IMG/VR virus record: IMGVR_UViG_3300031576_000079
Coordinates: 1 to 47,978 of that record
Strand: one strand, 5' to 3'
Length of the DNA: 47,978 nt
Origin: a virus
Of the stretch, positions 1 through 47,978 are shown in pieces (position 1 is the stretch's first letter; each line of letters starts with the position of its first letter). The notes under the pieces are model-generated. The model saw only the letters and a list, made by a program, of their open reading frames with translations. It did not search any database and was not told the origin of the DNA. The position numbers and the translations under genes are program-made.

Positions 1-127
1 CCTTCAGCTGGGCGTAGTAGGCAGCCATCTCCGGCACCGCGTGCTCGTAGTTGCAGATGTACAGATGCGCGTTCGGCGCTTCCTTCGCGAGCCGTTCCAT
101 GATGCCGCCGGGGCGCACCAGATGCTC
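1..127. repeat. Terminal direct repeat, left copy (circle-closing overlap)
   Basis: These 127 bases are identical to 47852-47978. An exact terminal overlap of 127 is the size expected when a circular or circularly permuted molecule is assembled with a k-mer of 127, so it is probably an assembly overlap and not a physical terminal repeat. It lies inside the glycosyltransferase gene, and removing one copy keeps that gene in frame. True genome length would be 47,851 bp. Confidence 0.95.
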
Positions 128-769
128 CAGGCCGCGCTCGGGGCGCGACGAGTAGATCATGGCGAACTCGCCGTTGAAGGGGTCCGCCGCGTTCACAGCC
201 TCGTCGTTGGCGGCTGCGTTCGGCTTGGCCTTCATGCGGAGCATCTGGCCGTGCGTGACATCCGCCGTCGCGAAGCGCTCGGGGTCCACGCCGTTGGTGA
301 TCGGCAGGACGAACCCCGGCTGGATGTTCAGGATGGTCTCAACCTGCTTCTTGTGGAACTCGCTGACGACGAAGACGCCATTGGCCTGCCAGCAACCCGT
401 GTCGAACGCGGGCTTGTTGCGGGCGAGCGCGAGATCGTGGAGCCAGAAGTACGCCTGCTTGGCCGCGTACTTGCTACGCAGGCCGAGCGGGTGCCGCTGG
501 ATGATCAGCAGGTCGTGGTAACTGTTCTGGGCGTACGCCTCGAAGCGATCGCCCAATGGTGTGGCATCCGTGATCTTCCCGGCGAAGACATACTCCACGC
601 CGTCCCACTCGCCCTCTTCCGGCGAGTTGGTGAAGAGCCGGACCACGTGGCCGCGCGATGCCAGTTCGCGGGCCACGTGATACGCAGCCGTCTCCGACCC
701 ACCCAGCGACTTCTCGTGGATGGTGCGCCCGTTGAAGGGAATCCCGCCGCAGTGCAGCACGATGCGCAT
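1..769 (-). CDS. GT4-methyltransferase-GT2 fusion protein, N-terminal part (continues at 47851)
   Basis: This is the first 256 codons of a 1025-residue protein whose remainder is at 45543-47978; the two pieces join in frame once the 127-bp overlap is collapsed. The start ATG at 769 opens MRIVLHCGG, with a Gly-rich GGSE segment near residues 25-28 typical of the N-terminal half of GT-B (GT4 family) glycosyltransferases. The acceptor-side Rossmann half continues to about residue 210 and contains 'YSSRPERGLEHL', a typical start of the donor-binding half. It lies directly downstream of the small gene ending at 777. The substrate cannot be told from sequence; the position in the virion operon suggests a virion protein or surface polysaccharide (inference). 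Confidence 0.85.
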   Translation of the reverse strand, partial: MRIVLHCGGIPFNGRTIHEKSLGGSETAAYHVARELASRGHVVRLFTNSPEEGEWDGVEYVFAGKITDATPLGDRFEAYAQNSYHDLLIIQRHPLGLRSKYAAKQAYFWLHDLALARNKPAFDTGCWQANGVFVVSEFHKKQVETILNIQPGFVLPITNGVDPERFATADVTHGQMLRMKAKPNAAANDEAVNAADPFNGEFAMIYSSRPERGLEHLVRPGGIMERLAKEAPNAHLYICNYEHAVPEMAAYYAQLK

Positions 770-776
770 GGTGTTC

Positions 777-1055
777 TTACTCCTTCTCGGCGGCAGCAAC
801 CGCCTTCTCAGCGGCGATCTTCGCCGCCGTCTCGTGTTCGATCTCGATCACAGTGACATCGAACACCTTCTTGAGCAGCGGCGACGGCGCGTAGCCTTTC
901 GCCTTGGTGTCCACGCCGAGGGCTTCGGCGATCTGGATGACCGTGGTCTTCGGGTTCTCGGTGAGCAACTCGTGCGCCTTGGCCTTGAGCACGTGCTCAG
1001 GCACCAGCGAGACAAGCCCGCCTTCGGCCACGATGCGTTCGGTCTTGAGTTCCAT
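777..1055 (-). CDS. Hypothetical protein after the major capsid gene
   Basis: A 92-residue protein starting MELKTERIV. I chose the ATG at 1055 because GGAG stands about 8 bases upstream; the longer open frame to 1118 lacks a ribosome site and has low-complexity sequence. The C-terminus is Ala/Glu/Lys-rich (AAEKAVAAAEKE), probably helical. A central 'TTVIQIAEALGVD' resembles a small helix-turn-helix or a peptide-binding fold, but I do not recognise a family. Its place between the capsid and connector genes would fit a head completion or capsid-associated role, by position only. Confidence 0.7.
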   Translation of the reverse strand: MELKTERIVAEGGLVSLVPEHVLKAKAHELLTENPKTTVIQIAEALGVDTKAKGYAPSPLLKKVFDVTVIEIEHETAAKIAAEKAVAAAEKE

Positions 1056-1123
1056 CGTCTTCTTCTCCTTCGTTGAGGGTGGGGCGGCGGGCCATCCCCG
1101 CCGCCCCGATCGAAGCACCTACA

Positions 1124-2110
1124 TCAGGTGCTGGAGTTCACCGCCAGGATCAGGTAGGCGTACCGCGAGCCGGTCACCTTCTCGTCCTGGTAGTAGCCGA
1201 CCTCGACATCCGTCTGCTTGCGGGTGCCGTCATAGGGATGACGCTCCGCCTGCATCGAGGGCACGCCCTGCACCGACCAGCGGTACGAGTACGCCCACGA
1301 CGGGACATTGATGGCAGGCTTCTTCGGCTTCACGTAGCAGAGCACGTGGTCGGCGAGCACGCGGCTCAGCGACTCCGTGGCGGCTTCGTTGGCCGTGTTC
1401 TTCACCGAACGCGACACCAGGAACTCGTCCACCTCGAACAAGTCCTTGATCGCCTGCACGGTGGCGAACCCGCCGCCGTTGTTGGTGCCGTAGATCAGGT
1501 TGCGCACGGTGCTGTCCCGGCGGAACGAGTTCCACGCCTTCTCGCCCATCAGGATGCAGTTGGCCCGCACGCCCGTGGTGTCCTTCACGACATCGAGCGC
1601 CGTGTTGAGGTTGGCGATCGGGTTGCCTGCACCGTTCCAGGCCGAAGCCACGCCGGCACTGGAGCCGACATTGGTGGTGGCGATGAGGGACGCGATGCGC
1701 GTCTCCCAGTCCAGCCAGTGCTTCGTGACCAGGAACTCGGCGGCACCGTCGAACAACACGGAGCGCTTCACCGCGTCCGCGTTGGCGAGGTCTTCCACCG
1801 TCACGCCCGTCTTCAGGGCGTAGTTCTTGCAGAAATAGGACTGCGAGCCGACCTCGCGATCCACCCGGTTGGCTTCGGTGCCGGGCGCACGGCGCGTGCG
1901 CTCGACCCGCAGCTGATCCTTGCTGAAGAACTCGGTGACGAAGCCCGACTGATTCGGGACATCGATCACCGGCAGGATCAGATCAGCGATGCCCTGCTCG
2001 GGGCGGTAGCCCAAAGCGACATTGCTGAGGGGCACATCGGTGTGCAGATCGCGGCCAGTGGCCGCCATGTGCAGCGCCCGCATGCGCTCGAATTGCTCGT
2101 TGCGTTCCAT
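1124..2110 (-). CDS. Major capsid protein
   Basis: A 328-residue protein with a strong ribosome site (AAGGAGG) ahead of the ATG at 2110. It shows the order and composition of HK97-fold capsid proteins of the phage P2/Mu-protease type gene clusters: an N-terminal segment 'LPVIDVPNQSG', a region about residues 80-110 matching an E-loop/spine helix, and a C-terminal beta-rich part ending 'YAYLILAVNSST'. The length fits the family. It follows protease/scaffold and decoration genes in the usual order of head modules, which is the main support. The assignment rests on context plus general similarity, not on a catalytic motif. Confidence 0.85.
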   Translation of the reverse strand: MERNEQFERMRALHMAATGRDLHTDVPLSNVALGYRPEQGIADLILPVIDVPNQSGFVTEFFSKDQLRVERTRRAPGTEANRVDREVGSQSYFCKNYALKTGVTVEDLANADAVKRSVLFDGAAEFLVTKHWLDWETRIASLIATTNVGSSAGVASAWNGAGNPIANLNTALDVVKDTTGVRANCILMGEKAWNSFRRDSTVRNLIYGTNNGGGFATVQAIKDLFEVDEFLVSRSVKNTANEAATESLSRVLADHVLCYVKPKKPAINVPSWAYSYRWSVQGVPSMQAERHPYDGTRKQTDVEVGYYQDEKVTGSRYAYLILAVNSST

Positions 2111-2123
2111 CTTGTTGGCCTCC

Positions 2124-2501
2124 TTAGACCAGCAGGCCGCCGTTCAGGAAGTTGCCGGCGAACTCGCCGACATCACCTGAAGCGACCTGAACGAGTGCGC
2201 GGCCAACCGGCACCCCGCCACCGGAGCCGATCGCGGTGTAAGCCGTCAGGAAACCCGACGCGCTCACCGTGATCGCAGCGCCGCTGTTGACAGCGCCACC
2301 GAACCGGCCCTTCATGATGCCAGCCATGTGCACCGTGCCGAACTCGCCCGACTGCGGCTTGCTCGCCATGACGCCGATCGCGGTCTGCGGAGTCGCGGCG
2401 AGGTCGCCAGCGAGGTTCACAGCGCGGTACTGCATCGCGGCGACGCTACCGAAGTTGTTGGCGGCTGCCACGGTCCACGGCAGAACCCAGTTGCTCTGCA
2501 T
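2124..2501 (-). CDS. Capsid decoration / head stabilisation protein
   Basis: A 125-residue, Gly/Ala/Val-rich beta protein with GGAGG ahead of the ATG at 2501. It contains 'AVNLAGDLAATPQTAIGVM' and 'GFLTAYTAIGSGGGVPVGRALVQVASGDVGEF', the pattern of DUF2190-like small capsid decoration proteins ('...VGRAL.....GDI..V.L'). It sits between the protease/scaffold and capsid genes, where decoration proteins are usually found. The phage lambda gpD analogue is the alternative name for the same role. Confidence 0.75.
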   Translation of the reverse strand: MQSNWVLPWTVAAANNFGSVAAMQYRAVNLAGDLAATPQTAIGVMASKPQSGEFGTVHMAGIMKGRFGGAVNSGAAITVSASGFLTAYTAIGSGGGVPVGRALVQVASGDVGEFAGNFLNGGLLV

Positions 2502-2504
2502 GGA

Positions 2505-3080
2505 TCAGCCCTCCTGCTTCGGGCCAACGGCATACACCGTGGCCAACTTCTCGTCCGCCGCCAGCACCTGGTGCTTGGCGACCGAGTACGACACCTTGTC
2601 CCGCGCGACGATCGCGTTGGCACGCTTGTCGAGTTCGGCACAGGCGGCATCGTAGTTCATCGGCTTGTCTTCGTCGCCGGTCTTGTCTCCGGCGGACTCG
2701 GCCTTGAACGCGACCTTGCCATCGGCGCTCTTGGTCTCGACCACGCCGAACGACTTCACCAGCGCCTCGACATCGATGTTCACGACGCGCGCATCGTCAT
2801 CGACGCCCAGCAACTTGCTGAACGACTCGCGCTGCGCGGCCTTGATGACCTCGCTCTTGACGAGGCCCTCGAAGACAGCCACGACGCGGGCGCGGGCGGT
2901 GCCCACCTTGGCATCGTGCTTCTCCTTCTCGAAGGTCGCCACCTTGGCGTTCGCTGCGTCGAGGGCAGTCTGCAACTCAGTCTGCTTCGCGGCGAACTTC
3001 GCGGTGACCGACGCTTCGACGCCAGGCAGGGCCGCAGCCACAGCCTTGGCGATCTCGCTCTGGATCTCCTGCTTGTCCAT
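2505..3080 (-). CDS. Nested in-frame scaffold protein (internal start)
   Basis: An in-frame internal ATG at 3080 (MDKQEIQSEIAKAV) is preceded by GGAG with a 6-base gap. It falls exactly at the junction between protease and scaffold domains and would make a 191-residue scaffold from the protease frame. Nested scaffolds of this kind are known in lambda (Nu3 within C) and Mu (gpZ within gpI). The ribosome site and position are seen in the sequence; expression is inferred. Confidence 0.6.
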   Translation of the reverse strand: MDKQEIQSEIAKAVAAALPGVEASVTAKFAAKQTELQTALDAANAKVATFEKEKHDAKVGTARARVVAVFEGLVKSEVIKAAQRESFSKLLGVDDDARVVNIDVEALVKSFGVVETKSADGKVAFKAESAGDKTGDEDKPMNYDAACAELDKRANAIVARDKVSYSVAKHQVLAADEKLATVYAVGPKQEG

Positions 3081-3572
3081 GTTGATCTCCGTCTTGTTTC
3101 CTGCCACCGCCGCGAACGCAGCACGCCGACCCACGCTGAACAAAGCAGCGTCTCGCGACATGTAAGCGCCGAGGTCTTCGAGGGTGTTGACGGCAGGAAG
3201 GTCCGCACCCAACAAGGCAACACCGTCCACCACGAAGGGGTAGTGCTGTCCCTTGTAATTCACTTCCATTGAGAGTTCGATGCTGACCGTCCGGTACAGC
3301 TTGGCCTCCATCGCCTTGGCGACGACATCCGGCACGCTCTCAAAGTCGGCCAGCAACTTCTGGCCCTTGATGTAGAGACGGCTCACCCAGCCCAGCGCGT
3401 GTTGCGCGCCAACGGGGGTCTGGTCTTCCGTGTGGCCGATCTTGAGCGGCACCTTGTGCACGCCCTTCAGCAGATCGAACGCCTTGACCATCGCTTCGAG
3501 ATCGTGCATCTGGAACACCATGCCGTTCCACTTGCCGACCGCGAAGACCTCTTTGCCCTTGAGGCTCTTCAT
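2505..3572 (-). CDS. Head maturation protease with C-terminal scaffold (Mu gpI-like)
   Basis: A 355-residue protein. Residues 1-150 match the phage Mu gpI-type protease family: 'GWVSRLYIKGQKLLADFESVP', 'LYRTVSIEL' (candidate nucleophile Ser) and 'ALLGADLPAVNTL'. Residues 165-355 are Lys/Ala/Glu-rich with coiled-coil character (AAKQTELQTALDAANAKVATFEKEK), as in scaffolding domains. The start overlaps the upstream gene by ATGA at 3569-3572. An internal ATG with its own ribosome site at 3080 probably makes the scaffold alone. The protein is expected to act inside the procapsid, cutting scaffold and itself. Confidence 0.85.
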   Translation of the reverse strand: MKSLKGKEVFAVGKWNGMVFQMHDLEAMVKAFDLLKGVHKVPLKIGHTEDQTPVGAQHALGWVSRLYIKGQKLLADFESVPDVVAKAMEAKLYRTVSIELSMEVNYKGQHYPFVVDGVALLGADLPAVNTLEDLGAYMSRDAALFSVGRRAAFAAVAGNKTEINMDKQEIQSEIAKAVAAALPGVEASVTAKFAAKQTELQTALDAANAKVATFEKEKHDAKVGTARARVVAVFEGLVKSEVIKAAQRESFSKLLGVDDDARVVNIDVEALVKSFGVVETKSADGKVAFKAESAGDKTGDEDKPMNYDAACAELDKRANAIVARDKVSYSVAKHQVLAADEKLATVYAVGPKQEG

Positions 3573-3787
3573 GCGTCCAACTCCTTCGCAACCGATGCGA
3601 TCTTGTTCTGCGTGCCGCAGTCACAACGGACATTCATCATGTAGCCACGACCGATCGTGACCTCGTTGACCTTCGCGCGGATGAGGTCGCCGCACTTCTT
3701 GCAGTGGCCCTCCAGCACGCCGGTTTGGGGCGAGGGCAGCATCAAGCCGAGGCTGATGCCGGTCTTCACTGCGGCCTGCTTGGCCAT
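3569..3787 (-). CDS. Small zinc-ribbon protein
   Basis: A 72-residue protein with two cysteine pairs, 'HCKKCGD' at about residues 28-34 and 'RCDCGT' at about 54-59, typical of a one-zinc ribbon. The start ATG shares one base with the stop of the portal gene, and its stop overlaps the protease start by four bases, so it is translationally coupled in the head operon. Similar small Cys-rich proteins occur between Mu-type portal/F genes and protease genes in many phages; the function is not established. Confidence 0.75.
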   Translation of the reverse strand: MAKQAAVKTGISLGLMLPSPQTGVLEGHCKKCGDLIRAKVNEVTIGRGYMMNVRCDCGTQNKIASVAKELDA

Positions 3788-6273
3788 TAGCCGAACCCCT
3801 TCTGTGGGTCAACGGTGGGCGGTTCCGATTGCTTCCACTTGTCGCCTTCGACGATCGGGATGAGCAACGAGCGGCAGTTGAAGTGATTCGGCGGAGTGAT
3901 GCTGCCCCACACCGGATCATCCGCCGCGTAGACCGAACCGTTGAGGGACGAGCAGATGTCGGTGGTGTGCTCGTCGAGCACGGCGCTGTACTGGAACGCC
4001 TGGACGAAGCCCTCCAGCGCCGGGTCCGTGAAGTAGTCGAAGCGCGCCTCATTGAACGCATCGAAGACGCTGGTGCGCACTGTGGTCTGGAGCCGACCCA
4101 GCGACAACTCGCCGTCGCCCATGAGGTCTTCGAGCGCCGAACCGCTCAGGCCCGTCACTTCGGCGAGGTCTTCCGCGCTGAGGAACCCGCCGCGCGCCAG
4201 CTGGGCGTAGGCATCGTTGGCGATCTCTTCGATGCTCCGGCCCGCGCGAATGCCGCTGATCACGGAGTTCCTGATGATGTTCTCGGCATCGGTCGTGAGC
4301 GCGCCGGTGGTCGTGTACACCCGGCCTTCGAGGTAGGGCAGTGCGGTCTCGATGACGATGTTGGGGTCCGGGCGACGCGGGGTGAAGCGCGCCTCCTTCT
4401 TGGTCAACTTCGCCTCGATCGCTGCGGCCTGCTTGATCTCCTGATCGGCGAGACGAGCGCCGAGCAGGTAGGCTTCCTTGGCGTTGCCGATCAGCGAGCG
4501 CTTGACCGCGCCCTTGCTGCGCTGCGTGAAGGCGATCGCCTCCATGTCCTCGATGACGCCATCCGCCCCCTGCTGGCGGACCGTGGCGATCACTTCGTTG
4601 ATCCCGGCCTTGATCGCTTGGTGCAGCTGCTTGAGCGAATCGGCCTCCATGTTCCGCGTGCGCTGGTCGATGACCGTGAAGTGCACGCGCGCCTCCGAAG
4701 ACGCGACCATCTCGGCGCGATCGTTGAGCGTCATGCCGTGGCCACGCACGGTCTCGTCAAGCGGCGCGGGCTTCGGCTCACCCGGCTTCGGCGGCAGCGG
4801 CTTGCCGTCCGGCCCCAACTTCGGCGGCTGCTCGTCCGGCGGCAAGGGCTTCCCGTCCGGGCCGATCTTCGGCTGCTGGATCGGGAGGCCAGTGGCCGGG
4901 TCGATGAGACCGGGCTTCTTCAGCGGCTCGCCCTTCGGCGGCATGTCCAGCATCTCGCGCACCTTCTTCTCGTCGGTGTCGCTCGCCTCCGCGCCGCCCT
5001 TCTGGAGCATGTCGCCCCACGCCTTCAGCAACTCCAACTTGCGGTTCTCGCTGATCGGCTTGAACTTGAAGGTCGGCGCGAGACCATCGGCGAAGTTGGC
5101 GCGGCCCAACTCGTCCATGATCTGCTCGTTGATCGCGTCTTCGAGTTCCTGCGTGCCCTCGTCGAGCGTCCACAGGAACGCCTCGAACTGTGTCTGGCTC
5201 TGGCTGTAGGCCCCGGTCTGCCCGGTCTCGGTGATGCCGAGAAGGTTGGGCACCAGGACGCACTTGGCCATGCCGAGGTTGCACGCAGCGATCGTCTCCT
5301 TGAACTGCTGGGTGTCTTGCGGGAAGACGACATTGGCCTTCACGCCCGCCGGGAGCAGCGCGCCAGTCGCCGCGCTCATGTTCCTGATGAAGCCCTTGAG
5401 GGCGTTCCAGTCGGCGGAGTTCTGCTGGCTCGCAGCAACGCCCTTCTCGACCTCGAAGAAGACGAGGCCGCAGCCCATCCGCTCCAGGTGGATGTTGCGG
5501 AACCGCGTGGCCATGTCCTTCGAGAAGTAGTCGCGGTACGCCTCACGGATGTCGCTCTGGCCGTACTGCTCATCCACATCCGAGTTGTGGACGAGGTAGA
5601 TCATGCGGTTCAGCGGGATGGGGCGATCGGGAAGACCGGGCGAGCGCTGGATGCACTGGACGATGTCGCCGTGGACATCGGTCTCAAAGTGGAAGGTCTC
5701 GAACGGGCGCGACTTCAGCGCCTTGAGGCCGTGCCAGGTCTTGCCCTCGAACTCGAAGAGATCGTGGACCTTCTCGGTCATCGAGAAGCCCTGCGGCACG
5801 GCCTTCATGATCTTCTTCAAGCCGGAGTTCCACGAGCCGCCCATGCGCTCGATGATCCGCTTGAAGAGCCTGATCCTGAACTCCTTGTCCTCGGGCGACA
5901 GCGTCTCGTCCTGCTCGTCGTACTCCAGCGTCCAGCCGCGACCGATGATGGCCGCGATCTTGAACAGCACGACGGCTTTCAGCTGCTCGTCGAGCATCAT
6001 CCGCTTGTAGATGTCGAAGCCCTTGCGGTTGAGCAGATCGTCCGGGTTGTAGCGCACCCCGTCGAAGTCGAGCATGGCCATCGAGTAGGGCGACTGCTGG
6101 ACCGCGACTTGCGGCAACAGGGCCTTCGTCTCTTCGCCCTTCTTGAGCGCGTTGACGCCCTCGCCGTCCGGCGATGGGGCTTCGGCCTTGGGCTTGGCGG
6201 GCTGAGCGTTCGGCTCAACCGGCTTCTCCGGCGGCAACCCGAGGAAGGAGCGGATGCGATCACCAATCGGCAC
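3787..6273 (-). CDS. Portal protein fused to Mu gpF-like head morphogenesis protein
   Basis: An 828-residue fusion. Residues about 60-440 match Mu gp29-like portals (DUF935): 'LDEQLKAVVLFKIAAIIGRGW', 'SRPFETFHFE', 'VHNSDVDEQYGQSDIREAY'. Residues about 450-510 are a Pro/Gly/Lys linker carrying two copies of 'GPDGKPLPP'. Residues about 530-828 are a Mu gp30/F-like head morphogenesis domain with its signature near 766-805 ('LDEHTTDICSSLNG', 'PPNHFNCRS'). Start is GTG at 6273 with GGAGG five bases upstream. Portal and F are normally separate genes, so the fusion is unusual. The portal forms the DNA entry ring; the F-like part is a minor head protein. Confidence 0.9.
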   Translation of the reverse strand: MPIGDRIRSFLGLPPEKPVEPNAQPAKPKAEAPSPDGEGVNALKKGEETKALLPQVAVQQSPYSMAMLDFDGVRYNPDDLLNRKGFDIYKRMMLDEQLKAVVLFKIAAIIGRGWTLEYDEQDETLSPEDKEFRIRLFKRIIERMGGSWNSGLKKIMKAVPQGFSMTEKVHDLFEFEGKTWHGLKALKSRPFETFHFETDVHGDIVQCIQRSPGLPDRPIPLNRMIYLVHNSDVDEQYGQSDIREAYRDYFSKDMATRFRNIHLERMGCGLVFFEVEKGVAASQQNSADWNALKGFIRNMSAATGALLPAGVKANVVFPQDTQQFKETIAACNLGMAKCVLVPNLLGITETGQTGAYSQSQTQFEAFLWTLDEGTQELEDAINEQIMDELGRANFADGLAPTFKFKPISENRKLELLKAWGDMLQKGGAEASDTDEKKVREMLDMPPKGEPLKKPGLIDPATGLPIQQPKIGPDGKPLPPDEQPPKLGPDGKPLPPKPGEPKPAPLDETVRGHGMTLNDRAEMVASSEARVHFTVIDQRTRNMEADSLKQLHQAIKAGINEVIATVRQQGADGVIEDMEAIAFTQRSKGAVKRSLIGNAKEAYLLGARLADQEIKQAAAIEAKLTKKEARFTPRRPDPNIVIETALPYLEGRVYTTTGALTTDAENIIRNSVISGIRAGRSIEEIANDAYAQLARGGFLSAEDLAEVTGLSGSALEDLMGDGELSLGRLQTTVRTSVFDAFNEARFDYFTDPALEGFVQAFQYSAVLDEHTTDICSSLNGSVYAADDPVWGSITPPNHFNCRSLLIPIVEGDKWKQSEPPTVDPQKGFG

Positions 6274-7786
6274 GGGCAGCCTCCGAGGTCGCGGTCAACA
6301 GCTGGGCGTTGACGGCTGTGGGGTCGGTGATGGGGCGACCTTCGAGCATGGGGGCGGAGGTCGCGTACTGCATGGCCAACGAGTCGGCGCGATCGGGAGA
6401 CTTGATGCCTTCGAGCCTCATCTGCTTCTTGGTCATCAGGTCTTCCTTCGCCTCGCTGCCGATCGCCATGCGGACAGAGCACAGCTGCGCCTCGAACTCG
6501 GCGCGCTCTTCGTCATTCTCGATGAAGCCCTCGTCGAACATGATCTTGCCATCGCGGAGATCGTTGCGCAGGCCGAGGTAGGACTGGACGCGACGGTTGC
6601 GGAACTCGTCGGCTTGATCGCTCGTCTCGCCACCCTTGTAGGCGATGACCGGGTAGCCGCGCTTCATCAGCGCTCCAGCGCACCCCGCGCCGACCCCGAG
6701 GGAGTCCACGACGATGTCCGCGTTGTCGTGGGTGAAGCCCATGGCCTCCCAAATGCGCTCGGCGGCATCGGCCAACATGATGCTCGACTTCGACGAGGGG
6801 AAACGGAACTGGAGTTGCTTGATGCCCTTGATGAAGTTGTCGTAGTGGGCGCAGATCGTCGCCACGCTCGCATCCTCGCCACCGTCCGCCACATCGAGAC
6901 TGATGCGGTAGCGGGGGTGCGAACCGTCGTAAAGATCGGTGAACTCGCGCTCGAAGGCGTCCACGATCCACTGGAGGGCGATCAGCTGCAACTCGTCCAT
7001 CGAGGCGAAGTTGCCGTAGCACCGGACCTGGACCACAGGCGACGATTCGCCGTACTTCTCGACCATCCGCTTGACCCAGTCGCGGGACACGCGCATGGTC
7101 TTGTCGAGGGTCACGTGGATGCGGTAGTAGTGCTTGGCGACGATCTCCCGCATGTGGGAGTCGTGGAAGGTGCCCACATTCTTCGTGGGGTTGCCGATGA
7201 GGACCATGCAGACGAGTTTGCCGGTGGACAGCGCGCCTTCGAGCACCGGGAACATCTCTTCAGGAACGCCCGAGGCTTCGTCCACCGGGATCAGCATGAA
7301 GTCATCGTGGTAGCCCTGAAGGTTCTCAGGGGTCGCAGCGGTCTCGGCGACGAAGGCCCAATCAGGGTCGCCGTGCCAGGAGATGCGGGTGATGTCCACC
7401 TTCACGAGATGCTTGTAGCCGTCGATGGCGTCGCGCATCGCCTTACGGAACGCGGGCCACAGGCGAGTCCGCAGTTGCTTCTCCTTCGGCGCGGTGCAGG
7501 GCGACAGCGTCCTGAAGCAGAAGCCAAACCAGTGCATGAGAAGGCCCATGCCGAAGGTCTTGCCCGGGCCGTGCATGGCGCGGACCGTGATCAGGTTCTT
7601 GCCCTCGTGATTGAACTTCGTGGGCACGCCCTTCTTGATGCGGTAGAGATCGGCGACCGATTCGAGCAGTTCGATCTGCCACAGGTCCAACTCGACGCGC
7701 AGGAACTTCTGGCACCACTCGACGGGGTTGAGGCGCGCCCACTCGACGGCGGCGCGAGCCTGTGCTTGGATGTCAGGTGCTTCCAC
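6260..7786 (-). CDS. terL: Terminase large subunit
   Basis: About 508 residues counted from a GTG at 7786, next to the small-subunit stop; a longer frame to 7867 opens with TTG and is less likely. ATPase part: Walker A 'MHGPGKTFGMG', Walker B 'FMLIPVDEASG', coupling-like 'IGNPT'. Nuclease part: acidic residues in 'SLDVADGGEDAS', 'DIVVDSLGVGAG' and 'SPDRADSLAM', the RNase H-like triad of TerL nucleases. The packaging motor cuts concatemers and pumps DNA through the portal encoded just downstream (14-base overlap). This is one of the safest calls in the window. Confidence 0.95.
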   Translation of the reverse strand: MEAPDIQAQARAAVEWARLNPVEWCQKFLRVELDLWQIELLESVADLYRIKKGVPTKFNHEGKNLITVRAMHGPGKTFGMGLLMHWFGFCFRTLSPCTAPKEKQLRTRLWPAFRKAMRDAIDGYKHLVKVDITRISWHGDPDWAFVAETAATPENLQGYHDDFMLIPVDEASGVPEEMFPVLEGALSTGKLVCMVLIGNPTKNVGTFHDSHMREIVAKHYYRIHVTLDKTMRVSRDWVKRMVEKYGESSPVVQVRCYGNFASMDELQLIALQWIVDAFEREFTDLYDGSHPRYRISLDVADGGEDASVATICAHYDNFIKGIKQLQFRFPSSKSSIMLADAAERIWEAMGFTHDNADIVVDSLGVGAGCAGALMKRGYPVIAYKGGETSDQADEFRNRRVQSYLGLRNDLRDGKIMFDEGFIENDEERAEFEAQLCSVRMAIGSEAKEDLMTKKQMRLEGIKSPDRADSLAMQYATSAPMLEGRPITDPTAVNAQLLTATSEAARADW

Positions 7787-8267
7787 AGTCACCGTCCGAA
7801 GAGGCCGCAGCAGCAATCGCCGCGCCGAGCGCGGCGATGGGGCTGTCTTCCTTGTCGCTGACCTCAACCGATTTGAGATCGGGGATGATCTTGGACAGCT
7901 GACGGAATTGGATATCGGCGCGTTGCTGAAGCGTCTTCAGGCGCAGCGCGATCGCCTTGGCTTCTTCGTCGGTGACGGTGCCCGGCACGTAGACGATCGA
8001 GCCGTCGAGTTCACGGACCGGCTGACCCTCCTTGTCGAGCAGGATGGTGCCTTTCTTGAGGCGCGCGTTGATTTCAGCGAGTTCATCGTCGATGCGCCGC
8101 AGGTGGCCAACGATGCGGCCTCCCTTGAGTCGCATGCGGACCTTCTCTGCTTCCATCGCGATGTGGTAAGCCTTGCGAGCGTCGCGCACGCCGAGCGCCT
8201 TGCTCCGTGGCGGACCGTTGCGCGTTGTCGGCGCAGAAGGTTCGAGTTGTTCTGCCGGCGCGCTCAA
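7773..8267 (-). CDS. Putative terminase small subunit
   Basis: The open frame extends to 8402, but I favour a TTG at 8267 because GGGAGGT stands nine bases upstream and the extra N-terminus (rich in Arg and Pro) looks non-coding and runs into repeat sequence. The 164-residue product has helical, charged segments ('GHLRRIDDELAEINARLKKG', 'ALRLKTLQQRADIQFRQLS') suited to oligomerisation and an Ala-rich tail. It is assigned by position immediately upstream of terL; I see no clear DNA-binding motif. It overlaps the large-subunit start by 14 bases. Confidence 0.55.
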   Translation of the reverse strand: MSAPAEQLEPSAPTTRNGPPRSKALGVRDARKAYHIAMEAEKVRMRLKGGRIVGHLRRIDDELAEINARLKKGTILLDKEGQPVRELDGSIVYVPGTVTDEEAKAIALRLKTLQQRADIQFRQLSKIIPDLKSVEVSDKEDSPIAALGAAIAAAASSDGDCGST

Positions 8268-8411
8268 GGGCTTAGGACCTCCCAATCGGCGCGGATTCTG
8301 CCGGCACGATCGAGCCAAAAGGAACCTCACCCCCACTTCTCGCACGACCTCGACGATTGCACCAAGGGTTTTCTCGAAGAGATCGCGCACAGCGCTTCGC
8401 ACGCCCCGAGT

Positions 8412-8485
8412 TTCCTTGAGGCCGAGCAGGGCCGTGCTGCTGTTTCATTTCCCTCGGTTTTTCTTGAGGCCGACCAGGGCCGAGC
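8412..8485 (+). repeat. Direct repeats of a two-half-site motif (GGCCGWGC)
   Basis: 8412-8437 and 8460-8485 are near-identical 26-mers, 48 bp apart, sharing the core TTGAGGCCGASCAGGGCCG. Each contains two GGCCGNSC half-sites exactly 10 bp apart (8420/8430 and 8468/8478), one helical turn. Helical phasing and repetition between divergent operons point to a protein-binding array (operator or iteron). This is seen directly; the bound protein is unknown. Confidence 0.7.
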
Positions 8486-8586
8486 CTTTATTGGACGCCC
8501 GCGCGTAATAAAATACCTCGCTCGATCTCTTCCCCCTTCGGGCCGTCCTGACGCGAAGCATTTAATTTCTCAATAACTCTAGAGGG

Positions 8587-8607
8587 AGGCTCGGCCTAGC
8601 ACGGCCT
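8587..8607 (-). repeat. Inverted copy of the GGCCGWGC two-half-site motif
   Basis: The reverse complement reads AGGCCGTGCTAGGCCGAGCC, again two half-sites 10 bp apart. It lies on the early-operon side of the AT-rich core, in opposite orientation to the two copies at 8412-8485. Confidence 0.65.
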
Positions 8608-8734
8608 CTGCATTTCATGGTAAATCGTGCTTTAGCCCCCGGTAGACAAACCGTTTTCACAGATCGAGTCCCACTTGACGCATGAATCCTCGGGAAAGCA
8701 TTGCCAAAGCATTTCTCGTGCCAGTTGTGAAAAA

Positions 8735-8754
8735 CCTCGGCCTCACGGCCTTGG
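8735..8754 (-). repeat. Degenerate inverted copy of the GGCCGWGC motif
   Basis: The reverse complement reads CCAAGGCCGTGAGGCCGAGG, with two half-sites 8 bp apart. It lies about 80 bp upstream of the first rightward gene. It is weaker than the other three copies. Confidence 0.4.
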
Positions 8755-8831
8755 GTTCCTTTTTGGCGCCGATCGGCGCGAGACTCGGGGCCAGCCGAGG
8801 CTTTCGCCCCGGCCAGAACTGGAGAAGAGCG

Positions 8832-9764
8832 ATGAAGATCATCGGCGCGGGCCTCGCAGGGCTCATCGCAGGCACGATCTTTCAGGACGCGCAGATCATC
8901 GAGCGCGGCCCCGAAAGTCAAACACAGCACAAGGCCGTTCTCCGCTTCCGCAGCGACGCGGTGGGGCGGGCGGTCGGCATTCCTTTCCGCGAAGTGACGG
9001 TGCGCAAGGGCGTTTGGCTCTGCGGCGGGCGCTTCGTCGAACCCACGATTCAGTGGGCTAATCTCTACAGCCGCAAGGTCTTGGGTCGGCTCGCCGATCG
9101 CTCGATCTGGAACATCGTCCCAGTGCAGCGTTGGATCGCGCCGGAGGATTTCGCCGCGCGTCTCGTGGCGCGGTGCCGTGGGCGGGTCGCGTGGAACTCG
9201 GAGTGGCTGCCGGACGCTGCCGCCGCCGAGCCGACGATCAGCACCATTCCGCTTTCGATGATTTGCCAGATGTTCCCGGTGTTCGAGGGGCGCGCTCCGC
9301 TCCAGTTCCACTTCGCTCCGATCGAGGTAAGGCGCTATCGCATCGCGAACGCGGATGTGTTCCAGACCGTCTACTTCCCCGAGTTGCACACAGCGGTCTA
9401 CCGCGCAAGCATCACCGGCGATCTCCTGATCATCGAGTCCATCGCCGACTACTTCGACTACGACCCGAGCCGCGAGCGCTCGGCGGAGGAAGACGACAAG
9501 TTGGTCTTCGGCGCATTCGGCCTTTCGCCGAACCTCGCGACGCCAGTGGACACGACGCGGCAGCGCTACGGGAAGATCGCGCCCATCGACGAGACCGCGC
9601 GGAGGCGGATGATCGCTTTGCTGACGCAGAAGTACGGCATCTACTCGCTGGGGCGCTTCGCGACCTGGCGCAACATCCTTCTGGACGATGTTCTCGCGGA
9701 CATCGATGTGATCCGGCGGTTGATCGGCTCCGATCTTTACGAGCACACGAGGGCGATGTCATGA
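8832..9764 (+). CDS. FAD/NAD(P)-binding Rossmann protein (UDP-galactopyranose mutase / lycopene cyclase-like)
   Basis: A 310-residue protein. I start at the ATG at 8832 because GGAG precedes it and the dinucleotide-binding loop 'IIGAGLAGLIAG' (GxGxxG) then sits at residues 3-14, where it belongs; an acidic residue ends strand 2 ('QIIERG'). The C-terminus 'YGIYSLGRFATWRN...DDVLADI' resembles the FAD-contacting end of UDP-galactopyranose mutase and amine-oxidase-like flavoproteins. It is first in the rightward operon and coupled by ATGA to the next gene. The carbamoyltransferase and ThyX downstream suggest a role in base or nucleotide modification (inference). The substrate is unknown. Confidence 0.7.
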   Translation: MKIIGAGLAGLIAGTIFQDAQIIERGPESQTQHKAVLRFRSDAVGRAVGIPFREVTVRKGVWLCGGRFVEPTIQWANLYSRKVLGRLADRSIWNIVPVQRWIAPEDFAARLVARCRGRVAWNSEWLPDAAAAEPTISTIPLSMICQMFPVFEGRAPLQFHFAPIEVRRYRIANADVFQTVYFPELHTAVYRASITGDLLIIESIADYFDYDPSRERSAEEDDKLVFGAFGLSPNLATPVDTTRQRYGKIAPIDETARRRMIALLTQKYGIYSLGRFATWRNILLDDVLADIDVIRRLIGSDLYEHTRAMS

Positions 9765-10102
9765 GTTCTCTTCTCATCAACAACCCGGAGTTCTTGAAGT
9801 TGCTGCGGCAACTCGGGATGCCTGAGGGCTGCTCGCGCTTCGAGATGCTTTGCACTCCGGGCGACCATGTGCAGGTCAAGGCGACGGTCGCGCTGAAGGC
9901 CAGCGGCAACGAGGCCTTCACGAATGACTTGAAGTTCCGGCTCGTGCCTGAAGACGAGTACGAGCGGCTGAAGGCGAATGCCGACAAGTGCCACTTCGAC
10001 GAGTGGGGCAATTGCACCGTTCACGGCGGGCGCATCATGATGCCCGACGATCTCGGCTCTACTCGTCCCGTGCGTTGCGATCAGAAGAAGGAGGGCCCAT
10101 GA
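9761..10102 (+). CDS. Hypothetical protein, 113 aa
   Basis: Starts MSSLLINNPEFLKLLRQLG with an ATGA overlap to the flavoprotein gene. It has a 'CHFDEWGNCTVHGG' segment at about residues 82-95 that could bind a metal. The middle reads as a small beta fold ('DHVQVKATVALKASG', 'DLKFRLVPEDEY'). I do not recognise a family. Coupling to the flavoprotein and, through the next gene, to the carbamoyltransferase suggests expression with that block. Confidence 0.75.
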   Translation: MSSLLINNPEFLKLLRQLGMPEGCSRFEMLCTPGDHVQVKATVALKASGNEAFTNDLKFRLVPEDEYERLKANADKCHFDEWGNCTVHGGRIMMPDDLGSTRPVRCDQKKEGP

Positions 10103-10407
10103 GCGTTGATCTCAAGAAGGCCGGGGCCGATCTCCAAAGGTTCATGTACGACGAGATCGGAAAGAAGGCCGGTGCTGTCCCTGCTGATGGTGACGCGGGC
10201 ATCGTCCATCTCTTCGATATGGTGATGGCCATCCAGGTCGGCAAGGTCTCGGGCGAGAAGGGCCACCGTTGGCTCGGCTACATCCAGGGGGTGTTGGTCG
10301 CTCGCGGGGTCGCGACGCTCGACCAGATGAAAGCGATGAACCTCGCCGCGAGCAACAACGCAGAGCACAACAACATCGGGCAACAAGGCCCTTCGGAGGA
10401 TGCGTGA
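10099..10407 (+). CDS. Hypothetical protein, 102 aa
   Basis: ATGA overlap with the upstream gene; the stop overlaps the GTG of the carbamoyltransferase. The sequence is helical, with 'GIVHLFDMVMAIQVGKVSGEKGHRWLGYIQGVLVARGVATLDQMK', the pattern of small phage accessory proteins often found in early operons ('...RWLGYIQGVL...G..T..E.K..N'). Function unknown. A GGAGGA at its 3' end is the ribosome site for the next gene. Confidence 0.75.
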   Translation: MSVDLKKAGADLQRFMYDEIGKKAGAVPADGDAGIVHLFDMVMAIQVGKVSGEKGHRWLGYIQGVLVARGVATLDQMKAMNLAASNNAEHNNIGQQGPSEDA

Positions 10408-12068
10408 AGATTTGTGGCATCAAGTTGACGCACGACGCGGCGGTTGCGGGCATCGAGGATGGCCGTTTGCTCTTCTGCGTCGAGATCGAGAAGTTGGCGA
10501 ATCGTCCGCGTTACACGAAGATGAACGACAACCGCTTGATCGCGGAGATTCTGGAGCGCGAGAACTTCTACCCGGACTCCTTCGTGGTGGACGGTTGGAA
10601 GAGTTCGCACGCGGGCCAGCCGCTCGCGCCCTACCACGAGTTCGACGGGAAGCACCACGACCCGCTGACGGCCCACCACTTCGCCGAAGGTCTCGACATC
10701 GGCTGGTCGCAGCCGGTCCGCTACCGCTCCTACCACCACATGACAGGCCACATCGTCGGCAGCTATGTCACGGCCCCGTTTGCGCGGGGCCGTGAACCCG
10801 CTTTCGTCATCTCCTTCGACGGCGGGCAGAATCCGCGAGTCCACAAGGTGGACCCGAACCGGAACGGTGAAGAGATCGCCTACATCGGGACGATCCATCA
10901 CTTCTACGGCATCATCTACGGCATCATGGGCTACTACTGGGGGCCGTACAAGCGCCCCGAGGTCGAGGCGTTGTCGCTCGATCGGGTGAAGGCCGCGAAG
11001 ATGTACGGCGGGTACGAAGCGCCGGGCAAGTTGATGTCCTACATCGCGCTCGGCACCGTCAACCCGATCGTGAAGGCCGCGATGCGGGACGCTTACCGCA
11101 ACCGCGTGCTGGCGCGCAACGGCGGCGATGCGCTGCTGGGCTACCATCAGGATGGTCAGTTCGAGCACGGCTTTTGCCGCCAGATCAAGGCGCGCTTCCC
11201 CGATCTCGCCGACGCGGACGCGCTCGTGACGCTCCACGCCTTCCTCGAAGACCTCTTGGTGGAGGGCGCGCTGGCCTACATCCCCGAAGGCAGCAACATC
11301 ATCTTCACCGGCGGCAGCGCCCTCAACATCAAGTGGAACAGCGCGTTGAGGTCTGCGTTCCCGACCTCAACTGTCTGGGTGCCGCCGTTCCCCAACGACA
11401 GCGGCTCGGCACTCGGGGTCGCTGCGGCTGAGATGGTCTCGCGCGAAGATCGCTGGTCCCTCGATTGGAGCGTCTACGCGGGACCGAAGGTGGTGCCGTT
11501 CGCGCTCGACCCGCTGCCGGGCTGGATCGCCCGTCCTGCGGATGCCGAATCGGTCGCCACGACGCTGGCCGCGCATCCTTCCGATGCTGTGGTGGTCCTC
11601 AACGGGCGCGCGGAGATCGGGCCGCGCGCCTTGGGCAATCGCTCCATCTTGATGAGCGCGCAAGAAGCCGACAACAAGGCGCGTCTGAACGCGATGAAGA
11701 AGCGCGAAGAGTTCCGCCCGGTCGCGCCGATCTGCCTGGAGCGCTACGCGCCGGTCTTCTTCGAGCCGGGGTCGCCGGACCCCTACATACTCTTCGATCA
11801 CCATGTCGTCGAACAGTGGAAGCAGTTCCTCCCGGCCATCCTCCATCTCGACGGGACGGCGCGGCTCCAGACGGTGAACGCTGAGCAGAACTCCTTCGTG
11901 GCCGAGGTCTTGGAGCACTACTGCGCGCTCACCGGATTCCCAATCCTGTGCAACACCAGCGCCAACCTCAACGGCTCGGGCTTCTTCCCCGATGTTCTGT
12001 CGGCGATGCGTTGGGGCGAGGCACGGTTCATCTACAGCGAAGGTCTGCTTTGGGAGAAAATCGCATGA
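10404..12068 (+). CDS. NodU/TobZ-family carbamoyltransferase (candidate DNA-base carbamoyltransferase)
   Basis: A 554-residue protein of full family length. Start GTG at 10404 overlaps the upstream stop (GTGA), with GGAGGA upstream. Kae1-like N-terminal part: 'HDAAVAGIEDG' (10-20), metal-type histidines 'HHMTGH' (111-116), 'SFDGG' (137-141), 'GGSALNIKWN' (303-312), 'PNDSGSALG' (330-338). YrdC-like C-terminal part: 'GRAEIGPRALGNRS' (401-414), 'REEFRPVAP' (434-442), and 'CNTSAN' further on. Family members make carbamoyl-adenylate from carbamoyl phosphate and ATP and pass it to a hydroxyl. With ThyX two genes downstream, 5-hydroxymethylpyrimidine is a plausible acceptor (inference); nodulation- or antibiotic-type substrates are alternatives. 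Confidence 0.93.
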   Translation: MKICGIKLTHDAAVAGIEDGRLLFCVEIEKLANRPRYTKMNDNRLIAEILERENFYPDSFVVDGWKSSHAGQPLAPYHEFDGKHHDPLTAHHFAEGLDIGWSQPVRYRSYHHMTGHIVGSYVTAPFARGREPAFVISFDGGQNPRVHKVDPNRNGEEIAYIGTIHHFYGIIYGIMGYYWGPYKRPEVEALSLDRVKAAKMYGGYEAPGKLMSYIALGTVNPIVKAAMRDAYRNRVLARNGGDALLGYHQDGQFEHGFCRQIKARFPDLADADALVTLHAFLEDLLVEGALAYIPEGSNIIFTGGSALNIKWNSALRSAFPTSTVWVPPFPNDSGSALGVAAAEMVSREDRWSLDWSVYAGPKVVPFALDPLPGWIARPADAESVATTLAAHPSDAVVVLNGRAEIGPRALGNRSILMSAQEADNKARLNAMKKREEFRPVAPICLERYAPVFFEPGSPDPYILFDHHVVEQWKQFLPAILHLDGTARLQTVNAEQNSFVAEVLEHYCALTGFPILCNTSANLNGSGFFPDVLSAMRWGEARFIYSEGLLWEKIA

Positions 12069-12292
12069 GCGTGCTCTGCTCGATCTTCGGCCACAACTTC
12101 CGCTTGCTGCAAGTCAAGCAAATGCGCACCATCAATTGGCGCGGCGCGAAGATTTGGCCCAATCACTGGGACTGGGAGTGTCGCCGCTGTGGGCTGATTC
12201 GCCTCAACGGTCGGCTCGGCTACGAGCGCATCGAACTGATCCCCGGTAAAGGTCCGCTTGCGGACGATCTGCACAAGAGGTCCAAGCAATGA
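12065..12292 (+). CDS. Small zinc-finger protein (DUF1660-like)
   Basis: A 75-residue protein with ATGA overlaps on both sides. It has 'CSIFGHNF' near the N-terminus and 'WECRRCG' at about residues 38-44, the Cys/His spacing of DUF1660-type small phage proteins that probably bind one zinc. Function unknown. Its position between carbamoyltransferase and ThyX could mean a DNA-binding accessory, but such proteins are widespread in phages. Confidence 0.7.
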   Translation: MSVLCSIFGHNFRLLQVKQMRTINWRGAKIWPNHWDWECRRCGLIRLNGRLGYERIELIPGKGPLADDLHKRSKQ

Positions 12293-13062
12293 AATCCGCC
12301 ATCGTTCATCTCCTGTCCTACACGCCGGACGCGCTCAACCTTCTTCTCAAGACGAAGGGCACGCGCCTCGCTCACACAGAAGACCCTGCCTCTTGGCCCG
12401 AATCCAAGAAGCAGGAACATCTGGCCTACATGCGCGACACGATCAAGAGCAGCTGGGAGTTTGTGGACTACACCTTCAAGTTCGAGGGCGTGACGCGCGC
12501 CTTCACTCACCAGCTGGTCCGCACCCGGTCCGGCTCGTACGCGCAGGAGTCGCAGCGGACGGTCGATGTTCGCGATCATGAAGTGGTCATCCCGAGCCTG
12601 CCGGACGAGTTCGCTGAGGGCGTGTTCGACTCGGCGGCATCCGCCGCGCTCGACGCTTACGGCCTGCTTCTCGATCGGGGCGTGCCCGCTCAGGACGCTC
12701 GGGGCGTGCTGCCGACCAACACCACGACGAGCATCATCGCGAAGTTCAACCTGCGGACGCTCAGCGAGATGGCGAAGGTTCGGCTGTGCACGCGGACGCA
12801 AGGCGAGTACCAGAAGGCGTTCCGGCAGATGCGCCAACTCGTCGTGTCCGTCCATCCATGGGCGGCGGAGTTCATCGAGGTTCATTGCGTCGCGACCGGC
12901 ACCTGCGCCTTCCCGCGCTACGGGAAGTCTTCGTGCGGGTTCTACGACGCGCGCATGGACACCAGCGAGGTCGCGCGCGACACCAAGGCGAAGTTCGGCA
13001 ACTACCCCTGCCACGATATCGAGGTCGCAGTGCCGGTGGCGAAAGACGGGAGGACGATGTGA
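12289..13062 (+). CDS. thyX: Flavin-dependent thymidylate synthase-like protein
   Basis: A 257-residue ThyX homologue. The signature RHRX7S appears at 78-88 as RTRSGSYAQES, so the His is Thr here, followed by QR. Further family features are 'ARGVLPTNTTTSIIAKFNLRTL' and 'VRLCTRTQGEYQKAFRQM', matching the ThyX dUMP/FAD site and the essential Arg near the C-terminal helix. ThyX normally methylates dUMP with methylene-tetrahydrofolate and FAD. Divergence in the signature and linkage to a carbamoyltransferase raise the possibility that it hydroxymethylates dUMP or dCMP (inference). ATGA overlap upstream; GTGA overlap downstream. Confidence 0.88.
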   Translation: MKSAIVHLLSYTPDALNLLLKTKGTRLAHTEDPASWPESKKQEHLAYMRDTIKSSWEFVDYTFKFEGVTRAFTHQLVRTRSGSYAQESQRTVDVRDHEVVIPSLPDEFAEGVFDSAASAALDAYGLLLDRGVPAQDARGVLPTNTTTSIIAKFNLRTLSEMAKVRLCTRTQGEYQKAFRQMRQLVVSVHPWAAEFIEVHCVATGTCAFPRYGKSSCGFYDARMDTSEVARDTKAKFGNYPCHDIEVAVPVAKDGRTM

Positions 13063-13265
13063 AGTCAGCGAACCCGCTGAAGCCGTCGCCGCAGCTGCTC
13101 GCGAAGATCGGCAGCGCGGCGGCTCACGCGCAAGAAGCGCTCGGGCCGGACGGCCACCACTTCGACAAGATCGCCTTGGACGGTCTGTTGAACGATCCAC
13201 AGGTCAAGGAGTGGATGGCCCAGATGCGCGCCATCGCCATGATCTCAGAGCCTCGGAGGAAGTGA
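13059..13265 (+). CDS. Hypothetical protein, 68 aa
   Basis: Starts GTG at 13059, overlapping the ThyX stop (GTGA). The product is helical, with 'SPQLLAKIGSAAAHAQEALGPDGHHFDKIALDGLL', and ends 'PRRK'. This style of small phage protein ('...HFD..A....L.DP.V..WL..M') recurs in early operons of unrelated phages, without known function. Confidence 0.7.
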   Translation: MKSANPLKPSPQLLAKIGSAAAHAQEALGPDGHHFDKIALDGLLNDPQVKEWMAQMRAIAMISEPRRK

Positions 13266-13414
13266 TGGGCGACCCTCGGCTCTTCAACTACATCCTCATC
13301 GCGCTCTTCTTCATCGCCGCCGTGCGTTGGGGATTCGAGCGCAACTGGGCCCAGTCCGCTTACTGGGGTCTCGGCGGTCTCATCAACTGCGTCGTGACTT
13401 GGGGGTTCAAGTGA
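13265..13414 (+). CDS. Small membrane protein, 49 aa
   Basis: TGATG overlap with the upstream gene. The product has a hydrophobic segment 'NYILIALFFIAAVRWGF' and a second 'AYWGLGGLINCVVTWGF', so one or two membrane spans. No family recognised. It is too far from the lysis genes to be called a holin. Confidence 0.65.
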   Translation: MGDPRLFNYILIALFFIAAVRWGFERNWAQSAYWGLGGLINCVVTWGFK

Positions 13415-13731
13415 TGCCCGCCGCGCGCGTGAACAAAGGCGGCTTCAAGCACGGTCACATCCTCGGTGGCGTGAAGAGCCGGACTTATCGCTCGTGGGAG
13501 TGCATGAGGAATCGCTGCATGAATCCAGACCACGAGCGGTTCCCTCGCTACGGCGGGCGCGGCATCAAGGTCTGCGTCCGGTGGGCAGTGAGTTTCGCCG
13601 CGTTCCTCGAAGACATGGGCGTGCGCCCCGCCGGGGCGACGCTCGATCGCATCGACCCGGACGGCGACTACAAGCCCAGCAACTGCCGCTGGGCGGATGA
13701 CGCAACGCAAAGGAGCAACAAGTCCAAATGA
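13414..13731 (+). CDS. HNH/AP2-type homing-endonuclease-like protein
   Basis: A 105-residue protein with the pattern common to short phage HNH/AP2-type proteins: 'YRSWECMRNRCMNPDHERFPRYGGRGIKVC' (about 25-54) and 'ATLDRIDPDGDYKPSNCRWADDATQRSNK' at the C-terminus. The 'LDRID.DG.Y.P.NCRW' motif is strongly conserved in this group. Such proteins bind or nick DNA and are often mobile. The ATG start shares one base with the upstream stop, and it is coupled downstream by ATGA, so it is not an obvious recent insertion. Confidence 0.75.
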   Translation: MPAARVNKGGFKHGHILGGVKSRTYRSWECMRNRCMNPDHERFPRYGGRGIKVCVRWAVSFAAFLEDMGVRPAGATLDRIDPDGDYKPSNCRWADDATQRSNKSK

Positions 13732-13923
13732 GTACGCTCGTCGTCAACGGCCTCACCAGCAATCGGCGCTTCCGCGTCGAGCATCGCTCCTTCCGTAGCG
13801 GCCTCGTCGTGCTCCAAGTCGAAGTGAGCGCCCATCGGATCAGCGACACCTTCGGCACTCGGGCCGGACTTCACATTCTGGCGCGACGCGCGACCCGAAG
13901 ACATCACGGAGTTCCGCACATGA
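13728..13923 (+). pseudogene. Small phage protein gene, apparently frameshifted
   Basis: The start ATG at 13728 (MSTLVVNGLTSNRRFRVEH...GLVVLQVEV) overlaps the upstream stop by ATGA. In the next frame the sequence reads 'GPDFTFWRDARPEDITEF' and ends in TGA at 13921-13923, which overlaps the following ATG as ATGA, like neighbouring junctions. 'VLQVEV...FWRDA..EDL/I' is the usual shape of a small phage protein. A shift of one base between about 13828 and 13870 is needed to join them, from a true mutation, an assembly error or recoding. As written, the first frame stays open into the next gene. Confidence 0.55.
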
Positions 13924-14372
13924 TCATCCTCGACCTCGACAACTGCATCAGCAACGATCAGTGGCGCCGGCAGACCATCGACCTGTCGCTGCCCATCCCT
14001 GAGCCGTGGGACATCTACCATTCCCTCTTCTGCTTCGACGAAGTTGGGAACAAGGCACTGTGCGAGTTGATCGCCTCGGGCGCGCTCGGTCACTGCACCG
14101 CGATCTTCACCGCGCGCCCCGAGCGGCATCGCGCCGGGACGATCGAGTGGATCGAGAAGGTCGCGGGCATCCCGCGCTCGATGTTCAGCCTTCACATGCG
14201 ACCGGACGGCGACACGCGCTCGTCCGTCGAACTGAAGCGCGACATGCTGCGCAATCTCTACAATCGCAACCGCGTGTCGGTTGCGCTTGACGATCGGCGG
14301 GATGTTCTCGCCATGTACGAGGCGGAGGGCATCGTTGCCATCCGTCTTTTCATCAACGAGCAGGAGAACTGA
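13920..14372 (+). CDS. HAD-superfamily phosphatase-like protein
   Basis: A 150-residue protein starting MIILDLDNCISND, the HAD motif I 'DLDxC' with nucleophile and acid Asp. 'AIFTARPE' (motif II, Thr) and 'ALDDRRDVLAMY' (motif IV, paired Asp) follow in order, with a Lys between them. Related phage proteins act as nucleotidases or polynucleotide 3'-phosphatases. Its place in a modification/replication operon would fit nucleotide-pool work. The start at 13920 is supported by the ATGA overlap; a frame open upstream to 13728 is explained by the frameshifted neighbour. Confidence 0.75.
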   Translation: MIILDLDNCISNDQWRRQTIDLSLPIPEPWDIYHSLFCFDEVGNKALCELIASGALGHCTAIFTARPERHRAGTIEWIEKVAGIPRSMFSLHMRPDGDTRSSVELKRDMLRNLYNRNRVSVALDDRRDVLAMYEAEGIVAIRLFINEQEN

Positions 14373-14373
14373 G

Positions 14374-14667
14374 ATGGATGTTTCCGCGACTCTTCGCAAG
14401 ATGGCCGACACCAACCTGAAGCGGCACAAGGTCTACAAGGACTCGCCCGCGCGTCTCGGGCGCGCGTTGGCGGTCTTCCACCCCGAGGGTGTGCGTCTCA
14501 ACACGGCCTTCGACCACGACCTCTTCGCGCTGTGGAGCGCCTTGATCGGGAAGTTGGTCCGCTTCGTCGTGAGCGGGTTCACGCACAAGGACTCGATCCA
14601 CGACGCGGCGGTGTACTGCGCGATGATCGAGAAGAAGATGGATGAGCGTCCGAAGGGGAAGAAGTGA
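14374..14667 (+). CDS. DUF6378-like phage protein
   Basis: A 97-residue protein with 'FDHDLFALWSALIGKLVRFV...GFTHKDSIHDAAVYCAMIEKKM', the pattern of the DUF6378 family ('..KLSR......HxDS..D.AGYAAL'), all-alpha proteins thought to be related to MazG-like nucleotide pyrophosphohydrolases. Metal-binding acidic residues are partly present (D..HD). It follows the HAD gene after one base, so a nucleotide-related job is possible but unproven. Confidence 0.6.
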   Translation: MDVSATLRKMADTNLKRHKVYKDSPARLGRALAVFHPEGVRLNTAFDHDLFALWSALIGKLVRFVVSGFTHKDSIHDAAVYCAMIEKKMDERPKGKK

Positions 14668-14783
14668 TGAGCACCAATCTCCTTCTCGACATCATTATCG
14701 TGATGATCGGCCTCGGGGCCTTCATCATCGGCCACTGGCTCTGCTTCGTGGCCGAGCGGCGCATCGCGAACTGGAATGCCTAG
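14667..14783 (+). CDS. Short membrane-anchor peptide ending in TAG
   Basis: A 38-residue frame, ATG at 14667 overlapping the upstream stop. It has one strong membrane segment ('LLLDIIIVMIGLGAFIIGHWL') and a basic end (ERRIANWNA). It stops at TAG 14781-14783, but the same frame stays open to 15038 and continues as a coiled-coil-like segment. The two parts together look like one membrane-anchored coiled-coil protein interrupted by an amber codon. Confidence 0.5.
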   Translation: MSTNLLLDIIIVMIGLGAFIIGHWLCFVAERRIANWNA

Positions 14784-14801
14784 CGCGAGCGCGAGATCGT
14801 C

Positions 14802-15038
14802 TTGGACCTCAACATCCGCAATTCGATTCAGGCGCAGTTGGACTTCGCCAACAAGCGCATCGCGTTTTTGGAATCGCCGTTGCCGATCGCCGCGATCAAC
14901 GGCGCGTTCGCGAATCACACGGACCATCTCGCCGAGGCGAACATCGACAAGACCGTGGTGCTTCGCTTCAATCACGCGATGGACGCCATGCACTGCGCGC
15001 GGCAGGTCGCAGCCGACATCGAGCGGAGGCAGTCGTGA
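14802..15038 (+). CDS. Hypothetical helical protein, possibly the C-terminal part of the 14667 gene
   Basis: A 78-residue frame whose only early start is a TTG at 14802 without a good ribosome site. It reads 'NIRNSIQAQLDFANKRIAFLE...DKTVVLRFNHAMDAMHCARQVAADIERRQS', helical and charged. It is in the same frame as the 38-residue membrane peptide upstream, separated by TAG and six codons. Its stop overlaps the GTG of the exonuclease gene, so translation through this region seems to be under selection. Confidence 0.5.
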   Translation: MDLNIRNSIQAQLDFANKRIAFLESPLPIAAINGAFANHTDHLAEANIDKTVVLRFNHAMDAMHCARQVAADIERRQS

Positions 15039-15565
15039 GGTCCATCATCCTTGACTTCGAGACCACCGGGCTGCTTCGCCCGAGCGTCATCGCGGCAGAG
15101 CATCAGCCGCGCCCCATCGAGTTCGGCGCAATCGTCGTGGCGGACGGGAAGATCGAGCAGGAGTTCAACATCCTGATCAACCCGCAGAAGCCGCTGGACG
15201 AGGTCATCACGAAGATCACCGGCATCACCGACGAGATGCTGGCGGGCCAGCCGACCTTCGAGGCAGCGCTGCCGCAGATCGAGCCGCTGTTCCTCGGCTG
15301 CGACCAGATGATCGCCCACAACGCGGAGTTCGACCGGGGCATCCTGTTCTACGCGCTCCAGCGCGCGGGGCGGCACGAAGACTTCCCGTGGCCGAAGAAG
15401 ACGGTGTGCACGGTCGAAGAGTACCGGCACAAGTTCGGTCGGCGCATGAAGTTGACTCAGCTGTACGAGCACTTCGTGCACAAGCCGCTGGCTCAGACGC
15501 ACCGCGCCCTCGACGATGTGAAGGCGCTCCACGAGGCTCTTGTCGCTGCGGGGTTCAACCTGTGA
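15035..15565 (+). CDS. DEDDh 3'-5' exonuclease (DnaQ-like)
   Basis: A 176-residue protein with start GTG at 15035 (GTGA overlap). Exo I 'LDFETTG' at residues 5-11, Exo II 'AHNAEFDRGI', Exo III 'THRALDDVKA' with the DEDDh His. Between them is 'VITKITGITDEMLAGQPTF', normal for epsilon-like proofreading subunits. It lies two genes ahead of DNA polymerase III alpha and probably supplies proofreading, or recycles host DNA. Confidence 0.9.
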   Translation: MRSIILDFETTGLLRPSVIAAEHQPRPIEFGAIVVADGKIEQEFNILINPQKPLDEVITKITGITDEMLAGQPTFEAALPQIEPLFLGCDQMIAHNAEFDRGILFYALQRAGRHEDFPWPKKTVCTVEEYRHKFGRRMKLTQLYEHFVHKPLAQTHRALDDVKALHEALVAAGFNL

Positions 15566-15879
15566 ACACCTTCAACGACAAGGAGTCGGCTCAAGCATTC
15601 GCCGAGGTCATGCAGGGCGTGGTCAACGGCATTCGCAACGGAACGCTTCGCGTTCAAGTCGGCAACATCGACTACACCTCACGCTTCGACGAGGTTGTGG
15701 ACGGCGGCGCGGGCCTGATCCAGCAGCCGAGGTTCGGCGGCACCAAGAATGTCGTCATCAACGCGCGTCTCACTTCGGGCGCGCCGTTCGATGCGGTCAC
15801 CATCAAGGTCAAGAAGACCGCGAAGCGCAAGAAGAAGCGCGCGACGAAGCGGCCTGTGAAGCGGAGGAAGAAGAAGTGA
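15562..15879 (+). CDS. Hypothetical protein with Lys/Arg-rich tail
   Basis: A 105-residue protein. Start GTG at 15562 overlaps the exonuclease stop (GTGA), and its stop overlaps the polymerase start the same way. The first 80 residues look like a small alpha/beta domain ('SAQAFAEVMQGVVNGIRNGTLRVQVGN'). The last 25 are almost all Lys and Arg, which suggests nucleic-acid binding. No family recognised. Being coupled between exonuclease and polymerase, it may be a replication accessory. Confidence 0.7.
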   Translation: MNTFNDKESAQAFAEVMQGVVNGIRNGTLRVQVGNIDYTSRFDEVVDGGAGLIQQPRFGGTKNVVINARLTSGAPFDAVTIKVKKTAKRKKKRATKRPVKRRKKK

Positions 15880-18629
15880 GCAAGGCCCAGCTGCGCGTCC
15901 GCACCGAGTATTCGTTTGGCGAGACCTTCGCCCCGGTCGCGCGCCTCGTCGCGCGGTTGAAGGCGATGGGCTGCCCCGCCGCCGCGATCGCCGACAACGA
16001 CTCGACTTGGGGCCATGTCGCCTGGCACAAGGCGTGCCGGGCGGCGGGCATCAAGCCGATCTTGGGTGTGTCGTTGATCGTCTCGAACGAAGCCGACGAG
16101 ATGCCCCGGATGACGCTACTCGCGCGGAACGCAGCTGGGCTCAAGGAGTTGTACCAGACCGCATCGAACGCCTACACGCAGAAGATCAGCACGAAGCGTG
16201 GGAGTTTCCCGCGCCTCTTCCGGGCGGACATCGTCGCCCTCAGCGACAACATCCTCGTGCTCGCGGGCGATGTCACTGACGAAGACTTCTTGCGCAAGGC
16301 TCGGGCCGTGCTCGACATGGCGCCGGGGTCGCGCGTTCTCAACGAGAAGAAGAGGGGCATTGCGGCGCGGCTCGGCGTGCCGCTCGTCTCCGTGAGCGAC
16401 AACTACTACACCGAAGCCTCGGACCGGCAGGTGTTCGAGTTGGTCGTGGACGGCGGGCTGAAGCCCTCGCCGCAGCATCTGCTCGACGAGGTTGACGATG
16501 CGGGCCTCGCCGATCGCTTCGAGGATTACGACCTCGCCGTTGCGCCGAGCATCACTGTGCCCGGCGATCTCCGCGCCATGTGTCTCGAAGGCATCGAGTT
16601 CAGGGCGCGCGAGAACGGTCTGAAGTGGTCTTCGATCTACCAGCAACGCATGGACTACGAACTCGACCTGATCATCAGCAAAGAGTTCGCGTCCTACTTC
16701 ATCGTCGTGGCCGACATGGTCCACTTCGCGAAGAAGCACATGCTGGTCGGACCGTCGCGCGGCTCCGCCGCCGGTTCGCTCGTCTGCTATCTCACACGCA
16801 TCACCGAGATTGACCCGATCGAGCATGATCTGTACTTCGAGCGCTTCATCGATGTGACGCGCAAGGATTTGCCCGACATTGATCTCGACTTCCCCGACAC
16901 GAAGCGCCACATGGTCTTCGAGTACATGGCCGAGAAGTACGGCAAATCGAATGTGGCCCACATCGGCACGATCTCAACCTTCAAGCCCAAGAGCGCACTG
17001 ATCCAAGTCTGCAAGCGCCTCGGCATCCCCGCAGCGGCGACCTTCGGCGTGAAGACGGCGATGATCGAGCGCTCGATCGCCGACTCGCGCGCCAACAACT
17101 GCCTACAGGACACGCTGGAGACCACCGAGCCAGGCAAGGAACTCGTCGCGATGTACCCGAGCGTCACGCTGGCGTGCGGCTTGGAGGGCCACGCCTCGCA
17201 CACCGGCGTCCACGCGGCGGGCCTTCTCGCCGCGCCGATTGATCTGCGCGACTTCTGCACGATCACCGACATGGGCATCGCTCAGATCGAGAAGGGCGCG
17301 GCGGAGAAGTTGGGCCTGCTGAAGATTGATGTGCTTGGGCTTCGTACGCTTGGCATCCTCGAAGACTCGGGCGTGCCGGCGGATTGGTACCGCATGACCT
17401 TCGATGATCCCGAGGTCTACCGTATCTTCAACGAGCAGCGCCTGTGCGCCATCTTCCAGTTCGAGGGCCAAGCACTCCGCGCACTGAGCCGCGAGATCGA
17501 GTTCAAGACGCTCGTGGAGATTGACGCGATCACCGCGCTCGCACGCCCCGGTCCCTTCGGCGGCGGCATCACGCAGGAGTATCTGGAGCGCGCGAACGGG
17601 AAGAAGTACGAGCCCATCCACCCGCTCGTCGAGCAGGCGATGGCCGAGACCTTCGGCCTTCCGCTCTACCAAGAACAGACGCTGGCGATCGTCCGCACGA
17701 TCGGACGGTTCAACTGGGATGACACGACCTTCGTGCGTAAGGCGATCGCGAAGCGCATGGGCAAGGAGTTTTTCGACACTCAGTGGGTGAAGTTCCGCGA
17801 CGGCGCAGCCTCGCAAGACATCAACGAAGAGCAGGCGCGCCGCACGTGGGAGATGATTAACTCGATGGGCGCTTGGCAAATGAACAAGGCTCACACCCGG
17901 TCCTATGCGGTCATCTCGTACTGGACCGCGTGGCTGAAGCGCTACCACCCGCTGGAGTTCGCCGCAGCGAACCTGCGCAACGCGAAAGACGAGGACAGCG
18001 CGATCGCGTTGCTGCGCGAGATGTCGAAGGAAGGGATTGACTACGTGCGCTTCGACCCGGACCTCAGCGAAGAGACTTGGAGCGTGAAGGACGGGCGGCT
18101 GATCGCCGGGTTCACGGCGCTCCACGGCTTCGGTCCGGTGAAGGCGAAGAAGTTTGTGGCAGCTCGTGCCGAAGGGAAGTTGACGCCCGCGATGCGCGAG
18201 CAGGCGCTGAAGGCCAAGAATGTCTTCGCAGACATCTTCCCGATCGAGACGAAGTACAAGGCGCTGTACGATGATCCGCGCGGCAATCACATCGTGGGCC
18301 CGGTCGCCCGCATCGGCGCGATCACCGGCCACGAAGACGCTGAGGTGGTCTTCATCGGGAAGTTGATCCACAAGGGTCTCCGCGACATCAACGAAGAGGT
18401 CTTGTTGAAGCGCCGGCACGGGAAGCGGATGCACGGACCGAGTGCGATGGTGGACATGCGGCTCGAAGACGATACGGGCGATGTCCTCGTCCGGGTCAAC
18501 CGCTTCGACTACGCCCAGATCGGGCGGGAGATCATCGAGCGCGTCCCGATCGGCTCGATGCTTCTGGTGCGGGCGAAGTTCGGGCGCGGCATCCGGTTCG
18601 GCTTCGTCTCGAAGTGGAAGCGCATATGA
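15876..18629 (+). CDS. DNA polymerase III alpha subunit (replicative polymerase, family C)
   Basis: A 917-residue protein from GTG at 15876. N-terminal PHP domain with degenerate metal site ('RTEYSFGETFAP' where bacterial enzymes have HxH). Palm domain: 'GPSRGSAAGSLVCY' and the catalytic carboxylates 'PDIDLDFPD' near residue 333. Other conserved blocks are 'HAAGLLAAP', 'LDVLGLRTL', 'ALARPGPF' and 'HTRSYAVISYWTAWLKRYHPLEF' (finger). It is shorter than the roughly 1160 residues of host enzymes because much of the C-terminal region is missing; a 'GKLIHKG...' OB-like end remains. It copies the phage genome, with the nearby exonuclease as likely proofreader. Confidence 0.95.
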   Translation: MSKAQLRVRTEYSFGETFAPVARLVARLKAMGCPAAAIADNDSTWGHVAWHKACRAAGIKPILGVSLIVSNEADEMPRMTLLARNAAGLKELYQTASNAYTQKISTKRGSFPRLFRADIVALSDNILVLAGDVTDEDFLRKARAVLDMAPGSRVLNEKKRGIAARLGVPLVSVSDNYYTEASDRQVFELVVDGGLKPSPQHLLDEVDDAGLADRFEDYDLAVAPSITVPGDLRAMCLEGIEFRARENGLKWSSIYQQRMDYELDLIISKEFASYFIVVADMVHFAKKHMLVGPSRGSAAGSLVCYLTRITEIDPIEHDLYFERFIDVTRKDLPDIDLDFPDTKRHMVFEYMAEKYGKSNVAHIGTISTFKPKSALIQVCKRLGIPAAATFGVKTAMIERSIADSRANNCLQDTLETTEPGKELVAMYPSVTLACGLEGHASHTGVHAAGLLAAPIDLRDFCTITDMGIAQIEKGAAEKLGLLKIDVLGLRTLGILEDSGVPADWYRMTFDDPEVYRIFNEQRLCAIFQFEGQALRALSREIEFKTLVEIDAITALARPGPFGGGITQEYLERANGKKYEPIHPLVEQAMAETFGLPLYQEQTLAIVRTIGRFNWDDTTFVRKAIAKRMGKEFFDTQWVKFRDGAASQDINEEQARRTWEMINSMGAWQMNKAHTRSYAVISYWTAWLKRYHPLEFAAANLRNAKDEDSAIALLREMSKEGIDYVRFDPDLSEETWSVKDGRLIAGFTALHGFGPVKAKKFVAARAEGKLTPAMREQALKAKNVFADIFPIETKYKALYDDPRGNHIVGPVARIGAITGHEDAEVVFIGKLIHKGLRDINEEVLLKRRHGKRMHGPSAMVDMRLEDDTGDVLVRVNRFDYAQIGREIIERVPIGSMLLVRAKFGRGIRFGFVSKWKRI

Positions 18630-19078
18630 GGAAGACCGAACGCGCCAGCAACGCGACGCTGCGGAAGCATCTGACCGGCAACCCCTTCATCCGGTTCCGG
18701 CTCCACCGCATCGAGAACATCGCGGGCGAAGGCACGCCCGATCTGAACTACTGCACGAGCGGGCGCGAGGGCTGGATCGAGACCAAATCGCCGGTCGAGC
18801 CGAAGCGCCCCGACACGCCGCTCTTCGGCTCGAATCACAAGATGTCGCAGGAGCAGATGAACTGGCACCTGGAACAGTGGCAGAACGGCGGGCGCTCCTT
18901 CATCTACATCGACAGCGACAAGCGCCGTCTGCTGATTCCCGGTTGGCTCGGCGATCGGATCAACACGGCGACGATCGCTGAACTCGAAGCGATGGCATTG
19001 TGGAAGGCGATGAAGCCCACGAAGGAAGATCAATGGAACGCGCTGCGACTGCGCCTCTCAGGAGTCGGCCATGACTGA
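18626..19078 (+). CDS. VRR-NUC-type nuclease
   Basis: A 150-residue protein with an ATGA overlap to the polymerase. It shows the PD-(D/E)xK core of the VRR-NUC group: 'GEGTPDLNYC' (about 32-41), 'GWIETKSP' (about 47-54) and 'QMNWHLEQWQNGGRSFIYI'. Stand-alone proteins of this group often sit next to SNF2-like helicases in phages and act as structure-specific or Holliday-junction-type nucleases. Its stop overlaps the helicase start by eight bases, which fits a joint nuclease-helicase function. Confidence 0.85.
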   Translation: MRKTERASNATLRKHLTGNPFIRFRLHRIENIAGEGTPDLNYCTSGREGWIETKSPVEPKRPDTPLFGSNHKMSQEQMNWHLEQWQNGGRSFIYIDSDKRRLLIPGWLGDRINTATIAELEAMALWKAMKPTKEDQWNALRLRLSGVGHD

Positions 19079-20615
19079 ACGGTTCAAGACGAAGCCTCGC
19101 GATCACCAACTCGAAGGCATCCGGCTCGTTGATGGCCGCACGGCCTTCGCCTACCTCGCTGAGATGGGCACGGGCAAGTCGTGGATGCTGATCAACGATG
19201 TCGCCTCGCTGTGGGGCGAAGGTCGCGTCAACGGGCTGCTGATCTTCGCCGTCAATGGCGGCCAGTGGACTTGGACCCTCAACGAGTTGCCTGCCCACAT
19301 GCCGGACTGGGTGCGTTGGCGCTCCGCCGCTTGGAGCGCGCACCAGACGAAGAAGACCGCGCACGCCCTCAACAGCATCCTCACCGGCGACGATTCGACC
19401 GAACTGCGTGTGCTCGTCATGAATCACGAAGCACTTCAGACGAAGCGCGGGTTGGAGTTCGCGCAGCGCTTCGCGACGAGCGTGATCAAGTTGATGATCG
19501 CCGTGGACGAGTCGAGCGGGTTCAAGAACCCGCAAGCGGTCCGCACCAAAGCGCTCTTCAGCCTCAAGCCCTTTTCAACCTACCGCCGCATCCTCGACGG
19601 CTTCGCAATCAACAACGGGCCGTTCGATGCGTTCGCGCAGTTCTCCTTCTTGGACGAGACGATCTTGCGGACCACATCCTACTTCGCGTTCAAGGCGGAG
19701 TACGCGGAGATGTTGAGTCCCACCAACGCCCTCGTGCAATCCGTCAAGCGTCGCTCCGGCAGTCGCGGCACGCCGCAGATCGTTGCGCGCGCACCGGACG
19801 GAAAGCCGCGCTACAAGAACCTCGACAAACTCAACGCGCTGATCGCGCCGCACTCCTTCCGCGTGTTGAAGGCTGATTGCCTCGACCTGCCCGAGAAGGT
19901 CTACACACAAACCTACTTCGAGTTGGAGCCGCAGCAGCGCAAGGTCTACGATCTCATGGAAGACCAAGCGCGCATGATCATCGAGAATGGCGAAGAGACC
20001 CCTGTGGCGCGTCTCGCTGCGCTCATGAAGTTGTCCCAGATCAACAGCGGGTTCATCATCAGCCCGATCACGCGCGAGCCAATGCCGATCGAAGGCGAGA
20101 ACCCGAAGTTGTCGCTGCTCGAATCGCGGCTGGAGACGCTCATCGAAGGCGGACAGCGGATCATCGTGTGGGCGCGCTTCCGCGAAGAGTTGAAGCAGAT
20201 CGCCGCGCTCGCCGCGCGTCGCGGCTGGAGCATCGTCCAGTACCACGGCGACACGCCGAGGGACGAGCGCATCGAAGGCATCACGAAGTTCCAAGCGGGC
20301 GAGGCCAACATCTTCCTCGCCCAGCAGCAAGTCGGCGCGACCACGATCACGCTGACCGCCGCGACCCACGTGATCTATTACAGCAACACCTTCTCCGCGC
20401 GCGATCGCTGGCAGAGCGAAGACCGCGCGCACCGCATCGGTCAGCGCAATGTCGTCACCTACGAAGACCTCATTGCGTTGAAGACGATTGACGCGAAGAT
20501 CGTGAGCGTGTTGCGGTCGAAGCGCGACTGCGCGGAACTCGTGATGGGCGATCGGAAAGACCTGTTTTCCGGCGCAATACCTGCTTCCCTTGAGGCCCCG
20601 ACTCAAGGAGAATAG
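19071..20615 (+). CDS. SNF2-like (SF2) DNA helicase
   Basis: A 514-residue protein. Motif I 'AEMGTGKSW' (about 30-38), motif II 'AVDESSGFKN' (DES in place of DEAH), a motif III region 'LDGFAINNGPFDAF' that departs from the usual LTGTP, motif V 'GATTITLTAATHVIYY' and motif VI 'QSEDRAHRIGQ'. Such phage enzymes are thought to remodel replication forks or recombination intermediates. Start overlaps the VRR-NUC gene. It ends with TAG at 20613-20615, and its last codons contain a 7-bp hairpin next to the gene-free structured region. Confidence 0.9.
   Translation: MTERFKTKPRDHQLEGIRLVDGRTAFAYLAEMGTGKSWMLINDVASLWGEGRVNGLLIFAVNGGQWTWTLNELPAHMPDWVRWRSAAWSAHQTKKTAHALNSILTGDDSTELRVLVMNHEALQTKRGLEFAQRFATSVIKLMIAVDESSGFKNPQAVRTKALFSLKPFSTYRRILDGFAINNGPFDAFAQFSFLDETILRTTSYFAFKAEYAEMLSPTNALVQSVKRRSGSRGTPQIVARAPDGKPRYKNLDKLNALIAPHSFRVLKADCLDLPEKVYTQTYFELEPQQRKVYDLMEDQARMIIENGEETPVARLAALMKLSQINSGFIISPITREPMPIEGENPKLSLLESRLETLIEGGQRIIVWARFREELKQIAALAARRGWSIVQYHGDTPRDERIEGITKFQAGEANIFLAQQQVGATTITLTAATHVIYYSNTFSARDRWQSEDRAHRIGQRNVVTYEDLIALKTIDAKIVSVLRSKRDCAELVMGDRKDLFSGAIPASLEAPTQGE
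20588..20608 (+). other. Hairpin at the 3' end of the helicase gene
   Basis: CCTTGAG (20588-20594) pairs perfectly with CTCAAGG (20602-20608) around a 7-base loop. No T-run follows, so it is not a normal intrinsic terminator. It may be the 5' boundary or processing element of the structured region that follows. Confidence 0.5.
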
Positions 20616-21255
20616 AGGTCGAGAACTGGACCACAAAAGACCCACTGGCAGGATGCCGCTCAAGGATGTCGTCGAAGGACCGCATTAGGGGCCACCGGAC
20701 TGATCGGGACTTTCTCGCCGCGAGGCGACGCAAAAACCGATCGGAGTTTGCCGGGGCCGCAGGGAAGTAGAACGAGGAAGAGCGCGCGAGGCGCGAGCCG
20801 AGTGTCGCGCTCTTCCGATCGGTGAGTAACGGGAAACCCGAACGCACCGCGCAGAGACCGCCACGCGAGCGAAAGCAGGCAAACGGTCAGGGACGCGGAG
20901 AAAGGGCCGAAGCCACCGGAGAGTTCTCAGCCACGAAGTTCCCGCCGAGTTCGGCGAGGCGAAGCGCACGACAACGCGCCCGCCCGCGACGATCGGCGAG
21001 AAAGAGGAAGCGCGCGACGAGCGCGCGAACAGCACTCCATCTCGCAAGCGTTCGAGTTCACGAGAAAGAGAGTCGTTGGTGACCGGCGACCGTCGCGAGA
21101 CGGGCGAGGCGATCCAAGGGCCGCAGAGAAGAAGACGCGACGAGGTTGAGGCGCTGGGGGAAGGAGAACCCCACTGGAGGCGAAACGCACGAGCGTCGGA
21201 AACGATCTCGTGCGTCTGCGGGCGAGCGCGCCCCGCACTGATGAGCCAGCGCAAG
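20616..21255 (+). ncRNA. Candidate large structured non-coding RNA
   Basis: About 640 bases with no credible gene. Perfect helices seen: 20715-20719/20724-20728 (GCGA loop); 20736-20743/20816-20823 enclosing 20777-20786/20806-20815 (10 bp); 20943-20947/20952-20956; 21010-21015/21021-21026; 21040-21044/21061-21065; 21090-21094/21099-21103 (GCGA loop); 21185-21193/21207-21215 (9 bp). Two GNRA-capped stems and purine-rich linkers (GAAAG, GGAAA, AGAAAGAG) are typical of large ornate RNAs such as the phage-borne GOLLD and ROOL classes, though I cannot assign a class. It lies between the helicase gene and the next operon segment on the same strand. Confidence 0.6.
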
Positions 21256-21272
21256 CACAAGAGGAATCCAAA

Positions 21273-21551
21273 ATGAAACTCACGACCGCTGACCGATTGA
21301 AGGTTGAGAAGATGGCCCTGCGAGCCATTCGCAAAGAGATCGGCAAACAGTACGGCTTGACTTCGGTCAAGATCACGATCAAGGCGACGAAGGATTATCA
21401 CTACACCGACTTCGTGGCGAAGGTTCGCTGCACGGCACTCTACAACAACGGTTGCTCGATGGGCCGCTTCGCATTCGAGGTCAGCATGAACCGCGAAGAC
21501 GGCTTCAAGCGCATCTACATCGGCTTCGTCGAGCGCAAGGTGCTGTCATGA
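21273..21551 (+). CDS. Hypothetical protein, 92 aa
   Basis: First gene after the gene-free stretch, ATG at 21273 with AGAGGAA upstream. Basic protein: 'TTADRLKVEKMALRAIRKEIGKQYGLTSVKITIKATKDYHYTDFVAKVRC'. It looks like a small alpha/beta domain. No family recognised. Coupled by ATGA to the next gene. Confidence 0.75.
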   Translation: MKLTTADRLKVEKMALRAIRKEIGKQYGLTSVKITIKATKDYHYTDFVAKVRCTALYNNGCSMGRFAFEVSMNREDGFKRIYIGFVERKVLS

Positions 21552-22081
21552 GGTTCGCCGATCGCATCTACACCGAGGTCAACGCGGAGTGGCCGAAGGA
21601 GTTGCCCGCGCTTCGACCGGAAGAGGCCGTGCGAGCGGCACGCCGTTTGTGGCGCTTCGCGACGGGCAAGACCTTCCGAGGCGAGATCAAGAAGACGAGC
21701 GGCAACCGCTACACGTGGATCATTCGAGGCATCATGGTCGTCAACGCTTCGCGCGGTTGGCGCGATCTCGTCCACGATCTTTCCCACTGCGCGCACAATC
21801 GCATCAGCGACGAGCGGCCGCACTCGGAAGAGCACGCCCAGCTGGAGTTGAAGATGGTCCGCTGGGTCGTGATGAACGGTTGGCTGGACGGTCGGCTCCA
21901 ACCGCCCGCGAAGCCGAAGCCCACGGCGATCGAGAAGGCGAAGGCGCGACTGGTCGCGCTCGATCTCCGAACGAAGCGCTGGGAGACGAAGGCGAAGAGG
22001 GCCGCGACCGCGTTGCGGAAGTTGAAGTGCCAGCGTCGCGCGCTGGAGCGTCGAATCCAATCACAAGGAGAAGCCAAATGA
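21548..22081 (+). CDS. Putative zincin-like phage protein
   Basis: A 177-residue protein with 'GWRDLVHDLSHCAHNRI' at about residues 65-81 followed by 'HSEEHAQLELKMV'. The spacing HDxSHxxH plus a downstream His/Glu-containing helix resembles metallopeptidase-like phage proteins that carry HExxH variants (Asp replacing Glu here). The C-terminal third is Lys/Arg-rich and helical ('KAKARLVALDLRTKRWETKAKRAATALRKLK'). ATGA overlaps on both sides. Catalytic activity is doubtful because of the replaced Glu. Confidence 0.65.
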   Translation: MRFADRIYTEVNAEWPKELPALRPEEAVRAARRLWRFATGKTFRGEIKKTSGNRYTWIIRGIMVVNASRGWRDLVHDLSHCAHNRISDERPHSEEHAQLELKMVRWVVMNGWLDGRLQPPAKPKPTAIEKAKARLVALDLRTKRWETKAKRAATALRKLKCQRRALERRIQSQGEAK

Positions 22082-22740
22082 AGAACATCATCAAGCTGAT
22101 CGAAGAGTTGAACGACGAAGACCTCGCCGTGCGGCTCGTGCTCGACATCGACATGAACTGCCCGGACCCGGCGCTGTCGAAGTCAGGCCGACTCGCGCGG
22201 GCCTCTGTCGAGTATGTTCGGCACAACGACAATCACTGCCCGCTCTTCGATCGTCGCGGTGACCAGCAGCTGATGGCGTTCGCGGAGACGGCGGAGGAAG
22301 CGATCGCGAAGTTGGATGCCATCTGTGCGATCCAGCCCGAGAAGAAGGAGACCCCGGACCACTCGAATGGCGGACCGTTCAGCGGCGACACTGACGAAGA
22401 GAAGGGGTGCACCTGCTCGAAGGTCGCTGGGCCGCACGAAGGGTGTGGCGAGTTCGCTGACGATCGGGATTTGCCGAACTTCGCGTGCCCGGTGCACGGC
22501 ATCGAGAAGATCGCCGTGGACGCTTTCGCGCAGACCTGGGAAGCGGTCGCCAACGACATCGGCGAGGCATTGACGATCGGCGAGCGTCGCGAGCCGAACT
22601 TGACAGATCGGGTCGAGGCGGTGCTGGACCATGTCGAGCGCTACGGCGATCTCGATGAGGCCGAGACGATCGCGTATCGCGCGCTGAGTCCCGAGAAGAA
22701 GACCGAACTGGCCCGCGCTGCGATGCGCAAGTACGGCTGA
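22078..22740 (+). CDS. Hypothetical protein, 220 aa, with Cys-rich centre
   Basis: Starts MKNIIKLIEELNDEDLAVRL with ATGA overlap. The centre contains 'CTCSKVAGPHEGCGEF' and 'FACPVHGI' (about residues 117-142), enough Cys/His for one zinc. The C-terminal part is acidic and helical ('ETIAYRALSPEKKTELARAAMRKYG'). No family recognised. Confidence 0.75.
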   Translation: MKNIIKLIEELNDEDLAVRLVLDIDMNCPDPALSKSGRLARASVEYVRHNDNHCPLFDRRGDQQLMAFAETAEEAIAKLDAICAIQPEKKETPDHSNGGPFSGDTDEEKGCTCSKVAGPHEGCGEFADDRDLPNFACPVHGIEKIAVDAFAQTWEAVANDIGEALTIGERREPNLTDRVEAVLDHVERYGDLDEAETIAYRALSPEKKTELARAAMRKYG

Positions 22741-22751
22741 AGGAGAACATC

Positions 22752-23057
22752 ATGAGCCGTCCGAACTTCGATGCGAGCAGGGTCGAGATGGAACTGATCC
22801 TCAAGATCGCGGAGCGCGCGGAGCGCGAGTTGGAGGTCAACTGGCAGCGGTCCACGGCCATCATGGACCTCTGCGCGGCCAACAACTCGTGCCCGCTCGA
22901 TCTCGTCGCGATGCTGGCGGGCGATCGGGCTGACTTCAGCCACGACATCCACGGCATCCGTCGCCACATCAACCGGCAGACCGGCGTTCTGGAGGATTGC
23001 TTCTTGCCGCGCTTTGCCTTCGCCAACGCTGACGCGGCTCGCGCCGCTTCTTTCTGA
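22752..23057 (+). CDS. DUF6874-like phage protein
   Basis: A 101-residue protein with 'IAERAERELEVNW', 'AIMDLCAANNSCPLDLVAMLAGDRADFSHDIHGIRRHINRQTG' and 'FLPRF'. This order ('MDL.AA...CPLDL..LL....DF.HD..GI.RH..R.TG.L...F.PR') is the hallmark of a small phage family (DUF6874) common in early regions of GC-rich phages. Function unknown. Ribosome site AAGGAG precedes the ATG. Confidence 0.75.
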   Translation: MSRPNFDASRVEMELILKIAERAERELEVNWQRSTAIMDLCAANNSCPLDLVAMLAGDRADFSHDIHGIRRHINRQTGVLEDCFLPRFAFANADAARAASF

Positions 23058-23081
23058 AACAAACACAAGAGGAAAGCACAA

Positions 23082-23786
23082 ATGAAAGTCACCGCCCGAA
23101 TCGTCAACACCAAGACCACCAGCCAGAAGATTCTCGACCTGATCGCCGAGTCCATCGAGATGGACCTGCGCCAGTACGGCCAGGACAGCGAGCCGGTCGC
23201 GCTCTTCGAGTTCAACCGCCGCATCAAGGAGTCCGGCGTGATCTCGACGATGGAGTGGGCTTCCGCCGATCTCGTCACCTGCGCCGTGCGCGCCCGGATG
23301 ACGCAGCGGATGCTCCGCGCCTTCTGCTCGATGCTCTGCGACAAGAAGCCCGTGCTGGATGCCGCGCGTCACATCCACTCCTTTTTCATGGAAGAGTTCA
23401 TGCGTGCCGCTTCGGAGGGCACGAGCACGAGCGATGGCCACAACCTCGTCCGCAACATCACGACGAAGGTGCTGGCCGAGATGGCGCGCGGCTGGACCGG
23501 CGGAGCGATGGTGAAGTTGGTCGAGCGCATGGAGCGTCTCTTCGAGGAAGCCGATGGCACCCCGGCGGGCATCAACGACTTCGCGCTGCGTGAGGAAGAG
23601 ATCGTGGCGCTCGATCTGCGCGGTCTCGCTGCTGAGCGTCCGATGACCGAAGCCGAGTTGGTCGAGGCGAAGAATCGCGGCTCTGAGAGCACGACCGTGT
23701 CGGAGTTCGGCTGGCGCTTCGAGCAGGCGAGCGACAAGTGCCTCGCTGCGGCGAAGAAGCGCGCCGCTGAGAAGGCGAAGCGCTGA
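23082..23786 (+). CDS. Hypothetical protein, 234 aa
   Basis: Starts MKVTARIVNTKTTSQKILDLI after AGAGGAAAG. Mostly helical; the C-terminus is Ala/Lys/Arg-rich ('CLAAAKKRAAEKAKR') and may bind nucleic acid. The central 'LVRNITTKVLAEMARGWTGGAMVKLVERMERLF' could be a helical bundle. No family recognised. Confidence 0.75.
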   Translation: MKVTARIVNTKTTSQKILDLIAESIEMDLRQYGQDSEPVALFEFNRRIKESGVISTMEWASADLVTCAVRARMTQRMLRAFCSMLCDKKPVLDAARHIHSFFMEEFMRAASEGTSTSDGHNLVRNITTKVLAEMARGWTGGAMVKLVERMERLFEEADGTPAGINDFALREEEIVALDLRGLAAERPMTEAELVEAKNRGSESTTVSEFGWRFEQASDKCLAAAKKRAAEKAKR

Positions 23787-24025
23787 TGGCTCGCGAACTC
23801 TTGATGGAGAAGAAGTTGCGCGCGTGGGCGGAAGAGAAGGGTGTGAAGGTGGTGAGCGTTCGGCGCCACCACCATCTCGTCGCCGTCATCGAGCGCAGCG
23901 GGCATCGTCGAACCGTCACCATGAGTGTGACCCCAAGCGATCACCGGGCGGAACTGAACGCGCGTTCAGTTTTCAACCGCGTGGTCAAACAGATCGAAGA
24001 AAAGGAGAAGCACAATGGATCTTGA
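23786..24025 (+). CDS. Hypothetical protein, 79 aa
   Basis: TGATG overlap with the upstream gene. Shows a small fold with 'VKVVSVRRHHHLVAVIERSGHRRTVTMSVTPSDHRAELNARSVFNRVV'; the segment 'TPSDHRA..N...V.R' recurs in short phage proteins. A His-rich stretch RRHHH is at about residues 26-30. Function unknown. Confidence 0.7.
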   Translation: MARELLMEKKLRAWAEEKGVKVVSVRRHHHLVAVIERSGHRRTVTMSVTPSDHRAELNARSVFNRVVKQIEEKEKHNGS

Positions 24026-24329
24026 GATCAAGACGGTGGCCGTCAACCCGCAGGCGCGGGATGTGGCCATCGTGTTCTACACGAGCGACACGAAGGATGC
24101 TGCTGAAGTCCACCTCAGCGTCCGCGTGCTGCGCGACAACATGCTCAGCATCCAGTTCCGCGTGGCGAACTCGCGCGGTCAAGGAGGGTCGGCTGCGGAT
24201 CACAGCCGCGCGATCGCCATGATCTCCCAGCTGTTCGCTGAGGCCGAGAAGAAGATGATGAGCGTTTACCAGTACGTGAATGCGATCGCGCTCGGCGAAT
24301 TGCAGCGTGCGAAGGAGGAAGCCGAATGA
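24015..24329 (+). CDS. Hypothetical protein, 104 aa
   Basis: Starts ATG at 24015 (MDLEIKTVAVNPQARDVAIVF), inside the end of the upstream gene, with AAAGGAG upstream. The N-terminal half looks beta-rich, the C-terminal half helical ('RAIAMISQLFAEAEKKMMSVYQYVNAIAL'). Coupled downstream by ATGA. No family recognised. Confidence 0.7.
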   Translation: MDLEIKTVAVNPQARDVAIVFYTSDTKDAAEVHLSVRVLRDNMLSIQFRVANSRGQGGSAADHSRAIAMISQLFAEAEKKMMSVYQYVNAIALGELQRAKEEAE

Positions 24330-24592
24330 GCGTCGTGCGCTTCGACAACATGATCGCCGAACTGGACAACAACGGCAGGGCAATCCGTCTCGACATCTAC
24401 CCGAGCGTGTCGCAGGCGAAGCGCGCCAACCGCGAAGTCGAAGGTGGCGGGAAGAGCGTCAACAAGAAGCCCGCGCTGGCGGTGGGTTGCGTCATCGATC
24501 ACGATTGCCGGAGGATGAAGGAGATCAAGGTCAAAGGAGGCAAGACCAACATCGTGATCGCCACAGGCCGTCCGAAGAAGCAGAAGGAGTGA
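24326..24592 (+). CDS. Hypothetical protein, 88 aa
   Basis: ATGA overlap. Sequence 'IRLDIYPSVSQAKRANREVEGGGKSVNKKPALAV' and a basic end 'RPKKQKE'. 'SVSQAKRANRE' resembles the core of short phage proteins annotated only as hypothetical. Nucleic-acid contact is possible because of the charge. Confidence 0.65.
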   Translation: MSVVRFDNMIAELDNNGRAIRLDIYPSVSQAKRANREVEGGGKSVNKKPALAVGCVIDHDCRRMKEIKVKGGKTNIVIATGRPKKQKE

Positions 24593-24597
24593 AGCAC

Positions 24598-24855
24598 ATG
24601 AAGAAGCCCAACCTGATGAAGTTCCCTCTGGTCGGCAGCGCGATCGCTGCGCTGCTCGACGAGCGGGCGAGGAAGAGCGACATCCACATCGGCCCGATCC
24701 ATCACAAGGCGACCGACAAGTACGCGGTGTTGGAGATGGGCCTCACGCGCGAAGAGAAGACGCGGGACTTGATCATCCCCGCCGAGGTCCGCGACCATCG
24801 CGCCCTCGCAGGAGTGCTCCGCACTTTCGATCACATCAACCACAACCTCAAGTGA
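24598..24855 (+). CDS. Hypothetical protein, 85 aa
   Basis: ATG at 24598 with AAGGAG eight bases upstream; a GTG at 24589 that would overlap the previous stop is possible but less well placed. Contains 'DIHIGPIHHKATDKYAVLEMGL' and 'DLIIPAEVRDHRALAGVLRTFDHINHNL'. No family recognised. Confidence 0.65.
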   Translation: MKKPNLMKFPLVGSAIAALLDERARKSDIHIGPIHHKATDKYAVLEMGLTREEKTRDLIIPAEVRDHRALAGVLRTFDHINHNLK

Positions 24856-24868
24856 AGGAGAAGCAATC

Positions 24869-25885
24869 ATGGCACACGAACTCGACATGAGCAACGGTCG
24901 CGCGAACATGGCCTACGTGGGCGACAAGCCCTGGCACGAACTCGGCGCGGAACTCCAACAGGGCGCGCCGATCGAGCAGTGGCGCATCGCGGCGGGCATG
25001 GACTGGACGCTGCGCGAAGCGCCGGTGCTCTTCAACACGGCGTGGAACCCGGATGCCCCCGGCCCGCAGTCGTTGGTCACCAAGCATTTCGACGAGCGCA
25101 AGGTGCTGTTCCGCAGCGACACGCTCGCGCCGCTGTCCGTCGTGGGCGACGGCTACCGCGTGGTCCAGCCCGCTGAGGTGCTGGAGTTCTACCGCGATCT
25201 CGTCGCCGCTGCGGGCTTCGAGTTGGAGACGGCGGGCTGCTTGAAGGGTGGCCGGAAGTTCTGGGCACTCGCCCGGATCAACAACGAGGTCCGCATCATG
25301 GGGACCGATGTGTTGAAGGGCTACCTGCTGCTCGCGACCTCGTGCGACGGCTCGCTGGCGACCACCGCCCAGTTCACGACCGTGCGCGTGGTCTGCCAGA
25401 ACACCCTCAACATCAGCGTCTACGGCGCGGACGGCAAGAACGCCATCAAGGTTCCCCACAGCCGCTCCTTCGACCCGATGCTGGTGAAGAAGGAGTTGGG
25501 CTTGGCGGGCGACACCTTCCAGCACTTCGGCGAGCAGGCCGAGCAGCTGGCCCGCACTCCGATCTCGAAGGAGCAGGCGGCACGCTTCTTCTTCGAGTTG
25601 GTCTGCGGCGATCTGCCGCCTGACATCAAGTCGAAGGAAGACCTGGCGGGCGTGCAGGGCGCGCAGACGGCGCAGCGCATCTTCACGGTCTACGATGGCG
25701 GCATCGGCCAGGACACGCGGAGTGCAAAGGGAACCGCTTGGGGCCTCGTGAACGCGGTGACGCGCTTCTACGACCACGAGCGCAACACCCGGACGCGCGA
25801 CGCGCGCATGGACAGCGCCTTCTTCGGTGAGGGCAATCGCGTGAAGCAGTCCGCGTTCCTCGCGGCGCTGAAGATCGCTGCTTGA
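24869..25885 (+). CDS. DUF932 protein (phage/plasmid-like LGT family)
   Basis: A 338-residue protein of the usual family length. It begins 'MAHELDMSNGRANMAYVGDKPWHELG', and has 'VGDGYRVVQPAEVLEFYRDLV' and 'FTTVRVVCQNTLN', all typical of DUF932 (TIGR03299). The family is common in phages and plasmids; a role in recombination or DNA binding has been proposed, but none is settled. A strong hairpin follows the gene. Confidence 0.88.
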   Translation: MAHELDMSNGRANMAYVGDKPWHELGAELQQGAPIEQWRIAAGMDWTLREAPVLFNTAWNPDAPGPQSLVTKHFDERKVLFRSDTLAPLSVVGDGYRVVQPAEVLEFYRDLVAAAGFELETAGCLKGGRKFWALARINNEVRIMGTDVLKGYLLLATSCDGSLATTAQFTTVRVVCQNTLNISVYGADGKNAIKVPHSRSFDPMLVKKELGLAGDTFQHFGEQAEQLARTPISKEQAARFFFELVCGDLPPDIKSKEDLAGVQGAQTAQRIFTVYDGGIGQDTRSAKGTAWGLVNAVTRFYDHERNTRTRDARMDSAFFGEGNRVKQSAFLAALKIAA

Positions 25886-25892
25886 CGAGTCG

Positions 25893-25925
25893 CACGGCGC
25901 GCGGGACAACACACCGCGCGCCGTG
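25893..25925 (+). terminator. Strong 12-bp GC hairpin after the DUF932 gene
   Basis: CACGGCGCGCGG (25893-25904) pairs perfectly with CCGCGCGCCGTG (25914-25925) around a 9-base loop. Only TTCTAT follows, not a clean T-run, so it may be a weak or factor-assisted terminator, or protect the 3' end of the upstream message. Confidence 0.5.
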
Positions 25926-25928
25926 TTC

Positions 25929-25934
25929 TATACT
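25929..25934 (+). promoter_or_regulatory. Possible -10 element (TATACT)
   Basis: TATACT lies 26 bases ahead of the next ATG, right after the hairpin. The matching -35 position (ACAACA at 25906-25911, 17-base spacer) is poor and falls in the hairpin loop. A new promoter here would separate the small-gene block from the DUF932 transcript. Confidence 0.3.
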
Positions 25935-25960
25935 CCGATAGGCTCAACGAAGGAGGCCGC

Positions 25961-26494
25961 ATGTTCTATCTCATCTACCTCGAACCGCTGCCGCACTGCG
26001 CCGCGAAGAGCACCAACGAAGAAGAGATGAAGGCTCACGGCGGAACGATCTTCAACTGGCAGCATGTCGTGCTGGCTGAAGACGCTCCGCTCAACATGTC
26101 TCGCGAGCAGCTGCGCCAGCTGTACCTCGCCACGGCGAGGCCCGAGGTCATCCCGCCGGAGGGCGAAGGCGAGACCGATGCGGAGTGCTGGGCGGTGTTG
26201 AAGAAGTACGAGCCGGAAGACCTGCTCAAGCCGAGGAAGAAGCGCGAGCGCAAGACGCACCACGGCGACGGTTCGCCGATCGTCCGCAAGAGCGTCGGCG
26301 TGGATCAACCGAAGCGGGCGCGCGTCAGCGGCCTCGGGAAGACCACGCTGGAGATCGCGCAGGAAGCGATCGCCGAGAATCCCGGCAAGACCCTCGACGA
26401 GTTGGTGGCGGTCTGCGTCGCGAAGGGCGCGAACGCCAACACATCGAAGGCTCGGCTGAAGAAGTTGATGGAGGTCTCCGATGGGAAGTCTTGA
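25961..26494 (+). CDS. Hypothetical protein, 177 aa
   Basis: AAGGAGG precedes ATG 25961. The N-terminal half (MFYLIYLEPLPHCAAKSTNEEEM) looks structured. The middle is a Lys/Arg linker ('KPRKKRERKTHHGDG'). The C-terminal 50 residues ('TTLEIAQEAIAENPGKTLDELVAVCVAKGANANTSKARLKKLM') read as a small winged-helix-like or HARE/SAP-like DNA-binding region. No exact family recognised. It overlaps the next gene by 14 bases. Confidence 0.65.
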   Translation: MFYLIYLEPLPHCAAKSTNEEEMKAHGGTIFNWQHVVLAEDAPLNMSREQLRQLYLATARPEVIPPEGEGETDAECWAVLKKYEPEDLLKPRKKRERKTHHGDGSPIVRKSVGVDQPKRARVSGLGKTTLEIAQEAIAENPGKTLDELVAVCVAKGANANTSKARLKKLMEVSDGKS

Positions 26495-26717
26495 ACAACG
26501 CATCGCTCTGCGCGAGCGACTTGGAGAGTGTCGGCGATTGCGGGCCAGTCATCGGCTGTCCGCCATGAATCACGGTCGCGCGGTCGCCCTCGGGCTGCCG
26601 CACGCCGACGATTATCTCGCGCTCGCGCGGCGCGATCGCAAGGAACTGAAGGCGATCCAGTTGCGGCTCAAGATGTACCGCGTCGTGCGTGAAGCGGCGA
26701 AGGAGATGCCGCGATGA
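26481..26717 (+). CDS. Hypothetical helical protein, 78 aa
   Basis: Starts ATG 26481 inside the upstream gene; GGAGG lies nearby. Highly basic and helical ('LEQRIALRERLGECRRLRASHRLS', 'RDRKELKAIQLRLKMYRVVREAAKEM'). Coupled by ATGA to the transglycosylase gene. No family recognised. Confidence 0.6.
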   Translation: MGSLEQRIALRERLGECRRLRASHRLSAMNHGRAVALGLPHADDYLALARRDRKELKAIQLRLKMYRVVREAAKEMPR

Positions 26718-27259
26718 CCGTCCAGCAACGCGACTTGCCGTTGATCTTCTTCACTGTCATCATCTCGCTGTTCTGCGTGGCCATCGCCTTCGGCGGCATC
26801 AAGGAGGCCGCGAAGTGGAAGCGCGAAGCGGCGATGCTCCGCATCGAACTCCGCGACGCGGGTGAGGCTTACGAGAAGATGCTGGCGCCGCAGATCGTGG
26901 ACATGGGCCGTCTTCTCGATGAGGTCCGGGTTCACGAGTCTGTGGACGGCAAGCATCTTTACGGTGATGCGAAGTTCGGGCGTTGCGGGCAGAGCGTCGG
27001 CGCGTACCACATGCGTGTCTCGACGCTCGAATGGCTCCGGTTCGCTCACAACTTCCCTGCCCCGCGTGGCTGCGAGGCGCAACGGAAGTTCCTGTTGAAT
27101 GAGCCGGACGCTCGGAGCGCGGCGGAGTTCTATTTGACGATCTTGCTCAGCAAGACAGGCGACCTCGACCTCGCGCTCTGTCTCTACAACGCTGGGCACA
27201 ACAGCAGCATCAAGGTCTGCACCTACAGCGGCAAGGTCCGCAAAGGAACATCGGCGTGA
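26714..27259 (+). CDS. Membrane-anchored lytic transglycosylase-like protein
   Basis: A 181-residue protein. Residues 9-28 form one membrane segment (LPLIFFTVIISLFCVAIAFG), followed by a helical neck. The Slt-type fold signature follows: Glu75 in 'HESVDGKHLYG', 'GQSVGAYHM' (92-100, where the family has GA.GLMQ) and 'ALCLYNAGH' (154-162, family A..YNAG). This points to cleavage of peptidoglycan glycan strands. It is encoded in the early/middle region, far from the amidase and spanins, so a role in DNA entry, superinfection or signal-anchor lysis is possible. Confidence 0.75.
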   Translation: MTVQQRDLPLIFFTVIISLFCVAIAFGGIKEAAKWKREAAMLRIELRDAGEAYEKMLAPQIVDMGRLLDEVRVHESVDGKHLYGDAKFGRCGQSVGAYHMRVSTLEWLRFAHNFPAPRGCEAQRKFLLNEPDARSAAEFYLTILLSKTGDLDLALCLYNAGHNSSIKVCTYSGKVRKGTSA

Positions 27260-27504
27260 GTCGGCCTTACGAGCGCAACCCGGACCGTCACGTGAACCGG
27301 GTCTACGATCAACTCAGCACGGCGATCTTGGAATCACAGGACGCTGTGCTGTGCTTGGTCGCGGAGAAGAGCGGCGCATTCAACGCGAAGCCCTACAGCG
27401 CGACGCTAGAGCGGTCTTCGTCGTGCCTTGGTCTCTTGAGGGCCAACACGACGCGGACTGAAATCACCAACATGATCTACGGGAAGAAGGAGAACGGCAA
27501 ATGA
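27256..27504 (+). CDS. Hypothetical protein, 82 aa
   Basis: Start GTG 27256 overlaps the upstream stop (GTGA); stop overlaps the next ATG. 'HVNRVYDQLSTAILESQDAVLCLVAEKS' is helical, the rest is Ser/Thr/Asn-rich. No family recognised. Confidence 0.6.
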   Translation: MSRPYERNPDRHVNRVYDQLSTAILESQDAVLCLVAEKSGAFNAKPYSATLERSSSCLGLLRANTTRTEITNMIYGKKENGK

Positions 27505-27782
27505 AAGGCGGAAGCATGAGGAACTTCGGGCTGCTGACGGGCCTGGTCCACGGCCTGGTGGCGATCGCCCACAGCGCGGAGCGCGCCAACGAAGGCACGC
27601 GGCGCTTCTCGCAGTCCATCGCGTCGGTGGACCCGGTGCACCGCTCGCGTGGCAAGGGGCGCGGCAACCTGCCCAACGGTCGCTGGACCAGCCGGACGCG
27701 CGGACGGCGGGATGCTTCGTTGCGCTCGCGCTCGAACCGGCAGAAGGCATCGAAGAAGGCGAAGGCCCGGAGGCGCGCGTGA
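27501..27782 (+). CDS. Arg/Ser-rich hypothetical protein, 93 aa
   Basis: Starts ATG 27501 (a second ATG at 27516 is possible). The N-terminal 25 residues are mildly hydrophobic ('FGLLTGLVHGLVAIAHSA'). The remainder is strongly basic with Arg/Ser/Lys repeats ('TSRTRGRRDASLRSRSNRQKASKKAKARRRA'), which suggests nucleic-acid binding. The low complexity makes it less certain, but ATGA and GTGA overlaps on both sides support translation. Confidence 0.55.
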   Translation: MKGGSMRNFGLLTGLVHGLVAIAHSAERANEGTRRFSQSIASVDPVHRSRGKGRGNLPNGRWTSRTRGRRDASLRSRSNRQKASKKAKARRRA

Positions 27783-28099
27783 GCCTCGATCTCGAACAGC
27801 GCGTCAAGCGTCTCGAAGAGCGGATGGGCATCACGCCCGCCGCGCCCGCTGCTGACGGCGACGCTCCGGTGCAACACGATCGGGTGATCGCCCATGGCTA
27901 CGCGGTCGTGCGTCGCTACACCAACCGTCCAGACGAGATCAAGATGGTCACCCTCACCGAGCCGCACGCCGCAGGCAGCGTCCGCAAGGACAACGGCGAA
28001 GCCGTCGTGCACTGCTCGATCGTGCTCGGAGCGGATGTGGACTACAAGACCTTCGGGGTGAAGGCCCCGGACTTGCCCGAGGCTCACTCCCGCCGCTGA
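27779..28099 (+). CDS. Hypothetical protein, 106 aa
   Basis: Start GTG 27779 (GTGA overlap). An N-terminal short coiled coil 'LDLEQRVKRLEERMG' is followed by an Ala/Pro linker and a beta-rich domain ('HGYAVVRRYTNRPDEIKMVTLTEPH', 'VHCSIVLGADVDYKTFGV'). No family recognised. A 66-base gap with no clear terminator follows. Confidence 0.65.
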   Translation: MSLDLEQRVKRLEERMGITPAAPAADGDAPVQHDRVIAHGYAVVRRYTNRPDEIKMVTLTEPHAAGSVRKDNGEAVVHCSIVLGADVDYKTFGVKAPDLPEAHSRR

Positions 28100-28165
28100 T
28101 ATAGGTGGGGTTCCTTTTCGAGTCGAGTTGTCTCACGCTTCGCGCTGAGAACCGGAGAACCGCGC

Positions 28166-28519
28166 ATGGATACGGCCACCAAGCCGATCGTCTTCATCAC
28201 CCAAGTTCCTAACCGTCGCGATCGCGAGACGGGCCAAATGGTGCCCGCCGTCAACATCGCTCCGGCGGCGGAGTTCGGTGAGCCTCGCATCATGATGGCA
28301 GCACAGCCGTCATTCTTCGCGACGGCGGACCTTGTGCGGGCACTCCGGGCGGGGTTGCGTGAGTACAACTTTGAGCGCGGCGATTCGATCGTCGCACTGG
28401 GTGACCCGGCGGTGATCGCGGCCACTGGCGCGATCGTCGCCGAGCGCAACAAGCGCTTCGCCATTCTTCGTTGGGACAACGGGGTGAAGCGCTACATCAA
28501 AGTCATTATCAGCATCTAA
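28166..28519 (+). CDS. Hypothetical protein, 117 aa
   Basis: ATG 28166 preceded by CCGGAGAACC. Reads 'PIVFITQVPNRRDRETGQMVPAVNIAPAAEFGEPRIMM', then 'DLVRALRAGLREYNFERGDSIVALGDPAVIAATGAIVAERNKRFAILRWD', a pattern shared by short phage proteins ('GD.ivalGdP..ia....ia......f.vLkWD.....Y'). Function unknown; it precedes the replication-associated gene set. Confidence 0.75.
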   Translation: MDTATKPIVFITQVPNRRDRETGQMVPAVNIAPAAEFGEPRIMMAAQPSFFATADLVRALRAGLREYNFERGDSIVALGDPAVIAATGAIVAERNKRFAILRWDNGVKRYIKVIISI

Positions 28520-28536
28520 TCAGGAGAACCGAAGAA

Positions 28537-29031
28537 ATGGATGTGAGTCAGATCAGCGCCCTCGCGCAGCAACTCGTCGCTGCCGAGAAGGAAGTGGAGC
28601 GCACCGAAAGTGCGCTCAAGACCGCGAAGGAGAACGCCCGCCGCTTGCGGGAAGAGGCGTTGCCTGGCGCGATGGACGAGGCCGGAGTCAAGGAGTTGAC
28701 CTTGGACACCGGCGAGAAGATCACCATTACCACTGAAGTCTACTGTTCCATCCCGGTCGCGAAGCGCGAGGAAGCGTTTGCGTGGCTCGATCGGAACAAC
28801 TTCAGCGGCCTGATCAAGAGCGCCGTCAGCGTTGACTTCGATCGGGGCAAGAAGACCGAAGCAGAGGCACTGGTCCAGCGGCTCGCAGCCGAAGGATTGA
28901 CGCCCGAGTTCACGACCTTCGTGCACCCGCAGACGCTGAAGGCATTCGTGAAGGAGCAGCTGGCAGCTGGCACCAATGTCCCGTTGGACCTCTTCGGTGC
29001 CCGGCCCGTCACTACTGCTCGTGTGAAGTAA
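28537..29031 (+). CDS. Conserved phage protein with N-terminal coiled coil, 164 aa
   Basis: ATG 28537 after AGGAGAACC. Residues 5-45 form a coiled coil ('LAQQLVAAEKEVERTESALKTAKENARRLREE'). The rest ('LTLDTGEKITITTEVYCSIPVAKREEAFAWL', 'VHPQTLKAFVKEQLAAGTNVPLDLFG') matches a family found beside single-strand-binding/primase genes in many GC-rich phages. It is likely a replication or recombination accessory; the exact role is unknown. Confidence 0.75.
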   Translation: MDVSQISALAQQLVAAEKEVERTESALKTAKENARRLREEALPGAMDEAGVKELTLDTGEKITITTEVYCSIPVAKREEAFAWLDRNNFSGLIKSAVSVDFDRGKKTEAEALVQRLAAEGLTPEFTTFVHPQTLKAFVKEQLAAGTNVPLDLFGARPVTTARVK

Positions 29032-29053
29032 GCCACCAAGGAGAATGAAGACG

Positions 29054-29839
29054 ATGGATACGAAGAAAGACGAATTGGCGAAGGCAACCGGCACGGCGCT
29101 CGCCGTGATCAACTACCAGGCCGACGCGGGCATGGGCATCGAGGAAGCCGACAAGGACTCCTTCGCAATCCCGTTCCTCGCCGTCCTGCAAGGCCTGTCG
29201 CCGCAGATCGAGACCGTCGCGGGCGCGCGCCCCGGCCTCTTCATCAACACGATCACCAACGAGTTGATCGAAGCGGTCGAGGTCATCCCGGTCGCGTTCC
29301 AGCGGCGCTACTTGCGCTGGACGCCCCGCAGCGCGGGCGGCGGGTTCAAGGGCCAGCTGACCGTCGCCGAGGTCGAGTCGATGATCGCCAGCGGTGCCGC
29401 CAAGAACAACGGCGGCAAGAACGGCGACAGCCTCTGCGTGCAGGAAGACGGCAAGCCCGGTGACGAGTTGAAGGACACGCGCATCCACTTCGTGCTGATG
29501 CGCTCGCCCACGACCGGCCTGTGGTCTCCGGCCATCATCAGCCTCGCCAGCACCGCGATCAAGCGGTCGAAGCGTTGGCTGACGATGATCGATGGCATCA
29601 AGGAGATCGGCGCGGACAACAAGCCGTTCACCCCGCCGTCCTTCTCGCGCGTCTACAAGGTGACGACCGAGAAGGAGACCAACAACGAGGGTTCCTGGTA
29701 CTCGCCCGTGTTCGCTGTGAGCGGCAAGGTCGAAGACGCGAACCTCTACGCCTCGTGCAAGAAGTTGCACGCGAGCGTGGCGAGCGGTGCCGTGAAGGCG
29801 CAGCCGCCCGCTGAGGAAGGTCAGTCCAAGGACTTCTGA
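29054..29839 (+). CDS. Conserved replication-associated phage protein, 261 aa
   Basis: I start at ATG 29054 (MDTKKDELAK): the alternative ATG at 29045 is only two bases from its AAGGAG. 'DSFAIPFLAVLQGLSPQIETVAGARPGLFINTITNELIE' and 'VIPVAFQRRYLRWTPR' are typical of a family encoded next to primase-helicase genes. The acidic C-terminal end ('PAEEGQSKDF') resembles the tails of single-strand DNA-binding proteins, so an SSB-like role is possible (inference). Confidence 0.75.
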   Translation: MDTKKDELAKATGTALAVINYQADAGMGIEEADKDSFAIPFLAVLQGLSPQIETVAGARPGLFINTITNELIEAVEVIPVAFQRRYLRWTPRSAGGGFKGQLTVAEVESMIASGAAKNNGGKNGDSLCVQEDGKPGDELKDTRIHFVLMRSPTTGLWSPAIISLASTAIKRSKRWLTMIDGIKEIGADNKPFTPPSFSRVYKVTTEKETNNEGSWYSPVFAVSGKVEDANLYASCKKLHASVASGAVKAQPPAEEGQSKDF

Positions 29840-29863
29840 TCCAACAACCGGAAGGGTGCGAAG

Positions 29864-32071
29864 ATGATCGAACAAGCAAAGCGCTACGCAAGGATGGGAT
29901 GGCGCGTCTTCCCGGTCCACGGCATCAACGGCGCGGGTGAGTGCACATGCGGCACCCCGTCGTGCCCGGACAAAGGCAAGCACCCGGTTCCTCGTCGCTG
30001 GATGAAGGAAGCCACCAGCGACGAGGACAAGATCGAGGCCCTGTTCAGCAATCCGAACTTCAACTTGGCGATCGTCACGGGCGAAGTCTCGGGCATCACC
30101 GTTCTCGACATCGACATCGGCGACGGGAAGTTGGGCGCGGAGACTTGGACGCTGCTCAACGACGAGGCCGGTGAGCCGGAGACCTTGATGGCCCGGACCG
30201 GCTCGGGCGGCATGCATGTCTTCTTCAAGTACAACAGCGCCCTCAACACGAGCAGCAACACGCTCGGACCGGGTGTGGACTGCCGCAACGACAAGGGCTA
30301 TGTCGTCGCCGCGCCGTCGAAGCATCGCAGCGGCGGGCAGTACGAATGGATCAACGAGGGCACGCCGCTCGCCGATATGCCCGCGCATCTCGCGCGCCGC
30401 AAGGAGACTCGCGGCCGCAAGCGCAAAGGCGACCCGACCAAGAAGAAGTACACGCTGGAGCAGACGAAGGGAATGCTGGAGCGCATCCCCGCCGACGATC
30501 GCGACCTGTGGCGCACGATCGGCATCATCCTCGGGCGTGAGTTCCAAACCTCAGACGCAGCATGGGCGGTCTACAACGACTGGGCCGCGAAGTGGGACGG
30601 TCCGAAGGGCCGCAATCACGACGCGATCATGCGCGACTGCTTCTACGAGGAATCCAAGAAGGCGGGCGATCTGTCCATCGGCACGATCGTCCACCACGCG
30701 CTTCAGAACGGCTGGACGCCCGAGCAAGGGCGCATCAGCATCGACCACTTCGTATTCTTCTCGCCCGCCGGAGACTTCATCTACAGGCCGACAGCGGACC
30801 ATTGGCCACCGGCGAGCGTGGATGCGCTCGTCGCAAAGGTCAACGACGGCGGCAACCTGATCTCGGCAACCGATTGGCTCAGGGCCAACCGCTTCGCGAC
30901 CTCGATCACTTCCGACCCGCTGTTGGAAGAGTACACGCGCGGCATCGACATGAAGGACGGCAACATCATCGAGAACAAGGATGGCGCGGTCTACAACAAC
31001 TACTGGCCGCCCCAGATCAAGCCAGGAGACTCGCGACTCGCAGGGCCGTTCCTCGATCACGTGCGGCTGTTGCTTCCGAAGGAAGGCGACGCAGATCAGT
31101 TCCTGAACTACATGGCCCACCGCGTTCAGAAGCCGGGAGAGAAACCGCGCTTTGCGTTGCTGATCTCGGGCGAGCAGGGCATCGGCAAAGACACGATCAT
31201 CAGCATGTGCGGTCCGGCGATCGGCGAGTGGAACTGCGTCAACATCCAGCCCGCCGACATCGACTCGAAGTTCAACGAGTTCAAGCGCTACGTGCTCGTG
31301 AATGTGAGCGAGGCGGCGAATCACGCCGAGATGACGAAGTGGGCATTCAACGAGCAGCTGAAGGTCTTGATCGCCGGCAACCCCGACAATCAGCAGATCA
31401 ACGAGAAGTACGGCCGCAAGTATTCCGTCCGCATGCACTGCGGCGTGGTCCTCACGACCAACAACCTCATCGGCGGCATCTACATCCCGCAGGACGATCG
31501 GCGGTACGATGTCATGGAGTGCGCGTCGAAGCATGAGATGGGGCTTGAGAGCGCGTCGAAGCGCGGCGACTACTTCGCCAACCTTTGGGCGTGGTACAAC
31601 GAGATGGACGGCGCGGCCCATGTCGCCGCGTTCCTTCAGGAGCGCGACATCTCGAAGTTCTCCGCCGCGACCGGCCAGCGCATCACCGAGGCTCACCTGA
31701 AGGTGGTGCAGGAAGGATTCGTGGGCGACGATTGGGCGCTGGACGCGCTGCTGGTGATGTCGAAGAAGGCGAGCGACACGGATGAGTTGATCGCACCGCC
31801 AATGTTCACCTACCCGGAGATGCTGGAGGCGTTGAAGATCGCGACGGGCGGCGAGGTCCGCGAGCGCGAGGTCCGTGCGAAGATGGAGCGCGTGTTGGCA
31901 CGGCAAGGCTACCACAAGTTGAACAACGCGCGATCGAAGGATGGGCGGTGGAAGGTCCGCGACGGCGACGCGCAGCGCTGGGTGACGGTCTTCTACGCGC
32001 CGCAACGCATCAGCGCGGTCGAGGCCGCGAACCGCGCGCCGACGCTGGAGATGCCCAAGTCGAACTTCTGA
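29864..32071 (+). CDS. Bifunctional primase-polymerase / SF3 helicase
   Basis: A 735-residue protein. Residues 1-175: AEP prim-pol, with 'CTCGTPSCPDKGKHP' (28-41), metal-binding 'LDIDIGDG' (81-88) and 'TGSGGMHVFF' (112-121). Residues about 190-290: PriCT-2-like helical region ('LEQTKGMLERIPADDRDLWRTIG'). Residues about 400-600: DUF5906/D5-type SF3 helicase, with Walker A 'GEQGIGKDT' near 436 and 'HCGVVLTTNN' (sensor 1). A C-terminal winged-helix region follows. It primes and unwinds for DNA polymerase III alpha. It is the last gene of the rightward arm. Confidence 0.93.
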   Translation: MIEQAKRYARMGWRVFPVHGINGAGECTCGTPSCPDKGKHPVPRRWMKEATSDEDKIEALFSNPNFNLAIVTGEVSGITVLDIDIGDGKLGAETWTLLNDEAGEPETLMARTGSGGMHVFFKYNSALNTSSNTLGPGVDCRNDKGYVVAAPSKHRSGGQYEWINEGTPLADMPAHLARRKETRGRKRKGDPTKKKYTLEQTKGMLERIPADDRDLWRTIGIILGREFQTSDAAWAVYNDWAAKWDGPKGRNHDAIMRDCFYEESKKAGDLSIGTIVHHALQNGWTPEQGRISIDHFVFFSPAGDFIYRPTADHWPPASVDALVAKVNDGGNLISATDWLRANRFATSITSDPLLEEYTRGIDMKDGNIIENKDGAVYNNYWPPQIKPGDSRLAGPFLDHVRLLLPKEGDADQFLNYMAHRVQKPGEKPRFALLISGEQGIGKDTIISMCGPAIGEWNCVNIQPADIDSKFNEFKRYVLVNVSEAANHAEMTKWAFNEQLKVLIAGNPDNQQINEKYGRKYSVRMHCGVVLTTNNLIGGIYIPQDDRRYDVMECASKHEMGLESASKRGDYFANLWAWYNEMDGAAHVAAFLQERDISKFSAATGQRITEAHLKVVQEGFVGDDWALDALLVMSKKASDTDELIAPPMFTYPEMLEALKIATGGEVREREVRAKMERVLARQGYHKLNNARSKDGRWKVRDGDAQRWVTVFYAPQRISAVEAANRAPTLEMPKSNF

Positions 32072-32167
32072 CGATCGCCTCCGGTGGGGTCCGGCTCGAA
32101 CCGGGCTGGGCGGGCTTCCTCGCCCCGGCTCGGGCCGGGCACTCGGGTCGCCGATCGGCGGTGCGCC

Positions 32168-32192
32168 CGGAGGCCATCTAAAGCGGCCTCCG
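32168..32192. other. 8-bp hairpin in the convergent intergenic region
   Basis: CGGAGGCC (32168-32175) pairs with GGCCTCCG (32185-32192) around a 9-base loop. It is near the 3' end of the early arm and has no T-run. The 32072-32292 gap holds no gene that I can support. Confidence 0.45.
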
Positions 32193-32228
32193 CGCATCCT
32201 TCTAAGTCGTTGATTCTATTGATCTTTT

Positions 32229-32248
32229 AGCCGCCTTGCGCGGCTTTT
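32229..32248 (+). terminator. Rho-independent terminator of the rightward arm
   Basis: AGCCGC (32229-32234), loop CTTGC, GCGGCT (32240-32245), then TTTTA. This is a standard short stem with T-run on the plus strand, between convergent arms, about 160 bases after the primase-helicase stop. Confidence 0.75.
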
Positions 32249-32267
32249 ACCATGTTTTCTAGGGCTT

Positions 32268-32286
32268 TCCGGCGCATGCCGCCGGA
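32268..32286. other. 7-bp hairpin just beyond the Rz1 stop
   Basis: TCCGGCG (32268-32274) pairs with CGCCGGA (32280-32286), 5-base loop. It follows the end of the leftward lysis operon by 6 bases, so it may be the hairpin that ends that transcript, although no T-run follows on the minus strand. Confidence 0.45.
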
Positions 32287-32292
32287 CGGCCC

Positions 32293-32643
32293 CTATTGGT
32301 CGCCCCGGCGCTCGCGATCGGCGCGGGCCTTCGCCTCGGCGCGCTCGGCTTCGAGCCAGCGGCGGCAAGCCTCGTGGTCGAGCCACAAAGCGCGGTAGCG
32401 CTCGCCGTCGCTCAACTTCGCCCGCAACTCGTCGCGCGCCTTCTCGATCGGCTCGCGCGCCGGGTAGCCCTCGTCCAGTTCGCTCAGGCGCTCGGGGTGC
32501 TCACGGTCGCACGCCGTTGGTGCCGTCAGCGCCGGGTCCGAGATCGGGCGCAGCAGCCGCGTTGTAGAGCCGCAGCCACTCAGGGCCACGAGGATCAGCA
32601 GGGCAGACGCCAGCAACAGCGTCCACCGGAAGTAGCGGGGCAT
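32293..32643 (-). CDS. Rz1: o-spanin lipoprotein (Rz1-like)
   Basis: A 116-residue product from ATG 32643, out of frame within the Rz gene. It has a basic start and hydrophobic stretch 'WTLLLASALLILVALSGC' ending in a lipobox (LSGC, Cys near residue 24), so it is an outer-membrane lipoprotein. Unlike the short Pro-rich Rz1 of lambda it has a long charged helical tail. Ends in TAG. With Rz it would bridge and fuse inner and outer membranes in the last step of lysis of a Gram-negative host. Confidence 0.8.
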   Translation of the reverse strand: MPRYFRWTLLLASALLILVALSGCGSTTRLLRPISDPALTAPTACDREHPERLSELDEGYPAREPIEKARDELRAKLSDGERYRALWLDHEACRRWLEAERAEAKARADRERRGDQ

Positions 32644-32917
32644 GGTCCACCTCAGTTCGCAGCGACGCGCTGCGGGTTGCGAGGCGCAGTTGGCGCGCTG
32701 CGTTCTCGCGTTCGGTCTTGAGTCGCCGGTCATCGCGCGCTTCTTGGCGATCGCGAGACGCCATCGCAGCCTCGTGTTGCGCATCGATGATCTCCAGGTT
32801 GCGTTGGGTTTCCTCGCCCAAGTAGTAGCGGTGGGCGCACCAAACGCCCGTGCCGAAGACGAGCGCGTAGGACGCGAGGCGAATCCAGATCATGTAGGGC
32901 GCGAGCGGGGCGAACAT
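32501..32917 (-). CDS. Rz: i-spanin (Rz-like)
   Basis: A 138-residue product from ATG 32917, chosen because AAGGAG lies 8 bases upstream. One N-terminal membrane segment (YMIWIRLASYALVFGTGVW) precedes a coiled coil ('ETQRNLEIIDAQHEAAMASRDRQEARDDRRLKTERENAARQLR') and an end containing the conserved-looking 'ADPRGPEWLRLYNAA'. The last 143 bases overlap the Rz1 gene in another frame, the classic spanin arrangement. Confidence 0.88.
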   Translation of the reverse strand: MFAPLAPYMIWIRLASYALVFGTGVWCAHRYYLGEETQRNLEIIDAQHEAAMASRDRQEARDDRRLKTERENAARQLRLATRSASLRTEVDHAPLLPVDAVAGVCPADPRGPEWLRLYNAAAAPDLGPGADGTNGVRP

Positions 32918-33237
32918 CAGGCACGCTCCTTGCAACCGCTATCGTCGCAGAAGGTCCATTCACCGTTGACGAGATGACCGTGGAACCCGCAGTTGCCGAT
33001 CGCGCGGACCGATGACAGTCCGCTTTCGTTGGCCGACCCGAGCGTGAGGCAATCGTCCGGCCCGTTGATCGTCCAAATCTTGCTGTCCACGCCGTAGATG
33101 TGTTCGCCGCACCCCGGGCAGTTGAAGTGGAAGCCCGCGCGATCGTTGCCGTCCGCGTTCGAGTAGAAGCGATAGCCGCCCTTCGTGGCCAGCAGCAGTT
33201 CCCACGACTCGATGCAATTGACAGCCTTGATGCTCAT
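32917..33237 (-). CDS. DUF6527-like phage protein
   Basis: A 106-residue protein with 'GFHFNCPGCGEHIYGVDSKIWTINGPDDCLTLGSA' and 'CGFHGHLVNGEWTFCDDSG', the shape of DUF6527 (CPGC..H...W...G....PTL.PS...CH..V..G.I...DS). It probably binds zinc through the Cys pair. The stop shares one base with the Rz start. Often found in phage lysis/tail neighbourhoods; function unknown. Confidence 0.75.
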   Translation of the reverse strand: MSIKAVNCIESWELLLATKGGYRFYSNADGNDRAGFHFNCPGCGEHIYGVDSKIWTINGPDDCLTLGSANESGLSSVRAIGNCGFHGHLVNGEWTFCDDSGCKERA

Positions 33238-33839
33238 TCGGCCTTCGGCGGGCGCGGCACCACCACGGTCTTCTCAGTCTCCGTGTTCGAGGGCTGCGTC
33301 ACATCGCGCTCTTCGACACCGTGAGCCGTCTGGACCAACTTCGTGGGGAACAGGTAGCGCAGGAAGCGGGGCCAGCCGCGCTTCACGATGATGTCGTAGA
33401 GCGGGACGCTCGCGCCGCCGATCAGGATGGCACCCACGCCGATGTAGAGCAGCTGTTCGGCGATCGTACGGAAGTCGGCGGCATGGACATAGCGCAGCGA
33501 CAACGCGGCGAAGGACAGCAGGAAGGTCCAGATGAAGGAGCAGGTCTTGAGGCGCTTCGCCTCGTGTTCCCACTTCTCCTTCTTGGTCTCTTCATCGATG
33601 ACCGGGTCGAGCCACAGGTCACGGAAGAAGCCCGTGATGACCCAGCCGACGAGGATGGTGGCGACGGCGATGGCCAGCACCAACAGCGCTTGGCCGCTGT
33701 AGAACAGGATGGTGGCGGCCTTCTGCGGCGTGAACATCGCCTCCAGCAGATCGCCGAACTTCCAGATCAGCGCGGCGATCACGCCGGTGGCAGCTGCCGT
33801 CACACCGGCTGCGCGAATGTTGAGAACGGGAGTGCTCAT
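33234..33839 (-). CDS. Multi-span membrane protein, holin candidate
   Basis: A 201-residue protein from ATG 33839 (ATGA overlap with the amidase stop). Three or four membrane segments are visible (about residues 11-28, 45-68, 100-117, 128-150), with a charged cytoplasmic-type loop 'DEETKKEKWEHEAKRLK' and a polar tail 'NTETEKTVVVPRPPKAE'. It lies between amidase and spanin genes, so holin is a reasonable guess, but it is longer than most holins. I recognise no family. Confidence 0.65.
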   Translation of the reverse strand: MSTPVLNIRAAGVTAAATGVIAALIWKFGDLLEAMFTPQKAATILFYSGQALLVLAIAVATILVGWVITGFFRDLWLDPVIDEETKKEKWEHEAKRLKTCSFIWTFLLSFAALSLRYVHAADFRTIAEQLLYIGVGAILIGGASVPLYDIIVKRGWPRFLRYLFPTKLVQTAHGVEERDVTQPSNTETEKTVVVPRPPKAE

Positions 33840-34474
33840 GCGACTTCCTCCTGGTGGGCGATCAGCGCGGCGGCGAGATGGAGGCAGGCCGCTTCGCGGT
33901 TCGAGATGATCCGGTCCTTGCGCTGTACGAACTCCGGCTCCACGATGACCGTGGGACACTTCGTCTTCGCGAGGATGAAGTCCGGGCCATTCGCCTTGTT
34001 CATGCGGTACCAGCCTTCCTTGATGCCGCGCCCGGTCAACTCGTCCTTCTCCTGAAGACCGTTGCGGTTGTGATCGGTCCACTTGTAGGGGAAGAGGTCT
34101 TCAAGACTCGCCTGGACGATCGCTGCGAGGCGCATGCCCGCGTCGCTGCCCGGACAGTACAGCGTCTCCGCGCCCTCGCCGATGTGCGCGATCTCGTCGT
34201 CAGTCATCACGCCGTCGCGGTTCTTGTCGGTCCACTTCGTCGCGTCGTTGAAATGGATCTCGACACAGAAGGAACCGGGCGTGGAGCGCGCGTTGATGAA
34301 GCCGACCTTGTCTTGCAGGATGCCGGTCGGCACCAGCATCGCCTTGTCCTTCAGGAGTTCCATCAAGCGCTTCGACCAGATCATGGCCTCGTCATGTTCG
34401 ACGAAGCCATCGAACACCGCCCCCGGCTTCGAGGGGTAGTGACCGGCGCTGATGAAGATGATTGGCTTGCTCAC
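33836..34474 (-). CDS. N-acetylmuramoyl-L-alanine amidase (endolysin) with two EF-hand-type loops
   Basis: A 212-residue amidase_3 (AmiC-type) enzyme. Zinc ligands in family order: His12 in 'SAGHYPS', a Glu near 26-29, His74 in 'EIHFND', and Glu179 in 'VIVEPEF'. It cuts the peptide stem from murein in the periplasm. Unusually it carries two canonical 12-residue EF-hand loops, DKNRDGVMTDDE (83-94) and DHNRNGLQEKDE (134-145), with acidic or Asn residues at positions 1, 3, 5 and 12, so calcium probably binds. No signal peptide, so it needs a holin. ATGA overlaps on both sides. Confidence 0.88.
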   Translation of the reverse strand: MSKPIIFISAGHYPSKPGAVFDGFVEHDEAMIWSKRLMELLKDKAMLVPTGILQDKVGFINARSTPGSFCVEIHFNDATKWTDKNRDGVMTDDEIAHIGEGAETLYCPGSDAGMRLAAIVQASLEDLFPYKWTDHNRNGLQEKDELTGRGIKEGWYRMNKANGPDFILAKTKCPTVIVEPEFVQRKDRIISNREAACLHLAAALIAHQEEVA

Positions 34475-34698
34475 CGATCGTCCCTCCTTTCGCTCGCGCG
34501 CTCCATGCGATCGAGCGTTTGCTTGATGTGCTTGATGTCATTGGCCATGACCGCGACCGTGGCAGAATCAGCCTTGTGCTTCTCCAGCGCGGAGACGCGC
34601 CCGGTCATCGCAGCCCAAGCCGCGCCCGCAGCAGCGGCGGCTGCGGCGATCCACTTGATCGCTTCGGCGATCGCATCCTCGAACCCTTGTGCGCTCAT
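34471..34698 (-). CDS. Small membrane protein with coiled coil, holin candidate
   Basis: A 75-residue protein with one hydrophobic Ala-rich segment (IKWIAAAAAAAGAAWAAM, about 14-31) and a C-terminal coiled coil ('VSALEKHKADSATVAVMANDIKHIKQTLDRMERASERR'). Size and position ahead of the amidase fit a single-span holin or XhlA-like lysis helper. It overlaps the amidase gene by ATGA. Function by context only. Confidence 0.6.
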   Translation of the reverse strand: MSAQGFEDAIAEAIKWIAAAAAAAGAAWAAMTGRVSALEKHKADSATVAVMANDIKHIKQTLDRMERASERRDDR

Positions 34699-34707
34699 GA
34701 TGGCTCC

Positions 34708-35145
34708 TTACACCGTGTGTTCCATATCAACAAGCAGCTGCGTCGTGACCGCTGCCGTCGTATTCGCATCCGTAATCTGGCCCCACCAGCTGCTCGATCG
34801 CGTGACGCCCGTGCCCGTGCTGGAGAAGACCTGCGACGCGCTGCCGACACCAAAGGCTGCGTTGCCCGTTCCGGCGGTCTTCGACCACGTGTAGGTATAG
34901 GGCGGAGTTCCGCCCGTCGCCGTCAGCACCACAGGGGTGCTGGTGACCCATGCGCCGTTCGGCCCGGACTCGAAGTAGTAGGTTGTATCGAAGTAAGCCT
35001 GAAGCGGCACCGCTCCAGATGCCTTCTTGCTCAGCACGCCGCCACGGAAAGCGGCGAGCATCTTCAGGATGAACTCGCGCCACGGCTCGTCGCCCGCGAT
35101 CGGCGCGGGGCAGAAGGTGCCTGCGATGATGCTCGCGTCGCGCAT
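34708..35145 (-). CDS. Tail-associated protein with Ig-like segment
   Basis: A 145-residue protein. Its second half has 'VVLTATGGTPPYTYTWSKTAGTG', typical of bacterial/phage Ig-like or PKD-like domains ('GG.PPYTY.W'). It is coupled to the upstream fibre gene by one shared base (stop/start TGATG), so it may be a fibre-associated virion protein or a fibre chaperone. Confidence 0.65.
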   Translation of the reverse strand: MRDASIIAGTFCPAPIAGDEPWREFILKMLAAFRGGVLSKKASGAVPLQAYFDTTYYFESGPNGAWVTSTPVVLTATGGTPPYTYTWSKTAGTGNAAFGVGSASQVFSSTGTGVTRSSSWWGQITDANTTAAVTTQLLVDMEHTV

Positions 35146-36404
35146 CAGAAAGTCGCCCCGTCAACCCACCAGACATTCGACGAGTGGACATACAGCTGGA
35201 CCATGCCCTTGGATGCCACGCCGAGCGCGGCAGCGACCACGGTCACATTGCTGGATGCCACGACCGTGACCGAAGCCACGCCGGTCCGCTTGATGAAGAT
35301 GCTGTAGCCGATCGGGAAGTTGACCGTGCCGCTCGCCGGGATTCGCACGCCGATCGCAGCTGTGTTGTGCGAGCCGACGAGGATCTTGCCGATGTCGGTC
35401 AGGGCGAGCGTCGCGTCCGCCGTGATGACATAGCTGCTCGTCGTCAGGCCGCCAGCGTCGCCCCAGATGCGGTTGTTGACGATGAAGCCGCAGTTGCTGA
35501 GGATGGCCGTCGTGTGGCCGCCGCTCGCGGTCAAAGCGACTTGCCCCGCCGCGAAGTACAAGCCATCGCGCGCGCCGTTCGAGTTCGCCAACGACGGCGC
35601 AGTGAGCGAACCGGCAGGCATGTAGGACGGAACATTCTGCGCGATGTAGGTTCCGGCGAGATCGAGGAAGCCCGCGCCGCCCGAAGCCGTCAGCGACAGG
35701 ACATTGGCAGCACGCCACCAGATGCCCGTATCGAGATCGTTGCTGCCGACGATCGCCGGGGCCGTGACCGCACCCCATCTCATCATCTCCAACCGATTCA
35801 GCGACCAACGCCCGGTGTTGCCGTCAACGAATCCAACATCAGTTCGCGCGCCGCCGTAACCGCTCGAAGTCCGCCATGCCTGTACCCAGCCAGTGCCGAC
35901 CATGGTCACATCCAGAACCGGGAACCCGCTGGTGGGATTGAACTTCAACGACGGGTTGCCGCACGACACGCCCGTGACATTCACGTAGGTGCCGCCGAGG
36001 TAGCCGACCATCGTGCCGATCGAAACATTCACCCACTGATTCGTCGCGCTGTTGAAGACCAGCACATCGGCGGACGCGACCGAAGTCAGCGTCACGCCCG
36101 CGAGGTTGCCGAGGCCATGACTCGCCGGGTCGAAGGCGTGGACATCCGAGATCGTCTCGGTGCCGGTGATGCCGCCGCCCGTGATGTTGCGCGTGAAGCG
36201 CGTGTTGGGGGTGTAGTATTCGTACTGCCCATCCGCATCCGCGCTGAAAGGATTCGACTTGACCTGCGAGGCGTGGACGCTGTTGGTCGAGTAGATCGTC
36301 GCGAGCGAACCGTCGCCCGCGTGGCGCACCTCGACGCTCGGCGACTCCGCGACGCGAAGCGCGGTGCCCGCGATCACCAGAACATTGCCGACGATCTTTT
36401 GCAT
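35145..36404 (-). CDS. Tail fibre / receptor-binding protein candidate
   Basis: A 419-residue protein. The N-terminal 80 residues ('LATIYSTNSVHASQVKSNPFSADADGQYEYY') match the start of many tail fibres that attach to the tip. The body is Gly/Ser/Thr/Val-rich with repeated short blocks ('VLSLTASGGAGFLDLAGTYI', 'VALTASGGHTTAILSNCGFIV'), and the end is a beta-rich tip domain. It follows the tail-tip gene. Likely decides host attachment; the receptor cannot be inferred. Confidence 0.75.
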   Translation of the reverse strand: MQKIVGNVLVIAGTALRVAESPSVEVRHAGDGSLATIYSTNSVHASQVKSNPFSADADGQYEYYTPNTRFTRNITGGGITGTETISDVHAFDPASHGLGNLAGVTLTSVASADVLVFNSATNQWVNVSIGTMVGYLGGTYVNVTGVSCGNPSLKFNPTSGFPVLDVTMVGTGWVQAWRTSSGYGGARTDVGFVDGNTGRWSLNRLEMMRWGAVTAPAIVGSNDLDTGIWWRAANVLSLTASGGAGFLDLAGTYIAQNVPSYMPAGSLTAPSLANSNGARDGLYFAAGQVALTASGGHTTAILSNCGFIVNNRIWGDAGGLTTSSYVITADATLALTDIGKILVGSHNTAAIGVRIPASGTVNFPIGYSIFIKRTGVASVTVVASSNVTVVAAALGVASKGMVQLYVHSSNVWWVDGATF

Positions 36405-36405
36405 T

Positions 36406-39309
36406 TTAGATTCCCACCTGACCCTTCACGTGGGTCGCGTAGTAGCCATTGAGCCATGTGATCGAGGCGGTGCCGAGCAACTTGACTGCGTAGCCTTGCG
36501 CTCCTGCTTCTCCGCCATCCGCGTAAGTGCCATCTTCGCCGGCATTGGCAGTGGCACCCCAAGCGCCCGCCGTGCCACCATTCAGCACGCCCGCCGTCTC
36601 CGGCGCAGTCGGCCCGCCGCTGTTGGTGTAGCCTTGACCCAAACCGCCGAATCCACCGTTGGTGACGATCGGTCCGCCATTCCAGTTGATGCCGCCACCG
36701 CCGCCGCCAGGACCGCCCGCGAAGATGTAGCCCGCGTTGTTCTGGATATAGGTCGTTGTGCCGCTCGCCACGACGATCGCCGTGCCACCAGGCGAGCCGC
36801 CAAGCGGCGCTTGGATCAGGCTGAAGTCCCACTCGCCAGTGATCTCGTTGTAGTTGACATCGCCTTCGCCGCCCAAGCCGAGTGCGCCCGCGTAGCCAAG
36901 AATCTCGCCGCAATTGATCAGCGTCAAGGTGCAGCCGACAGGCAGCGTTCCGAAGACGAGGCCCGCATAGGACGACACGCCGGAACCCGAGCCGCCAAGG
37001 GTCACGCCCGGATAGACGGTGACTTGGATCGTCGCTGGAGTCGAGAGACCGCCGAGCGCAGAGTTCACATTGTAGTTGTGCGTCGAGACATCGATGGTCA
37101 GCGTGGTCGCTGCCGAAGCCTGCGGGATGCCGAGGTAGGAAATGCCCTTGTAGGAGTAGAGACTGCCGCGATCGCGAGGCGTCATCTCAGTCAGCTGGAA
37201 GCGCGCCTCCAGGTTCGAGCCGTCCGTGTCTTGGAGAAGGCGCGACGAAGCGTAGACCACATCGCCGACCCGCACGCTGCTGATGTCGCGCGCGTCGAGT
37301 TGGAACCCAACCTCCAGCGGCATCGTCTGATAGCGCGCGAGAATCGCATTGGCCAAACGGTTGGCCAGCACCGATTGCGACGCGGTGATCCACTGCGTCT
37401 TCAGCACGAAGGGTGATTGGCGACCGTACTGGAATGTCGCTTCGCGATCGGTGTTGAAGACCGTGATGCTGTTCTTGAACTTGTCGGGGCGGATGTAGTT
37501 GGTCGCGCCATAATCAATCGTCACGCGGGTCACGCGCAGATCGTCGCGCTCGTCCACCTTGAAAGTTCCGCTGACGAAGTTCGCGGTGTCAGTCAAAGTC
37601 GCCTGGGTCGAAACCCACGGCAGCTGATTCTTGAGGTAGATGAACTTGTCTACCTCGTCGTACCACATCGCGAGGTCGCCGATCTCGACCAACTGATCCA
37701 GCAACTCGCGGACCGGCGTTGGCTCGGCGACGATGTTGTAGAGGTTGACATCGCTCAGGCTCTGCGACTTCTCCGCGTTCCACGACGAGTAGGGAATATA
37801 TACGCTGCTGATCGCCGCGTAGTTCTGCACGAGGTCGCGGATGATGTCGATGATGTTGGTGTAGGAGAAGGTCGCGCAAACCTGAACGGTCGAGCCACTG
37901 TCGTGATCCGTCGCCGTCGTGCCGCCTTGCGCGCGGACGCAAGTGGTGAACGAAGACCCCGCCTGCGTGCCGAGACGGATGATCTCTTCATCAATCTTCA
38001 CGTGGCAGAACCCGGCGTAGTAGGCCGCGTCCCTGCTCGACGGAAGAACAATGGTGGTGGTGCCAGAGTTGATGCCGGAAGTCAGGCCGGCAGTCGAAGG
38101 GACCGGGCACACGGCGCGATCTTCGCTGGTCAACCGGAGAAGGTCGGTGGCACGCAGACTCACATCGCCCTTCGCACTCAACTCCGAAAGTTCATCAACG
38201 CGGAACTCGCGGTCAATGAAGTTCGAGAAGGTGAAGGCTGTGCTGGGGTCGTAGAACCCTTCGCGCACGATCAGTTTGCGGTTCTGGATGTAGGGGTCGC
38301 GTGCACGCAACTTCCCGAAGAAGGTGCCTTGCGAAGACGGATTGTAAGAGCGCTGGTCGAAGTACTTGTCAGTCCAGCGATCGCCATCAACGAAGTCCGC
38401 GAGGCGAATGCTCACCGAAACGCTTTGACCAAGCCCCTGACGAGGCGTGAGGCGACCCGGCGTGTAGTCCACACCGAGCACTGCGGGATAGGCGGTGAGG
38501 CCGATCGGCACATCGAGGTCTTGATCCACGAAGCGCAGCGTAAGGTTGCCGCCCAAGAACTTCGATTGCACCGGGCAGGTCGCGAAGGTGTTGTAGCACG
38601 CCCCGGCGAGGCCGGTGGTGAGCCACTGCGACTCGACCCCGCGCGCGAGGTAGTTCTGCTGCGCGCCCGTATTGACGAGCATCGCGCCCCACGCGCCGAC
38701 TGATCCAACGATGCTGGCGAGCGTGTTCACCGCGAGCGTGCCGGACGCGACGGCGGGCGACACGACGATCTGCGCGTTGGTGTGATAGCCCTTGTTGATG
38801 CGGAAGCCGACGCGCCACCAAGAGCCACAGTCGGTGATCTTCAGATTAGCAGCGCCAGCATTGCCCGAATAGATGCCGGTGTCCAGCGCCACGACAGCAA
38901 GACCTTCGATCTGCGTGCCGCTTCCGTTGGCCAAGACCTGAAGCGCGGGGCGAGTCGGCTGCGAGCCTTTCAGGAAGTGCACGGAACCGTGGAGCCAAGA
39001 CGAAGCGGCGAGCGCACTGATGTCGGCACTAAAGACGCGGGCCAGGGCGTTGCCGGCATCGCCGTCGTGCAAGAGCACGCCGGTCAGCGTCGAGTTCGGC
39101 GCGGTGAACCCGGACAGCGCGAGCGTCGCGTCGGTGGACCAGCCGCCGCTGAAGACTTGCGACTGCTGGATCAGGTTCGGATGATTCGCCGCGCGATCGC
39201 CCGCGTTGCAAGGATCATTGCCATAGAAGAGCGCGCACTGATCCAGCACCAACTCGACGATGCGAATTGGCTGGCGTCCGGGCTTCTTGGCTTGATCGTA
39301 GTGGCTCAT
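36406..39309 (-). CDS. Tail tip / hub protein with Gly-rich tail
   Basis: A 967-residue protein. The first 50 residues ('KKPGRQPIRIVELVLDQCALFYG') and a region about 270-640 with hub-like features ('GQSVSVSIRLADF', 'DVSLRATDLLRL', 'PTPVRELLDQLVEIGDLAMWYDEVDKFIYL') suit a baseplate hub/tip protein of siphophages. From about 840 it becomes Gly/Asn-rich ('IFAGGPGGGGGGINWNGGP'), like the C-terminal glycine-rich receptor-binding tips of some tail fibres. It follows the tape measure and a distal-tail-type gene, as in other siphophages. Confidence 0.78.
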   Translation of the reverse strand: MSHYDQAKKPGRQPIRIVELVLDQCALFYGNDPCNAGDRAANHPNLIQQSQVFSGGWSTDATLALSGFTAPNSTLTGVLLHDGDAGNALARVFSADISALAASSWLHGSVHFLKGSQPTRPALQVLANGSGTQIEGLAVVALDTGIYSGNAGAANLKITDCGSWWRVGFRINKGYHTNAQIVVSPAVASGTLAVNTLASIVGSVGAWGAMLVNTGAQQNYLARGVESQWLTTGLAGACYNTFATCPVQSKFLGGNLTLRFVDQDLDVPIGLTAYPAVLGVDYTPGRLTPRQGLGQSVSVSIRLADFVDGDRWTDKYFDQRSYNPSSQGTFFGKLRARDPYIQNRKLIVREGFYDPSTAFTFSNFIDREFRVDELSELSAKGDVSLRATDLLRLTSEDRAVCPVPSTAGLTSGINSGTTTIVLPSSRDAAYYAGFCHVKIDEEIIRLGTQAGSSFTTCVRAQGGTTATDHDSGSTVQVCATFSYTNIIDIIRDLVQNYAAISSVYIPYSSWNAEKSQSLSDVNLYNIVAEPTPVRELLDQLVEIGDLAMWYDEVDKFIYLKNQLPWVSTQATLTDTANFVSGTFKVDERDDLRVTRVTIDYGATNYIRPDKFKNSITVFNTDREATFQYGRQSPFVLKTQWITASQSVLANRLANAILARYQTMPLEVGFQLDARDISSVRVGDVVYASSRLLQDTDGSNLEARFQLTEMTPRDRGSLYSYKGISYLGIPQASAATTLTIDVSTHNYNVNSALGGLSTPATIQVTVYPGVTLGGSGSGVSSYAGLVFGTLPVGCTLTLINCGEILGYAGALGLGGEGDVNYNEITGEWDFSLIQAPLGGSPGGTAIVVASGTTTYIQNNAGYIFAGGPGGGGGGINWNGGPIVTNGGFGGLGQGYTNSGGPTAPETAGVLNGGTAGAWGATANAGEDGTYADGGEAGAQGYAVKLLGTASITWLNGYYATHVKGQVGI

Positions 39310-40097
39310 GACTTCGCGACAAAGGTCATCTCAGTCTGGACATGGTAGGGCTTCGCCGATTGACCGGCCTTCGGCTTCTTGTCGAGGAAGCAGTAGTAAG
39401 CATCGTCCACGTAGCGGTTGATGTCGTAGGCGAAGAAGAAGGGATTGAGTTCAGCGAGACGCAAGAACGGCTCCCATGTGCCGCGCGCCCATGAGACCGG
39501 CAGCTGCGAGTACTTCAGGCCGGTGCGCATGCCCTGACGCAAGATCGAGCGGCCAATGAACTCGCCCGCTTCGCTCTGCGAGTTCAAGACCTCGGTGTCA
39601 CGCGAGATCATCGGGATATTGAAGGGGTGCTCGGGCGACGGCAGCTGGATGGACTTGCCGATCACGAGCACGCCGATGCTGGGCGGAGCGTTGTGCCCGG
39701 AGCAGACCATCCTCCAGTAGCGCGCGGTGATGTCCACCGTGTTGACCCGGAAGCGCGCCTTGTTGTCGCCGGGAGTGATCGTCCACATCGTGGTGAACGG
39801 TCCGCCCGCCGAGCCGGTCGAGTACTGGACGAAGATCGTGCCGGCGATGTCGCCGAGGTTGTGCTTGTAGAGGCCGAAGCAATCCGCGTTCATCGCCGCG
39901 CCGAGATCGAGGTCCAGCGTCTGGGTCGCAGAGTTCGCCGCCAGCCACCGCTCCTGCGACAGCCAGGACAGCGCGCGCGTCCCTTCGTAGCCGCTCGATT
40001 CGCTCGTGACGGTCATCGAAGCGCTCGTCACGAAAGACGAAGCGCACACGTAGGTTCCGCTGAGGGCAAACCCGCTTTGGCCGACGCTGGTGCTCAT
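39306..40097 (-). CDS. Distal tail-type protein
   Basis: A 263-residue, Ser/Thr-rich beta protein. Middle part 'QTLDLDLGAAMNADCFGLYKHNLGD...YSTGSAGGPF' and 'ITARYWRMVCSG' read like a discoidin/galactose-binding jelly roll ('..DLG....A....I..HNL......V..S.D......W'), a fold found in distal tail proteins. Overlaps both neighbours by four bases. Position just after the tape measure supports a distal tail ring role. Confidence 0.7.
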   Translation of the reverse strand: MSTSVGQSGFALSGTYVCASSFVTSASMTVTSESSGYEGTRALSWLSQERWLAANSATQTLDLDLGAAMNADCFGLYKHNLGDIAGTIFVQYSTGSAGGPFTTMWTITPGDNKARFRVNTVDITARYWRMVCSGHNAPPSIGVLVIGKSIQLPSPEHPFNIPMISRDTEVLNSQSEAGEFIGRSILRQGMRTGLKYSQLPVSWARGTWEPFLRLAELNPFFFAYDINRYVDDAYYCFLDKKPKAGQSAKPYHVQTEMTFVAKS

Positions 40098-42286
40098 CCG
40101 CCCTTCCCGGTCCGCTTCGTGGACCGCTCGTTGACATTGAGACGCACGCCGTGCTTGGAGATCGCTTTGTTGAGGCCATCCGCGAGTTTGCGGATCACGC
40201 GCTCGTGGATGTTGTCCTCATCGATGTAGATGTTGACCTCGGATTCCTCGCTGCCCTTCATCCCGCTCACCATGTCGGTGAAGTCCTTGTTTTGATTCGG
40301 CGACAGGACGCGCTCGCCGCGCTGGAGCAGGTAGGTGCTTTCGCTCGGCACGAAGTCCATGCCGCCGTGCGCCGCCGCGCCCGCCGCGCCGATCGCCGCG
40401 CCTTGGCCCGCGCCCAATGCCGCCGCACCCGCTGCGCCAGCAGTGGCAGCAGCGAGGTTCGCCGCAGCAACGCCCGGAGCCATTGCCCAACCGACAAGCG
40501 GAATGGCAGCTGCGCTCGCGAAGGAGTTGATGTAGACCTCGGACAAACCGCCCGCCGTCTTCGACATCGCCGAACTGACGCCAATCGCCTTCTCCAACTT
40601 GTGGAGGATAAGGCGCTGGATGCCGATGCGGATCAGCATGCTGATCATGCTCGTCAGCACCTGCTTGCCGATGTTCTGGAGGGCCTTGCCGAGATTGCCG
40701 CCCGAGACGATCGCGTTGGCGAACGCATCGCCGATCGCGCCCGAAGTCGTCATCATCAAGTCGAAGGTGGACTTGGCGATCTCTTCGGTCGCGGTCTTGT
40801 GCGATTCGAGGAAGGCGACTGCCTCGGCCTTCCACACCTCAAAGAAACTCTTGGCTGCATCCGGGTCCGGCTTGGGCATCAGGTTCTGGCCGGCAACCGC
40901 CGCTTCGTTGGCGGAGTCGCGCCACGCTTGGACCTCGGCGATCGCGTCGCTCAGGTCGATGGCATCGCCCCACTCCTTCGCGAGATTCGTCAGCGTGTCG
41001 AGCACGCCGCCCGCCGTGTCGGAGATCGCGGTCCACGCGGTCTTCGCCGTGCTGGAAACATCCTCCCAAGTCTCGCCGCCCCACTTCGAGATGTCCTTGA
41101 GGGTGTCGTGCGTCCGCGATTCGAGATCGCCCATCGCGCGCGCGACGGCATCAGCCATCTGCTTCGGCAACGGTTCGACCACATTGCCTTGGAGAGCATC
41201 CAGAATGCGCTTGCCGACCGTCGCCGCGAGGTCAACGATCAGAGCCAGCGCAGTCTGCAAGCCCTCGAAGAGAAGTTGCCCGGCGAGCATCCCCGCCGTC
41301 CCGATCGTCTTGGGCAGCCACGCGGCGAACTTCGCGAACTGTTCCACCGTCCAGCTGATGAAGGACCAAATCGCCTTGGTCATATTCATCACGTAGTTGT
41401 ATATGAAGTTGTGATCGCCCTCGAAGATTTGCGAGATGAAGTCCCACACCTGGCCGATGTTGACCATCAGCTGGGTCAAGACATTCCGCACGACCACGAA
41501 TGCCGTGAGGAACCCGGTGATGACCGCGTCCACCCACGAGGCGATCTCGTCGCGGTTGTCGGCCAGCCACTCAGCGAAGTGATTCAGAACGCCCGTGACG
41601 ATCGGCGAGACCTTCGCCGCGATCGTGTTCATCATGCCTTGACCGGCCATCTCGACGCGCGCGAAAGCGTCGCTGAGTTCATCGGCCTTCTTCGCCGCGT
41701 CTTCGGAGATGACCACGCCGAAGCGCACGGCATCAGCGGTTGCACGCCGCAGTGCTTCCGAGCCGCCGCCCAGCATCTGGATCATCTCGCTGCCGCTCTT
41801 CCCGAAGACCGCAGTGGCGAGCGCGGCGCGCTCCGCCGGGTTTCCGATCTTCGCCATGGCATCCGCCACAGTGTTCAACTTCTCGTCGAGCGGCAAGCGC
41901 GACAGTTCGCTCGCCTTCAAGCCGAACTGCGCCAGCACCTTGCTGGACGCATCGCCCGAGACGATCGCGTTGCCGAGATTGCGGTTCATCGTCTCGATCG
42001 CGCGGTTGAAGTCGCCGGTCGCGATGTCCGACAACTTCGCAGCGCCCTGCATCGCGGTCAGCGTCTCGGTGGTGGTCCCGAGACGAGTGGCCATCTTGCC
42101 GGCTTCATCCGCAGCCTCGCTCCACTTCGACACCAACTTGGCAAAGCCGACCGCGCCCGCCGCCGCAGCAGCAGCGCCCGCAACGACTGCACCAGTCAGC
42201 TTGAGGACATTGCTGCTGGTGTTGCGCAGCGAGTTCGAGGCCTGATCTGTGGCCTTGATCGCGACTTCGATGACATTGGTCGTCAC
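40094..42286 (-). CDS. Tail tape measure protein
   Basis: A 730-residue protein. Starts MTTNVIEVAIKATDQASNSLRN, typical of tape measures ('..I.IKA.D.AS..L'). A hydrophobic Ala-rich helix follows (about 30-48), then 'TRLGTTTETLTAMQGAAKLSDI', long helical stretches, membrane-like segments in the middle, and an Ala/Gly-rich late region ('AAGAAALGAGQGAAIGAAGAAAHGG'). By the common rule of about 1.5 angstrom per residue, this predicts a tail near 110 nm. Its start overlaps the end of the frameshifted chaperone product. Confidence 0.93.
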   Translation of the reverse strand: MTTNVIEVAIKATDQASNSLRNTSSNVLKLTGAVVAGAAAAAAGAVGFAKLVSKWSEAADEAGKMATRLGTTTETLTAMQGAAKLSDIATGDFNRAIETMNRNLGNAIVSGDASSKVLAQFGLKASELSRLPLDEKLNTVADAMAKIGNPAERAALATAVFGKSGSEMIQMLGGGSEALRRATADAVRFGVVISEDAAKKADELSDAFARVEMAGQGMMNTIAAKVSPIVTGVLNHFAEWLADNRDEIASWVDAVITGFLTAFVVVRNVLTQLMVNIGQVWDFISQIFEGDHNFIYNYVMNMTKAIWSFISWTVEQFAKFAAWLPKTIGTAGMLAGQLLFEGLQTALALIVDLAATVGKRILDALQGNVVEPLPKQMADAVARAMGDLESRTHDTLKDISKWGGETWEDVSSTAKTAWTAISDTAGGVLDTLTNLAKEWGDAIDLSDAIAEVQAWRDSANEAAVAGQNLMPKPDPDAAKSFFEVWKAEAVAFLESHKTATEEIAKSTFDLMMTTSGAIGDAFANAIVSGGNLGKALQNIGKQVLTSMISMLIRIGIQRLILHKLEKAIGVSSAMSKTAGGLSEVYINSFASAAAIPLVGWAMAPGVAAANLAAATAGAAGAAALGAGQGAAIGAAGAAAHGGMDFVPSESTYLLQRGERVLSPNQNKDFTDMVSGMKGSEESEVNIYIDEDNIHERVIRKLADGLNKAISKHGVRLNVNERSTKRTGKGG

Positions 42287-42983
42287 GGATTTTGCCTCGC
42301 CTGCTGTTGGATCTGTCGCGCCTGATCGCGCATCGTGTCGAACGCTTCGACCACCACCGCCTCCTGCTCGTCGAGCGGCAAGCCGTCAGGCCAGCCGTTG
42401 AAGATCAGCGCATCCTCCGTGATGCTATAGCAGTGCCGAAAGTCGCTGACAAAAACGCTGATCGAAACCCCCGCGCATTCTCCCAGGTCGCTGACATCAG
42501 CGAACCCGCCCACCATCACGCGGGTGATGGCTGCGCGGAGTTTCCCTCTGCTTCCCCGAGGTTCGCCGTGTTGACGATGCCGAGCACGATGTGCGTCAGC
42601 AACTTCATCCAGCACGCCTCGTCGATGATCGCCTCCAGCGGGACGATCGAGCCGGTCCCATCCTTCGGCCCATCGATGCTGACCACGTAATCCTTCAGGC
42701 TCGGCGCGATCTCGTCGATGACCTGCATGATCTCGTCCATGAAGCGCGGGTCTTTCTCGATCTCGGCGCTGAACACCGGGTTGGAGACCTTCTTGCCGTC
42801 AACCTCGATGATCGGCGGCACCCCGGCCTTCTCTGCGACCTCGGTGTTCAGCGCGTTGATCTTCTGCATCCGGCCCAAGACCTTCTTGAAGTCCTTGCGG
42901 CTGATGCGCTTCACCACCGCCGTGATCTTCTCGCCGTTGAACTCGAAGGGTTCGAGCGTCTGGTGCTTCGTGTACTGGCCCAT
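42283..42983 (-). CDS. Tail assembly chaperone, long -1 frameshift product (gpGT-like)
   Basis: The upstream frame 42983-42516 and the -1 frame ending at 42283 overlap around a slippery GGGAAAC. A -1 slip gives a 233-residue fusion whose second half runs 'GKLRAAITRVMVGGFADVS...FNGWPDGLPLDEQEAVVVEAFD'. Siphophages and myophages make such G/GT pairs just before the tape measure, and the long form recruits tail tube subunits to the tape measure. The second frame has no good start of its own. Confidence 0.82.
42516..42983 (-). CDS. Tail assembly chaperone, short form (gpG-like)
   Basis: A 155-residue protein. Starts MGQYTKHQTLEPFEFNGEKITAVVKRISRKDF, which is typical of chaperone proteins that follow the tail tube gene. 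It ends 'GNSAQPSPA', 24 bases after the slippery site. Main product when no slip occurs. Acts in the cytoplasm in tail assembly and is not part of the virion. Confidence 0.85.
   Translation of the reverse strand: MGQYTKHQTLEPFEFNGEKITAVVKRISRKDFKKVLGRMQKINALNTEVAEKAGVPPIIEVDGKKVSNPVFSAEIEKDPRFMDEIMQVIDEIAPSLKDYVVSIDGPKDGTGSIVPLEAIIDEACWMKLLTHIVLGIVNTANLGEAEGNSAQPSPA
42540..42546 (-). promoter_or_regulatory. Programmed -1 frameshift site G GGA AAC
   Basis: On the minus strand the frame reads GAG GGA AAC. The heptamer fits X XXY YYZ and differs by one base from the lambda G/T site (G GGA AAG). Slipping leads straight into the open -1 frame (GGG AAA CTC CGC). Confidence 0.85.
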
Positions 42984-43012
42984 ATCTGTGACTCCCTCTT
43001 TGGGTTGGTGGC

Positions 43013-43996
43013 TTAGTAAGCCGCGTAGGTGTTGGCGAGCGTGAACTGGAAGGCGTGCGCCGAACCGGAGTTGTACACCGCGTCACCGCTGAACTGAGCC
43101 TCGATGCGACCGGGGCCGCTCGTGTCCTTCTTGAACTCCTTGAAGCGGAAGGACGGGATGCTCAGGGTCATCAGGTTGCGGGTGTTGGTCATGATCGTGT
43201 CCTTCGAGACGAAGGAGACGATCAAGCGACGCTCGCTCTGCGCGAGGAAAGCGTCGTACTCCAGCAGATCGTCGAACACCATGGTGCCGCTGATCGTGAT
43301 CTTGCGGAAGCCAGTGCGCTCGACGCGAGCCGGGTACTGCGTGTTGGCCAGGTTGTGCTTGGCCTCCAGCGCGTTGTCCACGGTGATCGTGAAGTTCCGC
43401 CAGTTGTTGCGAGCCGCGATGCCGGTGGACGAGCCCACCTGGATCGAAGCGACATCCCACGGAACGCGGCGACCAGCCGGGTAGGTCACGGTCGGCGGAG
43501 CCACGTAGGACTGGATGCCGCCGACGAAGCCCGCCTTGACCTTCAGCAACTCGCCCGCAGCGCAGGAGAACTCAAGCGTGTTGAGGGCCATGTTGTACAT
43601 CAGTTCGGCGGTGTTGACGCCAGCCCACGACTTCATGATCGCACAGGGCCGCTGGGCCGAGTAGATGTCGAAGTCGCCGGAGCGCGGGACAAACACGTGC
43701 TGGTACGACGAGCCAGCGATGCTGGTCGTGGGGTCGCCCAACCCTGCCTTCAGCAGTTGGCCGAGCGTGATGGGACCGGCGTTGAGCGTGAGATCGCCGC
43801 CGATCGTACGGGGGCCTTCCTCGACCTCAGATGCCTCTTCGATGATGCCATCGAAGTCGTTGCTGTACAACGGCGGAATCTGGAGTCCAATGGACTCCGA
43901 CAGGAAGGGAAGGTACATGACAGACGACACGGAGGGCGCGGTACCGAACGAGTTCTGGTGCGCCACCCCGATGATGCCTTTCACACCAAGGGTCAT
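43013..43996 (-). CDS. Major tail tube protein
   Basis: A 327-residue beta-rich protein beginning 'VKGIIGVAHQNSFGTAPSVSSVMYLPFLSESIG', the usual start of this tail tube family ('G....G.E.tfGT......YLPF.SES.'). Further features are 'GDLTLNAGPITLGQLLKAGLG' and the later 'RIEAQFSGDAVYNSGSAHAFQFTLAN'. It precedes the chaperone pair and the tape measure in canonical order. Polymerises into the tail tube. Confidence 0.88.
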   Translation of the reverse strand: MTLGVKGIIGVAHQNSFGTAPSVSSVMYLPFLSESIGLQIPPLYSNDFDGIIEEASEVEEGPRTIGGDLTLNAGPITLGQLLKAGLGDPTTSIAGSSYQHVFVPRSGDFDIYSAQRPCAIMKSWAGVNTAELMYNMALNTLEFSCAAGELLKVKAGFVGGIQSYVAPPTVTYPAGRRVPWDVASIQVGSSTGIAARNNWRNFTITVDNALEAKHNLANTQYPARVERTGFRKITISGTMVFDDLLEYDAFLAQSERRLIVSFVSKDTIMTNTRNLMTLSIPSFRFKEFKKDTSGPGRIEAQFSGDAVYNSGSAHAFQFTLANTYAAY

Positions 43997-43999
43997 TGG

Positions 44000-44167
44000 T
44001 CAATCCTCTTGCAGTTCAGGAGTGCTGGTCACTTCCTCGACCAGCCCATCCTTGATGTAGCGCGCTGCCTCTTCCTGAGGCAGTTCCAGAACATCGCCGG
44101 TGCGGATGTCGCCTTTGTAGGGCAACTTCCGATCGCCAGCGATCCACCGAACCTTCTTGTCAGCCAT
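44000..44167 (-). CDS. Small protein in the connector module, 55 aa
   Basis: ATG 44167 (MADKKVRWIAGDRKLPYKGDIRTGDVLELP). It reads as a small SH3-like beta fold ('GD.R.GDVL.LP.E.A..YI..G.VEEV'), a type often seen beside tail tube genes. It overlaps the end of the upstream gene by eight bases. Function unknown. Confidence 0.7.
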   Translation of the reverse strand: MADKKVRWIAGDRKLPYKGDIRTGDVLELPQEEAARYIKDGLVEEVTSTPELQED

Positions 44168-44609
44168 TCGCGACCTCCAACTCAACGAGCATTACGGCAG
44201 TCTGCATGAAGAGGTTGTCGGCCTTCTTCGAGCGCGGGTCGTACGAGTAGGCGATGTCAGCCGACTTGACCTGCTCGACCAGACCGCCGATCGAATCGTT
44301 GTCCAGCAGGAAGTCGAAGACCTTGTCCACCAACTCTTCCAGCGCGACCTCGCACAGCGCGCCGGTTGAGGCGCAACGCTGGATCACGAGCAAGAGGTTG
44401 ATGTTGGTGTCGAACCGGCGAGCGTCGCCCGCCGCCATCGTCTCGGGCGTGTAACGCACGCGCTGCTTGTAGATGCCGATCCAGCCTTTCACGGTCCGGT
44501 CGGCATCGTCGTTGACGAACTCCGAGCGCTCGATCGTCACGCCGTCGAAGCGTGCCGTGTCGGCGACCATCAGCGCCCTCAGCTGTTCTGTGACGGTCGA
44601 AGTATCCAT
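44160..44609 (-). CDS. Tail terminator-like minor tail protein
   Basis: A 149-residue protein from ATG 44609 (TGATG overlap with the upstream stop). Contains 'LNLLLVIQRC'-type strand ('INLLLVIQRCASTGALCEVALEELVDKVFDFLL') and 'YSYDPRSKKADNLFMQTAVMLVELEV', the alpha/beta pattern of tail terminator proteins (lambda gpU fold, '...A...I.y.....g......i...vey'). Position before the tail tube supports it. Confidence 0.65.
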   Translation of the reverse strand: MDTSTVTEQLRALMVADTARFDGVTIERSEFVNDDADRTVKGWIGIYKQRVRYTPETMAAGDARRFDTNINLLLVIQRCASTGALCEVALEELVDKVFDFLLDNDSIGGLVEQVKSADIAYSYDPRSKKADNLFMQTAVMLVELEVANG

Positions 44610-45088
44610 CACCACTTCTCCGAGATCACGATGTTGACTTGCCGATCGTAAATCGGCATCACGATCTCTTGCGTCTCGTCTTCGTTGGGAAGGAGACGGC
44701 GCTGCGGCAAGCGCGGCGGACCGTCATCGCCCATCTGGTGCTTCTTCGCGTAGTCCACCGGCGAGCCGACGAGTGCCACGAGTGCGTCCGAGTACGGCAG
44801 GAAAGACTGGATGAGGTTGCGCGTGTTCTGCATCGGCTTCTCGTAGCCGTGGTCTTCCTTCCACTCGATCGTCCGATCGGAAAGGTCCGGCCAGCCTTCA
44901 GCGGTGAGCGCGCCCTCCAACTCGAAGTTCATCATCACCCACTGGTAGAGTTTGATGCTGGCCTTCTTGTTGGCGATCAGCGGGATGTCGGCGAACTTCT
45001 GCGCCTGAGCGTGGATGCGAGCAGCAAGGTCCGCCGCACGCATCGCGCGCCCGTTGACGACGAAGGTGCCGATGCTCGGAAGAGTCAT
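44609..45088 (-). CDS. Tail completion protein (virion morphogenesis, Mu gpG-like)
   Basis: A 159-residue protein with 'QWVMMNFELEGALTAEGWPDLSDRTIEWKEDHGY', 'TRNLIQSFLPYSDALVALVGSPVDYAKKHQMG' and 'RLPQRRLLPNEDETQEIV'. This is the usual order of HK97-gp10/Mu-gpG-like connectors ('W..L...T........L..tG.L..S......VG....YA..HQ.G.....PQR..l'). Joins head and tail. Confidence 0.8.
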   Translation of the reverse strand: MTLPSIGTFVVNGRAMRAADLAARIHAQAQKFADIPLIANKKASIKLYQWVMMNFELEGALTAEGWPDLSDRTIEWKEDHGYEKPMQNTRNLIQSFLPYSDALVALVGSPVDYAKKHQMGDDGPPRLPQRRLLPNEDETQEIVMPIYDRQVNIVISEKW

Positions 45089-45534
45089 CGCGCGCTGTCC
45101 TCTTCATCCAAGCGATCGGGACTCGGGCGCATCTCGACGATGTCGCCCAGCCCGAAGACCGGCGGATGGTCCGCGTTGACGCTCATCATCGTCGGCTTGT
45201 CCACTCCGGTGATGATATCGCCGCTCGTCGTGACCATCATCATCGTGCCCGAGATCAACATCTCGATGCGCTTGTCGATGCTCGACTGGAGTGAATCGAG
45301 ATCGTCGCCCTTGAACATGCCCTGGCGGATCACGGTCATGTCGATGGTCAAGTCCCTGATCGTCTGATTGTTCGACGAGAAGGGTGTGACGAAGCGGGGC
45401 GACAGCCGCCCCTCCAGATCGAACTCGGCAGGGGCGAGGTACGCGACATCCAGCACCACCACCGCGCGCGAATCCGTCGCCGTGCGCGGGTAGCGGGGGA
45501 AGACATCAGCGCTGTATGTCGCGTACCGTCCCAT
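45085..45534 (-). CDS. Head-tail connector / minor head protein candidate
   Basis: A 149-residue protein coupled to the next gene by ATGA. Starts MGRYATYSADVFPRYPRTATDSRAVVVLDVAYLAPAEFDLEG. The C-terminal part is beta-rich with many Met and Gly ('KRIEMLISGTMMMVTTSGDIITGVDKPTMMSV'). Its position between capsid-side genes and the tail completion gene suggests a connector or stopper. No exact family recognised. Confidence 0.6.
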   Translation of the reverse strand: MGRYATYSADVFPRYPRTATDSRAVVVLDVAYLAPAEFDLEGRLSPRFVTPFSSNNQTIRDLTIDMTVIRQGMFKGDDLDSLQSSIDKRIEMLISGTMMMVTTSGDIITGVDKPTMMSVNADHPPVFGLGDIVEMRPSPDRLDEEDSAR

Positions 45535-45542
45535 GACTCACC

Positions 45543-47978
45543 TCACCAGTACTTGGTATCGAAGGGCTTGAGGATGCTCTGCATGTAGACCGTGTGGACG
45601 CGCTCGGCGTGCGAGCGATCGGCGAACATCGCCCTGATCTCCTGCGCACGATGCGTCCCGGCTTCGGCCCCGCGCTGGGCGTCCATCTTGAAGGCCATCT
45701 CGACGCCACCACCGAGCACGCGAACCGCGTTGCTGTAGTACTGGAGGCTGTCGAGGATGATCTTGATGTCGCCGTCCTTCAGGATGTCCTCGAAGAGTGT
45801 GATGGCTTCGCGCGCCCACTGCTGCATGTCGGAGGTCACATTGCCCCGCGTCTGCTCGGCGACGAAAGTCATCATGTGGCTCAAGTCCCTGATCCACAGA
45901 AACTTGCCCAGCTTGCGCTTCGGGTTGGTCTGACGATCGCGCTGCATCAACGCGAAGTTCCGCTGGAACCGCGCGCGACGGATGGGCTCGGTGTAGTAGC
46001 CGTGATGGGCGATCGAGACCTCGCCGATCAGCATGGCCGCACCAACGCCCTCATTCTCGCCCTTCTCGGGATGCTCGTGGACGCAGCCGAGGAAGCGGAT
46101 GCCCTTGTCCGTGCGGAAGGCCCGCGACGGAAGATCGGTCATCAGGATGCCCGCCGGGTACACGGAGAAGTGGTGCTGCTGGATCGCGTAGCCGTTGAAG
46201 CAGTTCGGGCGGAGATAGCGCACCAACGACTCCGCGTTGACGAGGTCTTCGTCGCCGTCCAGCCACAGCGCCCAATCTGTGGCAGCGTCATCGATGGTCG
46301 CGTTGCGCGCGGCATCGAAGCCTTCCTCCAGAGCGCTGTGCAGGTTCTGGTACGAGACCACCGGCCAGAGCGGATAGTCCTTCTTGACGCGCTCCAACAC
46401 GCCCGCCGTGTCATCCTTCGAGTTCTTGTCGATGCCGACGATGACCTGGTCCACGATCGGCAGCACGCGATCGAGCGTGCGACGCAGCGTGTGCTCGCCG
46501 TCCTTGACGATCATGCAGAGGGCGACGGTCTCGCGCGGCATGATCTCGGCCAACTTCCGATCATAGTTGATCGAGTTGACCGGACGATCGGCAGACCACT
46601 TGAAGGTCGTCACGTAGTGGCCGAGAAGATCGCCGGTGGGGATGGGCCCGGACGGGAACAGCATCGGCTCGAAGTTCTCGAAGCCCTCGAACATGTCCTC
46701 CAGGTCGGCGATCTCCAGGTGGGCGAGATGGTAGCGCCACGGATGGTCGCGATGGTACGAGATCATCTCCCACGGACCGATCGGCGTGGTCGTGACGACG
46801 CAAGCGCCGTCGCGCGCGAGACCAGCGAACAGGCTGTTGGCCCAGTCCCACGGATTGAACATGTGCTCCAGCACTTCGCCGAGCAACACGAGGTCCGCGC
46901 CGTCCTTCAGTGCAGCGACCGCTGCCCGCGCGCCTTCCCAGTCGCCATCGGCGATGGCGAGGAAGGTGGTGTTGCCGACTCCGGCCTCGTTGGCTGCGCG
47001 CTTGGCTTCTTCGATTGCGCGCGGCGAGACATCGAGTCCAACAACATCGATGTCAGGGAACCGCCGCGCCAGCCCCACCGACTGATGACCATGAGCACAG
47101 CCGACATCGACGAGCACCAAGCGCCGACCGTCACCAGCAGGGCGATCGGCAAGAGCACGACCGACGCGATCAGCGACAGCGCGGAAGCGAGGATTGCCAG
47201 ACACATCCTCAGGCCCCTTGTACTCGGGGCCGTCGTAGAACTTGGCGGTGCCTGCGGCGTAGTGCTCACTGTAGGTCTCCTTCGAGTCGGCGAAGCGGTA
47301 CAACTCCAACTCTTCAAGGCAGCGCGCGAAGATCGGATTGGCTTTCCACTTCTCGACATTGATGCGATCGAGCAGGACGCGAGCAGCCTGGATGTCGCTC
47401 CAGTAGATCAGATGGCGCAGCAGCGACGGGATGTTGCTCTGGGCCTTCTTGAAGGCTTCGCTCACGTGCCCGAGAATCTGGTCCGCCGTCGCCGACCAGG
47501 TGTACTTCGTCGCGCACTTCTTCTGGCGCTCGACCAGCTGCTGGTACTCGACCCCCTCGACACCCTTGGTGGCGAGGCGAGCCGCGTGCTTCACGAAGAG
47601 GTCTTCATCGCTCACGCCGTCCTTGTGATCCACGAGGATGACGCCCGCGCCCTTCGTGGTCTCAGGGATCGCCGCGCACTTCGAGACGAGTTGCGGGATG
47701 CCAGCCCACATACATTCCATCGCGGTGATGCACGAGACTTCCTCGAACTCGGTGGGGTAGATGTGCAGCTGGACGCTCTTCATCACGCAGGCGAGATCGA
47801 ACTGCGTGAGGTGGCCGAGCGTCGTCACATTCGGCAACTTCGCCGCGAACGCCTTCAGCTGGGCGTAGTAGGCAGCCATCTCCGGCACCGCGTGCTCGTA
47901 GTTGCAGATGTACAGATGCGCGTTCGGCGCTTCCTTCGCGAGCCGTTCCATGATGCCGCCGGGGCGCACCAGATGCTC
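45543..47978 (-). CDS. GT4-methyltransferase-GT2 fusion protein, main part (N-terminus at 1-769)
   Basis: Residues about 215-1025 of the protein that starts at 769. GT4 donor half: 'HIYPTEFEEVSCITAMECMWAGIPQLVS' with the E-x7-E-type pattern at about 291-303. Class I methyltransferase: motif I 'VLVDVGCAHGHQSVGLA' (about 504-520), acidic 'VVGLDVS', and 'LLGEVLEHMFNPWDW' (motif IV region). GT2: 'VALCMIVKDGEHTLRRTLD' from about 699, then 'DWALWLDGDEDLV' (DxD-like metal site near 788). The C-terminus is helical and may be a TPR-like tail. It makes or decorates a methylated sugar, probably on a virion part (inference). Confidence 0.9.
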   Translation of the reverse strand, partial: EHLVRPGGIMERLAKEAPNAHLYICNYEHAVPEMAAYYAQLKAFAAKLPNVTTLGHLTQFDLACVMKSVQLHIYPTEFEEVSCITAMECMWAGIPQLVSKCAAIPETTKGAGVILVDHKDGVSDEDLFVKHAARLATKGVEGVEYQQLVERQKKCATKYTWSATADQILGHVSEAFKKAQSNIPSLLRHLIYWSDIQAARVLLDRINVEKWKANPIFARCLEELELYRFADSKETYSEHYAAGTAKFYDGPEYKGPEDVSGNPRFRAVADRVGRALADRPAGDGRRLVLVDVGCAHGHQSVGLARRFPDIDVVGLDVSPRAIEEAKRAANEAGVGNTTFLAIADGDWEGARAAVAALKDGADLVLLGEVLEHMFNPWDWANSLFAGLARDGACVVTTTPIGPWEMISYHRDHPWRYHLAHLEIADLEDMFEGFENFEPMLFPSGPIPTGDLLGHYVTTFKWSADRPVNSINYDRKLAEIMPRETVALCMIVKDGEHTLRRTLDRVLPIVDQVIVGIDKNSKDDTAGVLERVKKDYPLWPVVSYQNLHSALEEGFDAARNATIDDAATDWALWLDGDEDLVNAESLVRYLRPNCFNGYAIQQHHFSVYPAGILMTDLPSRAFRTDKGIRFLGCVHEHPEKGENEGVGAAMLIGEVSIAHHGYYTEPIRRARFQRNFALMQRDRQTNPKRKLGKFLWIRDLSHMMTFVAEQTRGNVTSDMQQWAREAITLFEDILKDGDIKIILDSLQYYSNAVRVLGGGVEMAFKMDAQRGAEAGTHRAQEIRAMFADRSHAERVHTVYMQSILKPFDTKYW
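47852..47978. repeat. Terminal direct repeat, right copy (circle-closing overlap)
   Basis: Exact copy of bases 1-127, here also inside the glycosyltransferase frame. See the left copy for interpretation. Confidence 0.95.

Follow-up and report, generated by a model that had tools for sequence, protein, structure and literature searches.

What occupies the longest untranslated stretch of a virus genome that is otherwise almost entirely coding? The genome, an IMG/VR virus record, is 47,978 bp long; it was analyzed at full length and is referred to here as the window. Its + strand replication block encodes a DNA polymerase (phrog_405), a helicase (phrog_62), and a primase, and the window also carries tail genes. 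A codon-model gene finder gave a coding density of 94%, and the largest gap, 657 nt at 20616-21272, extends from the helicase stop codon to the gene for a 92-aa orphan protein; all other gaps are shorter. A sequence-only reading of the window had described a gene-free gap of ~640 nt at this place, on the operon strand, 3' of the helicase and 5' of a block of small genes, and had proposed it as a candidate large structured RNA, possibly of a new class, with features like those of GOLLD, ROOL, or OLE. The gene model bore out both the gap and its location. The analysis below makes it likely that the stretch gives rise to a ~600-nt U-poor non-coding intercistronic RNA (or operon leader) that heads the small-gene block and owes its 3' end to a type II hammerhead ribozyme.

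The stretch behind the helicase is non-coding and U-poor

The gene directly 5' of the gap (19071-20615, + strand) encodes a SNF2/phrog_62-type DNA helicase (PHROGs match to phrog_62, E = 4.7e-98). On the other side, a Shine-Dalgarno sequence, AGAGGA, can be read at 21260-21265 (+ strand) and is followed by the first downstream gene (21273-21551, + strand; coding score 0.67 bits per codon). No relatives of its 92-aa product were found in PHROGs, Pfam, or IMG/VR.

Six-frame scoring of the stretch detected no frame that scores as coding. The phase chi-square over 562 nt (20616-21177) was 2.8 with 6 degrees of freedom, so there is no 3-base periodicity, compared to values of 23-28 per 150 nt in the helicase gene. 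The T content of the stretch is 9.8% versus 18.0% in the window (+ strand), and the T minimum on either strand of the window falls here, with 9 T in 200 nt. These results establish that the stretch is non-coding. The absence of a coding signal, the lowest T content, and the largest gap together delimit a non-coding, U-poor RNA on the + strand that starts at the helicase stop codon and ends at the predicted cleavage site of the ribozyme (20616-21216). The T depletion is strand-specific, which is what would be expected if selection acted on an RNA rather than on the DNA.

An origin of replication was considered for the stretch and rejected; there are no tandem iterons, only scattered imperfect repeats. 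No sigma-70-like promoter was found, although the host may use promoters of another type. A scan for tRNA genes across the window returned none.

The 3' end of the stretch is a type II hammerhead ribozyme

The last 78 nt of 20616-21255 (21178-21255, + strand) match the type II hammerhead family RF02276 with a score of 40.4 bits, above the gathering threshold (GA) of 37 (E = 6.6e-5 over the whole window). This is the only Rfam match in the window. All core positions in the RF02276 alignment fit the hammerhead consensus, including CUGAUGA, GAAA, the A15.1-U16.1 pair, and H17 before the cleavage site. The topology is that of type II, with stems I and III closed by loops and stem II open. Stem III (21185-21215, + strand) consists of 9 bp (21185-21193/21207-21215) closed by A15.1-U16.1, and its pairing probability in full context is 0.83-1.0. 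The sequence-only reading had counted this 9-bp stem as part of a novel RNA; it belongs to the known ribozyme. The core alignment places the predicted self-cleavage site, C17/U1.1, between C21216 and T21217 (21216-21217, + strand), followed by the 6-bp stem I hairpin (21217-21222/21232-21237; 21217-21237, + strand), the base of which pairs at high probability in full context. The CUGAUGA core, the stem II strand GCC, and the pseudoknot tail follow at 21238-21252 (+ strand). Stem II is formed by 3 bp between GCC at 21245-21247 and GGC at 21179-21181, and its predicted pairing probability alone is low.

The loop I sequence GCGC (21226-21229) is complementary to GCGC in the 3' tail (21249-21252), a contact that corresponds to the known tertiary pseudoknot of type II hammerheads (PMC3088659), which many but not all of them have. 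A fixed-position test of this complementarity over 55 phage type II hammerheads gave 41 versus 32.6 ± 2.3 in permuted sets. It is treated as supporting only because it was designed after a letter-shuffle test had come out non-significant (20 versus 16 sequences with at least 4 bp). The start codon of the downstream gene, which has a good ribosome-binding site, lies 56 nt 3' of the predicted cleavage site and 27 nt past the core motif. The 3' 78 nt is, judged by its complete core and its position before a Shine-Dalgarno sequence and start codon, a type II hammerhead that is predicted to cleave. The predicted fold of the downstream cleavage product retains the stem I hairpin.

Evidence for structure in the upstream RNA is modest

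The helices listed in the sequence-only reading are present in the RNA. Two 5-bp hairpins with GCGA (GNRA) loops are read at 20715-20728 and 21090-21103, and two nested perfect stems lie within 20736-20823 (all + strand), one of 10 bp (20736-20745/20814-20823) and one of 11 bp (20776-20786/20806-20816), with 3 nt common to both. The MFE model contains a competing partner for the former, pairing 20737-20744 with 20700-20707 (CUGAUCGG at 20700) instead. A near-repeat, GGGCCGCAGNGAAGNAGA, occurs at 20754-20771 and 21118-21135, each copy 3' of a GCGA hairpin.

Shuffled sequences and genome windows were used to evaluate these helices. Stems of at least 6 bp are at chance level (17 observed versus 17.3 in shuffles), but stems of at least 9 bp are in excess, with 3 observed versus 0.32 expected, a number reached in 0.5% of shuffles and 1.4% of genome windows. 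Two 5-bp GNRA hairpins were observed versus 0.08 expected (0/200 shuffles). When the hammerhead was removed, the long stems were reached by 2.5% of shuffles and the GNRA hairpins by 0.5%. The folding-energy z-score of the whole region is -3.1, or -2.2 without the hammerhead, versus -1.2 ± 1.4 for genome windows, and local 120-nt windows are ordinary in folding energy (mean -0.86 versus -0.44 ± 1.2). The evidence for structure in the upstream RNA is thus modest, as is the excess of long stems and GNRA hairpins. The interpretation of the stretch as an RNA element stands insofar as it is non-coding, strand-asymmetric, and contains real RNA structure, but the sole structure open to independent verification is a ribozyme of known type, which the sequence-only reading did not recognize.

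The upstream RNA matches nothing known

An Rfam search, which the sequence-only reading had proposed, returned RF02276 above GA and nothing else over the remaining stretch. At E ≤ 5 with permissive filters there was no credible family besides the hammerhead, and no group I or II intron, RNase P, or tmRNA. Membership in the GOLLD, ROOL, or OLE families is unsupported because no sequence homologue and no Rfam family match was found. A distant blastn search of INPHARED with the region gave only hammerhead and chance matches. A search with the GGGCCGCAGNGAAGNAGA motif gave 9 chance matches, none with a hammerhead or extended similarity, and a conserved-looking 17-mer and the ribozyme tail gave one unrelated match each.

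No stretch matching the upstream RNA was found in 63 helicase-related and 33 polymerase-related IMG/VR loci. The closest helicase relatives (~53% identity) have small genes after the helicase, without the upstream RNA and hammerhead there. An RF02276 search of the helicase- and polymerase-related records detected hammerheads in one only, the L047 record (G041), at 54.2 and 57.9 kb, far from its helicase.

The ribozyme is ordinary and its upstream RNA is unusual

A pattern scan of IMG/VR for hammerheads yielded at least 120 loci. Among the matches listed, a start codon preceded by a Shine-Dalgarno sequence lies ≤45 nt 3' of 57/77 verified phage type II hammerheads, and in the candidate long-gap loci that were checked, the sequence 5' of the hammerhead is tiled with small ORFs up to the ribozyme. 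Neither the window ribozyme nor its placement ahead of a small orphan gene is therefore out of the ordinary, and most hammerheads examined sit between coding genes. The sequence 5' of the window hammerhead is not ordinary. It ranks first for T-poverty among the 161 hammerheads examined and is aperiodic too. The ribozyme is of a known type, and the ~560-nt RNA 5' of it matches nothing known and is unusual among these 161.

Only two others of the 161, L245 and L242, resemble the window in having U-poor non-coding RNA upstream. L245, on a 59-kb contig, has the second most T-poor upstream sequence. The gene before its non-coding RNA is homologous to the window helicase (30.6% identity over 506 aa, E = 2e-64; phrog_62), so the order helicase, U-poor non-coding RNA, hammerhead, small gene is common to both. 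L242, on an 11.9-kb contig, ranks third in a finer scan; its T-poor stretch lies 5' of the first hammerhead in an array, and its likeness to the window is less clean. No primary-sequence similarity was detectable between the window, L245, and L242 RNAs. Helicases of the phrog_62 family are common in phages and closer helicase relatives lack the RNA, so the position shared by the window and L245 could be due to chance or convergence.

Other features were recorded in these loci. The L242 array at 6964-11502 (+ strand) comprises nine type II hammerheads, all on the same strand, that are spread over 4.5 kb with small genes in between. The U-poor RNA of L245 (reverse strand) contains a 24-nt near-perfect repeat (GGTGACG-CACAGCTAACCCGGA) at locus positions 3883-3906 and 4050-4072, with the second copy just 5' of the hammerhead. 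The Streptomyces phages Triumph (OQ190479), Issmi (NC_054667), and SqueakyClean (MF766047), with genomes of ~41.5-49.7 kb (loci L218-L220 and L254), each give 10-11 matches to the Rfam type II hammerhead model (E ≤ 0.001), all on the same strand and spread over the early-gene arm. The ones inspected sit just before small genes. A keyword literature search found no paper on the multiple hammerheads of these phages. The genome-end non-coding regions of L218 and L220 (~330-440), both from Streptomyces phages, share ~90 nt of strongly conserved sequence behind a promoter-like element, possibly a small RNA.

The RNA and hammerhead head an accessory gene block

Gene order was compared with 8 related loci (L022, L215, L255, L257, and L259-L262), in which homologues of genes 28166, 28471, and 29045 come directly after the helicase or no more than ~0.5 kb behind it. 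The distance from the helicase to gene 28166 is 7.5 kb in the window and is filled mostly by small genes, with the non-coding RNA and hammerhead in first place; the rest of the small-gene block extends over 21548-28099 (+ strand). Because the helicase and gene 28166 homologues are adjacent or nearly so in the 8 loci, the 3' boundary of the helicase is interpreted as an insertion site, and the non-coding RNA and hammerhead therefore belong to the accessory block. Elsewhere in the window, convergent gene blocks are separated by a terminator-like GCCGCCTTGCGCGGCTTTT and by inverted repeats rich in GC (32072-32292).

Proposed role of the hammerhead and alternative interpretations

Transcription, cleavage in vivo, effects on stability, and whatever function the upstream RNA may have are inferred from these observations. 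An early operon transcript would cover the helicase gene, the non-coding stretch, and the small-gene block in turn. The hammerhead would fold upon transcription and cleave after C21216. The upstream product would retain the non-coding RNA, with stem III as its terminal hairpin and a 2',3'-cyclic phosphate at the 3' end, and the downstream mRNA would have a 5'-OH end that lies 56 nt ahead of the start codon and opens with the stem I hairpin. Cleavage would let the upstream RNA and the small-gene mRNA meet independent fates, each with a protective hairpin at its new end. The hammerhead probably separates the non-coding RNA from the message of the next gene.

A simpler interpretation, which is possible without being probable, is that the stretch is a mere untranslated spacer, or else a decayed remnant of the 5' portion of an accessory cassette inserted behind the helicase. 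Only the hammerhead would then be of importance, as it is for most type II hammerheads of phages. An orphan region at an insertion site, as suggested by the closeness of the helicase and gene 28166 in the 8 related loci, with short stems at chance level, is consistent with this interpretation. It leaves unexplained a strand-specific depletion of T to half the genome value over ~500 nt and the recurrence in L245, and long untranslated spacers are rare in the window, where every other gene-model gap is shorter.

At the other extreme, the upstream stretch might be a large, ornate structured RNA of the GOLLD/ROOL kind that forms a new class, and the hammerhead would then set free a functional RNA or RNP of defined form. 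This is rather unlikely. No homologues that could provide covariation were found, the global folding energy is modest and the local energy ordinary, and the three RNAs of the window, L245, and L242 lack primary similarity. GOLLD and ROOL are often near tRNA islands (PMC12286853), whereas the window has no tRNA genes. The arguments in favor of an ornate RNA are its length, its U-poverty with A-rich linkers, the excess of long stems and GNRA hairpins, the ribozyme-defined 3' end, and the occurrence in L245 of a comparable U-poor non-coding RNA behind a homologous helicase.

That annotation overlooked a protein-coding region, for example the 34-aa ORF at 20666-20770 or the 86-aa ORF at 20822-21082, is highly improbable; low T keeps frames open by chance, but scores are negative throughout in the frames of both ORFs and 3-base periodicity is absent. 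Although phages are reported to carry vrRNA arrays interspersed with hammerheads (PMC13142463), an RNA guide or repeat system of the VIPR kind is scarcely credible here, since the region has no tandem repeat and none of the exact runs of the defining 9-16 tandem YNNGG repeats, and its soft score of 18/30 is below the maximum of 22 found elsewhere in the window.

The favored interpretation remains an intercistronic RNA or leader cut at its 3' end by the hammerhead. A further proposal is tentative and, in our judgment, unlikely: that there is a new class of large phage RNA that is U-poor, 350-600 nt long, heads an accessory early-gene block, has a hammerhead-cut 3' end, recurs after the phrog_62 helicase in divergent phages, and has its own function beyond mRNA processing. 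What hammerheads do biologically in bacteria and phages has been described as an open question (PMC6155905). A ribozyme that ends a long RNA without a protein offers a testable alternative to mRNA processing alone, in that the ribozyme may serve to release an RNA. With 10-11 hammerheads per genome in cultivable Streptomyces phages, phage hammerhead function would be directly testable in the laboratory.

Comparison with known systems

The window ribozyme shares with other RF02276 type II hammerheads the full core, the permuted form with open stem II, the loop I-tail pseudoknot, and a place in a phage operon a short distance ahead of a start codon. The ribozyme itself shows no essential difference; the ~560-nt non-coding, U-poor RNA directly 5' of it is unusual. 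Like GOLLD and ROOL (PMC12286853), this RNA is hundreds of nucleotides long, phage-encoded, and non-coding, but unlike them it has no Rfam match, tRNA island, or demonstrated conserved structure, and a hammerhead then follows. Neighboring tRNA genes are frequent with GOLLD and ROOL, although not required, and are absent from the window. Phage and prophage hammerhead arrays by small orphan ORFs, such as the Agrobacterium ardA triple array (PMC3088659; reviewed in PMC6155905), likewise place a hammerhead before a small unconserved gene, whereas the hammerhead here is single and is preceded by a long non-coding RNA rather than a coding gene. In haloviruses HF1 and HF2, a hammerhead lies 13 nt before the helicase start codon, and a transcript 5' end has been reported at the cleavage site (PMC3088659), a precedent for the processing proposed here. 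The ribozyme is 5' of an early phage gene in both systems, but in the window the helicase is upstream and the non-coding stretch is an additional element.
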